This document shows, piece by piece, positions 1 to 64,000 of a stretch of DNA of 64,000 nt; within the stretch, counting starts at the first letter, position 1; the number at the start of each line of letters is the position of its first letter. The translations under genes were made by a program, and so were the position numbers. Source of the stretch: Acidisoma sp. PAMC 29798 (GTDB lineage: Bacteria; Pseudomonadota; Alphaproteobacteria; Acetobacterales; Acetobacteraceae); NCBI RefSeq assembly GCF_030252425.1, contig NZ_CP126994.1:682001-746000 (forward strand), written 5' to 3'. The notes under the pieces were generated by a model, which made no database searches, was not told the DNA's origin, and saw only the letters and a program-made list of their open reading frames with translations.

Positions 1-50
1 GACCGCCGGAAGACGGCCGGGCACGCAATGATAGACACGCAGCTCATAGA

Positions 51-2240
51 TCATGACGTCGTCTCCACGGGGTTTTTGGCGCTGTGCTTGATTTCGGCCA
101 GCCAGGTATCGAACTCCTCGGGTCTCATCGGACGCGCGAAGATAAAGCCCTGCACCGAGTCGCAGCCCGCGCGCGTGACGAGCGCGAGCTGCTCGGCTTT
201 TTCCACACCCTCGGCCACGACCTTCAGGCCAAGCCCATGGGCGAGTTGCACGATGGCGGTCAGCATCGTCGCGCCCCCTGAACTGGCCGTTGCGTCGAGA
301 ACGAAGCTGCGGTCGAGTTTGACGGACGCGAGCGGCAGGCGCGGCAATTGTGACAGGGACGAATAGCCGACACCGAAATCATCCATTGCAACCGTGAAAC
401 CCGCCTGCCGCGCTTCGCGCAAGGCGCGAATCGCGTCCTCATCCGTGAAGGCGCCCTCGGTCACTTCGATGCACATGGCGCTGGTCGGAAGATCCGCCTG
501 CCACAGCATGCGGACCAGGTCGCTGATGACATCACCGCTCGCAAATTGGACGGGCGAAATATTGAGGTTGATCACGGGTGCGTCTTCGTGATCGCGCACC
601 CGCCAGAGTGCTGCCTGACGGACAGCGGCGGCCATGAGTTTGAGGCCGAGCGGGACGATGAGCCCCGTCGTTTCGGCAACCTGAATAAAGCGATTGGGTG
701 GAATTGCACCCATCTGGGGGTGCATCCAGCGCGCCAGCGCCTCAACCGCAACCAAGCGGCGGTCGGAGAGGCGAATGATCGGCTGATAGACGAGACTCAA
801 CTCATCCTGATGGTTCAGCGCCTCATACAGATCTTGCTCCAGTTCGATCTGGCTGCGCCGTTCCGAATGCATGAGGCTGACGAAGGGCATGGCCTGATTG
901 CCGCCCCGTCGCTTCGCGACATGCATGGCGCTGTCGGCTGCCTGCCGCAAATCCGCCTCTGGCGCGGTCTCACTATGGGCCACACCGACACTCGCCGTGA
1001 GATGAAAGCGTCGCTCCCCAATCTTGAAGGGAATGCCGAGCGCCGCGGTGACCGCGACCGCCATATCCTCCGCCTCTCGTGGCGAAACCCCGACGCAGTA
1101 GATGGCGAATTCGTCGCCCCCGACACGACCCACGGCATGAGGTCCGGCGACCGTCCGCAGGCGACGCGCAACCTCGACGAGCATGTCATCCCCGATCCGA
1201 TGGCCGAAGGCCTCATTGACCGCGCGAAAGCGGTCGAGATCGATGAACAATGTGGCCGCAATCGGCGGTCGCTGATCACTGTCACGCGGGGTCCGCAACT
1301 GCTCCATCCGGTCGCGGCTGAGAAGGCCGGTCAGCGCGTCCGTGCTGGCGGCCGCCAGCACGGAGGCTTCGGCTCTCCGCCGGCGCCGATCGATGCGCTC
1401 GGCGCGGGTGGAGGCCACGGTGACCAGAACCCAGGTCAGGATGATGACCGCCGCAGTCTGATACGACAGGGATGTCTGGGCTTCCACGGAGCTGAGGCCG
1501 TGAAAATGCATCGACCGCGACATCACCCAGCCGATCAGCACCAGCAGCGGCGTTGCACAGCCGAGCAGGATGCGGGCGAGCCGCCCGGGTTCGGAATCCG
1601 CCACCAGCGGCCGGAGGAAGCCATGTCGCGGTGTGGCGAATAAGGTCGCGATAACCAGAAAGCTGGCGGCCAACACGGTTTGCGGTGCCAGACCGCCACG
1701 AAAGGTCGATACGCCGTCGATATAGCCGACAAGGGCGACGATCACGAGCCCGATCGCGCCGAAGGCGGCAGCCTGGGAGGCTGCGGGCCAGCGCAGCCAC
1801 CGCAGGATTTCCGACACGGCGATCGCTGTCAGGACGCGCGCCGCGTTGGTGCCGACCTTGATGGGAGATCCCGATGGCTGCTCCGCCACGATATGCCCGA
1901 ACGGCGTGATGTCGGTCAGGAAGGTCGTGCCGATCAGGGGCCGGGCAAACCGCAGCAGGAGGATGGTGAGCGCGGTCAGCACCGCGAGACGGGCCAGGAC
2001 CCGCATTCGTCGTGGACGGCCACGTGTCGGTAAAAAGCCCAGGCCCAAAAGAACGAGACAGATCGCGGTCAGTGGGTGCGTAGCCGGGACACCTGGCGAC
2101 AGCCGCCATGTCCAATCGATATGGAGAGCGTAGCCGAGGAGCACCAAGGCGCCCACGATGGCCCCGCCGATCGCACCCATGATGCGCGATCGGGTTATCA
2201 GCCAGCGGACGGTGAGGGCGGGGACGCTTTCAGATTGCAT
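51..2240 (-). CDS. Membrane-anchored GGDEF-EAL cyclic-di-GMP protein
   Basis: A bifunctional-type c-di-GMP enzyme of about 729 residues. The N-terminal ~290 residues hold several hydrophobic membrane segments, followed by an Arg-rich linker, a GGDEF domain (intact GGDEF near residue 373) and a C-terminal EAL domain. The EAL catalytic set looks complete: VEALARW, INLNISP, EVTEG, MDDFGVGYSSL, VKLDRSF, VAEGVE and QGF, so phosphodiesterase activity is likely. No RxxD inhibitory site is visible before GGDEF, so if the cyclase is active it would lack that feedback site. I chose the ATG at 2240; a GTG at 2261 would add seven residues. The gene is divergent from the lactonase gene. Which of the two activities dominates cannot be read from sequence. 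Confidence 0.92.
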   Translation of the reverse strand: MQSESVPALTVRWLITRSRIMGAIGGAIVGALVLLGYALHIDWTWRLSPGVPATHPLTAICLVLLGLGFLPTRGRPRRMRVLARLAVLTALTILLLRFARPLIGTTFLTDITPFGHIVAEQPSGSPIKVGTNAARVLTAIAVSEILRWLRWPAASQAAAFGAIGLVIVALVGYIDGVSTFRGGLAPQTVLAASFLVIATLFATPRHGFLRPLVADSEPGRLARILLGCATPLLVLIGWVMSRSMHFHGLSSVEAQTSLSYQTAAVIILTWVLVTVASTRAERIDRRRRRAEASVLAAASTDALTGLLSRDRMEQLRTPRDSDQRPPIAATLFIDLDRFRAVNEAFGHRIGDDMLVEVARRLRTVAGPHAVGRVGGDEFAIYCVGVSPREAEDMAVAVTAALGIPFKIGERRFHLTASVGVAHSETAPEADLRQAADSAMHVAKRRGGNQAMPFVSLMHSERRSQIELEQDLYEALNHQDELSLVYQPIIRLSDRRLVAVEALARWMHPQMGAIPPNRFIQVAETTGLIVPLGLKLMAAAVRQAALWRVRDHEDAPVINLNISPVQFASGDVISDLVRMLWQADLPTSAMCIEVTEGAFTDEDAIRALREARQAGFTVAMDDFGVGYSSLSQLPRLPLASVKLDRSFVLDATASSGGATMLTAIVQLAHGLGLKVVAEGVEKAEQLALVTRAGCDSVQGFIFARPMRPEEFDTWLAEIKHSAKNPVETTS

Positions 2241-2374
2241 CGTCAAACCATTGCACGTCACGCGAGTAGCGTCTGCATGGCTTGACGGGTCTTGTCGTCC
2301 TCAGCCTGGGATCGACAGCCTATTGGCGCTATGGTCCCGACAGGTTCACCTCCTGTTCTGGGGACATAGTTCGC

Positions 2375-3484
2375 ATGACATCATCCACGCTGATGATCGT
2401 CGGTAGTCTCAATCGTTTGGCGCCCTATTTTCGCGCCGCGCGGGGCATCGGCCTCAGTGTCTATGCCTTCGACGAGATGACGGCCGAGGCCACGCTTGTT
2501 GGGGCGACCGGGGCCATCGACAATCCCAGCTTCCTGTCTGTCCACGGGAGTGGACAATACATCTACACCACGAGCGAAGTGTCCCATTGGGCGGAAGGCC
2601 TGGTCAGCGCCTGCGCACTGGCCCCTCCGGCGACGAGGCTGCGCGCCATCAATATGCAGCCGAGCCTTGGCAGCATCGCCGCCCATAACAGTATCGACGG
2701 CACTGGCCGCTTTCTGCTCGTCGCCAATTACAGCATGGCGGCCGAGGATGAGGGGCCGAACCAGGCCGTAGCGGTCTTTCCTATTCGCGGCGATGGTGGC
2801 CTGGCCCCTGCGGTGTCGAGTGTGGCGCATGTTGGGCACGGGCCGGACCCGGATCGGCAGGAGCGTTCGCATCCCCATTGCGTGCTGACGAGTCCGGATA
2901 ATCGTTTCGTCCTCGTCGCCGATCTTGGTCTCGACGCGATCTTTTCCTATGCCTTCGATGAAGCGACGGGACATCTGGGGGCCGCGACGCGCATCGCGCT
3001 GCCGCCAGGATCGGGGCCACGGCACCTGGTGTTCCATCCCGGCGGCCGACTGGTCTTCGTGAGTTGTGAACTCAATTCGACGGTTCTCTCCTTTCACTAC
3101 GACGCGCCGGGCGGCACGCTGCGCGCGTTGGATGGCGCGCCCACCTTGCCGGCGGGTGAGACGATCGAGAATTATTGCTCGGATCTTCAGGTGCATCCCA
3201 ATGGGCGTGTGCTGTATGTGGCGAACCGAGGGCATGACAGCATCGCCATGGTGTCGATCGAGCCTGAAACCGGTACATTGGCATTGCTGACGACGCGCGC
3301 CTGCGGGGGGACGACACCGCGCAACCTGGCGATTGATCCCTCTGGCGGTTTTCTGGCCGTCGCGAACCAGAATTCCGACACGATCGTCTTCTTTCCGATC
3401 GATGCCGAAACCGGTGCCATGGGTGAGGCACTTCCCGCGCTCGCGCAAGGCACGCCGATGTGCATCAAGTTCGTGCGGATCTGA
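2375..3484 (+). CDS. Lactonase family seven-bladed beta-propeller (6-phosphogluconolactonase-like)
   Basis: A 369-residue protein of the YbhE/Pgl-type lactonase family, made of repeated beta-propeller blades with recurring PDG/HPNGR-type turns (HPGGRLVFV, HPNGRVLYVANRG, DPSGGFLAVANQNSD). The family hydrolyses sugar lactones such as 6-phosphogluconolactone. The ATG at 2375 begins MTSSTLMIVG, where homologues start; an upstream start at 2282 would add 31 residues of unlikely sequence. The stop overlaps the next gene's ATG (TGATG at 3482-3486), so the two are probably translated together, although a lactonase and a nuclease have no obvious shared role. The exact substrate is unknown. Confidence 0.85.
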   Translation: MTSSTLMIVGSLNRLAPYFRAARGIGLSVYAFDEMTAEATLVGATGAIDNPSFLSVHGSGQYIYTTSEVSHWAEGLVSACALAPPATRLRAINMQPSLGSIAAHNSIDGTGRFLLVANYSMAAEDEGPNQAVAVFPIRGDGGLAPAVSSVAHVGHGPDPDRQERSHPHCVLTSPDNRFVLVADLGLDAIFSYAFDEATGHLGAATRIALPPGSGPRHLVFHPGGRLVFVSCELNSTVLSFHYDAPGGTLRALDGAPTLPAGETIENYCSDLQVHPNGRVLYVANRGHDSIAMVSIEPETGTLALLTTRACGGTTPRNLAIDPSGGFLAVANQNSDTIVFFPIDAETGAMGEALPALAQGTPMCIKFVRI

Positions 3485-5151
3485 TGCCTCTCGATCCTGT
3501 CTATTATGTCGATGATTTCGGACAGGTGATTGCAGGCGTGCGTGCGCGCTACGGGTTTCTTTTGAACGGGGCGGAGCAGCGCCACCTGGCGACGCTGGAC
3601 GGCCTGGGGCCGACGGCGCGGATGCTTTATGCGCGATTGGTGAACCGTAAGGGGCCGTGCTTTCGGGTGGCGAGATTAACCTACCCGGAGATCGGCAGCC
3701 TGAGCGCGGCCTTGGCCGAATTGCTCGCGGAAGGTTTGGTCGAGCCTTGTGATGATGCAATGGACCCGGATGCGCGTGCGCGGCTGTATGCCTGTTTCAC
3801 GCATGCCGAGTTGAAGGCGAGCCTGCGGCCGCATGCGCCGGCGGGACCCCGCAAGGACGCGCTCCTGACCTGGCTCTCGGCCTGGGACGGGTGTGACGCG
3901 TGGCTGATGGCGTTTCTGCGTGCGCATGAGGTGGTGCGCATCCCGGAGCGCGATCCTTGGGCCTTCTTGCGATTTCTATTCTTCGGCGATTTGCGGGACA
4001 ATCTTTCCGATTTTGTGACGCGCGCGCTCGGCCATATCGTGACCGAGACGGTGGAACCCGCGCGGTTGCGCGCGCATTTCCAAACGCGTGGTGCGGCCGA
4101 TGATGCCTATCGCATGGCCATGCTCTATGCCGCGTTCCGCAGCCGTCGCGACAGACAGCCAGCGGTGGCGACGCTCGCTTGGTGGCAGGCACAGGCAGTG
4201 GATCGGGCGGCTTTGAGCGCCGGTGCCTCGACGGTGGACCGGCTGGTCGATCGCCTGGGACGCCTGCTGGAACGTGAAGGCGAGATGGATGCGGCGCTTG
4301 CGCTATACGCAACCTGCCCGGTCGCACCGGCGCGCGAAAGGCGCGCGCGTTTGTTGATCAAACGCGGGCGGCGCGACGAAGCTCTGTCTGTCCTGGGTGC
4401 CATGGCGGAAAGCCCCTGCCATGCCGAGGAAGACTATGTCGCCCGGCATTTGCTGGCGCGATTGGAGAAAAAGTCTCGTCGCAGTGAGGCGCGGCATTAT
4501 CAGCAGACGAGCGATTGCCTGGTCATCGACTATCCCGATGGTGCGGTCGAGGCGGCGGTCTTGGCGCATTACCACGCGGCCGGATGGCAGGGTGTGCATT
4601 CCGAGAATTGGCTATGGAACGCGGCCTTCGGTCTGCTGCTCTGGGATGTCATCTATGACCCCGATATCGGGGTGTTTCACTCGCCGTTGCAATTCGCACC
4701 TTCGGATTTGCATGAGCCGGTGTTCTATGAGCGGCGGCGCGGGGCGATTGAGGCGCGGCTGGCGCTTTTGGCCGATCCCGGCGCCGCGCATGCGGTGATG
4801 ATAGGTCATTTCGATGCCAAACTCGGCATCGCCAATCCCTTTGTTCATTGGCACGAGGATTTGCCGCGCCTTTTGGGCATCCTCGTAGATCGGCTGCCGC
4901 CACATGGCCTTGCGGAGGTGTTGCGGCGGATCGGGCGCGACATCAAGCGACACGCGCGTGGCCTGCCGGATCTGTTCCTCTGGACCGATGACAGTTACCG
5001 GTTCGTGGAAATCAAAGCAGAGAACGATCACCTGTCTCCACACCAATACCAATGGCTGCGTTACTTTGCCGACTCCGATATTCGTGTCTCGCTGGAGAAG
5101 ATCGCGCGGCCTCGGGGCGGCGTCAGTTGCTTGACCGCTTCGGCGTTGTGA
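3484..5151 (+). CDS. FAN1-like VRR-NUC domain nuclease
   Basis: A 555-residue protein resembling bacterial FAN1 structure-specific nucleases. The N-terminal third (MPLDPVYYVDDF, LNGAEQR, LYARLVNRKGPCF) matches the SAP-like/winged-helix portion, the middle is a helical TPR-like region rich in Arg and Ala, and the C-terminus carries the PD-(D/E)xK VRR-NUC core: LPDLFLW, then FVEIKAEND, then HQYQWL. FAN1 enzymes act on interstrand crosslinks and flap DNA; the bacterial role is less defined. The start is the ATG overlapping the lactonase stop. An in-frame start eight codons earlier lies inside the lactonase gene and is less likely. Confidence 0.85.
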   Translation: MPLDPVYYVDDFGQVIAGVRARYGFLLNGAEQRHLATLDGLGPTARMLYARLVNRKGPCFRVARLTYPEIGSLSAALAELLAEGLVEPCDDAMDPDARARLYACFTHAELKASLRPHAPAGPRKDALLTWLSAWDGCDAWLMAFLRAHEVVRIPERDPWAFLRFLFFGDLRDNLSDFVTRALGHIVTETVEPARLRAHFQTRGAADDAYRMAMLYAAFRSRRDRQPAVATLAWWQAQAVDRAALSAGASTVDRLVDRLGRLLEREGEMDAALALYATCPVAPARERRARLLIKRGRRDEALSVLGAMAESPCHAEEDYVARHLLARLEKKSRRSEARHYQQTSDCLVIDYPDGAVEAAVLAHYHAAGWQGVHSENWLWNAAFGLLLWDVIYDPDIGVFHSPLQFAPSDLHEPVFYERRRGAIEARLALLADPGAAHAVMIGHFDAKLGIANPFVHWHEDLPRLLGILVDRLPPHGLAEVLRRIGRDIKRHARGLPDLFLWTDDSYRFVEIKAENDHLSPHQYQWLRYFADSDIRVSLEKIARPRGGVSCLTASAL

Positions 5152-5166
5152 GCAAGGATTATTGCC

Positions 5167-5616
5167 ATGCAGTCTTCTGTCGTCATCGAGACTATTCTGG
5201 GCGGCCGGGACGACGCCGACCTTGCCGAGCGGCTGCATGAGGTCGGGCATCACGGGCAGGTCGAGACGCTGGTCATCGAACCCGCCGACCTGCCGCGCCG
5301 GCGGTTTCATGCCGAGACGGACCACGGCACCGCGTGCTTCGTCTCACTGCCGCGTGTGGCCACGCTGTTCGATGGCGCGGTGCTGCATCTGGAACCGCAT
5401 CGCGCCATCGTCGTGCGGGTCGGCGAGCAGCGCTGGCTGCGCCTGAAACCCGGCCCGGATGCCGGGTTGGAACTCGGCTACCGCGCCGGCAATCTGCATT
5501 GGCGCGTACGCTTCGAGGCAGATTGCCTGCTCGTGGCGCTGGATGGGCCGATCGACACCTATCTTGCACGCCTGCAAGACTTCAAGGAGTCCGGCAAGGT
5601 CTTCGTTCTTGAGTGA
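5167..5616 (+). CDS. ureE: Urease accessory protein UreE
   Basis: A 149-residue nickel metallochaperone that delivers Ni(II) to the UreD-UreF-UreG-apourease complex in the cytoplasm. The two-domain UreE pattern is visible: an N-terminal peptide-binding domain (LEPHRAIVVRV) and a C-terminal ferredoxin-like metal domain (YRAGNLHWRVRFE). There is no His-rich C-terminal tail of the Klebsiella type, so nickel storage capacity is probably small. An AAGGA ribosome site precedes the ATG. It is the first gene of the urease operon, 15 bp after the nuclease gene, and ureF overlaps its end. Confidence 0.93.
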   Translation: MQSSVVIETILGGRDDADLAERLHEVGHHGQVETLVIEPADLPRRRFHAETDHGTACFVSLPRVATLFDGAVLHLEPHRAIVVRVGEQRWLRLKPGPDAGLELGYRAGNLHWRVRFEADCLLVALDGPIDTYLARLQDFKESGKVFVLE

Positions 5617-6274
5617 TGCGATCGAACATCTTCTGACAGCATTGCAGTTCGGGGATGGCCAATTTCCCGGCGGCGGCTTCGCCTTTTCCTGGGGTTTGGA
5701 AACGCTGGTTGGGGACGGCAAACTCGGCCGGGCGGCCTTCGCCGATTTCCTCGAAGGACAATTGCTTCATCGCTGGGCTTCCTTCGATCGTGTGCTGATC
5801 GCCCAGGCCCATGCGGCGAAGAGCGTCATGCGACTCCTCGAACTCGATGATCTGACCGATGCTTTTTTGACCGTCGAGAGCGCGCGTCTGGGTTCTCGAC
5901 GAGCCGGGGGCGCCCTGCTGGGCACGCATCTGCGCCTCGGCACGCCGGGCGCTGCGGCCATCAAATCGGCGGCACTCTACACACATCTTCCCATTGTCCA
6001 GGGCGTCGTTCTATCAGGCATCGGCCTTGATGAGACTGCGGCGCTCGCGGTGAGTGCCTATACGATGGCGCAAGCGCTGTGTACGGCGGCGATCCGTCTC
6101 GGCTTGATCGGTCATCTGGATGCGCAGCGCGCGCTCACGCGTATGCGGCCGGTGGTGGCGGAGATCCTGTCCGGACCGAACCCCAATCTCGATGATATTT
6201 CAACCTTCGTGCCTGTGACCGACATCGCCATGATGCGGCATTCAAGCCAAGCGCAACGTCTGTTCTCGAACTGA
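5609..6274 (+). CDS. ureF: Urease accessory protein UreF
   Basis: A 221-residue all-helical accessory protein that assembles with UreD and UreG on apourease and gates nickel insertion. Characteristic segments are LLTALQFGDGQFPGGGFAFS near the start, followed by the GLET motif and SHHAQ-like C-terminal residues. I placed the start at TTG 5609 because the conserved region begins right after it and it overlaps the ureE stop by 8 bp. The only upstream in-frame ATG lies deep in ureE and would add about 50 residues with no family counterpart. Translational coupling to ureE is likely. Confidence 0.9.
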   Translation: MSDAIEHLLTALQFGDGQFPGGGFAFSWGLETLVGDGKLGRAAFADFLEGQLLHRWASFDRVLIAQAHAAKSVMRLLELDDLTDAFLTVESARLGSRRAGGALLGTHLRLGTPGAAAIKSAALYTHLPIVQGVVLSGIGLDETAALAVSAYTMAQALCTAAIRLGLIGHLDAQRALTRMRPVVAEILSGPNPNLDDISTFVPVTDIAMMRHSSQAQRLFSN

Positions 6275-6284
6275 AGGGCGGAAG

Positions 6285-6980
6285 ATGAACCTCGCACCGA
6301 CCGAGCTTGAGCGCCTCACCCTCTTCATGGCCGCCGAACATGCGCGGCGCCTGCGTGCCGTGGGCGTGCGGCTGTCCCACCCCGAGGCGGTGGCCCTGAT
6401 TGCCGATGAGATGATGCTCGCAGCACGACGCGGCATGACCTATGAGGCGATCGTGAATATGGCAGGGCATGTTCTGACCGCCGATGATGTCGAGCCAAGC
6501 GTGCCAGCGATGGTCGAGATGATTTCAGTCGAGGGCAATTTCACGCAAGGCACCAAGATGGTCATCGTCTTCAACCCCATCGGGCCAGGGTCAGAACCGG
6601 TGGAGGAGATGTTTGAGGCGGGTGAGGTGATCACACCGGACGGCGAGATCGAGCTGAACGCCGGCCGGCCGAAGATCGTGATCGACGTCATCAATACCGG
6701 CGACCGCGATATTCAGGTGCGCAGCCATACGCATTTCTTTGAAGTCAATCGCGCCTTGGATTTCGATCGTGCCCGGGCCTTCGGCATGAAGCTGGATGTT
6801 CTGTCAGGTGGGGGCTTTCGCTTCGAGCCGGGTCTGCGCAAGCGCGTGACGCTGGTGCCTTTGGCCGGCGATCGCATCGTGCGTGGCCAGGCAGGCCTGA
6901 CGGAGGGGCACTTGGATGATGAGGCGGTGAAGCAAGCGGCGTTCGCGGCGGCGAAAGCCGCTGGTTATCGGGGGGCGTGA
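6285..6980 (+). CDS. ureAB: Fused urease gamma-beta subunit (UreAB)
   Basis: A single 231-residue chain that joins the small urease subunits. Residues 1-100 are UreA-like (NLAPTELERLTLF, RGMTYEAIVNMAGHVL), and about 105-231 are UreB-like (TPDGEIELNAGRP, NTGDRDIQVRSHTHFFEVN). Most bacterial ureases encode these separately; gamma-beta fusions are known in Helicobacter and in some alpha-proteobacteria. The subunits form the scaffold around the UreC active site. The gene sits 10 bp after ureF and just upstream of ureC, so one transcript would supply the whole enzyme. The join lies at roughly residue 100-110, with a short linker near VEPSVPAMVE. Confidence 0.93.
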   Translation: MNLAPTELERLTLFMAAEHARRLRAVGVRLSHPEAVALIADEMMLAARRGMTYEAIVNMAGHVLTADDVEPSVPAMVEMISVEGNFTQGTKMVIVFNPIGPGSEPVEEMFEAGEVITPDGEIELNAGRPKIVIDVINTGDRDIQVRSHTHFFEVNRALDFDRARAFGMKLDVLSGGGFRFEPGLRKRVTLVPLAGDRIVRGQAGLTEGHLDDEAVKQAAFAAAKAAGYRGA

Positions 6981-6982
6981 GC

Positions 6983-8689
6983 ATGGCCACCATCTCCCGC
7001 CGCGACTATGCCGCCACCTATGGCCCCACGACGGGCGACATGATCCGTTTGGGCGATACCAACCTGTTTGCCGAGATCGAGCGCGACTATACGATCTATG
7101 GCGATGAGTTGACCACCGGCGCAGGCAAGATGATGCGCGATGGGGAGGGGTTCCAGACGACCGGCACCTATGCCTCCGGCGCGCTCGATTCCGTCATTCA
7201 AAACGCCACTATCATCGATCCTGTGCTTGGCATCATCAAAGCCGATATCGGTATTCGCGACGGTCTCATCGTCGGCATCGGCAAGGCCGGCAATCCCGAT
7301 ATCATGGCGGGCGTCGATCCCCATCTGCGCACCGGGCCGAATACCACCGTCTATCACGGCGAGCCCTATATCATCACGGCCGGCGCGGTGGAGGCGCATG
7401 CGCATTTCCTGTCACCGCAGCAATCCGAGCACGCTCTTGCAGGCGGGATCACCACGATCATCGGCATGTCGCCAGGACCGCATTTCGATGTGAGCTGTTC
7501 CGGCCCCAATGTGCTGGGTCAACTGATCCAGGGTGCCGACAATTCCTGCCTCAACTTCGGTTTCCTAGGGCGCGGCTGTTCCGATCCCGGTGCCGTTGAG
7601 GAGTCGGTCGCGGGTGGTGCGCTGGGTGTGAAAATCCATGAGGATTTCGGTGCTTCCGGCGCGGTCATCGACGGGTCGCTGATTGCCGCCGATCGCCATG
7701 ATTTCTGCGTCAATCTGCATACCGACACGATCAATGAATTCGGCTTCTGCGAAGACACGCTGCGGGTGATCGGCGACCGCACGATCCATATGTATCATAC
7801 GGAGGGCGCCGGAGGCGGCCACGCGCCGGACCTGCTGCGCGTCAATGGCCAGATGAACGTGTTGCCATCGTCCACCAACCCGACCAATCCCTTTACCTCC
7901 TACGCCCTCAATGAGGGGCTGCCGATGACGATGCTGGCTCATGTCATGAACTGGCGCTTGGCGGAGGATCTGGCTTTCGCGGAATCGCGCATCCGGCCGC
8001 AGAGCATGGCGGCGGAGGATTTCCTGCATGACATGGGCGCCATTTCCATTTTCGCGACCGATAGCCAGGGCATGGGCCGTTTGGCCGAAAATGTCGCGAA
8101 ATGCTGGCAACTCGCGAGCGTCATGAAGGGTCGTGTCGGGCGCCTGCCGGAGGAAACGACAGCGCGGGCCGATAATGAACGCATCAAGCGCTACATTGCC
8201 AAATATACGATCAACCCGGCCATTGCGGCGGGGATTGACGACCATGTCGGGTCAATCGCGCCGGGCAAGATGGCCGATCTGGTCTTCTGGAAGCGCGCGG
8301 CCTTCGGCATCAAGCCGTGGCTGGTGATGAAGCGCGGCTTCATCGCTTGGGCTGTGATGGGGGATGCCAATGCCAGCCAGATTGACAGCGAGCCGATGAT
8401 CCAGCGGCCCATGTGGGGCTCGACCGGCGTCTCCCCGCAGCATCTGGGCGTCACTTTCGTGTCGAAGCTCGCGATCGAGGCCGATATCCGCACAAAACTC
8501 GGTGTCGGCAAGAAGCTAGTGGCGATCCGCAACGTACGGCGTCTGACCAAGCGAGACATGATCCGCAACGATGCCCTGCCGAAGATCGAGGTCGATGCGG
8601 CGAGTTTCGAGGTGCGTGCCGATGGCCTGCTGCTGATGTGCGAACCCGCCGCCGTGGTGCCGCTCAACAGAAAGTACATGCTGCGATGA
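6983..8689 (+). CDS. ureC: Urease alpha subunit UreC, flap Cys replaced by Ala
   Basis: The 568-residue catalytic subunit, which hydrolyses urea to ammonia and carbamate at a di-nickel site. With the ATG at 6983 (a GGGGGG ribosome site lies upstream), residue numbers coincide with Klebsiella aerogenes from about residue 217 onward: carbamylated Lys217 in VKIHED, His219, His246, His272 and Asp360 are all present, as is the nickel HxH pair (His139/His141, EAHAHF). The mobile-flap motif that is normally VCHHLD reads LAHVMN here: Cys319 is Ala, His320 is kept and the next His is Val. In Klebsiella, Cys319 substitution is known to lower but not abolish activity, so the enzyme may be functional with altered pH or inhibitor response. 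The segment after HAHF (GMSPGPHF) also departs from the usual GGGTGPA. Confidence 0.93.
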
Positions 8690-9306
8690 CACAGCAAGGC
8701 GCGGCGCGGGTTGGCATCGGCGGTCCGGTGGGGTCAGGCAAGACAGCGCTCGTCGAGCAGTTGATTCCCGTCTTGCGGCGGCGCGGCGTCGATCTCGCCA
8801 TCATCACCAATGATCTCGTGACGCATGAGGATGCCGAGCGTCTGCGCCGCACCCGCCTCTTAGCCCCAGAGCGCATTCTGGCGGTGGAGGCGGGCGCTTG
8901 CCCCCATACCGTGATCCGCGAGGATCCGACGCTGAACATGGAAGCGGCCGACAGCCTCGATCGTGCCTTCCCCGATCTCGACCTTATTCTGATCGAAAGC
9001 GGTGGCGACAATCTTGCCTCGACCTTTTCGCTCGATCTCGTGGATTACTGGCTTTTCGTGATCGATGTCGCAGGTGGGGATGATATTCCACGCAAACGCG
9101 GACCCGGCGTCATCCAGTCCGATCTTCTCGTCATCAACAAGGTCGATCTTGCACCCTATGTCGGTGTCGATCTGCCGCGCATGGTGGCCGAAGCCATCGA
9201 CGTGCGGCGCGGGCGGGCCGTGATCAGCACCAATTGCCGTGTGGGGGAGGGGATCGAGGCTGTGGCGGATGCTCTGTGCAAGGCGGTGCTCTATCAACCA
9301 GCTTGA
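8686..9306 (+). CDS. ureG: Urease accessory GTPase UreG
   Basis: A 206-residue SIMIBI-class GTPase that powers nickel delivery during urease activation. Visible motifs are the P-loop [11 protein letters not shown], the metal-binding [11 protein letters not shown], the Walker-B-like [11 protein letters not shown] and the base-recognition NKVDL. The ATG overlaps the ureC stop by 4 bp (ATGA), which argues for coupled translation. Its length matches the family. The start agrees with the conserved N-terminus ahead of the P-loop. Confidence 0.94.
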
Positions 9307-10114
9307 CCTGAGTTTCGCGGCGATCGGTGGACGAACCGGGATTGCGCATCGGTATGTGAGTTATCCGTTCCATGTCACCAGCGCGTTGCGCAATGTGGGG
9401 CCAGATGCACAGGTGATTGTGCAATCGGTCTCGGGCGGGTTTTTCGGCGGCGAGGTGCTCGGCCAGCGCATTGCGGTGGGCGCAGGTGGACAAGCCACTG
9501 TGAGCTTTCCCTCCGCTGCCGTGGTTCATGCGCAGGGCGCGAAGGATGCGCCGCGGCAATCGGTTTTGCTGCATGCCGAGGCCGGCGCGACATTGGCCTA
9601 TCTGCCGCGCCCGCTGATCCTGTTTCCCGGCGGCGCGCTGATCCAGGCGATGGACATCACCGTCGCCGAGGGCAGTGCGGTCATGATGCGGGACGGCGTC
9701 TTGATGCATGATCCGCACGGCATGGCGGCGGCGGACCGCCGCTTGGACAGCCGCATCACGGTGCGGCGCGCATCGGGCCATATCATCGCCCTGGACCGGA
9801 TGCAGGTCACGGACGGGCTGATCGCGGCGGCGACCCCTGGTGTCACGCATGGGTTTCGCGCCTTCGGCAGTGTGTGGCTGATCCGACAGATGGATGTGCC
9901 GGCCTTGAAGGCGGCGGTGGCGGAGGCGTTTGCCCATGAGGACGCCTGTTATGTGTCGACGACCGCGTTGCGCGATGATGGCGGCGCGCTGATCCGCGTG
10001 GCCGCGCGGGACGGCGGTGATCTTGAAGTGGCGATGGACGCCATTCACCGCATCGTCGTTGATCCATCCACGGGGGAGACGCCCCAGGGCGCGCGATATC
10101 GCGATCAGCCATGA
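9269..10114 (+). CDS. ureD: Urease accessory protein UreD
   Basis: A scaffold protein of about 281 residues (UreD/UreH) that binds apourease and recruits UreF and UreG. Diagnostic segments are [39 protein letters not shown] and HGFRAFGS. It ends the operon, whereas ureD usually comes first. I used the ATG at 9269, overlapping ureG by 38 bp; it adds about eight residues before INQLDLSF, so a non-ATG start slightly downstream is possible. No nickel transporter gene is seen beside the operon. Confidence 0.88.
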
Positions 10115-10185
10115 CATGTCTTATCCGCCCGGCCTGGCACGATCCGTGCTAGACCTCCAACGGATGGCTGCGGGTATTGAGTGAA

Positions 10186-10878
10186 ATGGACGACGAGCAT
10201 TTTCTGTCACGGGCCTTTATCGAAGCCGGTGGCATCGAGACCTTGGTCGCGCAGGACGCGCCGGAGATGAAGATTCTCACCGAAGCCGAGCGCGCCGAGA
10301 CCCTGCGCACTACATTAGATGCCCGGCCGCCTGGCGCTGCCTGGCTATTCGGCTACGGCTCCCTGATCTGGAACCCGACCATTCGCAGTGTCGAGCGCCG
10401 TACCGCACGCATTGAAGGTTGGCATCGTGCCTTCTGCCTCGTCACCCGTGCGGGCCGCGGCTCTAAGGAGCATCCGGGGCTCGTCCTGGGCCTAGAGGAG
10501 GGTGGCAGCTGCACGGGTATGGCGCTGCGCATCGAGGATGACGTGCTGGAATATGAGTTGAGCCTGCTGTGGCGGCGGGAGATGCTGACCGGCGCCTATG
10601 TGCCGCGTTGGGTCGATTTGCTGGACGATCAGGGTGTGCGGTTCGGCAGCGCCGTCACCTTTACCGTGAATGTATTGGGCGAGCAGTACGCCGGCCACCT
10701 CGCCCGTTCCACGGTGATCGAGAGCCTGGCGACGGCAACCGGCACGCTCGGCAGCGCCGCCGATTACCTGTTCCGCACCTGTGACGGGCTCCGCATGTAT
10801 GGCATTCCCGATGCCGAGCTTGACCAGCTCGCGGCCGAGGTCGGCGCCGCGCAGGGTCAGGATGGTCTTAGGAGTTAA
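10186..10878 (+). CDS. ChaC-type gamma-glutamylcyclotransferase
   Basis: A 230-residue cytosolic enzyme of the ChaC family, which cleaves glutathione to 5-oxoproline and Cys-Gly. The ligand-binding signature is clear: WLFGYGSLIWNP near residue 55, with the family pattern GWHRAFCL following and the catalytic-type acidic segment YELSLLWRREM. I use the ATG at 10186; a TTG three codons upstream is an alternative. The gene follows ureD by 71 bp but has no link to urease. A 5-oxoprolinase that could consume its product is encoded about 40 kb away. Confidence 0.88.
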   Translation: MDDEHFLSRAFIEAGGIETLVAQDAPEMKILTEAERAETLRTTLDARPPGAAWLFGYGSLIWNPTIRSVERRTARIEGWHRAFCLVTRAGRGSKEHPGLVLGLEEGGSCTGMALRIEDDVLEYELSLLWRREMLTGAYVPRWVDLLDDQGVRFGSAVTFTVNVLGEQYAGHLARSTVIESLATATGTLGSAADYLFRTCDGLRMYGIPDAELDQLAAEVGAAQGQDGLRS

Positions 10879-10900
10879 AGACTACGATGCGGCGATGGCA

Positions 10901-10927
10901 GGGCGGAAAAGCGTAGCGCATTCCGCC
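10901..10927. repeat. Dispersed hairpin repeat, copy 1
   Basis: A 27-base element reading GGGCGGAAAA-GCGTAGCGCA-TTCCGCC, with arms GGCGGAA (10902-10908) and TTCCGCC (10921-10927). It lies between the convergent chaC and methyltransferase genes. Close copies lie at 34033-34102 (an inverted pair), 38090-38115 and 48073-48102. Because it folds on either strand it may act as a bidirectional transcription stop, although no T-run follows. Confidence 0.75.
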
Positions 10928-10937
10928 AAACCTCGGC

Positions 10938-11795
10938 CTAAGCCCGGGCGGACACCAGCCAGATGGCGCCGCCGAGGGTAATGCCCTTAGGACCGTCATA
11001 AGGGCGTAGCGCCTCTTTCACGGCCTCGCGGGCGCGCAACTGAACCTCCGGCTCGGCGACGGCCAAAAGACGCGAGAGCGGGCCCACCACACGGGTCGCG
11101 AATTCCGTGGCTGCGTCCAACTGGCCGGGCTCAGCGGTATGCATGGGCACATCGCGCGGGGTGAAGGTCACGTCCGTCCAGCCTGCGCCTTCCAATATGC
11201 CGCGCACACGCTCGGGCATGGAGAAGCCGAAAGGGCCCGGCGCCGTGGTGTCGATCGGTTCGGGGGGCGGCAGAAAAGGGTGCGCCGCCGTCATCGGGAT
11301 GGTGAACCAGGTGTTTTCCGGCAGCGGTCGCCAGACGGCACACAGCAGCCGGCCCCCGGGCTTCATGCCGCCGCGCAGGTTCGCGAAGGCCGCGACGGGA
11401 TCGGCGAAGAACATGACGCCAAAGCGGGAGAAGAGCAGATCGATGCCGGCCGCAGGGAAACCGTGGGTCGCGGCGTCCGATTCTTCCACATGCGCGTGAG
11501 CCAGGCCCTTGGACGCAATCCGCGCGTTGGCGCGGGCGACCATGGGCGCAGAGACATCAATCCCCAGAACACGGCCGGTCGGCCCGACCCCACGGGCCAG
11601 TTCCAGCACCGTGGCACCGCAACCGCACCCGATATCGATGACGCTCTCACCCGTGGCGGGTGCCGCCGCTGCCAGCGCCACCTCCGTCAGCGGCGTGAAG
11701 ACCGCGTCGATCCGTTCCTGGAACGACGTCCAGGTTTCGGCGGCGCGGTCGTTCCAATAGGCGATCTGGGCGGCGTTGCCGCCGCCCTCCGCCAT
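10938..11795 (-). CDS. Class I SAM-dependent methyltransferase
   Basis: A 285-residue methyltransferase of the UbiE-like/Methyltransf_25 type. The SAM-binding glycine loop VIDIGCGCGAT is near residue 52, followed by GIDVSAPMVARA (motif II) and DLLFSRFGVMFF (motif III/IV). The C-terminal half (ENTWFTIPM, ILEGAGWTDV) resembles family members of unknown substrate. The ATG at 11795 is 14 bp after the transaldolase stop, so the two probably share a transcript. The substrate is not recognisable. Confidence 0.85.
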   Translation of the reverse strand: MAEGGGNAAQIAYWNDRAAETWTSFQERIDAVFTPLTEVALAAAAPATGESVIDIGCGCGATVLELARGVGPTGRVLGIDVSAPMVARANARIASKGLAHAHVEESDAATHGFPAAGIDLLFSRFGVMFFADPVAAFANLRGGMKPGGRLLCAVWRPLPENTWFTIPMTAAHPFLPPPEPIDTTAPGPFGFSMPERVRGILEGAGWTDVTFTPRDVPMHTAEPGQLDAATEFATRVVGPLSRLLAVAEPEVQLRAREAVKEALRPYDGPKGITLGGAIWLVSARA

Positions 11796-11809
11796 GTCGC
11801 CGTCGGGGA

Positions 11810-12895
11810 TCAGGCGAGCACCTTGCTCTTGGACTTGATGGAGGCCATCAGCTCGTCCCAAGAGGCGACGAAGCCCTTGGCACCGGCCGATTGCAGTTCC
11901 ATCGACAGCTCGGTCAGGTCGATGCCGGCGCGCAGATGATTGGCGAGAACCTGCTCGCTGGTGCCGCCGTCGCGGGAAATGGCGACCGGGCCCGGGGCGC
12001 CATGATCGGCGAAGGCCAGCAGCGTGCCTTCCGGCATGGTGTTGACCGTGTTCGGGGACGCGAGGCCCGCCACATACAGCGTGTCAGAGGCTGCTTTGTC
12101 CTTTGTGCCGGTGCTCGCATACAGCAAACGCTGCGGCCGGGCGCCGACGTTCTCGAGGCGCTGCCAGCGGTCGCTGTCCAGCACATCGCGATAGGCCTTG
12201 TAGCACTGCTGACCCACGGCGAGGCCGAGCGTGTTCTTCATCTCGGCGGGCACCTTGCCGGTCACCGCGCCATCCCAACGGCTGATGAAGAGCGAGGCGA
12301 CGGAGCGGACGTCGGCCGACTTGCCTTCGGCGACCCGACGCTCCAGGCCGCGCATATAGGCGTCGGCCGCTGCCTTATAATGGTCGGTCGAGAACAGCAG
12401 CGTCACGTTGATCGGCACGCCAGCATAGATGGCGTCTTCGATCGCGGGAAGGCCTTCCTTGGTGCCGGGGATCTTGATGAAGAGGTTCGGCTTGTTGGCC
12501 TGCTGATGCAAAATCTTGCACTGATCGACCGTCGCCTTGGTGTCATAGGCGAAGACCGGCGAGACTTCGAGGGAGACGAAGCCGTCAACCGTTCCGGAAC
12601 GCTCATAGACGGGCAGGAAGAAATCGGCGGCGCGGCTGAGATCCTGCACGGCGAGCTTGAAGAACAGCTCCTCGCCTTCCAGACCATTGTCGAGCTGGCG
12701 ACGGATCTCTTCATCATACCAAGCGCTGTGGGAGATGGCGTTGTTGAAGATGGTGGGGTTCGACGTCAGGCCGGTGACCGACAATTCGTCGATATAGCGC
12801 TGGAGTGTGCCGCTATCGAGAAGATCGCGGGTGATATTGTCGAGCCAAAGGCTCTGCCCCAGACGATTGAGGTCCTTAGGTGCTTCAGAGGCCAT
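11810..12895 (-). CDS. tal: Transaldolase
   Basis: A 361-residue transaldolase (pentose phosphate pathway), the longer actinobacterial/cyanobacterial-like TalA form rather than the ~215-residue form. Diagnostic features are LSVTGLTSNPTIFNNAI near the N-terminus, SLEVSPVFAYDT, and LFIKIPGTKEG followed by GVPINVTLLFS, where the Lys of the IKIPGT strand is the Schiff-base residue. The start ATG is at 12895; an upstream in-frame start at 12973 would add 26 unconserved residues. It lies upstream of the methyltransferase on the same strand. Confidence 0.93.
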   Translation of the reverse strand: MASEAPKDLNRLGQSLWLDNITRDLLDSGTLQRYIDELSVTGLTSNPTIFNNAISHSAWYDEEIRRQLDNGLEGEELFFKLAVQDLSRAADFFLPVYERSGTVDGFVSLEVSPVFAYDTKATVDQCKILHQQANKPNLFIKIPGTKEGLPAIEDAIYAGVPINVTLLFSTDHYKAAADAYMRGLERRVAEGKSADVRSVASLFISRWDGAVTGKVPAEMKNTLGLAVGQQCYKAYRDVLDSDRWQRLENVGARPQRLLYASTGTKDKAASDTLYVAGLASPNTVNTMPEGTLLAFADHGAPGPVAISRDGGTSEQVLANHLRAGIDLTELSMELQSAGAKGFVASWDELMASIKSKSKVLA

Positions 12896-13057
12896 GATGT
12901 CGGTTCCTTTATGGCGAGTCAGGGGCCGCCGGATCGGCAGAGTTTTGCCCATGATCCCCGGCCGTCGCGGCAATGCAGGATAGTCTGAGTAAGGCTCCGT
13001 AGCACGTCTGGTGGAGGGCGAAAATGGGGCGCCGTCTGTGTTCCGGTCACGCTCGGG

Positions 13058-13095
13058 GTAACGGGGCGAGGTAACGGGGCGGGTGTAACGGGGCG
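13058..13095. repeat. Three direct repeats of GTAACGGGGCG
   Basis: GTAACGGGGCG occurs at 13058-13068, 13071-13081 and 13085-13095, spaced by 13 and 14 bases. The array lies in the 299-base divergent gap between transaldolase and the Ttg2-like gene. It could be an activator or repressor array or simple slippage; the gap holds no other feature I can support. Confidence 0.7.
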
Positions 13096-13194
13096 GGTGT
13101 CAGGCGTTCACCCTTCGGTTATACCCTTTCCCCTTGTGCCGGTTCCGCAGCGACCTGCCGGGGCTGGGGAAAAAATTGGCAACGGGAGCTGGAT

Positions 13195-13824
13195 ATGGCG
13201 ACGATATTAAGACGTGGCGTGCTGGCGATGGGCTTTTCCCTTGTTATCTTGCCGGCGGTGGCACGGGCCCAGGCTGAAAACCCCGTAACAGCGCCCATTA
13301 CGGCCTTCAGCGCCGCCCTGCTGTCTGTCATGAAGGCTGGCAACAGAACACCATTCCCGCAGCGCTATCAGATGCTCGCGCCAGCCGTGGACAGTGCCTT
13401 TGACCTGCAACGCATTCTGCGCGTCTCGGTCGGACCCTTGTGGAACAGCCTGCCGCCCGATCAGCAGCAGCGGCTGCTGAAGGTCTTTCGGGACTTCATC
13501 GTCGTGACCTATGTCTCGAACTTCCATTCCTACCGGAACCGGACGATCACCGTGTCCCCAACAACGCGCCCCGTCGGCATGGATCAGGTCGTGACGAGCA
13601 TTATCCAGAAGCCCAATCGCGATCCGCTGCGCATCGATTACGTGATGGGCCAGAGCGGCGGCGGCTGGAAAGTGCAAGATATTCTGCTGGACGGCACGAT
13701 CAGCCGCGTCGCGGTTCAGCGTTCAGACTTCACTGCCCTGGTGTCCAGGGGCGATGCCAGCCGGCTGATCGCGAACCTCAGTCAGAAGGTGGCGAGCCTG
13801 TCACACCAAACTATTTCGTCATAG
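13195..13824 (+). CDS. Periplasmic MlaC/Ttg2D-family lipid-binding protein (HpnM-like)
   Basis: A 209-residue secreted protein with a signal peptide (LRRGVLAMGFSLVILPAVARA, likely cleaved after AQA near residue 25). The mature part fits the Tol_Tol_Ttg2 fold: FDLQRILRVSVGPLWNSL, then FRDFIVVTYVSNF, then WKVQDILLDGTISRVAVQR. The family carries phospholipids or, in the HpnM subgroup, is associated with hopanoid traffic. No mla transport genes or hopanoid synthesis genes are beside it, so the lipid partner is unclear. The ATG follows GGGAGC. Confidence 0.82.
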   Translation: MATILRRGVLAMGFSLVILPAVARAQAENPVTAPITAFSAALLSVMKAGNRTPFPQRYQMLAPAVDSAFDLQRILRVSVGPLWNSLPPDQQQRLLKVFRDFIVVTYVSNFHSYRNRTITVSPTTRPVGMDQVVTSIIQKPNRDPLRIDYVMGQSGGGWKVQDILLDGTISRVAVQRSDFTALVSRGDASRLIANLSQKVASLSHQTISS

Positions 13825-13846
13825 AAGCATCATCGAACAGCTATAG

Positions 13847-13868
13847 CGGCGGCCGGTGTCGGCCGCCG
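13847..13868. terminator. Strong GC hairpin between two genes
   Basis: A perfect 9-bp stem, CGGCGGCCG (13847-13855) with CGGCCGCCG (13860-13868), and a GTGT loop. It lies in the 71-bp gap between the Ttg2-like gene and the TIM-barrel gene. There is no T-tract, so it may be an attenuating or RNA-stabilising structure rather than a classical terminator. Confidence 0.55.
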
Positions 13869-13895
13869 ACGCGTCTTGCGCTTAGGGAGGTCACT

Positions 13896-14954
13896 ATGCC
13901 CGCAACAATGCAGGGCCCCGGTATTTTTCTGGCTCAATTCCTGGGCGATCAACCGCCCTTCAACGCCCTCCCTGATATTGCCGCCTGGGCCGCCGGCCTC
14001 GGCTACACGGGCGTGCAACTGCCGACCTGGGACCCGCGCCTGATTGATCTTCGCCTCGCCGCCGAGTCGAAGGATTACTGCCAAGAGATCAGCGGCATCT
14101 GCGCGGCGGCCGGTTTGGCCGTGACCGAGCTATCGACCCATCTCCAGGGCCAATTGGTCGCGGTTCATCCGGCTTATAGTGAGGTCTTCGACAGCTTCGC
14201 CCCGCCTCAGGTGCGGGGACGACCGGACGCCCGCCAGGAATGGGCGGTCGATCAACTGATGCTCGCGGCCCGCGCATCTCGCAATTTCGGCCTTGGTGCG
14301 CATGTGAGCTTTTCCGGCGCACTCGCCTGGCCGTTCTTGTACCCCTGGCCGCAGCGCCCGGCAGGGCTCATCGACACGGCTTTCGCCGAGTTGGCGCGCC
14401 GCTGGCACCCCATCCTGGACGCCTTCGAGGATGCAGGCTGCAACCTCTGCTACGAACTTCATCCCGGTGAGGATCTGCATGACGGCGTCACCTTCGAGCG
14501 TTTTCTCGACTCGGTCGGCGGCCATGCGCGATGCATGATTAACTATGATCCATCCCATTTCTTGCTGCAGCAGCTCGATTATTTGGCGTTCATTGACATC
14601 TATCATAGCCGCATCGGCGCCTTTCACGTCAAAGACGCCGAGTTCAATCCCAGCGGCCGCGCCGGCGTCTATGGCGGATTCGAATCCTGGGTGAACCGCG
14701 CTGGGCGCTTCCGGTCCTTGGGTGACGGCCAGGTGGACTTCACGGGCGTTTTCTCGAGACTCGCGCAACATGGCTATAGGGGTTGGGCGGTGCTGGAGTG
14801 GGAATGTGCTCTCAAAAGTCCCGATCAAGGTGCCGCCGAGGGCGCGCCGTTCATCGCATCGCATATTATTACGACAACCGAACGGGCCTTCGACGACTTC
14901 GCGGCGAGCGGGGTCGATCAGTCCGCGAACAACAGATTGCTGGGTTTGCAGTAA
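13896..14954 (+). CDS. Sugar phosphate isomerase/epimerase-like TIM-barrel protein
   Basis: A 352-residue member of the xylose-isomerase-like TIM-barrel (AP_endonuc_2) family. Putative metal-binding residues appear in order: CYELHPGEDLHDG (Glu and His), MINYDPSHF (Asp, His), IGAFHVKDAEF (His, Asp) and WAVLEWEC (Glu). Members isomerise or epimerise keto-sugars such as inositol derivatives. The start ATG follows AGGGAGG by 6 bp. No neighbour identifies the substrate; the partner Gfo/Idh oxidoreductase often found with this family is absent. Confidence 0.85.
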   Translation: MPATMQGPGIFLAQFLGDQPPFNALPDIAAWAAGLGYTGVQLPTWDPRLIDLRLAAESKDYCQEISGICAAAGLAVTELSTHLQGQLVAVHPAYSEVFDSFAPPQVRGRPDARQEWAVDQLMLAARASRNFGLGAHVSFSGALAWPFLYPWPQRPAGLIDTAFAELARRWHPILDAFEDAGCNLCYELHPGEDLHDGVTFERFLDSVGGHARCMINYDPSHFLLQQLDYLAFIDIYHSRIGAFHVKDAEFNPSGRAGVYGGFESWVNRAGRFRSLGDGQVDFTGVFSRLAQHGYRGWAVLEWECALKSPDQGAAEGAPFIASHIITTTERAFDDFAASGVDQSANNRLLGLQ

Positions 14955-15261
14955 AAAGAAACGACTGCTCTCTTCGATTTTTGTCGACAAAAATGCCATA
15001 CATATGAGGCTCTGATCAATTTAAGGATCGGAGCCTCTACACTGTCGACAGACAGGGCGGTTATTATTGCAGCCCAAGAATGTTCTCTCATGCCGTGATC
15101 ATGGAGATCAGGGCATCGAAGCGTCCGTTCCTCCCGCTACGTGAAACGCGAAACTCTGCACTGCGTCGAAGAATATCAAGATCCAAGCTCACGAGGACTT
15201 GAATATTCTATATGTACTGAGGCAGAAGCTGTTTTTCACTAAGCAAAAGGAAAATTGGTTT
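14955..15261. other. 307-base intergenic region with a hairpin at 15006-15037
   Basis: I see no gene here. The main structure is an inverted repeat, GAGGCTCTGATC (15006-15017) pairing with GATCGGAGCCTC (15026-15037) with one T-G wobble and an 8-base loop, a plausible terminator for the upstream gene although no T-run follows. The remainder up to the HU start is relatively AT-rich and probably holds the hup promoter; I cannot place -35 and -10 boxes with confidence. Confidence 0.6.
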
Positions 15262-15531
15262 ATGTCAAAAGCGTTTATTGCCGCTGTCCTTCAAGACTCG
15301 GCCGAACTGACCGGCGTTGCCGCCAATCGCGCGGCGGCCGATCTGATCGCGGCCATTATTAAAGAGATCAAGACGACAGGCGGCTTTACCCTTCCGAGCT
15401 TCGGCACGTTCCGCGTTGCCAAGACGAAGGCACGCAAAGGCTTGAACCCGCGCACCGGCGAGTCGATCAAGGTGAAGGCCGGCAAGACCGTGCGCTTCAA
15501 GGCCTCGCCGACACTCAAGAAGGCGGTCTGA
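15262..15531 (+). CDS. HU family DNA-binding protein
   Basis: An 89-residue nucleoid protein that bends DNA as a dimer. It shows the HU/IHF pattern: helical N-terminal half (MSKAFIAAVLQDSAELTG), then GGFTLPSFGTFRV, the beta-arm region KARKGLNPRTGESIKVKA, and KTVRFKASPTLKKAV at the end. The arm carries the NPRTGE-type minor-groove loop with its intercalating Pro. The ATG follows AAAGGA; 21 codons of possible upstream reading frame do not match the family. It appears monocistronic. Confidence 0.95.
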   Translation: MSKAFIAAVLQDSAELTGVAANRAAADLIAAIIKEIKTTGGFTLPSFGTFRVAKTKARKGLNPRTGESIKVKAGKTVRFKASPTLKKAV

Positions 15532-15552
15532 CAACCGTCATCGGGATCAGGG

Positions 15553-15570
15553 TGCGGGCGCTTTCCCGCA
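15553..15570. terminator. Hairpin downstream of HU gene
   Basis: TGCGGG (15553-15558) pairs with CCCGCA (15565-15570) around a CGCTTT loop, 22 bp after the HU stop. A terminator role is plausible from position; there is no clear T-run. Confidence 0.45.
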
Positions 15571-15701
15571 TCGGCCCGGTGTTGATACGCCGTACTCGTT
15601 TTCCTGTTATGCTGCGGTGATGCACAGCATATTTGCGCTTGTGCGGCGGTGCCACTCGGTGCCCTATCTGCAGCGCGACACATCAAAACAGGGGAACGAT
15701 C

Positions 15702-15839
15702 ATGGGCAAAGGCGACAATCAACGCAGCAACCGTGAGGCTAAAAAGCCGAAGGCCGACAAGAAGATCGAGAAAACAAGCTCGACCTTCATCAAGCCGGCC
15801 GACGCGCGCAAGCCGAGCGCCAAGCCACCCGCGAAATAG
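15702..15839 (+). CDS. Small basic Lys-rich protein (45 aa)
   Basis: A 45-residue, strongly basic and probably disordered protein beginning MGKGDNQRSNREAKKPKADKK, with a second Lys/Pro-rich end (ARKPSAKPPAK). Similar short MGKG-type Lys-rich proteins recur in alpha-proteobacteria, with no function known to me. A good AGGGGAAC ribosome site lies just upstream of the ATG. Composition suggests nucleic-acid or ribosome association, which is speculation. Confidence 0.7.
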   Translation: MGKGDNQRSNREAKKPKADKKIEKTSSTFIKPADARKPSAKPPAK

Positions 15840-15978
15840 CGGGCGGTTCGTCGCCGATCATCCTGTCACGCCCGGTGTGTGAGCAGGGCGGTCGGCGCTG
15901 GTGTGGCTTTTCGGGGATTTGCGGCAGCGTCTACGCGCATTCCCGAAGGTCTGACCTTATGACCTGGAGCCACACGGC

Positions 15979-16641
15979 ATGATCATTGTCCATCACCTCA
16001 ACAACTCCCGCTCCCAGCGCGTGCTCTGGCTGCTGGAGGAGTTGGGCCTGCCGTATGAGATCAAGCGGTATCAGCGCAACCCGAAAACTATGCTGGCGCC
16101 GCCGGAATTGCTGGCGGTGCATCCCTTGGGCAAATCGCCGGTGATCACCGACGGCGGCCATACCGTGGCTGAAACCGGCGCCATCATGGAGTATATCGTC
16201 TCTCGTTACGGTGGCGGTCGCATGGGTGCGCCGACAGACGAAGAGGGTCAGCTGCGTTATACCTATTGGATGCATTTCGCCGAAGGCTCCGCCATGCCGC
16301 CTTTGGTCATGACCTTGCTGTTCGGCGAAATACCCAAGCGCGTGCCGTTTCCGCTGCGACCCTTTGCAAAGCTGATCGGTGGTGGCGTCACCAGCAGCTA
16401 TCTGCGCCCGACGATCGCCAAGCAGCTCGACCTCATGGAAGCGGAGCTTGGCAAAAGCGCGTGGTTCGCGGGAGCAAACCTCACCGCCGCCGATGTCATG
16501 ATGAGCTTTCCGCTGGAGGCCGCAGGTGCCCGAATCGGGCTGACGGCATACCCGAAACTCGAAGCCTGGGTCGCGACCATTCATGGCCGAGCGGCCTATC
16601 GCCGGGCGCTGGAGAAGGGCGGGGCTTACGCTTACGCCTGA
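15979..16641 (+). CDS. Glutathione S-transferase family protein
   Basis: A 220-residue two-domain GST. The N-terminal thioredoxin-like domain shows NNSRSQRVLWLLEEL and the cis-Pro glutathione site GKSPVITDGG followed by AETGAIMEYI. The helical C-terminal domain contains WFAGANLTAADVMMSFPLE, the N-capping-box region typical of the fold. This resembles GSTs of the YfcG-like or beta type of unknown substrate. The ATG at 15979 begins directly with the first strand (MIIVHHLNNS). It is convergent with the glycosyltransferase gene, with a 3-bp gap. Confidence 0.9.
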   Translation: MIIVHHLNNSRSQRVLWLLEELGLPYEIKRYQRNPKTMLAPPELLAVHPLGKSPVITDGGHTVAETGAIMEYIVSRYGGGRMGAPTDEEGQLRYTYWMHFAEGSAMPPLVMTLLFGEIPKRVPFPLRPFAKLIGGGVTSSYLRPTIAKQLDLMEAELGKSAWFAGANLTAADVMMSFPLEAAGARIGLTAYPKLEAWVATIHGRAAYRRALEKGGAYAYA

Positions 16642-16644
16642 CGC

Positions 16645-18201
16645 TTAAGGCTCATTGCTTGCGACAAGCGGCGGTGTCGCGAACAGCCGCATGGTGATGA
16701 GATCACCTTCGCGAATTTCCCCGATCGCACGGCCGAGCGGTTCAATGATGCGCGCGAAACTTTTGGCGGTGGTGTGGTCGGCCTGGCCGACATTGCCATA
16801 GACGGCCCAGACCCTGCCGCCCGCGCTGATGCGCTGCGCCGCCTTGAAAACATCCGTGGTCCAGCGTCCGTCTGGCAGAGCGTCACCCTGCCGGCTGAGG
16901 AAGAAGTCCATCATCGTGATCGGACCGCGATCGGGCACCAGCATGATGTCACCCGGTTCCATCACCTGACGCAGGGTAACGGCCGCCAGATCCCAGCGCG
17001 GCTTTGTTTCCGTCTGGTAATAAGGGGCCAGATTGACGAGGGCGAGCAGCAGGACCGCGAAAGCGCCTGCGCTCCGCCAACGCGGTGGCAGAAGATTGAT
17101 GCCAAGACCCACGAAAACCAGGAACGGCAAGGCGCCCCAGATCAGGTAACGCGGCATCCAGAGCGGTTTGACGATGGAAATGCCGAGGATGGTGAGCGGC
17201 GGCACGAGGGCGACGATGGCAAGTGCCAGTAGCAGCGTCCAGCGTGTCTTTTTCCCCGATGAGCGCCCGCGCAGGGTGATTGCCCCCATGGCCGCGAGCA
17301 GCAGGATCAGAATGCCGAAACCGGGGATGGCAGCGGGGAAGAGGTGGAAATTGATCAGCCGCGCGCTGCGCATGAAATAGAGCGACTTGAGGGTGGAGGT
17401 GAAGCTCTTGACCGTCACGGCCGGAACCCAGTCGGTGGCATTCGCCATCTTGCCATGTGTGGCCACCGCCATGGCCCCGAACCACGGCAGCGTCAGCAGC
17501 AGGACGATGGCTTGCGCCGTCAGCCAGCGGATGACGAAGCGGCGCCGATCGACACGGTCGTCCAGCGTGATGACGATCGCCGCGAGATTGGCCGAAATCA
17601 GCCAGAAGAAGGCGATGCTGAGGACATTGAGGGCGGCAATAGTGCCGATCGTATACAGCAGCCACGGCGCTACACCGTTGCCCTGTTTACCCCAGGGTGC
17701 GCCTGCGGCGGCGGGGTCCCGCGCCAATTGCACCAGGCCGAGCAGCCCGACCGTCATCATCAGGATGACGAACGTATAGGACCGCGCTTCCTGTCCGTAT
17801 TGTACTTGGAGCGGAGACAGCGCCAGAAGCATGCCGGCGACGAGGCCGGCGCGTGCGCCACCCAGCGCCCGTCCGATCAGAAAGAGCATGGCGCAAGAGG
17901 CCGCGCCGAAGATGGCGGAGGGCATGCGCAGCACCGCCTCCGTCAAACCTAGGCGGCCGAGCGCCGAGGTGATGACGAAGTAGGACGGTAGGTGATGATG
18001 GGAGAGGGAATCGCTCACCATGCCCGAGAAAGACAGGCTCGACCGGGTGACCGTGGTCACTTCGTCGAGCCAGAAGGGCATGCTGCCGATGCCGTAGAAG
18101 CGTGCGACCAGACCGACGGCGAAGACGGCGCAGAAGAGCAGGACGGCGGTCTGCGTTTCCCGACGCCAGAACGGCACGCGATCAGGCATGGCGGCGGACA
18201 T
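16645..18201 (-). CDS. GT39/ArnT-like membrane glycosyltransferase
   Basis: A 518-residue polytopic protein of the dolichyl-phosphate-mannose mannosyltransferase superfamily (GT-C fold). Near the N-terminus, after the first membrane segment, comes FWLDEVTTV, carrying the Asp-Glu pair expected in the first periplasmic loop. About ten further hydrophobic helices follow (LVAGMLLALSPLQVQYGQEARSY region and others) and a short soluble C-terminus. It would transfer a sugar from a polyprenyl-phosphate donor to a periplasmic acceptor. No polysaccharide genes are adjacent, so the acceptor is unknown. Confidence 0.82.
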   Translation of the reverse strand: MSAAMPDRVPFWRRETQTAVLLFCAVFAVGLVARFYGIGSMPFWLDEVTTVTRSSLSFSGMVSDSLSHHHLPSYFVITSALGRLGLTEAVLRMPSAIFGAASCAMLFLIGRALGGARAGLVAGMLLALSPLQVQYGQEARSYTFVILMMTVGLLGLVQLARDPAAAGAPWGKQGNGVAPWLLYTIGTIAALNVLSIAFFWLISANLAAIVITLDDRVDRRRFVIRWLTAQAIVLLLTLPWFGAMAVATHGKMANATDWVPAVTVKSFTSTLKSLYFMRSARLINFHLFPAAIPGFGILILLLAAMGAITLRGRSSGKKTRWTLLLALAIVALVPPLTILGISIVKPLWMPRYLIWGALPFLVFVGLGINLLPPRWRSAGAFAVLLLALVNLAPYYQTETKPRWDLAAVTLRQVMEPGDIMLVPDRGPITMMDFFLSRQGDALPDGRWTTDVFKAAQRISAGGRVWAVYGNVGQADHTTAKSFARIIEPLGRAIGEIREGDLITMRLFATPPLVASNEP

Positions 18202-18294
18202 GGTCTCTCCCCAGCGGTCGCTTCTTATTGGCCGCAATTGCGGCGGCTTTGGCGCCGGTTGGTAAGCGTTCCTGCCGGTCGCGGCACCACTCTC

Positions 18295-19236
18295 TTAAAG
18301 CGTCTCCACCACGAAGACCTTGTCATGCGTCGCGACATGCACGACGCCCTCGGTCGTGACCCAGCCGCGATACATGCCGTCCGTATTGTAAGGCACCACG
18401 AGGCGCCCTTGGCCATCGATCGCCACGATGCCGGCGCCGATGCCGTGTCGGTGCAGATCCTCCATCACCACCTTATGCGCGGCCGTTGCCAGATCCTCGC
18501 CAAGATAGGCCATGCGGCTGGCGATTTCGTGCCCCACGACGTGGCGGATGAAGTATTCGCCGGCACCGGTGCCCGATACCGCGCAGGTTCCATCGCGCGC
18601 ATAGGTGCCGGCCCCGATGATGGGTGTGTCGCCAACGCGCCCAGCAGGCTTGTTGGTATAGCCACCGGTCGAGGTCGCGGCGGCGAGATGGCCGTCGCGA
18701 TCCAAGGCCACTGCGCCGACGGTGCCGTGTTTTTCGCCTTCCGTCGCCGGCGTTCCCGTGCGTTCAAGGTGTTTCATGCGAACCAGCGCCTGGCGCTGAC
18801 GGTCCGTAACGAAGAAAGATGGCGCCACAACCTCCAGCCCATGGGCCTCGGCATAAGCATCGGCGGCCGGGCCTGTCAGCATCACCGTGCCCTTGCCCTC
18901 CATCAAAGCGCGCGCGAGTTTCACGGGATTGCGGGCGCGCGAGACGGCGCTGACGGCACCCGCGCCGAGACTTGCACCATCCATGATGGAGGCGTCGAGC
19001 GCCGCTACGCCGTCTATATTGAGGGCCGCGCCGTAGCCGGCGTTGAAATGAGGCGACTCCTCCATCACCACGACGGCGGCTTCCACAGCCGCCACGGCGC
19101 TGCCACCAGTCTGGAGCACCCGCCAGCCGGCGCGCAAAGCCTCAATCAGGTCCGCCCGCGCCGCTGCCCACTGCGCGTCACTGAGTTCGGTGCGGGCCAT
19201 GACACCGCAACCGCCGTGAATACCAAGGGCGATCAT
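18295..19236 (-). CDS. Isoaspartyl peptidase / plant-type L-asparaginase
   Basis: A 313-residue N-terminal nucleophile hydrolase that self-cleaves into two chains. The catalytic Thr lies in HGTVGAVALDRDGHLAAATS, preceded by a typical linker, with the oxyanion/substrate motifs GRVGDTPIIGAGTYA and SGTGAGEYFIR downstream. The alpha-chain motif HFNAGYGAALNIDG is also intact. The family hydrolyses beta-aspartyl peptides and asparagine. It overlaps the upstream HD-hydrolase gene by 4 bp, so the two are coupled. Confidence 0.93.
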   Translation of the reverse strand: MIALGIHGGCGVMARTELSDAQWAAARADLIEALRAGWRVLQTGGSAVAAVEAAVVVMEESPHFNAGYGAALNIDGVAALDASIMDGASLGAGAVSAVSRARNPVKLARALMEGKGTVMLTGPAADAYAEAHGLEVVAPSFFVTDRQRQALVRMKHLERTGTPATEGEKHGTVGAVALDRDGHLAAATSTGGYTNKPAGRVGDTPIIGAGTYARDGTCAVSGTGAGEYFIRHVVGHEIASRMAYLGEDLATAAHKVVMEDLHRHGIGAGIVAIDGQGRLVVPYNTDGMYRGWVTTEGVVHVATHDKVFVVETL

Positions 19237-19865
19237 GCAGCGACCTCAGGCATCGGTTTCAGCCAACCCATGGCGACGGCGTCGGCGAAAACGGTTTCGG
19301 CGGCGGCCCAGAGCACGGCGGAGCCATGCGCGATTTGGCTGGTGCGCGCGCGGGCGCGGCCCTCATCGACATCATAATCGGTCCAGGTACCGCCACCGAC
19401 GACGTGATTGAGCAAGATAGGCTGAAGGCGATCGCAGGCCTTAGCGAAGCGAGCGTCATTGCTGTCGGCGCTCTCGAACTCATCCCAAATGGCGCGGAAC
19501 GCAGCGCCTTGCGCAGGTGGCAGCATACCAAACAGCGTATCCGCACCCGCCTGCTCCCGTTCGGCTTGGCCGATGGCGGCTTGGGGATCATGCAACGGCG
19601 CATCCCCGGCCTCGATCTCTACAAGGTCGTGCAGAATCAGCATCTGCACGACGCGCCAGACATCCACCGGCGCCAGTGCATGCTCGGACAAGACCATCGC
19701 GAACAGGGCGAGATGCCAGGAATGTTCGGCGGTATTCTCCCGCCGGGAATCATCGGCGATGCGATTGGCACGGATCACGGTTTTGAGCCGGTCCGCTTCG
19801 ATCAGGAAGCGGAACTGTGCCGCGAGAGGCCCATCCGTTTTTGTCAGCCAAGCGGTCGATTTCAT
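19233..19865 (-). CDS. HD domain hydrolase (YfbR/HDDC2-like)
   Basis: A 210-residue metal-dependent phosphohydrolase. HD-fold residues are visible: the first His in ENTAEHSWHLALFA, the HD pair in ILHDLVEIEAGD, and a later Asp in DRLQPILLNHV. The family includes 5'-deoxynucleotidases, so it may salvage nucleoside monophosphates, though the substrate is not shown. The ATG at 19865 begins MKSTAWLTK. Its 3' end overlaps the isoaspartyl peptidase start by 4 bp. Confidence 0.85.
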   Translation of the reverse strand: MKSTAWLTKTDGPLAAQFRFLIEADRLKTVIRANRIADDSRRENTAEHSWHLALFAMVLSEHALAPVDVWRVVQMLILHDLVEIEAGDAPLHDPQAAIGQAEREQAGADTLFGMLPPAQGAAFRAIWDEFESADSNDARFAKACDRLQPILLNHVVGGGTWTDYDVDEGRARARTSQIAHGSAVLWAAAETVFADAVAMGWLKPMPEVAA

Positions 19866-19917
19866 CCGGCCCTCCGTGAAGAAGGCCGCAGTCTACGCGA
19901 TCGCTCGACAATGTCGC

Positions 19918-20814
19918 CTAGCCGGCGATGACGCCGCGATCAATGCCGCCCGGGAAAAGCGGCATGCCACCGACGTCGTCGAGATCGACCTGCCACAGCA
20001 CGCCCGCCATGTCAGGCTCCGCCGACAGGCCCAAATGGCCGCCGTCGGTGACATAGAGCGTGTTGCCGACGAAGACGCAGTTGGTCGGGACACGTCCGAC
20101 GGACAGCAGGTGCTTATAGCCACCGTCCGGCGACACGATATCGATGCCCTCGGCGATCAGGGCCGTGATGTAGAGATCGCCATTGGCCGCGACTTTCAGC
20201 CCATCCGGCTTGCCCTTTTCGGGAAGAATGCAAAGCTGCGCGATGCGGCCATCCGTGCCACGACGATTGACGGCGCCGGTATAGCTTTCGACCCAGACGA
20301 TGCTGCCATCGGCCTCGACCACAATGCCGTTGGCATAGACCGGCTCCAGCTCTTCCAGCAGGCGACCGGTGCCATTGGGGTTCATGGCGAATAGGCGTGA
20401 CCGATCCGGCCGATTGACGGGATCGAAGGGGCCGCCGGGATCAGTGAAATACAGCACACCATCCGGCCCGAAGGCGAGGTCGTTCGGTGCGCGAAGCCTG
20501 TGCCCGTCGATTTCTGTTGCCAGGATCTCGACCTTTCCCTCCGGCGTGATGCGCTGGATGCAAGGGGGGCGCTGATCCTTCGCGCGCCACGGACCGATGA
20601 CCCCGCCATTCTGGGTGACATAGCAACAGCCGTCAGTGGCCGCGAGCACGGCGTTCGGGCCGCCGCCGACATAGGCGAATTGCGACACGCCGCGCCCTTC
20701 CTCATAGACCGAGACCTGACTGCGATAGGTTTCGACGAAGATGAGGCAGCCATCGGCGAGCGGCGAGGGGCCTTCGGGCCAACCGAGCCCATCGGCAAGT
20801 TTGGTGACTTTCAT
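19918..20814 (-). CDS. SMP-30/gluconolactonase family protein (first copy)
   Basis: A 298-residue six-bladed beta-propeller lactonase. The metal-binding set of the SMP-30 family is recognisable: Glu in GLGWPEGPS, Asn in RAPNDLAFG, Asn in YANGIVV and Asp in KPDGLKV. The enzymes open aldono-lactones made by sugar dehydrogenases, here probably the SDR encoded next to it. It is 36 bp downstream of a second SMP-30 gene on the same strand. Confidence 0.88.
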   Translation of the reverse strand: MKVTKLADGLGWPEGPSPLADGCLIFVETYRSQVSVYEEGRGVSQFAYVGGGPNAVLAATDGCCYVTQNGGVIGPWRAKDQRPPCIQRITPEGKVEILATEIDGHRLRAPNDLAFGPDGVLYFTDPGGPFDPVNRPDRSRLFAMNPNGTGRLLEELEPVYANGIVVEADGSIVWVESYTGAVNRRGTDGRIAQLCILPEKGKPDGLKVAANGDLYITALIAEGIDIVSPDGGYKHLLSVGRVPTNCVFVGNTLYVTDGGHLGLSAEPDMAGVLWQVDLDDVGGMPLFPGGIDRGVIAG

Positions 20815-20850
20815 GAGGACGTCTCTCCCTTTCTTGGGATGTTCGTGTGG

Positions 20851-21753
20851 TCAGCCGGCGAAGCGTGGCTCGGGCAAACCCTTCACGCCGAGGCCATGCA
20901 CGGCATAGACGCCGCCGGCATGCGTCTCGCGCTGCGGCACGCCTTTGATCGGACGGCCCATGCTGGTGACATAGAGAATGTCGAGGTTGGGTCCGCCGAA
21001 CATGACGCTGGTCAGATTGCGCAACGGGAAGGGGATCATGCGGTCGATGCTGCCATCGGGCGCATAGCGGATGAGGCGTCCACCGAAGACATGCGCATTC
21101 CAGATATAGCCCTCGGCATCCACCGTGGAGCCATCGAAAGTTCCGGGATAGTCATAGGTATTCGTGAAGACCCGCCGATTGGAGACACCACCGGTTTCGA
21201 TATCATAATCATAGGCGTACATGATGTTGTCATAGGAATCGGCGAAGTAGAAGGTCTTGTTGTCCGGACTCCAGCACGGGCCGTTGGAGCATTTGATGCC
21301 GCTGTCGAGCCGTGTGATGGTGAGATCGGGGTCGAGGCTGTAGAGCGCCGCATTGCGCACCGGGCGCTGGCCGCGATTGGCATCCTGTCGATCATGATCG
21401 TAGGACATATAGCCCGCGACAAACCGGCCCCGCCGATCGACCTTGCCGTCGTTCAAACGATTCTCGGGCTCGTCGGCTTCCGGATCGCCGATATGGGTCA
21501 GTCGCTGCGTCTTGAAGTCATAGAGGCTGAAGCCATTGGCGAGGGCAAGAATGGCGCCGCCTTTCTCCCGCAATGCCATGGACCCGATATGCGACGGAAC
21601 GTAATAAAGCTGCACATCCGCCCCATCGGCGGTGCAACTCCAGATTTCAGCCGCCGAGCTATCGATCCAATAAAGGCGCTGTTCTTCCACGTCCCAAAGC
21701 GGCCCTTCGCCGAGATGGTTGTGGCTGTCCACCAGAAGGCGGATATCGACCAT
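20851..21753 (-). CDS. SMP-30/gluconolactonase family protein (second copy)
   Basis: A 300-residue SMP-30 lactonase with ligands in order: Glu in HLGEGPLWD, Asn in ENRLNDGKVD, Asn in CSNGPCWSPD and Asp in GTFDGSTVD. This copy is closer to the canonical gluconolactonase pattern than its neighbour. Three in-frame ATGs (21753, 21762, 21768) compete; I chose 21753, which begins MVDIRLLVDSHNHLGEG. It is divergent from the SDR gene across a 221-bp region holding a perfect palindrome. Confidence 0.85.
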   Translation of the reverse strand: MVDIRLLVDSHNHLGEGPLWDVEEQRLYWIDSSAAEIWSCTADGADVQLYYVPSHIGSMALREKGGAILALANGFSLYDFKTQRLTHIGDPEADEPENRLNDGKVDRRGRFVAGYMSYDHDRQDANRGQRPVRNAALYSLDPDLTITRLDSGIKCSNGPCWSPDNKTFYFADSYDNIMYAYDYDIETGGVSNRRVFTNTYDYPGTFDGSTVDAEGYIWNAHVFGGRLIRYAPDGSIDRMIPFPLRNLTSVMFGGPNLDILYVTSMGRPIKGVPQRETHAGGVYAVHGLGVKGLPEPRFAG

Positions 21754-21843
21754 GACCGTCATCCCCATTGTCTTTTTATGGCGCATTCGCCCATGAGCCC
21801 AGGCTTGCGGGAACGATACGCGGGTGGCCGCGCAATTCAAGCC

Positions 21844-21855
21844 CTGTGATCACAG
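21844..21855. promoter_or_regulatory. Palindrome CTGTGATCACAG, candidate GntR operator
   Basis: A perfect 12-bp palindrome in the divergent promoter between the SMP-30 gene and the SDR gene. Its GT(n4)AC core fits FadR-subfamily operators. The 14-base word GTGATCACAGATCG that includes it (21846-21859) recurs at 23521-23534 at the start of the GntR gene. Confidence 0.5.
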
Positions 21856-21974
21856 ATCGCTTATCCGTGGCATTGACGGTCGTCGCTCAGGCGTGTCAGC
21901 TTAGGCAGCAGTCCGGCGGAGATCGGACAAGCGGATGCTGCGCAGCGGCACCGACGGGAATGAGGAGCGTCACC

Positions 21975-22766
21975 ATGGATCTCGGTTTATCAGGCAAGCG
22001 TGTCGTTATCAGTGCGGGCGCCGGCGGCATCGGCCGCGTGACCGCCGAGCGGTTCCTGGCCGAGGGCGCCCGCGTCTTCGTCTGTGACGTCGATCGCGCT
22101 GCACTCAGCGCGCTGGAGGGGGTTCACCCCGATCTGAAGGCGATGGAGGCGGATGTGTCCGATTCCGCGCAGGTCAGCGCCTTCTATGATCAGGTCGAGA
22201 CGGCCTTTGGCGGCGTGGATATCCTCATCAACAATGCCGGCGTCTCGGGCCCCACCAAGATGGTGGATGCGGTGACCGATGCGGAATGGGCGCAGACCAT
22301 CGGCGTCAACGTCAACGGCTTGTTCTATATGGCGCGGCGGGCGGCGACGTTGATGAAGGCGCAGAACTTCGGCGTTATCCTCAATATGTCGTCCACGGCC
22401 GGCCGTTTGGGCATGCCGCTGCGCTCGCCCTATTCCACCAGCAAATATGCGGTGCGGGGTCTCACGGATTCCTTGGCCGTGGAACTCGGCCAATACAATA
22501 TTCGCGTCAACGCCATCATGCCCGGCCTGGTCAATGGTCCGCGCGGCCAGCGGGTGATGGAAGAACAGGCGCGTGCGCGGGGGCTGACCTACGAGGCGTA
22601 TATCCCAACGGTGCTGCATAACATCTCCATGCATAGCATGGTGGAGATGGTGGAGATCGCGGATATGGCGGTGTTCCTGGCTTCCGATCGTGCGCCGCAT
22701 GTGTCCGGCCAGTCGGTCGGGGTTTGCGGTAATTTCGAGAGTTACCGCTCACCACCTGAGGTTTGA
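21975..22766 (+). CDS. SDR family oxidoreductase
   Basis: A 263-residue classical short-chain dehydrogenase. The NAD(P) loop is GAGGIG near residue 15, with the acidic FVCDVDRA at the end of strand 2 suggesting NAD preference, then NNAGVSG and the catalytic Ser/Tyr/Lys set (LNMSSTAGRLG, PYSTSKYAV). Its likely role is oxidising a sugar or sugar acid to a lactone for the neighbouring SMP-30 lactonases. The ATG at 21975 follows TGAGGAGCG. It ends one base before the convergent GntR gene. Confidence 0.9.
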   Translation: MDLGLSGKRVVISAGAGGIGRVTAERFLAEGARVFVCDVDRAALSALEGVHPDLKAMEADVSDSAQVSAFYDQVETAFGGVDILINNAGVSGPTKMVDAVTDAEWAQTIGVNVNGLFYMARRAATLMKAQNFGVILNMSSTAGRLGMPLRSPYSTSKYAVRGLTDSLAVELGQYNIRVNAIMPGLVNGPRGQRVMEEQARARGLTYEAYIPTVLHNISMHSMVEMVEIADMAVFLASDRAPHVSGQSVGVCGNFESYRSPPEV

Positions 22767-23558
22767 TCACGCCGCCATCGCGACGGTCCGCCGTCGCTTC
22801 TTCGCGGGCGGGGTGAGGAGCTTCATCGCCGAACTCGCCATCTGCTCAATATCGGCGATGAGGGCGCGCGCCGCAGCATTGGCGTCGCGACGCGCCATGG
22901 CACGGATCAATCGGTCATGCGAGACGGCGCCTCGGCGAAACAGATCCCGCGCCTCCGGCGACCCGCGCAGAACCGTAGACAGATATGGGCCGCTGCGCAG
23001 CCACAGCATGTCGATGAATTCGAGAAGTTGCGGTGAGGCGGCAGCCGTGTAGATGGCGAAATGGAATTCCTGGTTCGCCCGGAGGATCTCGTCATTCGAC
23101 TCGCCGGCGCGCACTGCATCCTGCATTTGCGCATTGAGTGCTGTCAGGCGCGCGACGAAAGCGGCGTTGGATGCGCCGGCCGCCAAACGGGCCGCCATGC
23201 CTTCCAGCGCCACGCGCACACGGGTGAGTTCAGCGAGGCGATCGAGCGTCATTGGCACGACTTGAAATGAGCGGTTCGGCACCTGCACCAGCGCGCCTTC
23301 GACGATCAGGCGCCGCAGTGCCTCCCGCACCGGCATTTCGCTGGTGCCGACGGCACGGGCGAGGGCGCGGACCGTCATCGACTGGCCAGAGACCAGCCGG
23401 CCTTGCTGCAAAGCGCTGCGAAGTTCGCGGTAGACGCGTTCCTGCACCGTCGTGACGTCGATCGCGGTGACTTTCGGGATCAACCCTTCTGCTCCTGCAA
23501 GCAAATCCACTGTGTCATCCGTGATCACAGATCGAACATCGTTGACGACATCCTCCAT
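22767..23558 (-). CDS. GntR family regulator, FCD type
   Basis: A 263-residue FadR-subfamily regulator. The winged-helix domain spans about residues 30-95 (VYRELRSALQQGRLVSGQ, VGTSEMPVREALRRLIVEGAL), followed by the helical FCD ligand domain with putative metal-binding residues in EFHFAIYTAA and HDRLIRAM. It probably controls the flanking sugar-acid genes and ABC importer in response to a carboxylate. The ATG is at 23558, with the importer divergent 96 bp away. A basic C-terminal tail (KKRRRTVAMAA) is unusual. Confidence 0.88.
   Translation of the reverse strand: MEDVVNDVRSVITDDTVDLLAGAEGLIPKVTAIDVTTVQERVYRELRSALQQGRLVSGQSMTVRALARAVGTSEMPVREALRRLIVEGALVQVPNRSFQVVPMTLDRLAELTRVRVALEGMAARLAAGASNAAFVARLTALNAQMQDAVRAGESNDEILRANQEFHFAIYTAAASPQLLEFIDMLWLRSGPYLSTVLRGSPEARDLFRRGAVSHDRLIRAMARRDANAAARALIADIEQMASSAMKLLTPPAKKRRRTVAMAA
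23521..23528. promoter_or_regulatory. Second GTGATCAC site at the GntR start
   Basis: GTGATCAC, followed by AGATCG as at 21846-21859, lies inside the first codons of the GntR gene and about 127 bp upstream of the importer gene. It may allow autoregulation and importer control. Confidence 0.4.
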
Positions 23559-23654
23559 GTATGATGTGGTATGGGCAATAGCAAATTCGTGCGGCGTCCA
23601 AGCGCTCCACGAAAACGCCAACAACAACCCGAAAAATCGGGAGAGGGGGAAACC

Positions 23655-24818
23655 ATGGTCCAATGCAAGGTCCGAAACCGCAAAAGCCTGCACAAGACGA
23701 TCCTTCGTGCCTTATTGCCGGCCGCAATCGGTTTCGGTGCGCTCGCGACCGTGGCAACGCCGAGCCCGGCGGCCGCGAAGAAGTTCAAGATTTTCTTGAG
23801 CATGAGCTATATCGGCAATGACTGGCAGGCGGAGGCCGAGAACGAGATTCGCGCCCTTGCCGCGTCATCCTCCATGAAGGACAAGGTCGATCTGCGCATT
23901 CAGGTCGCCGGGCCGAATGCCCAGCGCCAAATCCAGCAGATCAACAGCATGGTGCAAGCCGGCGCCGACGCCATTCTGGTCTATCCGATTTCGCCGACGG
24001 CGCTGAATGCGGTGGTCAAGGAAGCCTGTTCGCGCCATGTCATCGTGGCGGCTTACGACTCCGTCATCTCCGAGCCCTGCGCTTACAACTTCCATATCGA
24101 CCAGCGTCTGTGGGGCCAGAACCAAGCCAATTGGCTGGTCAAGGAACTGAACGGCAAGGGCAATATCGTCATCATCAGCGGCGTGCCCGGAACCTCCGTC
24201 GATCTTCTGCGCAAGCAGGGTGAGCAAGATGTGCTCAAGAACTATCCCAATATCCATGTCGTCGCCCAGGCCAATGGCATGTGGAGTCAGGCCGTGGCCC
24301 GCACCGAACTTTCCAAGATCATCGCGACGCATCCCTGGACCGGGATTGACGGCGTCATGATGCAGGCGGGTTGCTATACGGCGAATTCAATGCAGATCGA
24401 GGCTGGCATTGCGGTGGATAAAGTTCGTCCCTGCGGTGGTGAAGCCTCCAATGGCGGCCGCATTCAAATGTTGCCGGTCGGTACCAAGGTCGATGGTGCC
24501 AATGGCACCTATCGTCCCATGGGCGCGCGTCGTACATCCTCCGGCTCACAGAACTTCTCAGGCGCTCTGGCGCTCAAGGGTGTCGTCGCGAAGCTGGAAG
24601 GCGGAACCATTCCGCAACTCACCGTCATTCCGCAAGCGCTTGTGACCAACGATAATATCAAACTCTGCCAGACCGGAAGCTGGGCGGAGATGAAGGCGGG
24701 TTGCAACGTCTTCCAGCCCTCGCTCATCTCCAATCCCGGTTGGTTCGCCTCGATCTATTCGCCGGACGTGCCGGAAGTGGGCGTGCAGGGCGCCTTGACC
24801 GGCAAGCCCGAGCAGTAA
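23655..24818 (+). CDS. Sugar ABC transporter periplasmic binding protein
   Basis: A 387-residue RbsB-like (Peripla_BP_4) substrate-binding protein with a signal peptide of about 40 residues ending ATPSPAAA. The mature part has the type I fold pattern: FLSMSYIGNDWQAEAENEI, then QQINSMVQAGADAILVYP, VIVAAYDSVIS, and GNIVIISGVPGTS. Four or more Cys residues (CAYNF, GCYTANS, PCGGEA, LCQTG, GCNVF) are more than most homologues carry and may form disulfides. The ATG at 23655 follows GAGAGGGGGAA. It is the first gene of an importer operon. Confidence 0.9.
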   Translation: MVQCKVRNRKSLHKTILRALLPAAIGFGALATVATPSPAAAKKFKIFLSMSYIGNDWQAEAENEIRALAASSSMKDKVDLRIQVAGPNAQRQIQQINSMVQAGADAILVYPISPTALNAVVKEACSRHVIVAAYDSVISEPCAYNFHIDQRLWGQNQANWLVKELNGKGNIVIISGVPGTSVDLLRKQGEQDVLKNYPNIHVVAQANGMWSQAVARTELSKIIATHPWTGIDGVMMQAGCYTANSMQIEAGIAVDKVRPCGGEASNGGRIQMLPVGTKVDGANGTYRPMGARRTSSGSQNFSGALALKGVVAKLEGGTIPQLTVIPQALVTNDNIKLCQTGSWAEMKAGCNVFQPSLISNPGWFASIYSPDVPEVGVQGALTGKPEQ

Positions 24819-24822
24819 ATCC

Positions 24823-26367
24823 ATGACGGCTGAGATTGCCATCGCTGTCGAGAGCGTGCGGAAAGCCTATGGTGCGACCGTCGCGCTCGACGGCATGTCT
24901 TTCTCGGTGCAGGCTGGGACTGTGCATGCGCTGCTCGGTGAGAACGGCGCCGGCAAGTCCACCACCGTCAAGATGCTCAGCGGTTTGGTGCAGCCAGATG
25001 CCGGCAGCTTGCGGGTCTTTGGCGAGGCCTGCAAGCTGCGCTCGCCGCGTCAGGCGCAGGCCCTGGGCATCCAGACCGCTTTTCAGGAAATGACGCAGAT
25101 CCGCGACCTCACGGTCGCGGAGAATATGCTGCTGCTGTATGAGCCGGTGTCCGTCCTCGGGCAGTTACGCAAACGCGAAGGGCTGCGGCTGGTCGAGGCG
25201 CATCTTGCCGCGATGGGGTTGGGGGAGATCGATCCGCGCCGGGGGATGACGGAGCTGGCGTTATCCGCGCGCCAGAAGGTGGAGATCGCGCGCGCCGTTT
25301 TCCGCAAGCCGCGTATCCTGCTTTTGGATGAGCCGACATCCACACTGTCCGGCCGCGACATCGATTGGCTCGGCCATGTCATCGACGGCCTGAAGGCGCA
25401 GGGCATTACGATCATCTTCATCTCCCACCGCATGCCGGAAGTGCGGTTGTTCTGCGAAAACCTCACGGTGCTGCGCAATGGCCGCGATGTGGGCAGTGGG
25501 CGTGTGGCGGAGGTGCGTGACGACGACCTCATTCAGATGATCATTGGCCGCTCCCTGGACGCGACCTTTCCGCCGCGCATCTCGACCCTCGTGCCGGAGG
25601 CGATTCCCGCGCTGGCGGTCAAGGGTCTGCATGTCGGGAACAGGGTGCGAGACGTGTCCTTTGCGCTGGCACCCGGTGAAGTCCTGGGCATTGCCGGTCT
25701 TCAGGGCATGGGGCAGTTGGATGTGTTTCTCGCCTGTTTCGGGGCGGCGCAACCTTCGGCGGGCGGGATCGAGGTTGCCGGCAAACCAGTGATGCTGTCC
25801 TCGCCCGAGGATGCCGTTCGCGCGCGGATTGGCATCAGCATGGTGCCGGAGGATCGCAAGACCGAAGCGCTGCTGCTGAAGCTTGACGGTCAGAGCAATG
25901 TCGCACTGCCGACCCTGGATCGGCGTGCGCGGTTCGGCTTCATCGACAAGACGGCGGAGGCGGCCGAGGTCGCCCGGGTGCTGGACGTGGTCCAGGTGCA
26001 GGAGCGGGCGCTTTATACGCGCGTCTCGGCCTTCAGCGGCGGCAATCAGCAGAAGATCGCCATCGCGAAATGGCTGCTCGCGGAAAGCCGCGTCATGTTG
26101 ATGTACGACCCCACACGCGGCGTCGATGTCGGGACCAAGCATGAAATCTACGTCTTGATCAGGGACTTCGCCAAGGCTGGCGGCGCCGTGCTGTTCTGTT
26201 CCAGTGAAATTCCCGAATTGGTCAATCTCTGCGACCGTGTCCTCGTGATGTATGCCGGGCAGGTCGTCTGCGAATTGCGCGGCGATGGGATCGACGAGGA
26301 AAGCATCATGCGCCCGGCCCTGGGCGGCGCCGACGCGCCGGCGCGGGTTTTGGAGGCGGTGGCCTGA
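24823..26367 (+). CDS. Sugar ABC transporter ATPase (RbsA/MglA type, two NBDs)
   Basis: A 514-residue protein with tandem nucleotide-binding domains. NBD1 has Walker A GENGAGKSTT, signature LSARQKVEIARA and Walker B ILLLDEPTS. NBD2 has a degenerate Walker A region (GIAGLQGMGQL), signature FSGGNQQKIAIAKWL and DPTRGVDVGTK, as is normal for ribose/galactose-type importers. It energises uptake through the fused permease whose ATG overlaps its stop (TGATG). Confidence 0.93.
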   Translation: MTAEIAIAVESVRKAYGATVALDGMSFSVQAGTVHALLGENGAGKSTTVKMLSGLVQPDAGSLRVFGEACKLRSPRQAQALGIQTAFQEMTQIRDLTVAENMLLLYEPVSVLGQLRKREGLRLVEAHLAAMGLGEIDPRRGMTELALSARQKVEIARAVFRKPRILLLDEPTSTLSGRDIDWLGHVIDGLKAQGITIIFISHRMPEVRLFCENLTVLRNGRDVGSGRVAEVRDDDLIQMIIGRSLDATFPPRISTLVPEAIPALAVKGLHVGNRVRDVSFALAPGEVLGIAGLQGMGQLDVFLACFGAAQPSAGGIEVAGKPVMLSSPEDAVRARIGISMVPEDRKTEALLLKLDGQSNVALPTLDRRARFGFIDKTAEAAEVARVLDVVQVQERALYTRVSAFSGGNQQKIAIAKWLLAESRVMLMYDPTRGVDVGTKHEIYVLIRDFAKAGGAVLFCSSEIPELVNLCDRVLVMYAGQVVCELRGDGIDEESIMRPALGGADAPARVLEAVA

Positions 26368-28442
26368 TGTCGTCGTTTGCCTCGCCCATGGTGACGCCGC
26401 GCCGCGCGTCCGGCGCTGCGCTTTTTCTGCGCCACAATCGTGGCGTGCTCATCATCGCCGCGGTCTTCATCGTTCTGTTTCTGATCTCCATCGGTTTTAG
26501 CGGGGGCGCCTTCGGCTATTTCGAGGCGAGCTTCATGTCGAGCGGTGGCGCCACGCTGGCGCTCGCGGCCATGGGGCAGGCGCTGATCATCCTTGTCGGC
26601 GGCTTCGATCTTTCGGTCGGCGCCGTTGTGTCACTGGTCAATGTCGTGCTCGCCACGCAAATGGGCACGAGTCTCGGATCGGAGATCGGCGTCGGCGTTC
26701 TTGGTATCGCCGTGGGCGGCGCGGTCGGCGCCTTCAACGGTTTCTTCGTGGCCTTCCTCGGCCTCCAGCCGATTGTGGTGACGCTGTCGACAATGTTCCT
26801 GGTGCGCGGCATCACCGTGTTGGTGCTGGATTCGCCGGGTGGATCAATCGCGGACGGGTTCAAGAATTTCTTCACCGGCGCGGCCATCCCGAACATGCTG
26901 CCGGCTTCTCTGCTCGTCATCGTAGCGGCGGTGATCGTGTGGCTGCTGCTCAAGGCCACCCGCTTCGGCGTGTCGATCTATGCCATCGGCAGTGACGAGG
27001 AGTCGGCGCGATCCGCCGGCATTCCGGTACGCCGCACCAAATTCATCACCTATGTCATCGGCGGCATGTTCTATGGCGCGGCCGGGGTGTTCATCAGTGC
27101 GCAGACGGGCGCGGGTGATCCTTTGATCGGCGATCCGCTGCTGCTCGAAACCTTTGCGGCCGTGGTGCTGGGCGGCACGGTTCTGGGCGGCGGGCGCGGC
27201 GGGCTGATCGGTGCCATCTTCGGCGCTTATACGCTGATGCTGATGGTCAATATCCTGTTGGCCCTGAATGTCTCAGCCTATTACAGCTCTGTTGCCGAAG
27301 GCGTGGTGCTGATCCTTGCCGTGCTGGTCGCGGCTTTGCACAAGGATGCGCCGGTAGCGCAGATCGCCCAGCAGATGCGGCGTCGCCTGCGGGCCTGGCG
27401 TGCTGGGCTGCTGCCGTCCCAGATTCGCTGGGCGGACGCGACGCATCATGTTGGCAGGCTCGGGTCCGCCGTCGCCTTGCGCACGCCGCGTGTCACCTGG
27501 ATGCAGCGCCACCGCGAGCGGCTCCGTTTCGCGCTGCCGGCCTATCTCTGCGTCGCGGGCGTGCTGATCGCCACCGCCCTGGTGCGGCCGGATACGATCG
27601 ACCATTGGTCCTATTACAATTCGCTGATCGTTCTGAGTTCCTTCCTCATCGTGCTGGCTCTCGGCCAAGGCACGGTGATCCTGACCGGCGGTCTCGATCT
27701 GTCCGTGCCTTGGGTGATCGGCTTCTGCGGCATTCTGGCGGCGGGGATGATCCATGGCTCGAACGCAGCCTCGGTCTGGGTCGTACCGATGGTGCTCGTG
27801 CTCGGCGCCCTCATTGGCATGGTCAATGGCCTCGGCATCGTCGTGCTCGGCCTGCCCCCCATCGTCATCACCCTCGCCATGAACGGTATTCTGCAAGGCG
27901 CCGCTCTGGTCTTCAGCAATGGCACGCCGGATGGATTCTCCTCACCCGGTCTGCATTGGTTCATGACCGGCCATATCGCGGGAATCGCGCCCGTGGTGGT
28001 GTTCATTGCGCTGTTCGTGATCGGGTCGGTGGTACTGCTCGGCGGCACGGTCTTTGGACGACGCGTCTATGCCGTGGGTAATAGCGCCCTCGTGGCCAAA
28101 CTTTCGGGCGTCAATGTGCCGAGGACCCTCGTCTTGGTCTATGGGTTGAGTGGTTTTTGCGCGGCCCTAGTGGGTGTCATGCTCACCGGTTTCAGCGGCC
28201 AGGCGAGCCTCGGCATGGGCGATGACTATCTGCTGCCCTCCATCGCCGTCGTCGTGGTCGGCGGCACGCTCATCACCGGCGGTCGCGGCCATTACCTCGG
28301 CATGCTCGGCGGCGCCTTGCTGCTGACCGCCTTGCAGACGCTGCTGGACGGCACCAACCTGCCGCATGCCGTACGCGACATCATCTTTGGCCTGGTCGTG
28401 TTGGGCGCCGTGCTGGCGCTGCGGGAGCGGTCGTCGCGGTGA
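26367..28442 (+). CDS. Fused double permease of the sugar ABC importer
   Basis: A 691-residue membrane protein consisting of two complete BPD_transp_2 (RbsC-like) permeases in one chain. The first half spans about residues 30-330 (GGFDLSVGAVVSLVNV, GSDEESARSAGIPVRRTK, GGTVLGGGRGG). A basic, soluble linker of about 60 residues follows, and the second half runs to the end (TGGLDLSVPWVIGFCG, VVGGTLITGGRGH). RbsC is normally about 320 residues and works as a homodimer, so this chain could act alone as an intramolecular heterodimer. The reading frame is uninterrupted through the junction. The substrate is a sugar or sugar acid by association. Confidence 0.92.
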   Translation: MSSFASPMVTPRRASGAALFLRHNRGVLIIAAVFIVLFLISIGFSGGAFGYFEASFMSSGGATLALAAMGQALIILVGGFDLSVGAVVSLVNVVLATQMGTSLGSEIGVGVLGIAVGGAVGAFNGFFVAFLGLQPIVVTLSTMFLVRGITVLVLDSPGGSIADGFKNFFTGAAIPNMLPASLLVIVAAVIVWLLLKATRFGVSIYAIGSDEESARSAGIPVRRTKFITYVIGGMFYGAAGVFISAQTGAGDPLIGDPLLLETFAAVVLGGTVLGGGRGGLIGAIFGAYTLMLMVNILLALNVSAYYSSVAEGVVLILAVLVAALHKDAPVAQIAQQMRRRLRAWRAGLLPSQIRWADATHHVGRLGSAVALRTPRVTWMQRHRERLRFALPAYLCVAGVLIATALVRPDTIDHWSYYNSLIVLSSFLIVLALGQGTVILTGGLDLSVPWVIGFCGILAAGMIHGSNAASVWVVPMVLVLGALIGMVNGLGIVVLGLPPIVITLAMNGILQGAALVFSNGTPDGFSSPGLHWFMTGHIAGIAPVVVFIALFVIGSVVLLGGTVFGRRVYAVGNSALVAKLSGVNVPRTLVLVYGLSGFCAALVGVMLTGFSGQASLGMGDDYLLPSIAVVVVGGTLITGGRGHYLGMLGGALLLTALQTLLDGTNLPHAVRDIIFGLVVLGAVLALRERSSR

Positions 28443-28463
28443 CTTTCAGAGGGAGACAGGCGC

Positions 28464-29408
28464 ATGGCTGACAAAGTCGCCGTCATCGGCAGCGGGTTGA
28501 TCGGGCGCGCCTGGTCGATCAGTTTCGCTCGCGCGGGCTATGAGGTCGCCTTGCATGATGCCGTGCCGGGCGCGGCGGAGGCCGCCATCGGTTTCGTCGA
28601 TTCGGTGCTGGAGGATCTGGACCGCAACGGGTTGCTGTCGGGGCATACGCCGGCGGCGGTGCGCGGTCGCATTACACCTGCGGCGTCCCTGGCTGCGGCG
28701 CTGGATGGCGCTGTGCATGTTCAGGAAAACACGCCCGAAAAGCTTGACGTCAAAATCGGCGTGTTCCGCGAACTCGATGCCCTCGCGGCGCCGGACACGG
28801 TGCTTGCCAGCTCAACCTCTGCATTGTTGCCCTCGGCGTTTACCGAAAGCCTGCCCGGTCGCCATCGCTGCCTGGTGATCCATCCCATTAACCCGCCCTA
28901 TCTGATCCCGGCGGTGGAGGTTGTGCCCGCACCGTGGACGGCGCCCGAGGTGCTGGAGCGCGCGGGGCGCTTCATGCGCGCCGTCGGCCATGCGCCGATC
29001 ATGATGAAGCGCGAAATCGATGGCTTCGTCATGAACCGCCTGCAAGGCGCGCTGTTGCAGGAGGCGTTTCGACTGGTCGCCGATGGCTATGCGGGGGTCG
29101 AGGATGTTGATATCGGCATTCGCGATGGGCTTGGTCTGCGCTGGGCTTTTATGGGGCCGTTCGAGACCATCGATCTAAATGCGCCGGGCGGCATCGCCGA
29201 CTATATCGCCCGCTATCAGGGCATGTATCAGACCATGTGGCCGAGCCAGCAGCATATGGCCGACTGGGCGGGGATCAGCCCGACGGCCGAGGCGGAGCGG
29301 CAGGCGATACTGCCGCGAGACGGGCTTGCGGATCATGCCCGCTGGCGCGACCGCCGGTTGATGGCGCTGCTCGCGCATAAGCGCGACGCGGCCAAAGAGA
29401 TCGATTGA
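28464..29408 (+). CDS. Lambda-crystallin-type 3-hydroxyacyl dehydrogenase (L-gulonate dehydrogenase-like)
   Basis: A 314-residue NAD-dependent dehydrogenase of the 3-hydroxyacyl-CoA dehydrogenase family. The Rossmann loop GSGLIGRAWS is at the N-terminus and the catalytic His lies in VIHPINPPYLIPAVEVVP; the C-terminal helical domain begins GFVMNRLQGALLQEAFRL. These segments resemble CRYL1, which oxidises L-gulonate at C3, more than they resemble L-carnitine dehydrogenase. It would make a beta-keto acid, the substrate type of the BKACE enzyme 12 bp downstream. The true substrate is unknown. Confidence 0.85.
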   Translation: MADKVAVIGSGLIGRAWSISFARAGYEVALHDAVPGAAEAAIGFVDSVLEDLDRNGLLSGHTPAAVRGRITPAASLAAALDGAVHVQENTPEKLDVKIGVFRELDALAAPDTVLASSTSALLPSAFTESLPGRHRCLVIHPINPPYLIPAVEVVPAPWTAPEVLERAGRFMRAVGHAPIMMKREIDGFVMNRLQGALLQEAFRLVADGYAGVEDVDIGIRDGLGLRWAFMGPFETIDLNAPGGIADYIARYQGMYQTMWPSQQHMADWAGISPTAEAERQAILPRDGLADHARWRDRRLMALLAHKRDAAKEID

Positions 29409-29420
29409 AGGACAAAGTTC

Positions 29421-30353
29421 ATGGCCAAAGCCCGAAAAGTCATCATCACCTGCGCCGTCACGGGCGCGATCCATACCCCGTCGATGTCCCCCTATCTGCC
29501 GGTGACGGCGGATGAGATCGTCGATGCGGCCCTGGGTGCGGCGGAAGCGGGTGCGGCCGTTTTGCATCTTCACGCCCGCGACCCCGAGACCGGGCGACCC
29601 GACCAGCGGCCGGAGGCCTTCGCCCCCTTCCTGTCGCGCATCAAGCAATCCACCAATGCCGTGCTGAACCTCACCAGTGGCGGCAGCCCCTTCATGGGCA
29701 TCGAGGAGCGCATCCGCCCTTCGACGACCTTCAAGCCGGAAGTCGCATCGCTGAATATGGGATCGATGAATTTCGGCCTGTTTCCGATGCTCGATCGCTT
29801 CACGGAGTTCAAGCATCCCTGGGAGCGTGAGTTCCTGGAAAACAGCCGCGACCTGATCTTCCGCAATACGTTCAAGGACATCGAATTCGCCCTCAAGGCG
29901 ATGGGCGGCAATGGCACGAGATTCGAGTTCGAGTGTTATGACGTCAGCCATCTCTACAATCTGGCGCATTTCCTCGACCGCAAGTTGGTGACGCCGCCGC
30001 TCTTCGTGCAGACCGTCTTCGGCATTCTCGGCGGTATCGGTCCGCACCCGGAAGATGTGATGCATATGCGTCGCACAGCGGATCGGCTGTTTGGCGATGC
30101 CTATCAATGGTCGGTGCTTGGGGCTGGGCGCAACCAGATGCCGATCGCGGCGATGGCGGCGGCCATGGGGGCGCATGTGCGCGTGGGTCTGGAAGACAGC
30201 CTGTGGATCGGGCCGGGCAAATTCGCCGAGAGCAATGCCCAGCAGGTGCGCAACGTGCGCCAGATCATCGAAGGCCTCGGGCTTGAACTGGCAACCCCGG
30301 AGGAGGCGCGCGCCCTGTTGGCGCTCAAGGGCGGCGATCAGGTCGGCTTCTGA
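29421..30353 (+). CDS. BKACE family beta-keto acid cleavage enzyme (DUF849)
   Basis: A 310-residue TIM-barrel enzyme that condenses acetyl-CoA with a beta-keto acid and splits it into acetoacetate and a new CoA ester. The zinc motif HLHARDPETGRP is near residue 46, NLTSGGSPFMG follows, and the C-terminal metal/CoA region reads VRVGLEDSLW. Substrates within the family differ by the residues lining the pocket, so the keto acid cannot be named here. Its neighbour encodes a dehydrogenase that could supply the keto acid. Confidence 0.92.
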   Translation: MAKARKVIITCAVTGAIHTPSMSPYLPVTADEIVDAALGAAEAGAAVLHLHARDPETGRPDQRPEAFAPFLSRIKQSTNAVLNLTSGGSPFMGIEERIRPSTTFKPEVASLNMGSMNFGLFPMLDRFTEFKHPWEREFLENSRDLIFRNTFKDIEFALKAMGGNGTRFEFECYDVSHLYNLAHFLDRKLVTPPLFVQTVFGILGGIGPHPEDVMHMRRTADRLFGDAYQWSVLGAGRNQMPIAAMAAAMGAHVRVGLEDSLWIGPGKFAESNAQQVRNVRQIIEGLGLELATPEEARALLALKGGDQVGF

Positions 30354-30357
30354 TCGC

Positions 30358-31410
30358 ATGTCCGATGTCCTGACGCGGATCGAGAGCGGCATCGGCCGCA
30401 TCACGCTCAACCGCCCGCGCGCTTTGAATGCGCTGACGCTTGAGATGGCGGAGACAATTGCCGCCGCGCTCGACGCGTGGGAGGGCGACGGCACCGTGCG
30501 TTTCGTGCTGCTGGATGGCGCGGGGGAGCGCGGGCTATGCGCGGGGGGCGATATCCGCGCCTTGTATGAGGCTGCGAAGGCCGGCAAGGCGCGGGAGAAC
30601 GAATCGTTCTTCCGTGCCGAGTATCAGCTGAATGCGCAGATCGCGCGGTACCGGAAACCCGTCGTCGCGCTGATGGATGGCATCGTCATGGGCGGCGGCG
30701 TTGGTCTCTCGGCCCATGCCAGCCACCGGGTGGTGACGGAGCGATCCCGCGTTGCGATGCCGGAGACGGGGATTGGCTTCTTCCCCGATATCGGCGCGAC
30801 CTGGCTGCTGTCCCGCGCGCGCTTCGAACACGGCACGCATCTGGCGCTGACGGGCGAAGCCGTCGGCGCGGCCGATGCGATTGCGGTCGGGTTGGCGGAT
30901 GTTCATGTCCCGTCCGAGAAGCTGCCGGCGCTGATCGTGGCGCTGAAGGATTGTGAGGCGGCGGGCTTGGACTCATGCCTGACAACCCACACGACCTCAC
31001 CCGCGCAGGGTCTCTTTGTCGAGGCACAAGCGTGGATGACGGGCTGCTACCAGGGTGATGATGTGGCAACGATCGTGGCGCGGCTTGCGGCCCATGAGGC
31101 GCCGCTGGCGCAGGCGGCGGCGAAGACCATCGCCACACGGTCCCCCACCAGCCTCAAGATCACCCTGCATGCGCTGCGCACGGCCGAGGCATTGGGCAGT
31201 CTGGACGCCTGCCTGGACCGTGAATTTCGGATGGCCCTGGTGCGCACCCCCGGCCATGATTTCGTCGAGGGCGTGCGCGCCGCCGTAGTGGATAAGGATC
31301 GCGCGCCGCGCTGGGTGCCGGCGCGGTTGGATGCGGTGACGCCAGCGGATGTGGCGGCGTTTTTTGCGGCGGCCGATGCTAAGCCGCCGTTATGGGTCAA
31401 TCCTCGATAA
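30358..31410 (+). CDS. Enoyl-CoA hydratase/isomerase family, 3-hydroxyisobutyryl-CoA hydrolase-like
   Basis: A 350-residue crotonase-fold protein. The HIBCH pattern is visible: [27 protein letters not shown], and [18 protein letters not shown], whose Glu and Asp serve in CoA thioester hydrolysis. It follows the BKACE gene by 4 bp, so it may release the acid from the CoA ester that BKACE makes. The ATG at 30358 gives the family length; longer frames upstream overlap BKACE. Its 3' end overlaps the convergent cyclase gene by 14 bp. Confidence 0.87.
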
Positions 31411-32173
31411 TCGCCACCGCGCGCGTCCATCCGGCGGAAGCGCGTTCGATCTTCACGGGAAAGCAGCTGACGATGAAGCCCGTGGGCGGCAATTGCTCCA
31501 AATTGTGCAGTTTTTCGAGGTGGCAATAGCCGGTGTGGCGTCCGGCTTTGTGGCCTTCCCAGATCAGCGACGCATCGCCCGTGGCGGCGTATTTCTTCGC
31601 CGTGTGAACGAAGGGCGCATCCCAGCTCCAGCCGTCTGTGCCCGTCACGCGGATGCCTTGATCGAGCAAATAAAGCGTTGCCTCGGCCCCGAGGCCGCAG
31701 CCGCTCGCGACGTAATCCGCTTCGCCGAAGCGGGCGCCGGCGGCGGTATTGACGACGACGATTTCGAGGGGGCTGAGGCGATGGCCGATGCGTTTCAATT
31801 CGGCCTCCACATCGGCGGCGGTCGCGACATAGCCCGCCGGAAAGTGGCGGAAATCAAGCTTCACGCCGGGCTGGTAACACCAGTCGAGCGGCACTTCATC
31901 GATGGTAATGGCACGTTCGCCGCCATTCATGGTCGAGGCGAAATGCCAGGGCGCATCGAGATGGGTGCCGTTATGGGTGGAGATGGTGGCGCGTTCCACG
32001 GCCCAGCCTTCGCCGTCCGGCAGGTCTTCGCCTTTCAGGCCGGGAAAGAAGCCGAGCAGATCGGGCAAGGTTTCCTTATGGGAAAAATAGGCGATGGACG
32101 GAATCTGAATCGGCGGATCGGCCGGAATGTCGTTTGCGAGCGGGATGGAAAGATCGATAAAGCGACGGGACAC
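31397..32173 (-). CDS. Cyclase family protein (kynurenine formamidase-like fold)
   Basis: A 258-residue protein of the metal-dependent cyclase superfamily, recognised by the zinc-binding [12 protein letters not shown] motif near residue 67. It begins [13 protein letters not shown] as is typical. Members hydrolyse formylkynurenine, isatin or lactone-like compounds; this one is a general cyclase-family member, and an ester, amide or lactone substrate cannot be named. It is divergent from the iron alcohol dehydrogenase. Confidence 0.83.
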
Positions 32174-32205
32174 TTCCTGTCTCCAATTTGACGGCGAGGA
32201 TGGCT

Positions 32206-33333
32206 ATGAACCTGATCACCTATCTCACGCGAATTCAATTCGGCGCGGGCGCCATTTCCGTCCTTGCCGAAGAACTGGCCTTGCTGGGCGTGCGCACGCC
32301 GCTGGTGATCACCGATCAGGGCCTCGTTGCTACCGGCCTCATCGCGCGCGTCAAGGACATGCTGCCGGGCACGGTCGCCCTTTATGATGGCACACCGGGC
32401 AACCCGACCGAGGCCGCCGTGCTGGACGCCGTGGCAGTCTATCGCCGGGATGGTTGTGACGGCATCGTCGCGGTGGGTGGTGGCTCCTCCATCGATCTCG
32501 CCAAAGGTGTGGCGCTGTTGGCGACGCATCCTGGGCCGCTCGATCAGTATGCGGCGATCCTGGGTGGCGTCGCGCGCATTAGCGCGGATATGCCGCCGCT
32601 GATCGCGATCCCAACGACGGCCGGTACGGGCAGCGAAGTCGGCCGCGCCGCGCTCATCACACTGACGGATGGCCGCAAGCTCGGCTTCATCTCGCCGCAT
32701 CTGATTCCCAATGTGGCGATCTGCGACCCTGAGCTGACGCTCGGCCTGCCGCCGGGCCTGACGGCCGCGACGGGCATGGACGCGATCAGCCATTGCATCG
32801 AGACGTTTCTCAGTCCGCGCTTTAATCCGCCGGCCGAGGCGATCGGTCTCGATGGATTGGCGCGCGCCATTCGCTGGCTGCCGAAGGCGGTGGAGAACGG
32901 CGCGGATTTGGAAGCACGGTCGGAAATGATGATGGCGGCCTTGCAGGGGGGCATGTGCTTCCAGAAGGGTCTCGGCGCCGTGCATGCTATGTCGCATCCG
33001 CTCGGTGGCTTGGAAGCGCCACGCCTGCATCACGGCACGCTCAATGCCGTCCTCATGCCCGCCGTGCTGCGCTACAACGAAGCCTATTGCGGCGACAAAT
33101 ATGCGCGGCTGCGCGGGGCGATGGGCCTGGCCGCCGATGCCGATGTCGCTGATTTTCTGGCGGACTTGAACGTGCGTCTGGGGATGCCCCAAAGCCTGTC
33201 CGCGATGGGTGTGCCAGCGGAGTGTCTTCCCGCGATGATCGCGGGCGCGGTGAAGGACCATTCCACCGCCACCAATCCGCGGCCGATGGCGGAGGCGGAT
33301 TACGCGACCTTGTTCGAGCAAGTGTGGGCGTGA
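32206..33333 (+). CDS. Iron-containing alcohol dehydrogenase
   Basis: A 375-residue group III Fe-ADH. The dinucleotide segment GIVAVGGGSSIDLAKG precedes IPTTAGTGSEV, and metal-binding residues appear as Asp in GMDAISHCIE, the following His, HAMSHPLGG and the His in the LHHGTLNA segment. The ATG at 32206, just after GCGAGG, starts at the conserved MNLITYL; an ATG two codons upstream and a TTG at 32188 are possible alternatives. Its role in the adjacent catabolic island could be reducing or oxidising an aldehyde intermediate. Confidence 0.9.
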   Translation: MNLITYLTRIQFGAGAISVLAEELALLGVRTPLVITDQGLVATGLIARVKDMLPGTVALYDGTPGNPTEAAVLDAVAVYRRDGCDGIVAVGGGSSIDLAKGVALLATHPGPLDQYAAILGGVARISADMPPLIAIPTTAGTGSEVGRAALITLTDGRKLGFISPHLIPNVAICDPELTLGLPPGLTAATGMDAISHCIETFLSPRFNPPAEAIGLDGLARAIRWLPKAVENGADLEARSEMMMAALQGGMCFQKGLGAVHAMSHPLGGLEAPRLHHGTLNAVLMPAVLRYNEAYCGDKYARLRGAMGLAADADVADFLADLNVRLGMPQSLSAMGVPAECLPAMIAGAVKDHSTATNPRPMAEADYATLFEQVWA

Positions 33334-33359
33334 GGCATCGCAGCCGGACATACTCGGTG

Positions 33360-34028
33360 ATGACGACACGTCTTGCGGTCGGCATTATCCTTGGCTGTAG
33401 CTTGGGTTTCGGTTCTGCCAGCGCCGCCGAGCCCAAGGCCGCGCCGTCCGTTTTTACGACGAACAACTACGACCTGACGGTCGCTCTTCCACCGGGGTTA
33501 TTCCGTTGCTCCTATCCCCCTACATGGATTGGATCGGATCATGGCATCGAGATCTATCTGTCCAGGCCGCAGGCGTGCGATCCCACGGCGCCCGAGGCGG
33601 CGCCCAATGTGCCAACGCCAGCGCGCATAGAGATTTTCTATAGCTTCAACGTTGCGGATATCTCTTCGACCGGCGGCGAATTTGGTCCCCCTCGTACCAA
33701 TGTCGCGTTGCTGCCGACGTTCTGTCCGCCTTCTGCCGAGCCCCTAAAGCCCGGCTCAATACTTCTTGGCATGCCCGCGACAGGATGTCTTCAAAGGCAA
33801 GGAAAAGACATCTCTTTGAGGATCGGGTCACTCTATTCACAAGACCAGGTCGATACGGGAAACGCGCCCGACAGTCTGGTCCTGGTCACTCTCTCTACGA
33901 CCCGTACTCGTTACGCGGCGGATATCGCCATCATGCGCGAGATCGTCGCGCGAATTCACGTCTGTGTAGCGCCCGGAAGACCACCACAGCCATCACGGCC
34001 GCTGTGCCCGCCGTCTCGTTCTTGGTGA
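33360..34028 (+). CDS. Secreted protein of unknown function
   Basis: A 222-residue protein with a signal peptide (LAVGIILGCSLGFGSASA, cleavage after ASA near residue 22). Five or more Cys residues in the mature part (RCSYPP, QACDP, TFCPP, GCLQR, HVCVA) suggest a disulfide-bonded periplasmic or extracellular protein. I do not recognise a family. The C-terminus is Pro-rich. It ends 5 bp before an inverted hairpin pair and is convergent with the aldo/keto reductase gene. Confidence 0.6.
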   Translation: MTTRLAVGIILGCSLGFGSASAAEPKAAPSVFTTNNYDLTVALPPGLFRCSYPPTWIGSDHGIEIYLSRPQACDPTAPEAAPNVPTPARIEIFYSFNVADISSTGGEFGPPRTNVALLPTFCPPSAEPLKPGSILLGMPATGCLQRQGKDISLRIGSLYSQDQVDTGNAPDSLVLVTLSTTRTRYAADIAIMREIVARIHVCVAPGRPPQPSRPLCPPSRSW

Positions 34029-34032
34029 GATC

Positions 34033-34102
34033 GGGGGAATACGCTGCGCTTTTCCACCCTACGCGCAAGGGTGTAGGGCGGAAAAGCGCAGCGTATTCCG
34101 CC
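34033..34102. repeat. Inverted pair of the dispersed hairpin repeat (copies 2 and 3)
   Basis: The reverse copy (34033-34061) and forward copy (34073-34102, GTAGGGCGGAAAAGCGCAGC onward) face each other around a short spacer, so the pair can fold into one long hairpin of about 28 bp or into two small ones. It lies exactly between the convergent secreted-protein and aldo/keto reductase genes and is probably a bidirectional terminator. Confidence 0.8.
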
Positions 34103-34111
34103 ATCCACGCC

Positions 34112-35203
34112 CTATGGTGCGGGGCTGCCGTGGAGCTGATAGATGGCGTTGATCCGCGCCTCGATCTCCGGCGTGATCGCTACCGACTCTGACATCAACG
34201 CGACATCGAGCTGCGCCAGGCTGGTCGCGCCGATGATGTTGGAAGTGACGAAAGGCCGCGTGGTGACGAAAGCCAGAGCCAGCATGGTCGGGTCTATACC
34301 GATGTTGCGCGCCAAGGCGAGATAGGCGTCGATCGCCGCTTCCACGCCCGGTTTCTCGTAGCGCGATCCACGCTCGAACAGCGTGGTGCGGGCGCCGGCA
34401 GGCCGGGCGCCGCCCTGGTATTTCCCCGTCAGATACCCTTGGCCGAGCGGCGAATAGGCGAGCAGGCCGACGTGCTCGCGCATCGCGATTTCCGCAAGAC
34501 CAATCTCGAAGGTGCGATTGATGAGGTTATAGGCGTTCTGGATGGAGACGACGCGCGGCCCATGGCCGGCCTCAGCGGCCTGCACGAAGCGCATGGTGCC
34601 CCAGGCGGTCTCGTTCGACAGGCCAACATGGCGAATCTTGCCGGCGGTGACGAGATCCGCCAGCACGCCGAGCGTCTCTTCCATCGGAATGGCGTCATCC
34701 TCGGGCTTCGGCACACGGGTGCCGGTGCCGCTGCCGAACAGGTCCATCGGGCGATCCGGCCAATGGAGCTGATAGAGGTCGAGATAATCGGTCTGCAGGC
34801 GCGTGAGAGACGCATCGACGGCGTATTCGATGTTGCGACGGTCGAGGCGCGCGCCCTTGCCGTCCGGCCGGAGGTAAGCACTCTGTGACCGGCCGGAAAC
34901 CTTCGAGGCGAGGACGACCCGGTCGCGGTTGCCACGCGCCTTGAACCAGGTGCCGATGATCCGCTCGGTCGACCCTTGGGTCTCGGCCTTCGGCGGAATG
35001 GCATACATCTCGGCGGTATCGATGAAGTTGATGCCATGATCCATCGCCCTGTCGAGCTGGGCATGGCCCTCGGATTCAGTATTCTGCTGTCCCCAGGTCA
35101 TGGTTCCAAGGCAGATGGCGGAGACCTTAAGGTCTGTCCGTCCCAGCAAGCGGTATTCGGCCAAGTGTTCTGTCCTTCGCGGAAGATGACGTGGCTTTGC
35201 CAT
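34112..35203 (-). CDS. Aldo/keto reductase (Tas-like)
   Basis: A 363-residue NADPH-dependent oxidoreductase of the aldo/keto reductase superfamily. The catalytic tetrad is in place: Asp in NFIDTAEMYA with the Tyr, Lys in VLASKVSG, and His in DLYQLHWPD. The NADPH segment appears as IIGATSLAQL. It resembles E. coli Tas and YghZ-type members that reduce small aldehydes. I used the ATG at 35203; the conserved start EYRLLGRTDLKVS is about 16 residues in. Confidence 0.9.
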   Translation of the reverse strand: MAKPRHLPRRTEHLAEYRLLGRTDLKVSAICLGTMTWGQQNTESEGHAQLDRAMDHGINFIDTAEMYAIPPKAETQGSTERIIGTWFKARGNRDRVVLASKVSGRSQSAYLRPDGKGARLDRRNIEYAVDASLTRLQTDYLDLYQLHWPDRPMDLFGSGTGTRVPKPEDDAIPMEETLGVLADLVTAGKIRHVGLSNETAWGTMRFVQAAEAGHGPRVVSIQNAYNLINRTFEIGLAEIAMREHVGLLAYSPLGQGYLTGKYQGGARPAGARTTLFERGSRYEKPGVEAAIDAYLALARNIGIDPTMLALAFVTTRPFVTSNIIGATSLAQLDVALMSESVAITPEIEARINAIYQLHGSPAP

Positions 35204-35316
35204 AGGTCACGGCGGGCCGCCAGTTCGGAACGGCGGTTATCGTTTTGGTCGCCAGGCCGAGAAGCGGATGGGCTTGTGCGGATCGGCGCGATCGACCGAG
35301 GGTTGCCCATCCGGCA

Positions 35317-35565
35317 CTAAGCCTCATCGCCATGACGACCGATTGCGATAACGTAATCATCGCGGGGGCCGCCCGTCAGTGGACCTGAGGCCACAGCCAG
35401 CACGTCATAGCCGTGGGGCAACATCGTATTCAATGCTGTCGGCACCCCGTCCGCCCAAGCGAACTGTGGTGCGAGCAGAAGGAAAGATGTGACGGTGGTG
35501 AAGATGCGGTTGAACCCGATCATGCGCATGGCCAATGATGACGTCTTAGTGATCATAAAAATCAT
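35317..35565 (-). CDS. Short secreted protein, possibly a truncated remnant
   Basis: An 82-residue frame with a signal-like N-terminus (FTTVTSFLLLAPQFAWA) followed by about 40 residues ending GPRDDYVIAIGRHGDEA and a stop. That ending looks like the beginning of a larger repeat protein (a first FG-GAP-like strand), so this may be a truncated gene. The surrounding DNA is AT-richer than the rest of the window and lacks strong coding signal. Low confidence that it is expressed. Confidence 0.4.
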   Translation of the reverse strand: MIFMITKTSSLAMRMIGFNRIFTTVTSFLLLAPQFAWADGVPTALNTMLPHGYDVLAVASGPLTGGPRDDYVIAIGRHGDEA

Positions 35566-35842
35566 TACCTTGAAATCTCAACATAAACCACATGCAGAAC
35601 ATTAGTAGGGTTTTCGGGACCTCCTGCTTTGGACAATCATTTGCACCTTGATTTGACACGCGTTATCGTCAATTTCAACCAAGACGTGTATGGAACACGC
35701 GGTCTAAACGAGGGGGTGCGGCAGCCGTCTTTGCAGAGAGACCTTATCGGCCTGGGCTACTTATTTCCGATCGTGCTGCTGAAACACGGATCGGACAGCC
35801 GAATACGCTATGAATTTTATAACTATCGTGGAAGGATTTCAC
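35566..35842. other. AT-rich intergenic region
   Basis: Lower GC than the surroundings. A frame from 35629 runs into the next gene in another register and shows no family pattern, so I do not call it. The region probably carries the promoter of the small secreted protein gene; a TATAAC at 35818-35823 is a possible -10 box, without a convincing -35. Confidence 0.4.
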
Positions 35843-36316
35843 ATGATCGGACGATCATTTTCGCTCGCACTTCTCGCATCCTCGTTGTTGGCAGTCCCGG
35901 CGCTCGCCCAGACGGATACGACCATGATGCTGCGCAACGGCGCCGCCAATCAACTCGGTGTTCTGGAATACTGTCAAAACCAGGGTGCCATCGACGGCAC
36001 GGCGATTTCAACGCAAAAACAGATTATGACCATGTTGCCAGCCGGCGGCCCGACGGATGCCGCAGAGGCAACGGGCCGTTCCGGTGCCGTTACTGTGCCG
36101 AACGGTACGGTGATGTCACTCTCCGACGCGGCGACCAGAGGCAAGACGACGGTCGCTGCACTTTGCCAGCAGATGGCATCCATGTTGAAGCAGGCAGTCG
36201 CCAATAACCCAGCCATGTCCATGTCACCGGGAGCGGCGGCGCCCGCGCCAGGTGCGATGCCGGCAATGCCTGCGATGCCGGCTATGCCAGCGGCGCCAGC
36301 CACACAGAACCCGTAA
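35843..36316 (+). CDS. Secreted protein with AMP tripeptide repeats
   Basis: A 157-residue secreted protein. A signal peptide (SFSLALLASSLLAVPALA) is cleaved after LAQ, near residue 24. The central region has a conserved-looking Cys pair (LEYCQNQGAID and ALCQQMASML). The C-terminus is an Ala-Met-Pro repeat (four AMP units) ending AAPATQNP, flexible and low complexity. I do not recognise a domain family. The ATG at 35843 follows GGAAGGA; start at 35810 is less likely. Confidence 0.65.
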   Translation: MIGRSFSLALLASSLLAVPALAQTDTTMMLRNGAANQLGVLEYCQNQGAIDGTAISTQKQIMTMLPAGGPTDAAEATGRSGAVTVPNGTVMSLSDAATRGKTTVAALCQQMASMLKQAVANNPAMSMSPGAAAPAPGAMPAMPAMPAMPAAPATQNP

Positions 36317-36467
36317 GCAGCCGCGACCTGATACGGCGCGCCGGGTGTTCCCTCTTCCGGAAGGTGAAGACGGGGCATGGATCGCTTCGGCGCGTCGACT
36401 TCCCAATTTCGTCTGCGATGCTGTGTTTCGGATCGAGCCAAGTTTTTATGTCGGGCCAGCTAATGGC

Positions 36468-37091
36468 ATGACGGCGCTCGAATGGGAGACGGCGAATGTA
36501 CGATTGCCGCCGTTGAATTTGCCGCGACAATTCGCCGATCGGGTGACGACCTCGGAGTTGCTTGGTCAAGAAGGCACTCTGGCTGACCACTATCGGCGAC
36601 TCATCACTATCGCTGACGCGCACGCCAAGACAGCGTCACTCACGCCATTCCCATACTTTCGCACTCAACCCGCGATCATTGTGAATGATGAGGTGGTGAC
36701 GGAGTTTTCGTGGAACGATGATATGCACGAAACGAGCACGATCCTTGAGATCTTCGCCGACTCCAGCGGCGGCGCTCCACGCCTGCTCCATTGGGATGTG
36801 GATCAGGGCTGGCAAATCATGATTGTGGCCACTGAGTCGGAGACCTGCTTCATCGAATGGGATGGGGAGGGGCCACCCCCGCCCACCGGAGGCTATGCCG
36901 TCGAATCGGCGGCGTTGACAGTGCAGGCGAGGGCCGCGTTGGACCGCCTGCGAACGAACCACGATCGGCTCGTGCAGGAATTCGGCCAGGACTATTGGAC
37001 CTATCGCCCGCCGCCATCCCCGGTTCGGCCAGTGAACCGCTGGCGTTCGTTTCTTGGTCGCTTGTTGTCAGCGAGCCGATCATACCGGTGA
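36468..37091 (+). CDS. Hypothetical protein (about 207 aa)
   Basis: An open frame whose coding pattern improves from the ATG at 36468 (MTALEWETANVRLPP). The product is soluble and acidic in the middle (EVVTEFSWNDDMHE, TCFIEWDGEGPPPP), with a basic Arg-rich C-terminus. Codon use is less GC-biased than in the neighbours. I recognise no family and no motif. The stretch 36317-36467 upstream holds no clear gene and could contain the true start. Convergent with the binding-protein gene, 5 bp apart. Confidence 0.45.
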   Translation: MTALEWETANVRLPPLNLPRQFADRVTTSELLGQEGTLADHYRRLITIADAHAKTASLTPFPYFRTQPAIIVNDEVVTEFSWNDDMHETSTILEIFADSSGGAPRLLHWDVDQGWQIMIVATESETCFIEWDGEGPPPPTGGYAVESAALTVQARAALDRLRTNHDRLVQEFGQDYWTYRPPPSPVRPVNRWRSFLGRLLSASRSYR

Positions 37092-37096
37092 GCGCC

Positions 37097-38038
37097 TCAG
37101 GCCGTCCAAGCGGCTTGGGAGACGTCGATCTTCCTCGGAATGAGGTGCAGGTCGAAGAAGGTATCGGCGATGGTCTGCTGGTCGGCAAGGATCGCCGGTG
37201 TGAGCGGCTCGACCCCGTATTTCTGTCGCTGAAACCAAATATCCAGGACGCTCGGGGGCACCCCCGTGGTCTTGGAAATTTCAACGGTGATCTCGGGGAT
37301 ATGAGTCGGCTCCCAAGCCTCGATCTCTTTCACGGCGGCGACGGCGGCCGTGAGTGCGGGGCCGTTCGCTTCGGCGAAGCTGCGGCGCGACACATAGAAC
37401 CCACGGTTCGGCATCAGGCCGGTGCAATCGGCCAGCTTTTTCAAGCCGGCTGCGCTGGCGGCGGCATAGAAGGGGTCCCAGATTGACCAGGCATCGACAT
37501 CGCCGCTTTGGAGGGCGATGCGTCCATCTGGCGGCTGCAAATAGACGGGCGTGATGTCGCTGTACTGAAGGCCCGCGTGGCGCAGGGCGGAGATCAGCAG
37601 GTACTGCGCGCTTGATCCCTTGGCGACCGCGACTTTCTTGCCCCGCAGGTCGGCCAGGCTTTTGATGGGTGAGTCGGGGCCGATCAGGATCGCAACCGAT
37701 TTCGGTGCGGGTTTGGTTGCGGCGGCGTAGACCACGGGCACACCAGCGGCCTGGGCGAAGATCGGTGGCGGTTCGCCGGTAAAGGCGAAGTCCACCGCGC
37801 CGGCGCTCAGCGCTTCCATGATAGGCGGGCCGGAGGTGAAGACCGACCAGGCGACATCGTAGCCGAGAGGCTTCAGACGCTCTGCCAGCAGCCCCCGCGC
37901 CTTCAGCAATGCCAGGGATACCGAGGCCTTCTGGTAGCCGACGTTCAGCACCCGGTTGGCCGCGACGGCCTTGGTGCGAAAGCCGAGCAAGGTTGGGGCG
38001 GCAAGGGCGCCCGCCTGGAGCAGATGGCGGCGTTTCAT
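37097..38038 (-). CDS. Aliphatic sulfonate-type ABC binding protein (SsuA/TauA-like)
   Basis: A 313-residue periplasmic binding protein of the SsuA/TauA/NMT1 group. A Tat/Sec-like N-terminus (MKRRHLLQAGALAAPTLLGF) precedes the mature domain. Family segments are VDFAFTGEPPPIFAQ, SLADLRGKKVAVAKGSSAQY, and GDVDAWSIWDPFY. It normally feeds an SsuBC/TauBC importer, but no ATPase or permease gene adjoins it here. The true start is the ATG at 38038; the extra N-terminal residues from an earlier frame are not credible. Confidence 0.87.
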   Translation of the reverse strand: MKRRHLLQAGALAAPTLLGFRTKAVAANRVLNVGYQKASVSLALLKARGLLAERLKPLGYDVAWSVFTSGPPIMEALSAGAVDFAFTGEPPPIFAQAAGVPVVYAAATKPAPKSVAILIGPDSPIKSLADLRGKKVAVAKGSSAQYLLISALRHAGLQYSDITPVYLQPPDGRIALQSGDVDAWSIWDPFYAAASAAGLKKLADCTGLMPNRGFYVSRRSFAEANGPALTAAVAAVKEIEAWEPTHIPEITVEISKTTGVPPSVLDIWFQRQKYGVEPLTPAILADQQTIADTFFDLHLIPRKIDVSQAAWTA

Positions 38039-38089
38039 GATGATCGTATCCTCTTGGAGTGGGGCGGATACTAAGGCCGGCGAGGGTTG

Positions 38090-38115
38090 GGCGGATAGCG
38101 CTGCGCTCATCCGCC
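38090..38115. repeat. Dispersed hairpin repeat, variant copy 4
   Basis: GGCGGAT (38090-38096) pairs with ATCCGCC (38109-38115) around AGCGCTGCGCTC. The arms match the other copies but with GGCGGAT in place of GGCGGAA. It lies in the 92-bp gap between the co-directional MFS and binding-protein genes. Confidence 0.6.
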
Positions 38116-38130
38116 GCCCCAGCATAGCGG

Positions 38131-39327
38131 CTAACGCCGGGCCAAACTCAGGATCATCGCCATGGCGGCGAGGCCGCCAAGCCCGAGAGAGGCAAGTGCG
38201 CCAAGCAGGCCGAGCGGCAGGATCAGGGCACCCGCGATCAACATGCCCAGCGGCCAGCAGCCGATGCAGACGGTGATCAGACCCATGACGCGGCTGCGCA
38301 GTTCGGGCGGCGTATCGGCCATTACGATGGTGGTCTGGTGAATATTGTAGACGGCGCTGCCGAGGCCGCCGAGGAACAAGGCGATCAGAATCGGTAGCAG
38401 GGGATGCGCCAGCATGCCCAGCAGCGCGGCGGTGACCAAGGCCAGGAACAGCACCGCCGCGCCGCCGGCCAGCCAGCGCAAGGGATGCCCCCGCGCGGGC
38501 CGAAGCGCTAGCACCGTTCCGGCGAGCAGTGACCCTGCCGGTTCGGCTGCAGCCAGCACGCCGATCATTTGCGGTGACAGATGCAGCACCAGCTTGCCGA
38601 GCGGCGTCACCAATGTGGTGTAGCTATAGCCGAAGAGATTGGTGATCACGGTGACGGCGAGGAGCACGAGGATGGCGCGCCGCCCGCGCGCGAAGGCGAA
38701 GCCCTCTCGCATGTCGCGCATCGCGACGGCCAAGGACATTCGGCGCACGACCGCCTGGCGATGCGTGATGCCCGCGACCAGGATGGCGGTGCCCAGGCTG
38801 ACGGTGGCCGACATCAGGAAGGCGCCGGAGAGACCGATCTGCTGATAGGCGAGACCGCCGAGCAAGGGGCCGGCGACCCGCGTGGCGTAATTTGTCATGC
38901 TGTCGATGGCGACGGCGCGGGACGCGAGGCGCGGGCCGGCGCTCTCGGCGATCATGCGGCGGCGCGCCGGCATTTCGGTCGCATAGACCAGGCCGCTGAC
39001 AAGCGCCGCGACGCCGATGTGCCAGGGCCGCAACACACCCAGCAGTGCCAGCACGCCGACGCTTGCGGAGGCGAGGGCGCTCAGCACCAAGCCGCCGGTG
39101 ACGATTCGCTTACGGTCTATGGCGTCGGAGATGACGCCGATGAGCGCGCCCGTCGCCAACAGCGGCAGGCTGCGCGCCGCCGAAACGAGTGCCACGTCGA
39201 AGCCTGAGCCGGTCACTTGCAAGGTGAACAGAGCGGCCGCCAGGACTTCCAGCCAAAGCATGGCGTTGGACGTGCCGCCCGCGATCCAGAGCCGGACGAA
39301 GCCCGGGGCCTTGAGCAATCCCGGCAT
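38131..39327 (-). CDS. MFS transporter (MFS_3 / enterobactin-exporter-like)
   Basis: A 398-residue membrane protein with about 12 hydrophobic helices. The inter-helix motif is visible as DAIDRKRIVTGG after helix 2 (motif A variant), and a basic loop AMRDMREGFAFARGRRA lies in the middle. It resembles the MFS_3 exporter group. Its substrate cannot be inferred, and the neighbours do not help. It starts at 39327 and is divergent from the ornithine decarboxylase leader. Confidence 0.85.
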   Translation of the reverse strand: MPGLLKAPGFVRLWIAGGTSNAMLWLEVLAAALFTLQVTGSGFDVALVSAARSLPLLATGALIGVISDAIDRKRIVTGGLVLSALASASVGVLALLGVLRPWHIGVAALVSGLVYATEMPARRRMIAESAGPRLASRAVAIDSMTNYATRVAGPLLGGLAYQQIGLSGAFLMSATVSLGTAILVAGITHRQAVVRRMSLAVAMRDMREGFAFARGRRAILVLLAVTVITNLFGYSYTTLVTPLGKLVLHLSPQMIGVLAAAEPAGSLLAGTVLALRPARGHPLRWLAGGAAVLFLALVTAALLGMLAHPLLPILIALFLGGLGSAVYNIHQTTIVMADTPPELRSRVMGLITVCIGCWPLGMLIAGALILPLGLLGALASLGLGGLAAMAMILSLARR

Positions 39328-39628
39328 TTTCGCCCTTCTGTCTTATGTCGCACTCGCTTGTGGTCGTCGGCCGCTTCCACGCAAGCGCGTGGCGGCTGCG
39401 AGCCTATGTTCTGTTGGAATATCTGGAGGTTGCGATCAACATCCCGCGCGCCGTCCAATCGTTCTATATCACCTTCCGCGCCGCTGCCCCGCTTGGCAAA
39501 CTCTTGGCGCAGCCTTGACGCAACCCGCACGTGCCGCGAGCCCCTCCAAGGGGCACAGCAACGACGTAACGCGTCCTTTTTGGTCCAACCGGTCCCAATC
39601 CCGACCGGTGTCCTGAAGGGAAACGGAT
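39328..39628. other. Non-coding part of the MFS / ornithine decarboxylase divergent gap
   Basis: The 504-base gap 39328-39831 separates the divergent MFS and ornithine decarboxylase genes. In this first 301 bases I see no supported gene; a TTGACG at 39515-39520 is a possible -35 box, without a convincing -10 partner. The rest is the structured leader described separately. Confidence 0.5.
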
Positions 39629-39679
39629 ATGTTTTCTGTTCCGCACGCTGCGATGCCTCTTCATCGCATCTTCGTCTGA
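39629..39679 (+). CDS. Candidate leader peptide (16 aa) upstream of ornithine decarboxylase
   Basis: A 16-codon frame encoding MFSVPHAAMPLHRIFV, preceded by AAGGGA at a good ribosome spacing. It is followed by the hairpin at 39686-39706 and then the decarboxylase start at 39832. A smaller hairpin (39649-39655 with 39662-39668) lies inside the frame. The arrangement is what is expected of a translation-sensing leader. In E. coli, speF is preceded by a leader peptide sensing ornithine, and a speF leader motif is known in alpha-proteobacteria; whether this frame belongs to either is not shown here. Confidence 0.5.
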   Translation: MFSVPHAAMPLHRIFV

Positions 39680-39685
39680 GGTTTC

Positions 39686-39811
39686 GCCGACGCACTCCGC
39701 GTCGGCCTGATCTCCTGTCGTTTGGTTCCGCTGCCGGCGTTCGCTCGGTCAGCGGGCTGGTCCATGCGCCCCTTTCGTATGTTCAAGACGTCACACGCGC
39801 CGAGAGGCGCG
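39686..39811 (+). promoter_or_regulatory. Structured 5' leader of ornithine decarboxylase (speF-leader-like)
   Basis: Two clear hairpins lie between the leader peptide and the decarboxylase: GCCGACGC (39686-39693) with GCGTCGGC (39699-39706), an 8-bp perfect stem, and CGCGCC (39796-39801) with GGCGCG (39806-39811) closing a GAGA tetraloop. The latter ends just before the CGAGGA ribosome site at 39819-39824. Position and gene match the alpha-proteobacterial speF leader class; the match is by context, not by a covariance search. Confidence 0.5.
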
Positions 39812-39831
39812 GGTGCTACGAGGATTGTCCG

Positions 39832-41055
39832 ATGAGCTATATCTCTGCCCGTGACACCATTGTTGCCTTCCGCCGCGAGCCCGTTTCGCCGGCCTTGCCC
39901 TCGGTCGAGCAGGCCGTGCGGTCGTCGCAGCCGAGCGAGCCGATGTACTGCCTGCGCCCGGCTGTCATCCGTGACACCGCCGCGCGCTTCGCCCAGGATT
40001 TCCGGGGCGACACGCTGTACGCTGTGAAGTGCAATCCGGAGCCGACCGTGCTGCGCGCGATCTGGGATGGCGGCGTGCGCCATTTCGATTGCGCATCGGC
40101 GGGCGAGGTGGCGCTGGTGCGGTCGATGTTCCCGGACGCCCATATCCACTTCATGCATCCGGTGAAGTCGCGCCGTGCGATCCGTGAGGCCTATGGCCGC
40201 TTCGGCGTGCGGGACTTCGTGCTCGACAGCGCGGCGGAGTTCGCCAAGATCATGGACGAGACGGGCTATGCCGAGGATCTCGGCCTCGTTGTGCGCATCG
40301 GCCTGCCGCCGGGCGGCGCCATGTACGACCTCTCCGGCAAGTTCGGCGCCGGGATGGAGGAGACGGTTGCCCTGCTGCGTGCAGCGCGGCCGGTCGCCCG
40401 CCGTCTGGGTGTGTCCTTCCATGTCGGTTCGCAGTGCATGGATCCGCTGGCCTATCGCCGCGCCCTGCAAATGGCCGGGGAGGCGATCCGCCTGGCCGGT
40501 GTCGCGATCGACATAATCGATGTCGGCGGTGGCTTTCCGGTGAGCTATCCGGATGTCGAGCCGCCGCCGCTCGGCGCCTTCTTCGCGGAAATCGAGGGCG
40601 CTTTAGATGCCCTCAATCTGCCGGCCGCGCGGCTGTGGGCTGAGCCCGGCCGGGCGCTGGTCGCGGCCGGTGCTTCCGTCGTGGTGCAGGTGCAGATGCG
40701 CCGTGGCGACGCGCTGTATGTGAATGATGGCATCTACGGCAGCCTGTCGGATGCCGGCGCGCCCGGCTTCCGCTTTCCGGTGCGCCGGGTTCTCGATGTA
40801 TCGGAGGGCGATGCCGATCTGCGCGCCTATAGCTTCTTCGGCCCGACCTGCGACAGCGCCGACCACATGAAGGGGCCGTTCATGCTGCCGCCCGATATGG
40901 CTGAAGGCGACTGGATCGAAATCGGCCAGCTTGGCGCCTACGGCGTTTGCCTGGGCACGGACTTCAACGGGTTCGATCGCGCGCAACTGCTTCAGGTGCG
41001 TGACGCCCCGATGCTGGAGACGCCGGGCCACGAGCCCATTCGCCTCGCCGCCTGA
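39832..41055 (+). CDS. Ornithine decarboxylase, class III PLP type
   Basis: A 407-residue fold-type III decarboxylase that makes putrescine. The PLP Lys is in LYAVKCNPEP near residue 65, the phosphate loop in VDVGGGFPVSY-type sequence, EPGRALVAAG follows, and the C-terminal active-site motif FFGPTCDSADH supplies the catalytic Cys and Asp. This matches eukaryotic-type ODC used by alpha-proteobacteria. Homospermidine synthase follows 32 bp downstream and consumes putrescine. The start is the ATG at 39832; the long upstream frame has no homologous content. Ornithine preference over lysine is inferred from context. Confidence 0.92.
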   Translation: MSYISARDTIVAFRREPVSPALPSVEQAVRSSQPSEPMYCLRPAVIRDTAARFAQDFRGDTLYAVKCNPEPTVLRAIWDGGVRHFDCASAGEVALVRSMFPDAHIHFMHPVKSRRAIREAYGRFGVRDFVLDSAAEFAKIMDETGYAEDLGLVVRIGLPPGGAMYDLSGKFGAGMEETVALLRAARPVARRLGVSFHVGSQCMDPLAYRRALQMAGEAIRLAGVAIDIIDVGGGFPVSYPDVEPPPLGAFFAEIEGALDALNLPAARLWAEPGRALVAAGASVVVQVQMRRGDALYVNDGIYGSLSDAGAPGFRFPVRRVLDVSEGDADLRAYSFFGPTCDSADHMKGPFMLPPDMAEGDWIEIGQLGAYGVCLGTDFNGFDRAQLLQVRDAPMLETPGHEPIRLAA

Positions 41056-41087
41056 CCCTGTCCTTATTCTCGTCGGAGGTTCCCCCC

Positions 41088-42494
41088 GTGAAGCACGTTT
41101 CTTTCTCTGGCCGGCTCGTCATGGTCGGCTGCGGCAGCATTGGCCAGGGCGTTTTGCCGCTCATTCTGCGGCACATCGACCTGACGCCTGCGCAGATCAC
41201 CATCGTCAACTCCGATGAGCGTGGGCGCGCCGTCGCGACCGAGCAGGGCGTGACCTATATCGTGTCGCCGCTCACACGCGACAATTACCGGGGCGTGCTG
41301 ACGCCGCTGGTGGGCGCGGGCGACTTCCTGCTCAACCTGTCGGTTGACGTGTCCTCCGTCGCGCTGATCGAGTTCTGCCGCGAAGCCGGCGCGCTGTATC
41401 TCGACACCTGTGTCGAGCCCTGGGCCGGCGGCTATACCGACACGTCGCTCTCCGCCTCGCAGCGCTCCAACTACGGGCTGCGCGAATCCGCACTTGCTGT
41501 GCAGGCGGCGCATCCCGAAGGTCCGACCGCGCTCATCACCCATGGCGCCAATCCCGGCCTGGTGTCGCATTTCGTCAAGCAGGCGCTGCTGAATCTCGCC
41601 AAGGACGGCGGCCATGACGTTGCCGTGCCGACGACGCGCGCGGAATGGGGCGCGCTTGCGCAGTCCCTGTCCGTCAAGGTCATCCACATCGCCGAGCGCG
41701 ACACCCAGGTCGCGAATATCCCCAAAGAGCGGGACGAGTTCGTCAATACCTGGTCGGTGGACGGCTTCGTAGGCGAAGGCTGCCAGCCGGCCGAGCTTGG
41801 TTGGGGCACGCATGAGACCGTGTGGCCGGCCGATGCGCGGCGCCATGAGTTCGGCACCGGTGCCGCGATCTATCTGGAGCGTCCTGGCGCTTCCACGCGC
41901 GTGCGCACCTGGACGCCGCTGGAAGGACCGTTCCACGGCTTCCTGATCACCCATAACGAATCCATCTCCATCGCCGACTATTACACGGTGAAGAACGGCG
42001 GCGACGTCGCGTATCGCCCGACCGTTCATTACGCCTATCACCCGGCCGATGACGCGGTTCTGTCCGTGCATGAACTCGCCGGCAAGAACTGGCATATGCA
42101 GAGCCGCACACGGCTGATGATGAACGAGATCATTTCGGGCATGGACGAACTGGGCGTGCTGTTGATGGGTCATCACGGCGGCGCCTATTGGTATGGCTCC
42201 CGGCTGACGATCGAGGAGGCGCGGTCGCTGGCGCCGCATAACAATGCGACCAGCCTGCAAGTCACGGCGGCGGTGCTGGCCGGCGTCATCTGGGCGATGG
42301 AGAATCCGGCGCGCGGCATTATCGAGCCGGACGCCATCGACCATGAGCGCATCCTGGAAATCACCCGTCCCTATCTGGGCGAAGTCGTGGGCGTCTATTC
42401 CGACTGGACGCCTCTGGTAGATCGTGGCGTTTTGTTCCCGGAAGCGGTGGATGCGGCGGAGCCCTGGCTGTTCGGCAATTTCCGGGTGACCTGA
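41088..42494 (+). CDS. hss: Homospermidine synthase
   Basis: A 468-residue NAD-dependent enzyme that converts two putrescines to sym-homospermidine. It has the bacterial HSS pattern: Rossmann loop LVMVGCGSIGQGVLP at the N-terminus, LDTCVEPWAGGY, THGANPGLVSHFVK, and the C-terminal GHHGGAYWYGSRL. The start is GTG at 41088, with CGGAGG about 11 bp upstream. It is the second gene of the polyamine operon, downstream of ornithine decarboxylase. Homospermidine is a major polyamine of many alpha-proteobacteria. Confidence 0.95.
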   Translation: MKHVSFSGRLVMVGCGSIGQGVLPLILRHIDLTPAQITIVNSDERGRAVATEQGVTYIVSPLTRDNYRGVLTPLVGAGDFLLNLSVDVSSVALIEFCREAGALYLDTCVEPWAGGYTDTSLSASQRSNYGLRESALAVQAAHPEGPTALITHGANPGLVSHFVKQALLNLAKDGGHDVAVPTTRAEWGALAQSLSVKVIHIAERDTQVANIPKERDEFVNTWSVDGFVGEGCQPAELGWGTHETVWPADARRHEFGTGAAIYLERPGASTRVRTWTPLEGPFHGFLITHNESISIADYYTVKNGGDVAYRPTVHYAYHPADDAVLSVHELAGKNWHMQSRTRLMMNEIISGMDELGVLLMGHHGGAYWYGSRLTIEEARSLAPHNNATSLQVTAAVLAGVIWAMENPARGIIEPDAIDHERILEITRPYLGEVVGVYSDWTPLVDRGVLFPEAVDAAEPWLFGNFRVT

Positions 42495-42571
42495 ACCGAG
42501 CCGGCCGCCGAGGGAGGGCGATCGGGATCAGGAGGCATGCGCCGGCTGCAGAATATGCTAGTGCCGGTGTA

Positions 42572-43627
42572 ATGAGAGTCCCGAGCCTTTCCTCGCTTCT
42601 GTCGTTACCCGGTCAAAAGTTCCACTTGCTGGGGCTGAGTGGCCGGTTGCGGCTTCTTTTAGCCGTGATCATGGTGCCGTCTCTTTTGCTCTTGGTTTTG
42701 AATGCCAATCAGCATCGCATTGACGTCATGCACGCCGTTCACGACCAAGCCCTGTATTCTGCAGAACTCGCCGCGATTTCTGCCAACGCTGCGATACCGA
42801 TCGCCGCGCGCAGCCCGCCGATCCTGATGGTCGGGCTCGCCCGCCCCGACATCGCCGATCGCACCATCCGTCATATGGTCGCGTCGATTGTTCTCGCGAT
42901 CTTCGTGCTTGGCGCTGCCATCTTTACGGTCGGATGGTTGGCCGACCTGCGGGTCCTGCGGCCCATGCAGGCGCTCACCTTGGCCGCGACCCGCCTGTCG
43001 GGCGGAAATCTGGATGCGCGTGCGGATCTCAGCCGCATCCCGATGAAGGAGATGCGCGTGCTGGCCGAAGCCTTCAATACGATGGCCCAAAGCCTTCAGC
43101 ACCTGGCGCTCCGGGACGGCCTGACCGGCATCGCCAATCGCCGACAGTTCGATCTCGCGCTCGACAGTGAGGTCCAGCGCGCCAACCGCATGGGCAAGAC
43201 ACTGTCCCTGCTGATGATCGACGCCGATCACTTCAAATCCTTCAACGATCACTATGGCCATGTCGCGGGAGATGCCTGCCTGCGCCGCATCGCGGAGGCG
43301 CTTCACGCCTTGGGCAAGCGCCCGGCCGATCTGGTTGCCCGCTATGGCGGCGAGGAATTCGTGATCCTTCTGCCGGATACGGATCAGGCGGCCGCTTTCG
43401 CCATCGCCCTTGGCCTGCTGAATGCGGTCCGTGCCCTCGCTCTGCCCCATGCGGCGGCTGACCGGGGGATCGTCACCATCAGCATCGGCATGGTGACCTT
43501 GGTCGCCCCCGTTGTCATCGTGACGCATACGCTGATCGAACTCGCCGACCAGGCGCTGTATGCGGCCAAGGTCGCCGGACGAGACAGGATCGTCGTCAGC
43601 GATGGCCAAGCCCTCTCAGCGGAATAG
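42572..43627 (+). CDS. HAMP-GGDEF diguanylate cyclase
   Basis: A 351-residue membrane sensor. Two hydrophobic segments (about residues 30-50 and 105-130) frame a short periplasmic region, followed by a HAMP domain (RPMQALTLAATRLSGGNLDAR) and a C-terminal GGDEF domain. The catalytic motif is GGEEF in VARYGGEEFVILLP, an active variant, and the conserved ANRRQFD and DADHFKSFNDHYGH segments are present. It should make cyclic di-GMP in response to a periplasmic signal. The product is monofunctional, with no EAL domain. Confidence 0.9.
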   Translation: MRVPSLSSLLSLPGQKFHLLGLSGRLRLLLAVIMVPSLLLLVLNANQHRIDVMHAVHDQALYSAELAAISANAAIPIAARSPPILMVGLARPDIADRTIRHMVASIVLAIFVLGAAIFTVGWLADLRVLRPMQALTLAATRLSGGNLDARADLSRIPMKEMRVLAEAFNTMAQSLQHLALRDGLTGIANRRQFDLALDSEVQRANRMGKTLSLLMIDADHFKSFNDHYGHVAGDACLRRIAEALHALGKRPADLVARYGGEEFVILLPDTDQAAAFAIALGLLNAVRALALPHAAADRGIVTISIGMVTLVAPVVIVTHTLIELADQALYAAKVAGRDRIVVSDGQALSAE

Positions 43628-43697
43628 CCGCCGCTTCCCACGAATAAATGACGGAGACGCGGTGTTCCTGCGCAGGCAGCGCCGCTATCGTTGCGTC

Positions 43698-44330
43698 ATG
43701 AAGGTGATCAGTTGGAACTTGCTGCATCGTGAAGGCGCCGAACTGACGGAGGTGGCGCGCCTTATCGAGAGCCAAAGACCGGACCTTCTGATGATGCAGG
43801 AGGTCACGACCGCCTTCGATGTCCTGCCGACGCTGGTGGGTGGGGTCTATTCCCGAACGCCTCTGCCCGGCCGGGTGCATGGTCTGGCGATGTGGGCGCC
43901 GCATGCGCCCGCGCGGCCCCCGCTGATCTTCCCCTTGCCGTCAGGCGCCATCGTCCATCGCGTCTGCCAGGTGGTCGATCTCGGCCCCTTCAGCGTCGCG
44001 AACGTGCATCTGTCCCAGGGGCAATTGCTCAATCGTCGCCAATTGCTGGCCGTGGTTCGGCGGCTGCCGCCCTGTGCCGCCATTATCGGCGACTATAATC
44101 TTGTCGGGCCGACCCTCATTCCTGGCTTCAGGGATGTCGGTTTACGCCGGCATACCCATCGCATGAGCGATCTGGTGCCGCTGCGGCTCGACCGCTGTCT
44201 CATCCGTGGGCTGGTCTGCACGGAGGCGGAGGTGCTGGCGCGGGGCAAATCCGACCACAAGCCGATCATGCTCGACCTGGCTCTCGCCTCAGAGGTAGGG
44301 CAGCAGCAGGCGCGCGCTCGCATCGCTTAG
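43698..44330 (+). CDS. Endonuclease/exonuclease/phosphatase family hydrolase
   Basis: A 210-residue EEP-fold phosphodiesterase. Active-site segments are MKVISWNLLHREG (Asn), LLMMQEV (Glu), NVHLS (His), IGDYN (Asp-x-Asn) and KSDHKPIMLDL (Asp-His). The family includes nucleases, phosphatases and sphingomyelinases, and this one cannot be assigned to any. The protein is short and near the minimal fold length. Its 3' end overlaps the convergent synthase gene by 42 bp. Confidence 0.8.
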   Translation: MKVISWNLLHREGAELTEVARLIESQRPDLLMMQEVTTAFDVLPTLVGGVYSRTPLPGRVHGLAMWAPHAPARPPLIFPLPSGAIVHRVCQVVDLGPFSVANVHLSQGQLLNRRQLLAVVRRLPPCAAIIGDYNLVGPTLIPGFRDVGLRRHTHRMSDLVPLRLDRCLIRGLVCTEAEVLARGKSDHKPIMLDLALASEVGQQQARARIA

Positions 44331-45719
44331 CCGCAACGGCAGGCTGCGGGCGTTCAGCTCCGCAATTTCCAGGGTGCGCCCCCGGCATTGCGTCATCAGC
44401 GTCTCCAGCTCCGCCGCCAGGGCTTTGGAATAGACCTCGATGCACAGCTCGAAGTTGAGCCGGAAGCTGCGCATGTCCCAGTTGCTGCTGCCGATCAGGC
44501 ACCATTCGCTGTCGACCACGAGCATCTTGGAATGGCGGAACGGCTGCGGGCTGCGCCAGATGCGCACGCCGTTGTGCAGAAGCGGGCCGACATTCGCCCG
44601 CGTCGCCCAATTGACCAGGCGATGATCGCCCTGCTGGGGAATGACGACTTCGACCGCCACACCGCGCATCGCGGCTAGGGACAAGGCGGTGATCAATTGC
44701 TGGTCGGGCAGGAAATACGGCGTCATCAGGCGGATGCTGTCCCGGGCACAGGAAATCGCCTGCAACACGGTGGATTCGATCTTTTCCAGATCGGCGTCGG
44801 GACCGGCCGTCACGACCCGCGACTCGTCCTCGCCGTTTGCCGCCAGGTCGGGGAACCAGGCCGGGCCGTCCAGCTCCTCCTCACTGACCAACGCCCAGTC
44901 CCGCGCGAACGCTTCGACCAACTGGCCGACGATCGGACCCTGGATGCGGAAATGATTATCCTGCACCGGGTTGCGGGGCTTGGAGGCGAGCACGTTCTGG
45001 TCGGCGATATTGATGCCGCCGGTGAAGCCGAGCGTGCCGTCCACCACCAGGATCTTCTTATGGCTGCGCAGGTTGAGGAACGGCATCCGCCACGGCATGG
45101 GGGAGTGCATGAAGCGCCCGGCCGGAATGCCGGCGCCCCGCAGCAGGCTATAAGCGGGCGACACCAACCAGCCGCTGCCGATGCCATCGACGATCACCCG
45201 CACTTGCACGCCACGATCCTTGGCCGCCTTCAGCGCCGCCACGAAGCGCTTCCCGGTGGTGTCGGCGCGCATGATATAGGTTGAGAGGCCGATGCTGTGC
45301 TGCGCGGCCTCGATCGCCGCCAGCATCGCGGGATAGGCCTCGTCGCCGTTATGCAGGGTTTGGAGGGCATTGCCCGGTGGGCTGGGTCGCCGGGTAATGA
45401 CGCCGACGCCGCGCCGCAGGGGCGCCAGATGGTCGTCCTCCCCCGGTGCGCGCGGCGGCTCTCCGCCGCCCAGGAGCGGCTTGCGCGGGCCGCCGCGCAG
45501 CCTGCGGCCCCGGCGATGCACCCGGTTGATGCCGAAGACGAAATAGGTGAGGCCGCCGAGGAAGGGCGAGAACCAGGCGAGGCCGATCCAGCCGACGGCG
45601 GCCGCCACCTCCCGCTTCGTCAGCAGCACGTGGACCGTGATGATGATGGCGATGACGAAGCCGAGGGTGACTTCGACATTGCCCCGGACGCGGACGATCA
45701 AGTCCAATAAGTCGTTCAT
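44289..45719 (-). CDS. cls: Cardiolipin synthase (PLD family)
   Basis: A 476-residue membrane phospholipase-D-type synthase that condenses two phosphatidylglycerols to cardiolipin. Two N-terminal membrane helices (FVIAIIITVHVLLT and GWIGLAWFSPFLGGL) are followed by two HKD-type motifs: SHKKILVVDGTLGFTGG near residue 218 and FRHSKMLVVDSEWCLIGSSN near residue 395. In each, the His-x-Lys-x4-Asp spacing is intact. It is convergent with the EEP gene, overlapping it. Confidence 0.9.
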   Translation of the reverse strand: MNDLLDLIVRVRGNVEVTLGFVIAIIITVHVLLTKREVAAAVGWIGLAWFSPFLGGLTYFVFGINRVHRRGRRLRGGPRKPLLGGGEPPRAPGEDDHLAPLRRGVGVITRRPSPPGNALQTLHNGDEAYPAMLAAIEAAQHSIGLSTYIMRADTTGKRFVAALKAAKDRGVQVRVIVDGIGSGWLVSPAYSLLRGAGIPAGRFMHSPMPWRMPFLNLRSHKKILVVDGTLGFTGGINIADQNVLASKPRNPVQDNHFRIQGPIVGQLVEAFARDWALVSEEELDGPAWFPDLAANGEDESRVVTAGPDADLEKIESTVLQAISCARDSIRLMTPYFLPDQQLITALSLAAMRGVAVEVVIPQQGDHRLVNWATRANVGPLLHNGVRIWRSPQPFRHSKMLVVDSEWCLIGSSNWDMRSFRLNFELCIEVYSKALAAELETLMTQCRGRTLEIAELNARSLPLRLSDASARLLLPYL

Positions 45720-45765
45720 TGCAGTCTAGTGCCACGGGGGGCAGCGGCGCGAAAGCCGCCCCGGA

Positions 45766-46560
45766 TCAGTGGCTTGGTCGCGCGATGACCGTGATGGAGG
45801 TGCCCCAGGGGTCTTGCAAGGATTGCGGCGGTGCGACCGTCGCCAAAACCTCAACATCGGCCAGGCCGGTCGAGGGGTAGCTGCGCGCGGATGCGCCCCG
45901 GCTGTTCCAGATATTGGTCGCGATATGATGGTGGTAGCCGCCGGAGCTGTAGAAGGTCGCGCCGGGATAGTGGCAAGTCACATCAAGGCCTAGGACGCCG
46001 ACATAGAAGGCTTCGGCGGGGGCGATGGCCCCGACCTGGAGATGGACATGACCGACGACCGAGCCCGGCGGGACGCCGCGCCACACCTGGTTGCCGCCAC
46101 TGGCGATCAGGCTCTCGACATCGAGCGGATCGCTCGCCATCGCGACCAGCTTGTCCGTCCAGGTCCAGTCGGAGGTTGGGCGGTCGGCATAGATTTCGAC
46201 GCCGTTGCCCTCCGGGTCCGTCAAGTAGATCGCCTCACTGACAAGATGATCGGCGGCGCCGACGATGGGCGCCTTCGTCTCCGCCGCATGGCGTGTCCAG
46301 CGCCCGAGATCGGCGCGGGTCGGCAGTAGAAAAGCGGTGTGGAACAGCCCGGCTTCACGCGGCGAGCGCAGCCGCGCCGCCGGATCGCGGCGGAGTTCGA
46401 GCAACGTCGCCTCACCGACGCCGAGGGCGGCGCCCTGGGCGTCAGCGCGCAAAACGGCGAGGCCCATGGCATCCCGGTAGAAGGCGGTGACCGCGTCGAG
46501 ATCATGAACGGTGAGCGACACCTTGCCGATGGTCAGGGGCGCGTTGGTGGCTGGGGTCAT
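45766..46560 (-). CDS. VOC family dioxygenase-like protein (CatE-type)
   Basis: A 264-residue two-module vicinal-oxygen-chelate protein. The N-terminal module has KVSLTVHDLDAVTAFYRDAMGL and YLTDPEGNGVEIYAD (Glu ligand); the second has GHVHLQVGAIAPAEAFYVGVLGLD. The arrangement resembles catechol-2,3-dioxygenase-like CatE rather than a glyoxalase monomer. Metal ligands would be His in VGHVHL and HTAFLL with Glu in EIYAD. The ATG at 46560 begins MTPATNAPLTIGKVSL. The substrate is unknown. Confidence 0.83.
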   Translation of the reverse strand: MTPATNAPLTIGKVSLTVHDLDAVTAFYRDAMGLAVLRADAQGAALGVGEATLLELRRDPAARLRSPREAGLFHTAFLLPTRADLGRWTRHAAETKAPIVGAADHLVSEAIYLTDPEGNGVEIYADRPTSDWTWTDKLVAMASDPLDVESLIASGGNQVWRGVPPGSVVGHVHLQVGAIAPAEAFYVGVLGLDVTCHYPGATFYSSGGYHHHIATNIWNSRGASARSYPSTGLADVEVLATVAPPQSLQDPWGTSITVIARPSH

Positions 46561-46667
46561 GGCCGTTCCTTTTGAAGCCGCCCTCAAGAGGGTCGAGTGT
46601 TCCTGTCGCGAGCGATCGGTTAGCATGAGCGGGTGACTGTGAAGCGACCAATAGGGAACGAGCGGGT

Positions 46668-47015
46668 ATGCGCGGCAACTGGATGATCATTTCTGCGCTG
46701 ACGGGCGTCGTCTGCCTCAGCGGCTGCGCGGCGCCGCCGAGCAATCAACTGGCGTCAGGCTGCCCGGCCTCGGGACCGTATCAGCCGGCCCTGAGCCAGA
46801 GGAAGGCGCTTGACTGCGAAGGCAAATACTATGTCGGCCGCCAGGAATATCAGAAGGCGATCGACAACTTCACGCTCTCGATCCAGGTCGATCCGGCCCA
46901 TGCCGAGACCTATTACCGCAGAAGCCTGGCCTATCGGGCGCTAGGTGAAACCGGCCAGGCTGATGCCGATCTGGCGAAGGCAAAGCAGATGGACCCGACG
47001 TTGCCGGGCGTCTGA
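46668..47015 (+). CDS. Small TPR lipoprotein
   Basis: A 115-residue protein with a lipoprotein signal sequence whose lipobox reads LSGC near residue 20 (VVCLSGCAAPP). The rest contains two tetratricopeptide repeats (YYVGRQEYQKAIDNFTLSI and YYRRSLAYRALGETGQADADL). It is probably anchored to the outer-membrane face of the periplasm and mediates protein-protein contacts. It lies 2 bp before the alcohol dehydrogenase gene, so they are co-transcribed, though a shared role is unclear. Confidence 0.75.
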   Translation: MRGNWMIISALTGVVCLSGCAAPPSNQLASGCPASGPYQPALSQRKALDCEGKYYVGRQEYQKAIDNFTLSIQVDPAHAETYYRRSLAYRALGETGQADADLAKAKQMDPTLPGV

Positions 47016-47017
47016 CC

Positions 47018-48055
47018 ATGACGCAGATGACCCGCGCGCTGATGACGGCGATTGGCGCGACGCTCGATCTCGGTTGCGACGCTATCCCCAGCCCCGGACC
47101 TGGGGAGGTGCTGATACGCGTGGCCGTCTGCGGGGTCTGCCATTCAGATGTGCATATCGTGGACGGCGATTGGGGCGCACCGCCGATGATGCCCTTGATC
47201 CCCGGCCATGAAGTGGTGGGGGAAGTCATCGGCCTTGGGGCCGGTGTGACCGCGCCGGCGATCGGCACGACCGTAGGCGTCGCCTGGAACGGGGGCGCCT
47301 GCGGCCATTGCCGCGCCTGCCTGGAGGGTGAGGAGACGATCTGCGCCCAATCTGAGGGCACGGGCTATTCGCGCCCCGGCGGCTATGCGGATCATATCGT
47401 GGCGCGCGCCGCCTTCGTGGTGGTTTTGCCGCGCGATATCGATGCGGCGCGCTTCGCGCCCGTGCTCTGTGCCGGGGTCACGACCTATCGCGGCTTGAAG
47501 CGTGCGGCGCTGAAGCCGGGTGCGCATGTCGCCATCATCGGCTGCGGCGGCTTGGGCCAGATGGCCGTGCAATATTGCCGCGCCATGGGGTTCCGCCCCA
47601 TCGCAGTCGATCTCGATCCGGGAAAGCTGGAACTTGCAACGCGCCTCGGCGCCGTGGCGACCGTTCAGGCGGATGAGACGGATGTGCCGCAAAAGCTGCG
47701 GGACATCGCGGGGGAGGCGGGTCTGCGCGCCGCCGTGGTGGTCGCACCCGCGCCGAGCGCCTTCACCCAGGCCATCGCGGCTATTTCACCGGGCGGTGCC
47801 GTGATCTTCATCGCCCTGCCGGCCAAGACGCGTGATTACCTGCCGATCTCGATTTCGGACATGGCCAATCACGAAAAGCGACTGATCGGCTCCAATGTCG
47901 GCACGCGTGTCGATTTGCTGGAAGCGGTGGAACTGGCGCTGACGGCGGGCATTCTTGCCGATATCGAGACGCTGCCTTTGCAGAACGCCAATGAGGCGCT
48001 CGACCGGCTGCGCCAGGGGCGCGTGCCCGGCCGGCTCGTGCTAACGATGGCATAA
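47018..48055 (+). CDS. Zinc-dependent alcohol dehydrogenase (AdhP-like)
   Basis: A 345-residue MDR-superfamily enzyme. Catalytic zinc ligands appear as VCGVCHSDVH (Cys) and PGHEVVGEV (His-Glu), the structural zinc Cys cluster as GACGHCRACLEGEETIC, and the NAD loop as IIGCGGLGQMAVQ. It resembles AdhP/AdhA ethanol dehydrogenases. It follows the TPR lipoprotein by 2 bp. A copy of the dispersed hairpin repeat lies just after its stop. Confidence 0.9.
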   Translation: MTQMTRALMTAIGATLDLGCDAIPSPGPGEVLIRVAVCGVCHSDVHIVDGDWGAPPMMPLIPGHEVVGEVIGLGAGVTAPAIGTTVGVAWNGGACGHCRACLEGEETICAQSEGTGYSRPGGYADHIVARAAFVVVLPRDIDAARFAPVLCAGVTTYRGLKRAALKPGAHVAIIGCGGLGQMAVQYCRAMGFRPIAVDLDPGKLELATRLGAVATVQADETDVPQKLRDIAGEAGLRAAVVVAPAPSAFTQAIAAISPGGAVIFIALPAKTRDYLPISISDMANHEKRLIGSNVGTRVDLLEAVELALTAGILADIETLPLQNANEALDRLRQGRVPGRLVLTMA

Positions 48056-48072
48056 CGACCTGACCGCCGTCG

Positions 48073-48102
48073 GTGGGGTGGAAAAGCGCAGCGCCTTCCA
48101 CC
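48073..48102. repeat. Dispersed hairpin repeat, copy 5
   Basis: An element of the form GTGGGGTGGAAAAGCGCAGC plus CCTTCCACC, with arms GGTGGAA and TTCCACC, 17 bp after the alcohol dehydrogenase stop. The central AAGCGCAGCG is shared with the other copies. Confidence 0.75.
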
Positions 48103-48134
48103 ATCTTGCGAGATGAGCGCAGGAGGACCGTGCC

Positions 48135-49118
48135 ATGGCGCCTTTACCATCCCAACTGACCCATGCACTGGCCGTCGATGCGGTGGAAGACGGCACGCGG
48201 CGGTATTTCGCCGATCGTCGGGCCCGTGTGGACGCTTTCGTGGACGCCCATTTCTCCCTGCGCGGAACGCTGACGCTGCATCGCGCGGCGATTGGGTGGG
48301 ATGTGCTGAAGGCGCCGGTGAACCTATCGTTGGCGGGGCCGCAGATCGCCATGCAGCTCGGCGCCAAAGCGGCCGCACGATTTGGCGCACCGGGTGCCGC
48401 GAAGGCGATGAGCCGCCCCATCCTGCTGAAGACGGCAGTGGCGCGCGACATCGAATGGCTGATCCACACCGAGCTTCTGGAACTGCCTTTCGAGCAGAAG
48501 GGCCGCTCCAGCCAGGGCGATGCCTTATCCGCCACCATCCTCGACGAGCCGAGCGTGACGGCGGCGGTGGAAGCGGCACTGCTGGATATCGGCCGCAAAG
48601 GCGATGACCCCGCCTTCCGGGAGCGGTTGCGTCACGCCTTGAGCGAATACGCGGCCACGCGGGGCGCGGCGGCCGAGATCACGACCGGGTTGCTGACGCT
48701 GGGTGCGGGCGCGCTGACTTTGCACAAGCTGGCGCCGGGTGCGGCGACCTTGGGCCCGGCGCTGGCGGCGGCCATGGCGCAGCAGACGGCGATCGGCGCC
48801 TTTCCGCTCGGCGGATGGATCGGCTCGGCGTGGTATGGCGTCTTTCCGGTGGTGCCCACCATGGGTCTGGTCGCGGCGACGACCGGCGGCTTGATGCTGG
48901 CCTCGGCGAGCTTCGCGGCCTTTGCCGGCGTGATTTCCGACCCGGTGCAGCGCAAGCTGGGCCTGCATCGCCGGCGGTTGCTGCGCATGATCGACGCCAT
49001 GGAGCGGCAGTTCTTCGACCCCGCCGCGCCCGGCTTCGTGGTCCATGATCATTACGTCGCGCGACTGCTCGACCTGTTCGATATTCTTGGCGCGGCGTCG
49101 CGATTGGCGCGGGCCTAG
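48135..49118 (+). CDS. Conserved protein of unknown function with a hydrophobic C-terminal half
   Basis: A 327-residue protein. The first third is soluble and helical (RRYFADRRARVDAFVDAHFSL), the middle carries Ala/Gly-rich segments that may enter the membrane (LLTLGAGALTLHKLAPGA, IGAFPLGGWIGSAWYGV, GLVAATTGGLMLASASFAAFAG), and the C-terminus is basic (HRRRLLRMIDAMERQFF). It resembles an uncharacterised alpha-proteobacterial domain family (possibly DUF6635; not verified). A strong AGGAGG site precedes the ATG. Its stop overlaps the convergent exporter gene by 4 bp. Confidence 0.6.
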   Translation: MAPLPSQLTHALAVDAVEDGTRRYFADRRARVDAFVDAHFSLRGTLTLHRAAIGWDVLKAPVNLSLAGPQIAMQLGAKAAARFGAPGAAKAMSRPILLKTAVARDIEWLIHTELLELPFEQKGRSSQGDALSATILDEPSVTAAVEAALLDIGRKGDDPAFRERLRHALSEYAATRGAAAEITTGLLTLGAGALTLHKLAPGAATLGPALAAAMAQQTAIGAFPLGGWIGSAWYGVFPVVPTMGLVAATTGGLMLASASFAAFAGVISDPVQRKLGLHRRRLLRMIDAMERQFFDPAAPGFVVHDHYVARLLDLFDILGAASRLARA

Positions 49119-50647
49119 TGCGCGATGGGCGCCGGCGTGGTCGCTGAGCGGAGCGGCAGGTCGTTCATCCCCCAGGCGACGGCAATGGCCAGCGCCATGG
49201 CGAAGGCGCAGGCAAGAAAGGATAAGTGGAATCCGCCGAGCAGGCCGGCCCGGATGATGTGACGCGCCGAACCGCCGAGCACACGCAGCGCATCGGCATG
49301 TTCGCGCAAGTCACTGAGCGACACCCGTCCCCCGACGCCCGCATCCGCCAGGCCCCGATTGAAACGGCTGGCCAAAAGCGTGCCGACAAGCGTCGAGCCA
49401 AAGGCGCCGCCAAGTGAGCGCAGGAACAGCAGGCTTCCGGTGGCGACGCCGACATCGCGGCGCTGGGCGGCATTCTGCACGATGACGAGGCTGCTCGGCA
49501 GCGTCGCCCCGAGGCCAATCCCGAGGATCGTCGTATAGATCATGCTGAAGGCGAGGGGCGTCTTTGCCTGCAAGGTGGCCAGCATCAGGAAGCCCAGCAT
49601 GCAGCCGAACAGCCCGACGATGAGCACTGTTTTCGTCTTGCCGAGGCGGCGCGCGACCTGGCCTGAGAGATAGGCGCCAAGGCAGCTCGACCCCAGTAAC
49701 GGCACCACGAGCAGGCCTGAGCGCGATGCGCTGGCACCGAGGACGAGTTGAAAGAACAACGGCAGCAGGAAGGTAACGCCGAACAGCACCAACGAGCTCA
49801 TGAAGGCGACGATGACGCCACGCAGGAAGACCGAATGGCCGAACAGGCGCGGCGGCAGCAAGGGATCGGTCGCGCGGCGTTCCTGAAGGAACAGCACGGC
49901 GATGAACGCGGCGCCGACGGCGGTGAGACTGAGGATGGGCGACGCCGTCCAGGGCATTGAAACCCCACCCCAGCTCAGCACCAGCAGCCAGCACGTGACG
50001 CCGCCGGTGAGTAGCGAGGCGCCGATCCAATCGATGGAGACTGATTGGCGCTGCACCTTCAGTGTCTTGAGCGCCTGATGACACAACAGGATGGCGAGCA
50101 AACCGATCGGGATATTCGCCCAGAAGATCCAGCGCCAGGAGAATTGATCGGTCACCCAGCCGCCGAGGATCGGCCCGGCGACGCTGGCGACACCCCAGGT
50201 TGAGGCCATATAGCCTTGATACCGCCCGCGCTCACGCGGCGAAATGACGTCAGCGACGGCGGCCTGCGCCATCGACATCAGGCCGGCGCCGCCGAGACCT
50301 TGCAAGGCCCGAAAGACGATCAATTGCGTCAGCGTCTGCGCCGCAGCACAGAGCCCCGAGGCGATGACGAAAATGACGAGGGCCGGCAGCAGCAAAGCCC
50401 GCCTGCCGTAAATATCGGACATCTTGCCGTAGATCGGCGTCGCGACCGTCGCCGGTAGCAGATAGGCCGTCAGAATCCAGGACAGATGGCCGAAACCGTG
50501 CAGATCGGCGGCGATGGCGGGCACAGCCGGAATGACCACGGTCTGGTCGATGGCGGCGAGCAGGATGCAGAGTAGAATGCCGGCCAGCACACGCATGATC
50601 TGCGCATGCGTAAAGAGGGGGATTTCTTCTTCGAAGACGTCGTTCAT
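49115..50647 (-). CDS. DHA2-family MFS drug exporter (14 TMS)
   Basis: A 510-residue major facilitator of the EmrB/QacA type, with about 14 membrane segments. Recognised points are LLAAIDQTVVIPAVPAIAADL in helix 1 (motif D1), GKMSDIYGRRALLL (motif A), RALQGLGGAGLMSMAQAAVADV, and STWGVASVAGPILGGWVTD (motif C, antiporter signature). It sits 4 bp downstream of the 5-oxoprolinase stop and is presumably co-transcribed. The exported substrate is not predictable. Confidence 0.9.
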   Translation of the reverse strand: MNDVFEEEIPLFTHAQIMRVLAGILLCILLAAIDQTVVIPAVPAIAADLHGFGHLSWILTAYLLPATVATPIYGKMSDIYGRRALLLPALVIFVIASGLCAAAQTLTQLIVFRALQGLGGAGLMSMAQAAVADVISPRERGRYQGYMASTWGVASVAGPILGGWVTDQFSWRWIFWANIPIGLLAILLCHQALKTLKVQRQSVSIDWIGASLLTGGVTCWLLVLSWGGVSMPWTASPILSLTAVGAAFIAVLFLQERRATDPLLPPRLFGHSVFLRGVIVAFMSSLVLFGVTFLLPLFFQLVLGASASRSGLLVVPLLGSSCLGAYLSGQVARRLGKTKTVLIVGLFGCMLGFLMLATLQAKTPLAFSMIYTTILGIGLGATLPSSLVIVQNAAQRRDVGVATGSLLFLRSLGGAFGSTLVGTLLASRFNRGLADAGVGGRVSLSDLREHADALRVLGGSARHIIRAGLLGGFHLSFLACAFAMALAIAVAWGMNDLPLRSATTPAPIAH

Positions 50648-50651
50648 GCGG

Positions 50652-53600
50652 CTACTCGGCTTTTCCAAACCCGCCGCCGGTCGGTGTCACGACGATGATG
50701 GCCTCACCGGCCGCCACGCTCACCTGCGCACAACCGCCGACATCGTCCAGACTGCCGTCCACGCGTCGGACCATGTTGAAACCGAGTTGCCCGTCCGCGC
50801 CGCCCTCCAGACCGAAGGGTGCAATCCGGCGATGGCCGGTGAGGAAGGAGCATTCCATGTCTTCCAGGAACCGGATGGTGCGGCTGGTGCCGTTGCCGGC
50901 ATGCCAGCGACCGACGCCGCCGGAATTCGGGCGGATGTGGAAATCCTCCAACACCACGGGCAGACGCGTCTCCAGAATCTCCGGGTCGGTGAGGCGTGAA
51001 TTCGTCATATGCGTATGCACAGCGTCGGTCCCGTCGAAGCCTGGGCCGGCCGGTGCGCCGGAGCAGAGGGTTTCGTAATACTGATACTGGGCATTGCCGA
51101 AGGTCACGTTGTTCATGGTGCCTTGCGCGGAGGCCATGGCCTGCAAGGCGCCGAGCAAACAATCCGTGACGGCCTGTGACACCTCGACATTGCCGGCAAC
51201 GACGGCGGCGGGATATTCGGGGGAAAGCATGGACCGCTCTGGCACGATGATGCGCAAAGGCCGCAGGCATCCGGCATTGATCGGAATTTCGTCATCGATC
51301 AGCAGGCGGAAGACATAGAGCACCGCTGCATTCGTGACCGGGCGCGGCGCGTTGAAATTGTCGGCGCGTTGCAACGAGGTGCCGGTGAAATCGACCACCG
51401 CCTCCCGCTTGGCGCGATCGATGGTGATGCGCACGGCGATGATGCAGCCCTGGTCCATCTCCACTGAAAATGACCCATCCTGCAAACGATCGAGCAGACC
51501 GCGCACGGCTTCCTCGGCATTGTTTTGCACATGGCCCATATAGGCATGCACGACATCCAGGCCGAAATGCCCGATCATCTTGCGCAGTTCAGTGATGCCG
51601 CGTGCATTCGCGGCGACCTGGGCCTTCAGGTCATTGACGTTCTGCACCACGTTGCGCGCTGGATAAGGCGCATCGCTGAGCAGCCGCACGACCGCCGCCT
51701 CGCGGAAACCATCGCCGTCGACGAGACGGAAATTGTCGATATAGACGCCTTCCTGCTCCACATTGGTGGCGCGCGGCGACATCGACCCCGGGGCGATGCC
51801 GCCGATATCGGCGTGATGGCCACGGCTGGCCACCCAGAACAGGATTGTCTCACCCTCGGCATCGAACATCGGCGTGCAGACGGTGATGTCGGGCAGATGC
51901 GTGCCGCCGTGATAAGGCGCGTTCAGCATGAAGACATCGCCGGGCCGGATGACTGCGTTATTGGTGATCACCGCCTTCACTGAACTATCCATCGAACCGA
52001 GATGCACCGGGATATGCGGGGCATTGGCGACCAACTCGCCGTGATTGTCGAAGACCGCGCAGGAGAAATCCAGACGTTCCTTGATGTTCACGGAATAGGC
52101 GGTGTTTTGCAGCGTGACGCCCATCTGCTCGGCGATGGACATGAAGAGATTGTTGAAGATCTCCAGCATCACCGGATCGGCATCCGTGCCCAGCGCGCGG
52201 CGCGTCGGCAAGGCGCGCACGCGTTCTAGCACCAGATGGTCGCGCGGCGTCACGGTCGCCGCCCAGCCGTCTTCGATCACCACAGTCTGGTTCGGCTCGA
52301 TGATGATGGCGGGACCCATGACCCGGTGACCGGGCGCGAGGGTCGCGCGATGGAAGACCACGGCATCCTGCCAGGCGCCACCGCTGAAGAAGCGGGTGCG
52401 CGCATCAGGCTCGGGTTTAGCCCTGGTTTCGGTTTCGGCCACCGGTTCGTCGCGCGTTGTGCTGCGGCTGGTGGCTTCCAACTCCACGGCCTCGACCGTG
52501 ATGGCCTTGCCGGCATCGATGAAACCGAAGCGCTGCCGATGCCCCTCCTCGAAGGAGCGACGCATGGCCTCGGCGTCGCTCGCCAGGATGGTGATGGTCG
52601 TGTCGGTGCCGGCATAACGCAAATGCGCACGCATCAGTACCGCGATGTCAGCCGCTGGCACGCCTTGCGCCAACAACTCATCCCGGCATTGCTGGGCCAG
52701 GCCCGTGCCGAGTTGCGCGATCAGCGCGGGGGCGCGGTCGTCGAGCGGCGCGTCCAGGCTCTGGCTGCGCGTCGCGCGCAGGGTCGCGAGACCCATGCCA
52801 TAGGCGGAGAGCACGCCCGACAGCGGATGCATCAGAATGCGCGTGATGCCGAGCGCATCCGCGACGAGACATGCATGTTGGCCGCCGGCGCCGCCGAAGG
52901 AGTTGAGGACATAGCGCGTAATATCGTAGCCGCGCTGCACGGAGATCTTCTTGACGGCCTCTGCCATATGCGCGACCGCAATTTGCACGAAGCCATCCGC
53001 GATCTGCTCAGCACTGCGGCCATCGCCCAGTTGCGACACCAAAGCGTCGAATCCAGAACGCACTGCGTCATGATCCAGCGGCTGGTCTCTGTTGGGTCCG
53101 AAGATGCTTGGGAAGAAGGCGGGCATCAGCTTGCCGAGCATGACATTGGCGTCCGTCAGCGCCAGCGGGCCACCACGTCGGTAACAGGCCGGGCCCGGCA
53201 CGGCGCCGGCCGATTGCGGGCCGACCCGGAAGCGCGTGCCATCGAAGCGCAGCAGCGAGCCGCCGCCGGCGGCCACTGTATGGATCAGTATCATCGGCGC
53301 ACGCATGCGCACGCCGGCGACCTCGGCCTCGAAGGTGCGCTCATAGCTGCCGTCGAAATGCGCAATGTCGGTTGAAGTGCCCCCCATGTCGAAGCCGATG
53401 ACACGGTCGAAGCCCGCAAGGCGGCCGGTTTCGGCCATGGCGACCACGCCGCCGGCGGGGCCGGACAGCACCGCATCCCGCCCCTGGAAGAGATCCGCAC
53501 CGGTGAGACCGCCCGACGAGGTCATGAACAGCAGGCGCGCGCCGGTGCGGCCGACCTCCAGCTCGCCCGACACGCGGTCGATGTAGCGGCGCAGGATCGG

Positions 53601-54251
53601 CGACAGATAGGCATCCACCACCGTGGTGTCGCCGCGCCCGACGAATTTGATGAGGGGCGATACTTCATGGCTGACCGAAACCTGGGCAAAGCCGGCCGCA
53701 CGGGCAGCAGCGGCGACAGCCTGTTCATGCGCCGGAAATCGGTAGCCGTGCATGAAGGCGATGGCCAGAGAGTCGAAGCCGGCGTCACGCAGATCACGCA
53801 ACTGTGCGGCGATCGCCTGCGGGTCCGGCGCTTGCTCCACCATGCCATCCGCCAGCACCCGCTCGGCGATTTCGACGACACGCTCATAGAGTTCCTGCGG
53901 CTTGACGATCTGGCGCGCGAAGATCTTGGGCCGCGCCTGATAACCGATGCGCAGCGCATCGCGGAACCCGCGCGTGACAAGCAGCGCCGTGCGTTCGCCC
54001 GCCCGTTCGAGCAGGGCATTGGTCGCGACCGTGGTGCCCATGCGCACCTCGTTAATCGTGTCGGCGGGGATGGGCTGCCCGGCGCTCAGGCCCAGAAGAT
54101 CGCGAATGCCCTGAACGGCGGCATCGGCATAGGCGTCCGGATTCTCCGAAAGCAGCTTGCCGGCCCGCAGGCTTCCATCCGGCGCGCGACCGATCACATC
54201 CGTGAAGGTGCCGCCGCGATCGATCCAGAAATCCCACGTGGTCTCGGGCAT
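50652..54251 (-). CDS. 5-oxoprolinase (hydantoinase A/B fusion, ATP-hydrolysing)
   Basis: A 1199-residue enzyme that uses ATP to open 5-oxoproline to glutamate. The N-terminal HyuA-type domain begins [16 protein letters not shown] (phosphate loop) and carries the [17 protein letters not shown]-like and [13 protein letters not shown] segments. The HyuB-type domain occupies about residues 680-1199 ([32 protein letters not shown] onward, as separate motifs). The start is the ATG at 54251; an upstream frame adds 16 residues. 5-Oxoproline could come from the ChaC-type enzyme encoded elsewhere in the window. The fusion in one chain matches eukaryotic-type OPLAH. Confidence 0.9.
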
Positions 54252-54366
54252 AGGCTTCCCAACTACAAGACGTCGTTCAGGTGCGATCCCTTGTGGCAAA
54301 ATTCAGCCGACCGCAAGGGCGGGAGACCCTTGCCTGGGTCGACGGCAAGACGTGGGTCGCGCGCCC

Positions 54367-55491
54367 TTACGCTGAATTGGCGCCTCTACTGAGGGTGCTG
54401 AACGGGCTTGTGACCTCCGCAACTAGGGCGATCAGATCGGCCTGACGGTGGGTCCCTGTTTTGAGGAAAAGGCTTTTGAGATGGCTTCGGGCAGTGCCCA
54501 AGGAGATGCCGAGTGCGGCTGCGGTTGCCGGCAAACCCCCGACCTCTACAAGTCCGAATAAAACGTCACGCTCACGCGCCGTCAGCGCGAACAGAGTTTT
54601 CAGGGTGGTCGTCGCCAACTCGGTTTCTGGTCTCTGGCGTATCACGGCCATGATTGAAGGTCCGCCCACTGCCGAACCGCTATTCATGAGGGGGTTGGCC
54701 AGCGGCAGCACGTGGCAAACGTGCCGAACACCGTCCTGCATTTCGATCAATGCAACATCATCCGGATTGGAACTGCCAGCTTGCCCGGTTCCATCGACGG
54801 TCGTGTCGGATCCCTTTGTGCGTGGCCTCATGACCCGTGCGAGGGGCAGGCCGCGATCAAGCAAGTCACGCGCGGCGTCATTCGCATGAATGACTCGCCC
54901 CATCGGGTCCAAAAGCAGAACCGCATCGGCCAATCTGTCAATTGCGAGCGTGAGGCGTTGCTTCTCGACCGTCGCGTGATCGAGCACATAGCCAACCCGC
55001 ACCGCACGGAGCACATGGGGCGCCAGCAACCGAAGACGCCTGATCGCGGCATCATCCGCCATGCCATGTCGGTCGGCCCTGATAAGGGACAAGGAGGCAA
55101 CGCGCGTCGGTGTTCGCTCAAGCATGACATTGATCACGTCACAGAAGCCTTGAGGTCGCCCCCATTCTTGAAAGAAGGGCGTTTGCGCGAAGCTGTCATA
55201 ATCCAGGATCGCCGTCAGCGGCGCGACGTCGCCAGGTTCGAGCGCCGCCATCGCCTCAATGATTGGGTTCGAGGCTGCCCAGCGCGCAATATATTGCGCC
55301 GTAAAATCGGGATCGTCGCCATAGGAATGGTAGAAGGTTGCCGTCCGCCCGATCCGCTCGTGACCATAGAGTGTCGCCGATGCGCTGGGCGTGATGACGG
55401 AGAGCTGCTTCAGGACTTCCGGCCAAAGCCCGGGCTGCATAGACGCCTCATAGATGAGGCCGATGACATCCGAATAGTCGTCGATTTCCAC
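54367..55491 (-). CDS. LuxR family regulator with PAS-like domain
   Basis: A 374-residue transcriptional regulator. The N-terminal half resembles an uncharacterised sensor region (LIYEASMQPGLWPEVLKQL); a PAS-like segment follows near residue 180 (AVLLLDPMGRVIHANDAARDLLDRG), and the C-terminal LuxR HTH is LTARERDVLFGLVEVGG through LGISLGTARSHLKSLFLKTGTHRQADLI. The start is GTG at 55491. It lies 47 bp downstream of the HExxH gene on the same strand, so it could regulate that group, or the 5-oxoprolinase operon next to it. Confidence 0.85.
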   Translation of the reverse strand: MEIDDYSDVIGLIYEASMQPGLWPEVLKQLSVITPSASATLYGHERIGRTATFYHSYGDDPDFTAQYIARWAASNPIIEAMAALEPGDVAPLTAILDYDSFAQTPFFQEWGRPQGFCDVINVMLERTPTRVASLSLIRADRHGMADDAAIRRLRLLAPHVLRAVRVGYVLDHATVEKQRLTLAIDRLADAVLLLDPMGRVIHANDAARDLLDRGLPLARVMRPRTKGSDTTVDGTGQAGSSNPDDVALIEMQDGVRHVCHVLPLANPLMNSGSAVGGPSIMAVIRQRPETELATTTLKTLFALTARERDVLFGLVEVGGLPATAAALGISLGTARSHLKSLFLKTGTHRQADLIALVAEVTSPFSTLSRGANSA

Positions 55492-55538
55492 TATTGCCTC
55501 GATCTTCGGTGATCATCCGAAGCTTCTGCTGTTTGATC

Positions 55539-56570
55539 TCAATCAGGCAAGGTTTCCATCGCCATGTAAGCGACGGCGCCTGCAAAGATCTCGGCACCGC
55601 GCGGCGTAAAACGCGCATGGGCGCGCACCACGCTGTAGCCGTCTTCGAAATTGCGCCGGCTACGGTCGATCGCAGCCAGCGCATCGATCCTTTCCGCATC
55701 ATTCAGCAAGCCGCTGACCAGGATAGCGGTCATGCCGAGATGCATGCGCGCCAGCACATAGCTCGCATGGGCCAAGCCTTCCATGGGCCGAGCATCGTAT
55801 CGCAGCGGGGAGGGGAAGCGTTCCGTATCGGGGTTTTCGACCATCCGCTTTCCCAGTGTCAGACCATGCAGCAAGCTATGCGCAGTCTCATGCACCAGCA
55901 CTTCCGCCATCTTGAGGCGATCGTCATGTGGCTCAGGATTAAGCATGAGAGCGCCCCAGGCGAAGAAGGTCGATGCGCCGTGCAGGGTCAAGTCCTTTGT
56001 ATCCCCTTCGGGCAATACGAACACGACCTCCGTCACCATGGTATCGATTTCTGCGGCGAGTGCCGGGTGACTTCTGCGCAGCAACGACCGTCCGGCTTCG
56101 AAGCGTGCCGTGGCGTCCGCCAAAGCGTCTGTCGATAGCGGTAGTAAATCGAGCGTGAGGTCCGAACCATCGAGAAAGTGATGACGATAGGAGTCGGCTA
56201 CCAACCGAGGAAGCGCGTCGCTGTCCAAGGTCACGCTGCGCAGACCGTTGGGTTCCGCCGACAGGCGGGGATCACCGAGAACGCCCAGAATGGCTTCCGC
56301 GCTGTCGCGGTCATCATCGAAGATCGCGGTGACGAGATCCCCGTACAGGGCCATAACGCCTGGCGGCATGCGATGGCTGCGGAGCGCCACCAACAAAGCC
56401 TCCGTTGCAGCCCGGTCGATCTGAAGATCGCCCTCGGCCGCGTGCAAGATCGCGTCTAGGCTTGTGGCTAAAGCCTGCCGCACACCCTGATCGACGGTGC
56501 GGCCACGCGCCGGATCAGGGTAGAAGCCAGGGTCCGTCACCGCATGCGCGGTGGTGGCAGCCTCACTCAC
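55539..56570 (-). CDS. HExxH motif protein, putative peptide beta-hydroxylase family
   Basis: A 343-residue protein with the metal-binding motif HETAH at residues 227-231 (VLVHETAHSLLHG). A downstream segment SPLRYDARPMEGLAHASYVLARM (residues 254-276, quoted here only in part: DARPMEGLAHASY) gives further candidate ligands Glu264 and His268. The HExxH plus Arg-Pro-rich second segment resembles the HExxH-domain group that accompanies RiPP precursors and for which alpha-ketoglutarate-dependent peptide beta-hydroxylase activity is proposed. The start is GTG at 56570, nine bases after the stop of a small precursor-like gene, which argues for coupling. The reaction is inferred from family and context; a protease role is not excluded. 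Confidence 0.7.
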   Translation of the reverse strand: MSEAATTAHAVTDPGFYPDPARGRTVDQGVRQALATSLDAILHAAEGDLQIDRAATEALLVALRSHRMPPGVMALYGDLVTAIFDDDRDSAEAILGVLGDPRLSAEPNGLRSVTLDSDALPRLVADSYRHHFLDGSDLTLDLLPLSTDALADATARFEAGRSLLRRSHPALAAEIDTMVTEVVFVLPEGDTKDLTLHGASTFFAWGALMLNPEPHDDRLKMAEVLVHETAHSLLHGLTLGKRMVENPDTERFPSPLRYDARPMEGLAHASYVLARMHLGMTAILVSGLLNDAERIDALAAIDRSRRNFEDGYSVVRAHARFTPRGAEIFAGAVAYMAMETLPD

Positions 56571-56579
56571 CGGCGGCGC

Positions 56580-56825
56580 TTAGAGCGGTGGCGGCTTGAC
56601 CGCGCCCACCTTCGTCATGCCCAACTTGGCTGTGATAGGTCTGTTTGTAATAGGCTTGGTCATACCGGCTTGAGCGGGGGGCTTGACCATGCCGCTTTTG
56701 CTTTGCGTCGTCTTGTCAACGCTCGTATCGGCGACAACAGTTGTCGTGTCTTGCTCGATCACGGCGAAGCCAAGAAGGTTTGCCCCCACCAATCGTTGTT
56801 GAACGGCGTGCAAAGACTTCGTCAT
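56580..56825 (-). CDS. Small precursor-like peptide (81 aa) with Gly-Met-x-Lys repeats
   Basis: An 81-residue polypeptide. The N-terminus (MTKSLHAVQQRLVGANLLGF) is leader-like, a Thr/Asp-rich middle follows (VIEQDTTTVVADTSVDKTTQ), and the C-terminal ~37 residues contain three Gly-Met-Val/Thr-Lys units at residues 45-48, 54-57 and 69-72, with Lys-Pro-Pro at 48-50 and 77-79. It has no Cys, and the tail has no acidic residue. A GAGGGA site precedes the ATG at 56825. It is the first gene of a group with the HExxH protein 9 bp downstream. A ribosomally made, modified peptide is the leading hypothesis. Confidence 0.65.
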   Translation of the reverse strand: MTKSLHAVQQRLVGANLLGFAVIEQDTTTVVADTSVDKTTQSKSGMVKPPAQAGMTKPITNRPITAKLGMTKVGAVKPPPL

Positions 56826-56906
56826 GCTATATTCCCTCAAGCCTATTTTTCGTTAAGTCTCTTCTGAAGCGGATCGCCCGCGCATGTCTATAAGATCGAG
56901 CACGGG
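56826..56906. promoter_or_regulatory. Short divergent promoter region of the putative peptide cluster
   Basis: Only 81 bp separate the precursor-like gene (leftward) from the ATP-grasp gene (rightward), so both promoters must share it. It is AT-richer than the coding DNA on either side. I cannot place -35/-10 boxes with confidence. Confidence 0.4.
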
Positions 56907-57875
56907 ATGATCATTTTTCTAGCGACACGCCATCATTGCTACACAGTGAAAGGTCTTTTGCAAGCCGGGTTTGGGCCGGATGCACCGGATTGTCATGTGA
57001 TGCCGTATGATGAGTTGTTCACGCTCGATACGCTGCAAGCGGCCACCTATATCTTCACGGACATCGAAAGGCTGCCTGCCTGGGATCGTCGGCTGGCGGC
57101 GGAATACTACCGGGGGTTGAAAGCTCTCGGCCTGCGCTGCCTGAATGACCCGGCCCGCGTCATGACCCGCTATCCCTTGCTCTTCGCCTTGCACGCAGCG
57201 GGTTTCAATCCCTTTCGGGCATGGCGCGTGGACGGCGATGTGCCGACGCCCCGCTTTCCGGTTTTCCTAAGGTTCGAGGCCGATCACGGACGGCCGCTGT
57301 CCGGGCTTCTCCACAGTGCTAATGCACTGGCCGCCGAAATTCTGTCGCTTCAGATGAGTGGTCTACCGCTTGTGGATGTACTTGCCATTGAGTTCTGTGC
57401 GCAGGAGATTGCTCCCGGCGCATGGCGCAAGCACGGCACCTATCGCATCGGCGATCGTGTCCTCACCGTGCAGGCCGTCGTCGAAGATGACTGGTGCGTG
57501 AAATACGGCAAGGCCGGTTTTGCGACCGATCAGATGTTCGTCGAGGAGCATGACGTCATCGCGCGGAATGCTTTTGCGGGGGCCATTGCACCGGCCTTCG
57601 ACATTGCGGCCATCGAATGGGGGCGGGCCGATCATGCAACCGTCGATGGGCGCGAGGTCGTTTATGAGATCAATACCAATCCCGGCGTCGGTATCGCGAC
57701 AGTGACGCATCGGTCGGAGCTGCATCTCGCGGCGGAGCGTTTGGGGCGGCAGGCGATCGCCGAGGCATTGGCGGAGATCGACACACCGGTCGGCGCCGAC
57801 GTCTGCTTTGTGCCGAGCCACTGGATAACCGGGCACCGTGCGCGGTGCGTGGCCGTCAACACCTATCAGCCGTGA
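56907..57875 (+). CDS. ATP-grasp domain ligase
   Basis: A 322-residue ATP-grasp-fold protein. The N-terminal third (MIIFLATRHHCYTVKGLLQAG) is a pre-ATP-grasp domain and the C-terminal third ends in the metal/ATP motif VVYEINTNPGVG, with the upstream IEWGRADHATVDG typical of RimK-like ligases. It forms a carboxylate-amine or carboxylate-thiol bond by an acyl-phosphate, so it could join an amino acid or modify a peptide. It is divergent from the precursor-like gene. Its substrate is unproven. The stop overlaps otnC's stop region by 10 bp on the opposite strand. Confidence 0.75.
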   Translation: MIIFLATRHHCYTVKGLLQAGFGPDAPDCHVMPYDELFTLDTLQAATYIFTDIERLPAWDRRLAAEYYRGLKALGLRCLNDPARVMTRYPLLFALHAAGFNPFRAWRVDGDVPTPRFPVFLRFEADHGRPLSGLLHSANALAAEILSLQMSGLPLVDVLAIEFCAQEIAPGAWRKHGTYRIGDRVLTVQAVVEDDWCVKYGKAGFATDQMFVEEHDVIARNAFAGAIAPAFDIAAIEWGRADHATVDGREVVYEINTNPGVGIATVTHRSELHLAAERLGRQAIAEALAEIDTPVGADVCFVPSHWITGHRARCVAVNTYQP

Positions 57876-58540
57876 TCATCCCCGTGCTGGTGTGCCACAG
57901 GCAGATCGAGATTGAAGGTCGCCGATAGATCCGCGATCTGCGCGGATGACAGCGCGCGGGGGTTGAGGCCGCGCAGCAGCAAAAACAGCTTCGCAGTCTC
58001 TTCCAACTCTTCCATCGCATAGACGGCGGCTTCCAGGCTTTTGCCGGCAACGACGGGGCCGTGATTGGCCAGCAGCACCGCGCTGTATTTCCCCGCGAGG
58101 CCGCGAATGGCGGTGGCAACCGCGGGGTCGCCAGGCCGGTGATAGGGCACCAGCGCGGTCTGCCCGACGCGCATGAGATAATATGGCGTGAGCGGCGGCA
58201 GAACGTCCTGGGGATCGATCTCCGGCAGCATCGAGACGGCCACGGAATGCGTGGAATGCAGATGCACCACGGCACCGGCGCCATGGCGGGTATCGTATAA
58301 GGCCGTGTGCAGCGGAATTTCCTTGGTGGGCTTGTCGCCCGAAACCAGGTGTCCGGCGGTGTCCAGCTTGGAAATTCGTGCGGGATCGAGAAACCCCATC
58401 GAGGCATCGGTCGGCGTCATCAGCCAGCCACCTTCCGGCAGCCGGGCGCTGATATTGCCGGAGGAACCGGGCGTCAGTCCGCGTTCGAACAGGGAGCGCG
58501 CGAAGGTGCAGATCTGCTCACGCAGGCGGGCTTCGGTCAT
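57866..58540 (-). CDS. otnC: 3-oxo-tetronate 4-phosphate decarboxylase (class II aldolase family)
   Basis: A 224-residue class II aldolase/adducin-fold enzyme. Metal-binding His residues are visible in VVHLHSTHSVAV and LLANHGPVVAG, and the Gly-rich substrate loop in GLTPGSSGNISARLPEG. It decarboxylates 3-oxo-tetronate 4-phosphate to dihydroxyacetone phosphate in the L-threonate/D-erythronate pathway. It is encoded on the minus strand next to lacI, with the rest of the pathway divergent from lacI. The assignment rests on the neighbouring ltnD, otnI and otnK. Confidence 0.88.
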   Translation of the reverse strand: MTEARLREQICTFARSLFERGLTPGSSGNISARLPEGGWLMTPTDASMGFLDPARISKLDTAGHLVSGDKPTKEIPLHTALYDTRHGAGAVVHLHSTHSVAVSMLPEIDPQDVLPPLTPYYLMRVGQTALVPYHRPGDPAVATAIRGLAGKYSAVLLANHGPVVAGKSLEAAVYAMEELEETAKLFLLLRGLNPRALSSAQIADLSATFNLDLPVAHQHGDDHG

Positions 58541-58568
58541 GCGAGGCTCCAGAAACCGAGAGGAAGGG

Positions 58569-59600
58569 TTACGCGGTCGCGCCTTCGATCAGATCGACGC
58601 CCAGATCGACCTTTTGCGACGGGGCGTCGCCACAGACCAGCATGGCGCCGACTTCGCCGATCTTCAGGCGCGGCGTGCGGACCGTGGACAGCGGTTGCGG
58701 CGCGACCTGCCCAACCTCCAGGGCGTTATGGCCGAACAGCGCCAGTGTGCCGGGGATCGCAATGCCGCGTGCGAGGCAGTGGAAATACCCGCCGAGGGCC
58801 ATGTCGTCATTCGAGAAATAGACCGCGTCAAGCTTGGGGGACCGCGCGAGAAGTGCGGCAAGGCCGCAGCGTCCGGCCTCGATCGATGACGGGGCATCCA
58901 CGATCTCCTTGTCGTGCAAAGGATGCCCAGCCTCCCTCAGCGTCGTCTCGAAGCCGCTCCAGCGTTTGCCGGCGCGCAGGTCGGTGCCGATCGTCATGCC
59001 GCTGCCATGCCCGACATAGCCGAAGCGCCGATAGCCGCGCGCAAGCAGATGCCGCGCCGCGACGCAGCCTGCGTCGAAATTCGAAAAGCCGACGATGATG
59101 TCGATGCCGTCGCCGTCCGTGTCCATCAGTTCGGCTATGCGGATGCCGGCGTTGCGCAGCATGGCCTCCGCGCGGGGGGTGTGTTCCAGCCCCGTCACCA
59201 ACAGGCCGGCGGGACGCCAGGCGAGAAGAGATTCGATCAGCGCCTCCTCCCGCGCCGGATCGTATTCCGTTACGGCGATGACCGGATGGTAGCCCATCGT
59301 CTCCAAGGGTCCCGCCGCCCCGCGCAGCACTTCCGGGAAGACGATATTGGCGAGGGACGGCAAGACGATCCCGACCAGATTGGAGCCGGAGGAGGCGAGA
59401 GTGCCGGCGACGCGGTTCGGCACATATCCCAGCGCGCGCACCGTCTCCATAACCCGCGCGCGCGTATCGGCGGCGATAGGGCCGCTGTTGCGGATGACCC
59501 GCGACACCGTGATTTCGCTCACGCCGGCCTGACGCGCGACTTCAGTGAGCGTGGTGCGTCGGGCGGTCTTGCGCCCTGCCGGGCGTGTCGGGTGATCCAT
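58569..59600 (-). CDS. LacI family regulator of the tetronate operon
   Basis: A 343-residue LacI/GalR-type repressor. The HTH lies near the N-terminus (TTLTEVARQAGVSEITVSRVI), followed by the hinge VPNRVAGTLASSGSNLVG and a periplasmic-binding-like sugar sensor (VGIVLPSLANIVFPEVLRGA, YFSNDDMALGG). I place the start at the ATG 59600; an ATG four codons upstream (59612) is possible. It is divergent from ltnD, with a perfect operator-like palindrome in between. It probably senses a tetronate or its phosphate. Confidence 0.9.
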   Translation of the reverse strand: MDHPTRPAGRKTARRTTLTEVARQAGVSEITVSRVIRNSGPIAADTRARVMETVRALGYVPNRVAGTLASSGSNLVGIVLPSLANIVFPEVLRGAAGPLETMGYHPVIAVTEYDPAREEALIESLLAWRPAGLLVTGLEHTPRAEAMLRNAGIRIAELMDTDGDGIDIIVGFSNFDAGCVAARHLLARGYRRFGYVGHGSGMTIGTDLRAGKRWSGFETTLREAGHPLHDKEIVDAPSSIEAGRCGLAALLARSPKLDAVYFSNDDMALGGYFHCLARGIAIPGTLALFGHNALEVGQVAPQPLSTVRTPRLKIGEVGAMLVCGDAPSQKVDLGVDLIEGATA

Positions 59601-59701
59601 CCGCCTTGTCATGCTCTGGGAAGGCTCCGGCGTCCAGACTGTCGTGTCGCGCCCGGTAAAACGCGTCTTGACCCGCCGCGGAGAGTTTGTCATGTGTGAG
59701 A

Positions 59702-59717
59702 ATGACAGCGCTGTCAT
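59702..59717. promoter_or_regulatory. Operator palindrome ATGACAGCGCTGTCAT
   Basis: A perfect 16-bp palindrome with the central CGCG-like GCGC step typical of LacI-family operators (TGACAGCGCTGTCA). It is placed between the divergent lacI and ltnD genes, 50 bp upstream of ltnD, as expected for autoregulation and control of the catabolic genes. Confidence 0.75.
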
Positions 59718-59766
59718 GGCTTTCTCGATGATTCGGGGGGTAAGAAGAGCGGCGCAGAGGAAAGAT

Positions 59767-60684
59767 ATGTCCGCCATGAGCAGCAGCACGCCGCAGGTCA
59801 CCGTCATCGGTCTCGGCTCCATGGGGTTCGGCATGGCGCAGTCGTTGCGGCGCGCGGGCTTCGATGTCGTGGGCTGTGACGTCACGGCCGCCGGGCGAGA
59901 ACGGTTCGTGGCCGACGGCGGCCATGCGGCCGCGACCCCCGCCGAGGCGGCGCGGGGATCGGCCATCATCGTCTCCGTCGTCGTCAATGCGGCGCAAACC
60001 GAGGCCGTGTTGTTCGGCCCCGACGGATGCGCGGATGTGATGGACGCGGACGCGGTATTCGTCTCCTCCGCCACCATGGCGCCCGATGTTGCCCTCGCCC
60101 TCGCGGCGCGGTTGGAAGCGACGGGTCGCCACTACCTCGATGCGCCGATTAGCGGCGGGGCGCAGCGCGCGTCGGAAGGCGCCTTGACCATCCTCGCCTC
60201 CGGCACGGCTGCCGCCTTCGATCGCGCGCGCCCGGCGCTGGATGCCATGGCCGCGACTCTCTACGAGTTGGGGGATAGCGCCGGCACGGGCGCCGCCTTC
60301 AAGATGATCAACCAATTGCTCGCGGGCGTGCATATTGCCGCCGCCTGCGAGGCGATCACCTTCGCGGCCAAACAGGGCCTCGATATCCGCCGCGTCTATG
60401 AAGTGATCACCGCCTCGGCGGGCAATTCCTGGATGTTCGAGAACCGCGTGCCGCATGTGCTGGACGGCGATTATGCACCGCGCAGCGCGGTGGAAATCTT
60501 CACCAAGGATCTCGGCATCATCATGGATATGTCGCGGAGCGAGAAGTTCCCGGTCCCGGTCGCGAGTGCGGCCTTGCAGATGTTCATGATGACGGCGGCC
60601 AATGGTATGGCGCGGGATGACGATGCCTCCGTCGCGCGGTTCTATGGCCGTATCACCGGCACGCCGCTGCCCGGCGATCAATAA
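59767..60684 (+). CDS. ltnD: L-threonate dehydrogenase
   Basis: A 305-residue beta-hydroxyacid dehydrogenase. The Rossmann loop is VIGLGSMGFGMAQSL, and the substrate/catalytic segments are APISGGAQRA (Gly-Gly substrate region) and GAAFKMINQLL with the catalytic Lys. It oxidises L-threonate (and similarly placed tetronates) to the 2-oxo acid. The ATG at 59767 follows GAGGAAAG; it could also start at 59776. First gene of the tetronate operon ltnD-otnI-otnK. Confidence 0.9.
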   Translation: MSAMSSSTPQVTVIGLGSMGFGMAQSLRRAGFDVVGCDVTAAGRERFVADGGHAAATPAEAARGSAIIVSVVVNAAQTEAVLFGPDGCADVMDADAVFVSSATMAPDVALALAARLEATGRHYLDAPISGGAQRASEGALTILASGTAAAFDRARPALDAMAATLYELGDSAGTGAAFKMINQLLAGVHIAAACEAITFAAKQGLDIRRVYEVITASAGNSWMFENRVPHVLDGDYAPRSAVEIFTKDLGIIMDMSRSEKFPVPVASAALQMFMMTAANGMARDDDASVARFYGRITGTPLPGDQ

Positions 60685-60695
60685 GGACGAGTGCC

Positions 60696-61478
60696 ATGCC
60701 CCGTTTCGCCGCGAACCTGACGATGATGTTCAATGAGGTGCCCTTCCTCGATCGCTTCGCGGCTGCCGCCGCGGCGGGCTTTTCGGCGGTCGAATTTCTG
60801 TTCCCCTATGAGCATCCGCCCGAGGCGGTGGCCGCTGCCTTGCACGACCACGGATTGACCCAGGCGCTGTTCAATCTGCCGCCGGGGGATTGGGCCGCCG
60901 GTGACCGTGGCATGGCGGCCCTTCCCGCACGCGTCACAGAACTCCACGAGAGTGTGGAGACGGCGCTGACCTATGCGGAGGCGACGGGCTGCACCACCCT
61001 ACATCTCATGGCCGGGATCGCGGATGCCGCCGATCCTGCGGCCCTCGCGGCCTATCGTGACGCCGTTGCCTGGACGGCCGACCGACTCGCAAAAGCGGGC
61101 GTGACGCTGGTGCTGGAGCCGATCAACAAGCGGGACATGCCCGGCTATTTCCTGAACGATTTCGCCATGGCTGAGCGGCTGATCAATGACCTCGCTCTGC
61201 CGAACTTGCGTTTGCAGTTCGACATCTATCACCACACCATCATGCACGGCGATGTCACGATGGCGCTGCGGCGGCTGATGCCGATCATTGGTCATGTGCA
61301 GATCGCGAGCGTGCCCTCTCGCCACGAACCGGCTGGGGAGGAATTGAACTACCCTTTCCTGTTCGAGGAGCTAGACCGCCTTGGCTATCAGGGATTCGTC
61401 GGCTGCGAATATCGCCCGCGCGCTGGCACTGAGGCTGGGCTTGGCTGGTTCGCGCCGTATCGGGCGTTTGCGGCGTGA
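60696..61478 (+). CDS. otnI: 2-oxo-tetronate isomerase
   Basis: A 260-residue hydroxypyruvate-isomerase-like TIM-barrel protein. Metal-site segments are LVLEPINKRDMPGYF (Glu), LRLQFDIYHHTIMHGD (Asp and His), IGHVQIASVPSRHEPAGEE (Gln, His) and GCEYRPR (Glu). It interconverts 2-oxo- and 3-oxo-tetronate ahead of the kinase. It lies 11 bp after ltnD and overlaps the following kinase start by 4 bp. Confidence 0.9.
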   Translation: MPRFAANLTMMFNEVPFLDRFAAAAAAGFSAVEFLFPYEHPPEAVAAALHDHGLTQALFNLPPGDWAAGDRGMAALPARVTELHESVETALTYAEATGCTTLHLMAGIADAADPAALAAYRDAVAWTADRLAKAGVTLVLEPINKRDMPGYFLNDFAMAERLINDLALPNLRLQFDIYHHTIMHGDVTMALRRLMPIIGHVQIASVPSRHEPAGEELNYPFLFEELDRLGYQGFVGCEYRPRAGTEAGLGWFAPYRAFAA

Positions 61479-62755
61479 CCCTCGCTCTCGGCTGTATCGC
61501 GGATGACTACACGGGCGCCTCGGACCTCGCCAATACGCTGGCGCGACAGGGGCTGCGCACGGTGCAGACGATCGGCGTTCCCGCCGGCGGCTTTGATCTT
61601 TCCGCCGTGGATGCCGTCGTCATTGCGTTGAAGAGCCGCTCAATCCCCGCCGAGGAGGCCATTGTCGCCTCCCGCAAGGCGGAGGCCTGGCTGCGCGGCC
61701 AGGGCGCGGATCATGTGCTTTTCAAGATCTGCTCGACCTTTGATTCCACAGATGCCGGCAATATCGGCCCTGTCTCGGATGCGCTGCGCGCCGACGGCGG
61801 CAACGCGATAGTGGTGGTGACGCCTGCTTTTCCCGCGACGGGACGGACCGTCTTCCAGGGCAATCTCTTTGTCTGGTCCACGCCGCTTAACGAGAGCCCG
61901 CTGAAGGACCATCCGCTCAACCCGATGCATGATGCGAACCTCGTGCGCGTGCTGGCGCGACAGAGCGCGACCCGCATCGGCCTGGTGACGCTCGACATCG
62001 TCGAAGCGGGTGTGGAAGCGGTGCGCGCGCGGCTTAAGGTTTTGGCTGCTGAGGGCTGTGGCATGGCCATCGTCGATGCGGTCTTCGACCATCATCTCCA
62101 CACCATTGGCATGGTGGCGCTCGGCTATCCGCTGTCGACCGGCGCCTCCGGCCTCGGGCTTGGCCTCGCCGTTGCGCTGATCGCCTCGGGCCGCGTGTCC
62201 GCAACGATCGCAGCGTCCGAGACGGCGGCGCCGGTTGGCGGATACGCCGCGATGCTTGCCGGCAGTTGCTCCGCCGCCACGCTGGCGCAGATCGACGCGG
62301 TGGCGGATCGGGTTCCCGTGCTGCGGCTGGAGGCGGAGGCTTTGCTCGCTGACCCGCACGCCGAAGTCGCGGCCGCGCTGGCTTGGGCTGTGCCGAAACT
62401 CGCGGCCGGTCCCGTGCTCATCGCCAGCTCTGCGACGCCCGACCGCGTGTCGGCCCTGCGGTCGCGCCCGGACGCGGAGAGCACCGGCCATGTCATTGAG
62501 CAGGCGATGGCAGGCCTCGCCGCCGGGCTGGTCGAGGCCGGAACGCGGCGGCTGATCGTCGCGGGCGGAGAGACCTCAGGCGCGGTCGTCGATCGGCTTG
62601 GTGTCTCGGGCTTTCTGATCGGCGCGGAAATTGCCCCAGGCGTTCCGGTGCTGCGGACCATGGCTGAGGGGCGGCCGGATATGTTGATGGCGCTGAAATC
62701 CGGCAATTTCGGCGGGCCGAGCTTCTTCACGGATGCCCTTGCCCTGATGGACTAA
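61475..62755 (+). CDS. otnK: 3-oxo-tetronate kinase
   Basis: A 426-residue DUF1537 four-carbon acid sugar kinase. The N-terminal substrate domain begins LGCIADDYTGASDLANTL and contains KICSTFDSTDAGNIGPV; the nucleotide-binding C-terminal domain has AGSCSAATLAQID and LIVAGGETSGAVVDRLG. It phosphorylates 3-oxo-tetronate at C4 for OtnC. The start is GTG at 61475, overlapping otnI by 4 bp. Confidence 0.9.
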   Translation: MTLALGCIADDYTGASDLANTLARQGLRTVQTIGVPAGGFDLSAVDAVVIALKSRSIPAEEAIVASRKAEAWLRGQGADHVLFKICSTFDSTDAGNIGPVSDALRADGGNAIVVVTPAFPATGRTVFQGNLFVWSTPLNESPLKDHPLNPMHDANLVRVLARQSATRIGLVTLDIVEAGVEAVRARLKVLAAEGCGMAIVDAVFDHHLHTIGMVALGYPLSTGASGLGLGLAVALIASGRVSATIAASETAAPVGGYAAMLAGSCSAATLAQIDAVADRVPVLRLEAEALLADPHAEVAAALAWAVPKLAAGPVLIASSATPDRVSALRSRPDAESTGHVIEQAMAGLAAGLVEAGTRRLIVAGGETSGAVVDRLGVSGFLIGAEIAPGVPVLRTMAEGRPDMLMALKSGNFGGPSFFTDALALMD

Positions 62756-62804
62756 GGATGAATTTGCGCACAACGCGCAGATAATGCTTGTGAGGCAGCA
62801 TCAG

Positions 62805-62840
62805 ACTCCCGATATTGCGTTATTCGCGCAATATCGGAGT
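62805..62840 (+). promoter_or_regulatory. Hairpin masking the ribosome site of the next kinase gene
   Basis: ACTCCCGATATTGCG (62805-62819) pairs with CGCAATATCGGAGT (62827-62840), leaving one bulged C and a 7-base loop. The right arm includes GGAG at 62836-62839, the ribosome site of the gene starting at 62849, so the stem may control its translation. It is equally placed to act as a terminator for otnK. Confidence 0.55.
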
Positions 62841-62848
62841 AACCTGCG

Positions 62849-64000
62849 ATGGACGCGAGACCGCCCGAACGCTGGCTGATCCTCGCCGATGACCTCACCG
62901 GCGCAGCCGATTGCGCCATCGCCTTTGCACGCCAGGGCGCGCAGGCTCTGGTCGCCTGGGGGCCCCACGCATCCGACAGCGAAGTTCTCGCCCTAGATGC
63001 CGATTCGCGCCGGCTTTCGCCGGCGGAAGCCGCAGCGCGCCATGCGGCCTTGCTCATGGCGCACCACAGGCCCGGTATTGGCATGTTCAAGAAGATTGAT
63101 TCGACCCTTCGTGGGCAGCCGGCGGCGGAATTGGCCGAAACCGTGCGCGTGATGCGCGGGCGGGGCCATCGCGGCCTGGCCATCGTTGCACCGGCCTTTC
63201 CCGATACTGGCCGCACGACCAGCGGGGGCGTGATCCACCTGCACGGGCAACGCCTGGAGGAAACGCCGCTCTGGGCGCGCGACCATAGCTATCCGACTGC
63301 CGACCTCGCCGCCGTCCTGCGGCAGGCCGGCTTGCGCGTGGCCCATGCCAATCTTGCCACCCTCCGAGCGGGGGCGGAGGCGGTCGTTCGAAATGCGCTC
63401 GACTCCGACATCGATGCCCTGGTTTGCGACGCCGAAACCGCCAAGGATCTCGCACTCATCGCCGCGGTGACGCGACCCTTCGCGGCACAGGTCTTCTGGG
63501 TCGGCTCGGGCGGTCTCGCCCAGGCCTTGGCGCGACGGGGAGAGGGTGTTCCAGTCGTCATGCCCGTCGATGTCACTGGCGGTATTCTGTTCGTCGTCGG
63601 CAGCATCGCCGAAGCATCCCGCGCGGCGGCGGCCATGCTGGGGGCGGATGAAACGGTCACCACCATCGCGATCCTGCCGGAGACCTTGCGCGCCGGGCCG
63701 GAGGATGCCGCCTGGCAGGCGGCGGCGGACATTGCCGCGACGCTCGGCGCGGGACAGGACGTGCTGGTAGAAATTGCGGCGGATGCGGCTTCCGCCGATC
63801 TGTCTCAGGGTGCGATCCTGGCCCGGCAACTTGCCCGTTTGCTGCAGCCGGCAGCGCCGCATATCGGCGCCCTTTTCGCGACCGGCGGAGAGACGGCTTT
63901 GGCCTTGCTGGATGCCCTCGGCGTGACTGGTATTCGCATGATCGAGGAGATCGAGCCCGGTGTCCCCCTCGGTCTGACGCGGGGCGCCTTGACCGTGCCC
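62849..64000 (+). CDS. Second DUF1537 four-carbon acid sugar kinase (partial, runs off the window)
   Basis: The first 384 codons of another DUF1537 kinase; no stop is reached. It begins MDARPPERWLILADDLTGAA, contains FKKIDSTLRGQPAAEL and IVAPAFPDTGRT, and continues to GALFATGGETALALLDALG, a nucleotide-domain segment equivalent to that in OtnK. It differs clearly from OtnK, so it may phosphorylate a different four-carbon acid, for example D-threonate as in DtnK. The start ATG lies 8 bp past the hairpin. Confidence 0.87.
   Translation, partial: MDARPPERWLILADDLTGAADCAIAFARQGAQALVAWGPHASDSEVLALDADSRRLSPAEAAARHAALLMAHHRPGIGMFKKIDSTLRGQPAAELAETVRVMRGRGHRGLAIVAPAFPDTGRTTSGGVIHLHGQRLEETPLWARDHSYPTADLAAVLRQAGLRVAHANLATLRAGAEAVVRNALDSDIDALVCDAETAKDLALIAAVTRPFAAQVFWVGSGGLAQALARRGEGVPVVMPVDVTGGILFVVGSIAEASRAAAAMLGADETVTTIAILPETLRAGPEDAAWQAAADIAATLGAGQDVLVEIAADAASADLSQGAILARQLARLLQPAAPHIGALFATGGETALALLDALGVTGIRMIEEIEPGVPLGLTRGALTVP

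What the first reader, a model, noticed from the sequence alone, without database searches (positions are those of the whole stretch)
55539..57875. Candidate RiPP-like cluster: repeat peptide, HExxH protein and ATP-grasp ligase
An 81-residue peptide gene with a repetitive Gly-Met-Val/Thr-Lys tail lies 9 bp upstream of an HExxH-domain gene, with an ATP-grasp gene divergent 81 bp away and a LuxR regulator downstream. HExxH-domain proteins related to this one accompany RiPP precursors and are proposed alpha-ketoglutarate-dependent peptide beta-hydroxylases, and ATP-grasp ligases act in several RiPP classes. The peptide has no Cys, and its tail has no acidic residue, so it matches neither lanthipeptides nor ordinary graspetides. 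The gene set is not one I recognise as described; the functional link is inference.
Basis: partly seen in the sequence, partly recalled or inferred. Interest (0 to 1): 0.86.

Follow-up and report, generated by a model that had tools for sequence, protein, structure and literature searches.

The report
Widespread candidate lysine-repeat peptide modification system
The three genes look like one small machine that makes and chemically decorates a short lysine-rich peptide; the same set recurs in many unrelated bacteria, and its product is unknown.

Summary
The HExxH gene is an aKG-HExxH peptide beta-hydroxylase by profile (TIGR04267, 88.5 bits) and fold (nearest 8s5f). The divergent gene has an ATP-grasp fold nearest LysX/ArgX, RimK and Ddl; no Pfam or NCBIfam model names it. 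A genome scan gave 73 ATP-grasp relatives; 33 of 73 loci also carry the HExxH gene (Alpha-, Beta-, Gammaproteobacteria, Verrucomicrobiota). Beside it sit small ORFs with a shared leader (L-D/N-x-S-K/R-LLGF-K/R) and K-[V/I/L]-G-x(1,2)-K repeats: 23 of 34 HExxH upstream windows against 12 of 2001 control windows (3 of the 12 look like real precursors). The window's own genome holds a second, unlinked precursor. In 19 of 39 repeat-bearing precursors the repeat stretch has no Asp/Glu, but nearly all have some in the linker, so a graspetide-like ring is not excluded. Best model: leader-guided hydroxylation of the repeats plus ATP-dependent amide formation on their lysines (inferred). The ATP-grasp family also occurs without these partners, and the LuxR gene is not part of the recurring unit. 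Ten searches of an open-access library found no description.

The parts
56580..56825 (-). precursor peptide gene, 81 aa (MTKSLHAVQQRLVGANLLGF... ...KLGMTKVGAVKPPPL)
   Evidence: ORF (listed there as 86 aa from an upstream TTG); family of 48 curated ORFs in 37 loci; top hit of precursor profile A8 in the own genome, E 3.7e-14 (the peptide is itself a row of A8)
56766..56777 (-). leader motif LLGF (residues 17-20)
   Evidence: regex [LIMVF][LVIFM]G[FYILC] (Gly by construction) in 44 of 48 curated precursors; L at -5 in 38 of 44, F at +3 in 37 of 44
56583..56693 (-). tail with repeated Lys units (residues 45-81), no acidic residue, no Cys; leader/core boundary not known
   Evidence: sequence; tail K[IVLMA]G enrichment
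56833..56838 (-). Shine-Dalgarno-like GAGGGA, 7 bases before the precursor ATG
   Evidence: read by eye from sequence
55539..56570 (-). aKG-HExxH-type peptide beta-hydroxylase, 343 aa (HETAH at residues 227-231)
   Evidence: TIGR04267 88.5 bits, cut-off 40; 33 of 33 aligned homologues hit it; H227 E228 H231 R257 R261 H268 invariant in 33; model pLDDT 93.3, Foldseek 8s5f E 2.1e-11 and SjiH 22ob E 9.7e-8
56826..56906 (.). 81-bp divergent intergenic region between precursor and ATP-grasp
   Evidence: no sigma-70-like match in 54300-58000
56907..57875 (+). ATP-grasp ligase-like protein, 322 aa, of a family without a Pfam/NCBIfam model
   Evidence: AF2 pLDDT 95.6; Foldseek LysX/ArgX 5k2m E 8.2e-10, RimK, Ddl; profile match to Ddl chains E 1e-4; R240 D242 E254 N256 invariant in 67; no family hit; scattered hits among the 67
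54367..55491 (-). PAS/LuxR-type regulator downstream; a neighbour, probably not part of the recurring unit
   Evidence: PAS_8 and weak GerE; no blastp hit but itself at E <= 1e-3 among ORFs of the other loci L037-L120

Best explanation
A minimal RiPP system. The small gene encodes a precursor: an N-terminal leader (L-D/N-x-S/G-K/R-LLGF-K/R in most relatives) recognised by the maturation enzymes, a linker, and a lysine-rich core of K-[V/I/L]-G-x(1,2)-K units. The HExxH protein is an Fe(II)/alpha-ketoglutarate oxygenase that hydroxylates residues of these units, probably repeatedly. The ATP-grasp enzyme activates a carboxylate and joins it to amines of the peptide, most likely lysine side chains of the same units; the carboxylate may be a small acid or amino acid, the C-terminus, or an acidic residue outside the repeats. 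Supported by sequence and comparison: the three genes form a recurrent unit; the small genes are one family of precursor-like ORFs; the HExxH protein belongs to the aKG-HExxH family; the ATP-grasp fold and its conserved D-E-N residues are intact. Inferred: target residues, order of steps, identity of the carboxylate, leader removal, biological role. I saw no protease or dedicated exporter that recurs beside the unit among the 14 largest neighbour clusters (a rough test, muddied by antisense ORFs). Unlinked precursor genes in the same genome suggest that the enzymes also work in trans.
For: HExxH family and fold. ATP-grasp fold and conserved residues. Recurrence: 33 of 73 genome-contig loci found with an ATP-grasp alignment carry HExxH. 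Precursors; control 23 of 34 against 12 of 2001 windows, 3 of the 12 being precursors by eye. Converse class-wide tests over 385 genomes each: the three genomes with close HExxH relatives (349 bits or more: own, G635, G478) are the three with credible precursor hits at E <= 0.001; the only other hit, G453, lies over a (GEAR)n repeat. Own and G478 peptides are rows of the precursor profile; G635 was in neither profile (its hit is an unlinked precursor). Orphan precursor in the own genome, G000:C1:1143716-1143856, and in G635. HExxH and ATP-grasp distances correlate over 33 pairs, r 0.62, 0 of 5000 permutations as high.
Against: No product or activity is known. ATP-grasp relatives occur without HExxH or precursor (40 of 73 loci lack HExxH in the stretch held, some cut by contig ends), and on the ATP-grasp tree HExxH linkage needs 9 changes (22.6 in shuffles), so the ATP-grasp is not exclusive to this system. 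In G478 precursor and HExxH lie together with no ATP-grasp within about 6.5 kb; the nearest good one is about 190 kb away. Of 35 HExxH windows 11 fail the strict precursor regex and 1 was cut by the locus end; several candidates there were chosen by eye. The distance correlation is not corrected for organism phylogeny. An intramolecular ring is not excluded: 34 of 36 precursors with leader motif and unit have Asp/Glu somewhere after the leader motif, and 20 of 39 have it after the first unit.
Confidence: 0.6

Rival explanations
1. A graspetide-like system: the ATP-grasp closes side-chain rings between Lys and Asp/Glu, and the HExxH enzyme hydroxylates near the ring, as in corallotide.
For: Corallotide combines repeated KxxxD motifs, an ATP-grasp and a 2OG oxygenase giving 5-hydroxylysine isopeptides (PMC13097080, section 10 read). 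20 of 39 repeat-bearing precursors have Asp/Glu after the first unit, e.g. KIGEK in L084. 34 of 36 have some after the leader motif; the window has E24, D26, D33 and D37 in the linker.
Against: The window's tail (residues 45-81) has no Asp/Glu; 19 of 39 have none from the first unit to the C-terminus, and 2 of 36 (L057, L077_4) have none after the leader motif at all. None of 67 ATP-grasps matches a graspetide ligase model in NCBIfam at E <= 0.01, and no graspetide synthetase is among the 50 Foldseek hits shown (of 296 at E <= 0.001).
Confidence: 0.22
2. The ATP-grasp acts on the precursor's C-terminus, like RimK or LysX: it adds amino acids or closes a lysine-to-C-terminus lactam.
For: Nearest folds are LysX/ArgX and RimK, which extend or derivatise protein carboxylates (their reactions recalled).
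Against: The last residues of the 48 curated precursors are of 13 kinds (A 10, G 6, R 6, D 5, the rest 4 or fewer), while the internal Lys units are what is conserved. LysX/RimK similarity may only be general ATP-grasp kinship (TM about 0.5).
Confidence: 0.18
3. The HExxH enzyme oxidatively cleaves the chain at the repeated Gly (peptidyl-Gly to amide), cutting the repeats into short amidated peptides.
For: PflC and PosC, of the same domain family, hydroxylate Gln and cleave the backbone to an amide (PMC12636437, abstract and sections 4 and 6 read). Gly stands after [V/I/L] in the unit (by construction of the motif).
Against: PflC/PosC act at a conserved ARMD motif, absent from the window peptide. 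It leaves the ATP-grasp unexplained.
Confidence: 0.07
4. The ATP-grasp is unrelated to the peptide and merely sits beside a precursor-HExxH pair.
For: ATP-grasp relatives occur in other gene contexts; G478 has precursor and HExxH without an adjacent ATP-grasp.
Against: Together in 33 of 73 loci in two phyla, in divergent and co-directional orders, and the two enzymes' distances correlate.
Confidence: 0.1
5. The HExxH protein is an ordinary metallopeptidase that trims the peptide.
For: HExxH motif; PflC shows proteolysis without leader (PMC12636437 abstract).
Against: Family TIGR04267 in 33 of 33; the five Foldseek hits at E <= 0.001 are four ChlB-HExxH chains and SjiH, and the first metallopeptidase is at E 0.085; a P.R.D.RP..G block is shared with both.
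Confidence: 0.05

Closest known systems
Corallotide (graspetide group 15; PMC13097080, passages and section 10 read)
   Same: Repetitive Lys motif precursor + ATP-grasp ligase + 2OG/Fe(II) oxygenase
   Different: CorB is TIGR04187 and CorC PF13640, in other families; a ring partner Asp is required (KxxxD); here the unit is K-[VI]-G-x-K and about half of the repeat stretches have no acid
aKG-HExxH RiPP clusters: ChlB, PflC/PosC, BpmH/BipH, PesO (PMC12636437 abstract, sections 4 and 6; PMC13060819 abstract and passages; PMC12707348 passages)
   Same: HExxH enzyme of the same domain family acting on an encoded peptide; fold of 8s5f
   Different: The partners named there are radical SAM, MNIO, JmjC or AS-like enzymes; the word ATP-grasp does not occur in these three papers. 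Precursors differ (NHLP leader and poly-Gln-ARMD in pfl)
Nitrilobacillin pes cluster (PMC13060819, abstract and passages read)
   Same: HExxH hydroxylase with an ATP-dependent enzyme acting on a carboxylate
   Different: The ATP enzyme is asparagine-synthetase-like and makes a C-terminal nitrile; an MNIO is also present
LysX/ArgX, RimK, D-Ala-D-Ala ligase
   Same: Nearest solved folds of the ATP-grasp model; D-E-N residues align with Ddl
   Different: 12-19% identity in the 50 hits shown; no family profile names the window protein; apparent Lys-rich peptide partner

Membership tests
aKG-HExxH peptide beta-hydroxylases (TIGR04267) | curated profile above cut-off | tested here: met
   88.5 bits at a cut-off of 40; 33 of 33 homologues match at E <= 0.001
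aKG-HExxH peptide beta-hydroxylases (TIGR04267) | HExxH and shared downstream block conserved | tested here: met
   H227 E228 H231 R257 R261 H268 invariant in 33; P.R.D.RP..G block aligned to ChlH and SjiH, where SjiH lacks the H268 equivalent
aKG-HExxH peptide beta-hydroxylases (TIGR04267) | fold of the ChlB HExxH domain | tested here: met
   8s5f TM 0.67, E 2.1e-11
aKG-HExxH peptide beta-hydroxylases (TIGR04267) | aKG-dependent hydroxylation of a peptide | not testable with these tools
   needs enzyme assay
RiPP (general) | short encoded precursor with conserved leader and variable core beside modifying enzymes | tested here: met
RiPP (general) | modified product | not testable with these tools
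   needs mass spectrometry
Graspetides | ATP-grasp of a graspetide synthetase family | tested here: not met
   none of 67 ATP-grasps hits such a model in NCBIfam or Pfam at E <= 0.01
Graspetides | Asp/Glu in the core to join to Ser/Thr/Lys | tested here: inconclusive
   window tail 45-81 has none, 19 of 39 have none after the first unit; but 34 of 36 have some after the leader motif and the core boundary is unknown
NHLP/proteusin leader precursors | leader matches the family profile | tested here: not met
   0 of 27 precursors hit any NCBIfam model at E <= 0.1; only 3 single weak Pfam hits, none a leader family
Lanthipeptides | Cys in the core | tested here: not met
   no Cys in the window peptide; 42 of 48 curated precursors are Cys-free

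The most novel reading that the evidence does not exclude
A new RiPP class in which an unnamed ATP-grasp family hangs small carboxylates (for example amino acids) on repeated lysine side chains of a hydroxylated core, giving branched, hydroxylated lysine-repeat peptides, with unlinked precursor genes elsewhere in the genome processed in trans by one enzyme pair.
Probability: 0.25. Interest if true: 0.85.

Novelty: new variant of a known kind. Interest (0 to 1): 0.72.

Why it matters
It would be a RiPP class of Proteobacteria and Verrucomicrobiota defined by a recognisable leader and a lysine-repeat core, found by comparing genomes. It puts an ATP-grasp family that no Pfam or NCBIfam model names next to an identifiable peptide substrate, which makes its reaction directly testable. 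It extends the young aKG-HExxH enzyme family to a new kind of substrate. Orphan precursors show that such peptides cannot all be found by looking beside the enzymes.

Tried and rejected
Scan of genome contigs with the single ATP-grasp sequence: 29 stretches matched, none confirmed; repeated once, as the cap allows after an empty scan, with the 5-row alignment A4. Viral contigs with HExxH alignment A6: 58 stretches, none confirmed. Plasmids: HExxH 4 partial hits of 26-30% identity, ATP-grasp 2 hits of 31-33%; not followed. L039/G209 was first taken for a cut triad and is a row of A4; its neighbour matches the other ATP-grasp context, so I rejected it as a triad. It was labelled 'cut' in the tree.

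An argument I weakened on checking: I first held that acid-free cores rule out a graspetide ring. One search shows acidic residues in the linker of nearly all, so I raised that rival and lowered the best explanation and the novel case a little.

Rejected: LuxR as part of the unit. A conserved exporter: an ABC transporter shared by 6 HExxH loci matches only at 65-98 bits and lies at varied places. The tentative name DUF6065 for the neighbour in the HExxH-free clade is recalled, not tested.

Rows dropped: HExxH alignment A6 left out two partial ORFs (L038, L082) and three duplicate loci (L054, L067, L081); L037 was trimmed by eye. ATP-grasp alignment A7 used 66 of 80 listed references plus the window (14 near or second copies dropped), after leaving out duplicates (L054, L065, L067, L081) and weak, partial or overlapping ones (L045, L046, L056, L077, L119). 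Precursor alignment A8 holds 27 of the 48 curated peptides. A precursor seen in L053, one more in L077, two upstream of the first HExxH of L048 and the orphans are not among the 48.

Literature: ten searches showed me no paper joining aKG-HExxH with ATP-grasp in one cluster. Two papers hold all terms (PMC13039773 on a microviridin protease, PMC9262961 on cyanophycin synthetase); I saw only their listing. Searches listed 40 of 73 and 15 of 27. The library holds open-licence PMC papers only.
Full report
WHAT IS THERE. The reported genes are present at the reported places. On the minus strand lie an 81-aa ORF (56580-56825), then after 9 bases a 343-aa HExxH protein (55539-56570) and a PAS/LuxR-type regulator (54367-55491). 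On the plus strand, 81 bases from the small gene, lies a 322-aa protein (56907-57875). G+C is lowest at 56600-57199 (0.555, against 0.59-0.69 in the other windows of 50000-61999). Four same-genus genomes have no match for the HExxH protein. Both fit a patchy, mobile gene set but do not prove it.

THE HExxH PROTEIN. It hits TIGR04267 (aKG-HExxH-type peptide beta-hydroxylase) at 88.5 bits, cut-off 40. So do all 33 aligned homologues. H227, E228, H231, R257, R261 and H268 are invariant in these 33. By profile the nearest solved chains are ChlH (8s5f, E 4.6e-12) and SjiH (22nu/22ob, E 4.4e-11), sharing the HExxH and a P.R.D.RP..G block; SjiH lacks the H268 equivalent. The model (pLDDT 93.3) finds 8s5f at E 2.1e-11 and 22ob at 9.7e-8; the first metallopeptidase is at E 0.085. 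The iron-ligand assignment was not tested.

THE ATP-GRASP PROTEIN. The window protein has no Pfam or NCBIfam family (one sub-threshold D-Ala-D-Ala ligase hit, E 0.25). Among 67 homologues hits at E <= 0.01 are scattered: RimK in one, D-Ala-D-Ala ligase models in 6 and 2, the rest unrelated singles. The model (pLDDT 95.6) is an ATP-grasp fold nearest to LysX/ArgX, RimK and Ddl in the 50 hits shown of 296 at E <= 0.001. D242, E254 and N256 are invariant in the 67 and align with the Ddl motif (E 1e-4); that they bind the metal ions is recalled knowledge.

RECURRENCE. An alignment of five ATP-grasps (one, L039, later judged not to be a triad) found 73 loci in the genome collection; 33 of the 73 carry an HExxH ORF in the stretch held. 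Carriers, by record title, include Acetobacteraceae, Roseomonas, Bauldia, Hyphomicrobium, Dongia, Thioalkalivibrio, Gallionellaceae, Burkholderiaceae and Verrucomicrobiota. Gene order varies: often ATP-grasp divergent from precursor-HExxH, sometimes co-directional (L072, L078, L079, L083, L089). One genome (L048) has two sets, each with precursors.

PRECURSORS. Beside the HExxH genes lie small ORFs. The 48 curated from 37 loci are 43-95 aa; 44 have the leader motif and 42 have no Cys. Consensus: L-(D/N)-x-(S/G)-(K/R)-L-L-G-F-(K/R), then a variable linker, then units (G)-A-K-(V/I/L)-G-x-K. Examples: L109 ...KLGAKQGSKLGSKIGSKVGTKVG; L087 ...KLGAKFGAKIGAKPG; L049 has KVGAVKPPP repeats like the window's KVGAVKPPPL. 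With one fixed regex, 23 of 34 HExxH upstream windows contain such an ORF, against 12 of 2001 same-size windows elsewhere in the loci; three of those 12 are precursors by eye (one in L053, two in L077). The 11 misses and one cut window include looser candidates chosen by eye, e.g. L083, whose core is quite different. None of 27 precursors matches an NCBIfam model at E <= 0.1; three have single weak Pfam hits.

TESTS THAT DO NOT START FROM THE ATP-GRASP. Searching 385 genomes of the class with the HExxH alignment gave 12 genomes; three are close (own 385, G635 367, G478 349 bits) and nine weaker (178 bits or less). Of the nine I read six neighbourhoods (L135-L140): no ATP-grasp at E <= 0.001 in any. 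G635 has HExxH, a precursor-like ORF and two ATP-grasps. G478 has HExxH with a precursor directly upstream and no ATP-grasp in the 6.5 kb on either side; ATP-grasps lie elsewhere in that genome. Searching 385 genomes of the class (presumably the same sample) with the precursor profile gave four at E <= 0.001: own, G478, G635 and G453. G453's match lies over a (GEAR)n repeat. Own and G478 peptides are rows of the profile; G635's are not, and its hit is the unlinked copy, not the one beside the enzymes. In 37 chosen genomes, 27 of 32 carriers had a precursor hit at E <= 0.05 (misses: those of L064, L066, L069, L083, L094). Of the nine carriers whose precursor is not in the profile, four had a hit (G635 and those of L057, L060, L102), not all at the enzyme locus. 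Of five HExxH-free controls (L058, L062, L070, L095, L112) one had a hit, E 0.03 inside a 361-aa frame.

ORPHAN PRECURSORS. In the own genome the profile's second hit (E 0.012) is a separate gene at G000:C1:1143716-1143856: MSKSLERLQAVLAEVDLVGFKASSDISQIKIGDPKLGAVKPPPAGN, with an AAAGGAG ribosome-binding site and, by eye, a GC-rich stretch with a run of seven T downstream. Leader start (MSKSL / MTKSL), LVGF / LLGF and GAVKPPP match the window peptide. The genome has one HExxH gene of this kind, so this peptide would have to be modified in trans. G635 has an unlinked one too (LDVSKLLGLR leader).

LINKAGE OF THE TWO ENZYMES. Over 33 pairs the HExxH and ATP-grasp distances correlate (r 0.62; highest of 5000 permutations 0.32), and 19 of 33 have the same nearest neighbour. 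Organism phylogeny is not removed, but an Acetobacteraceae set (L047) has Burkholderiaceae (L092) and Verrucomicrobiota (L087) sets among its three nearest in both enzymes, which suggests transfer as a unit. Against exclusivity: on the ATP-grasp tree HExxH linkage is scattered (9 changes; shuffled mean 22.6), and HExxH-free clades sit next to other genes.

MECHANISM. aKG-HExxH enzymes are reported to hydroxylate Asp, His, Gln, Phe and Pro in precursor peptides (PMC12636437 section 4, PMC13060819 passages); PflC/PosC also cleave oxidatively. The conserved feature of these cores is the Lys unit, so I infer hydroxylation there. An ATP-grasp joins an activated carboxylate to a nucleophile (recalled). 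In 19 of 39 repeat-bearing precursors no acidic residue lies between the first unit and the C-terminus, so a ring within the repeat stretch is impossible there, as in the window. A ring to a linker residue is possible in most: only 2 of 36 lack Asp/Glu after the leader motif altogether. C-terminal residues are of 13 kinds. I therefore favour, without proof, acylation of the repeated lysines by an external carboxylate, with a graspetide-like ring as the main rival. The nearest precedent in logic is corallotide (repeated KxxxD, ATP-grasp plus 2OG oxygenase, 5-hydroxylysine isopeptide; section 10 read), from different enzyme families.

VERDICT. A real, widespread candidate RiPP class. Identification as a precursor plus two likely maturases is strong for the HExxH enzyme and good for the ATP-grasp; the chemistry is inference. 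Ten literature searches showed no description in the open-access library held here; subscription papers were not searched.

Noticed in passing
G000:C1:1143716-1143856 (L142 1486-1626, minus): Orphan second precursor of the same family in the own genome, apparently monocistronic, with a ribosome-binding site and a T run downstream (by eye).
   Followed up: yes
L148 1498-1704 (G635): Orphan precursor MTKSGLDVSKLLGLR... with KTGKIDR-type repeats, unlinked to that genome's HExxH/ATP-grasp set.
   Followed up: partly
L137 6193-6486: Repeat peptide with four [VI]LDTTxAxPxxGK units directly upstream of a more distant HExxH gene (6502-7491), without ATP-grasp: perhaps another precursor family.
   Followed up: no
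L083 (Hyphomonas beringensis), upstream of HExxH at 3427-4500: Candidate precursor with MLLGY leader but a quite different core, CKGGGRKKRRGGWSFWGWW.
   Followed up: no
L040 6253-8003 (G000:C1 near 2170000): Second ATP-grasp of the same broad family in the own genome, overlapping a methyltransferase-like ORF (name by eye), without HExxH or precursor seen nearby.
   Followed up: partly
L055, L058, L062, L063, L071, L091, L103: HExxH-free relatives of the ATP-grasp share a conserved neighbour (e.g. MKKLIAYRLNDHAPRMVPA..., L058 7302-8135); I recall DUF6065, not tested.
   Followed up: partly
L086, L095, L096, L097, L099, L100, L105: ATP-grasp in a conserved gene row with glycosyltransferase-like neighbours (names by eye), suggesting another use of the ATP-grasp family.
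   Followed up: no
window 57866-62755: Beside the cluster, an aldolase-like gene, a LacI-type regulator, a dehydrogenase, an isomerase-like gene and a kinase-like gene resemble a tetronate-catabolism operon (by eye, not tested); a hydantoinase-like gene lies at 50652-54299.
   Followed up: no
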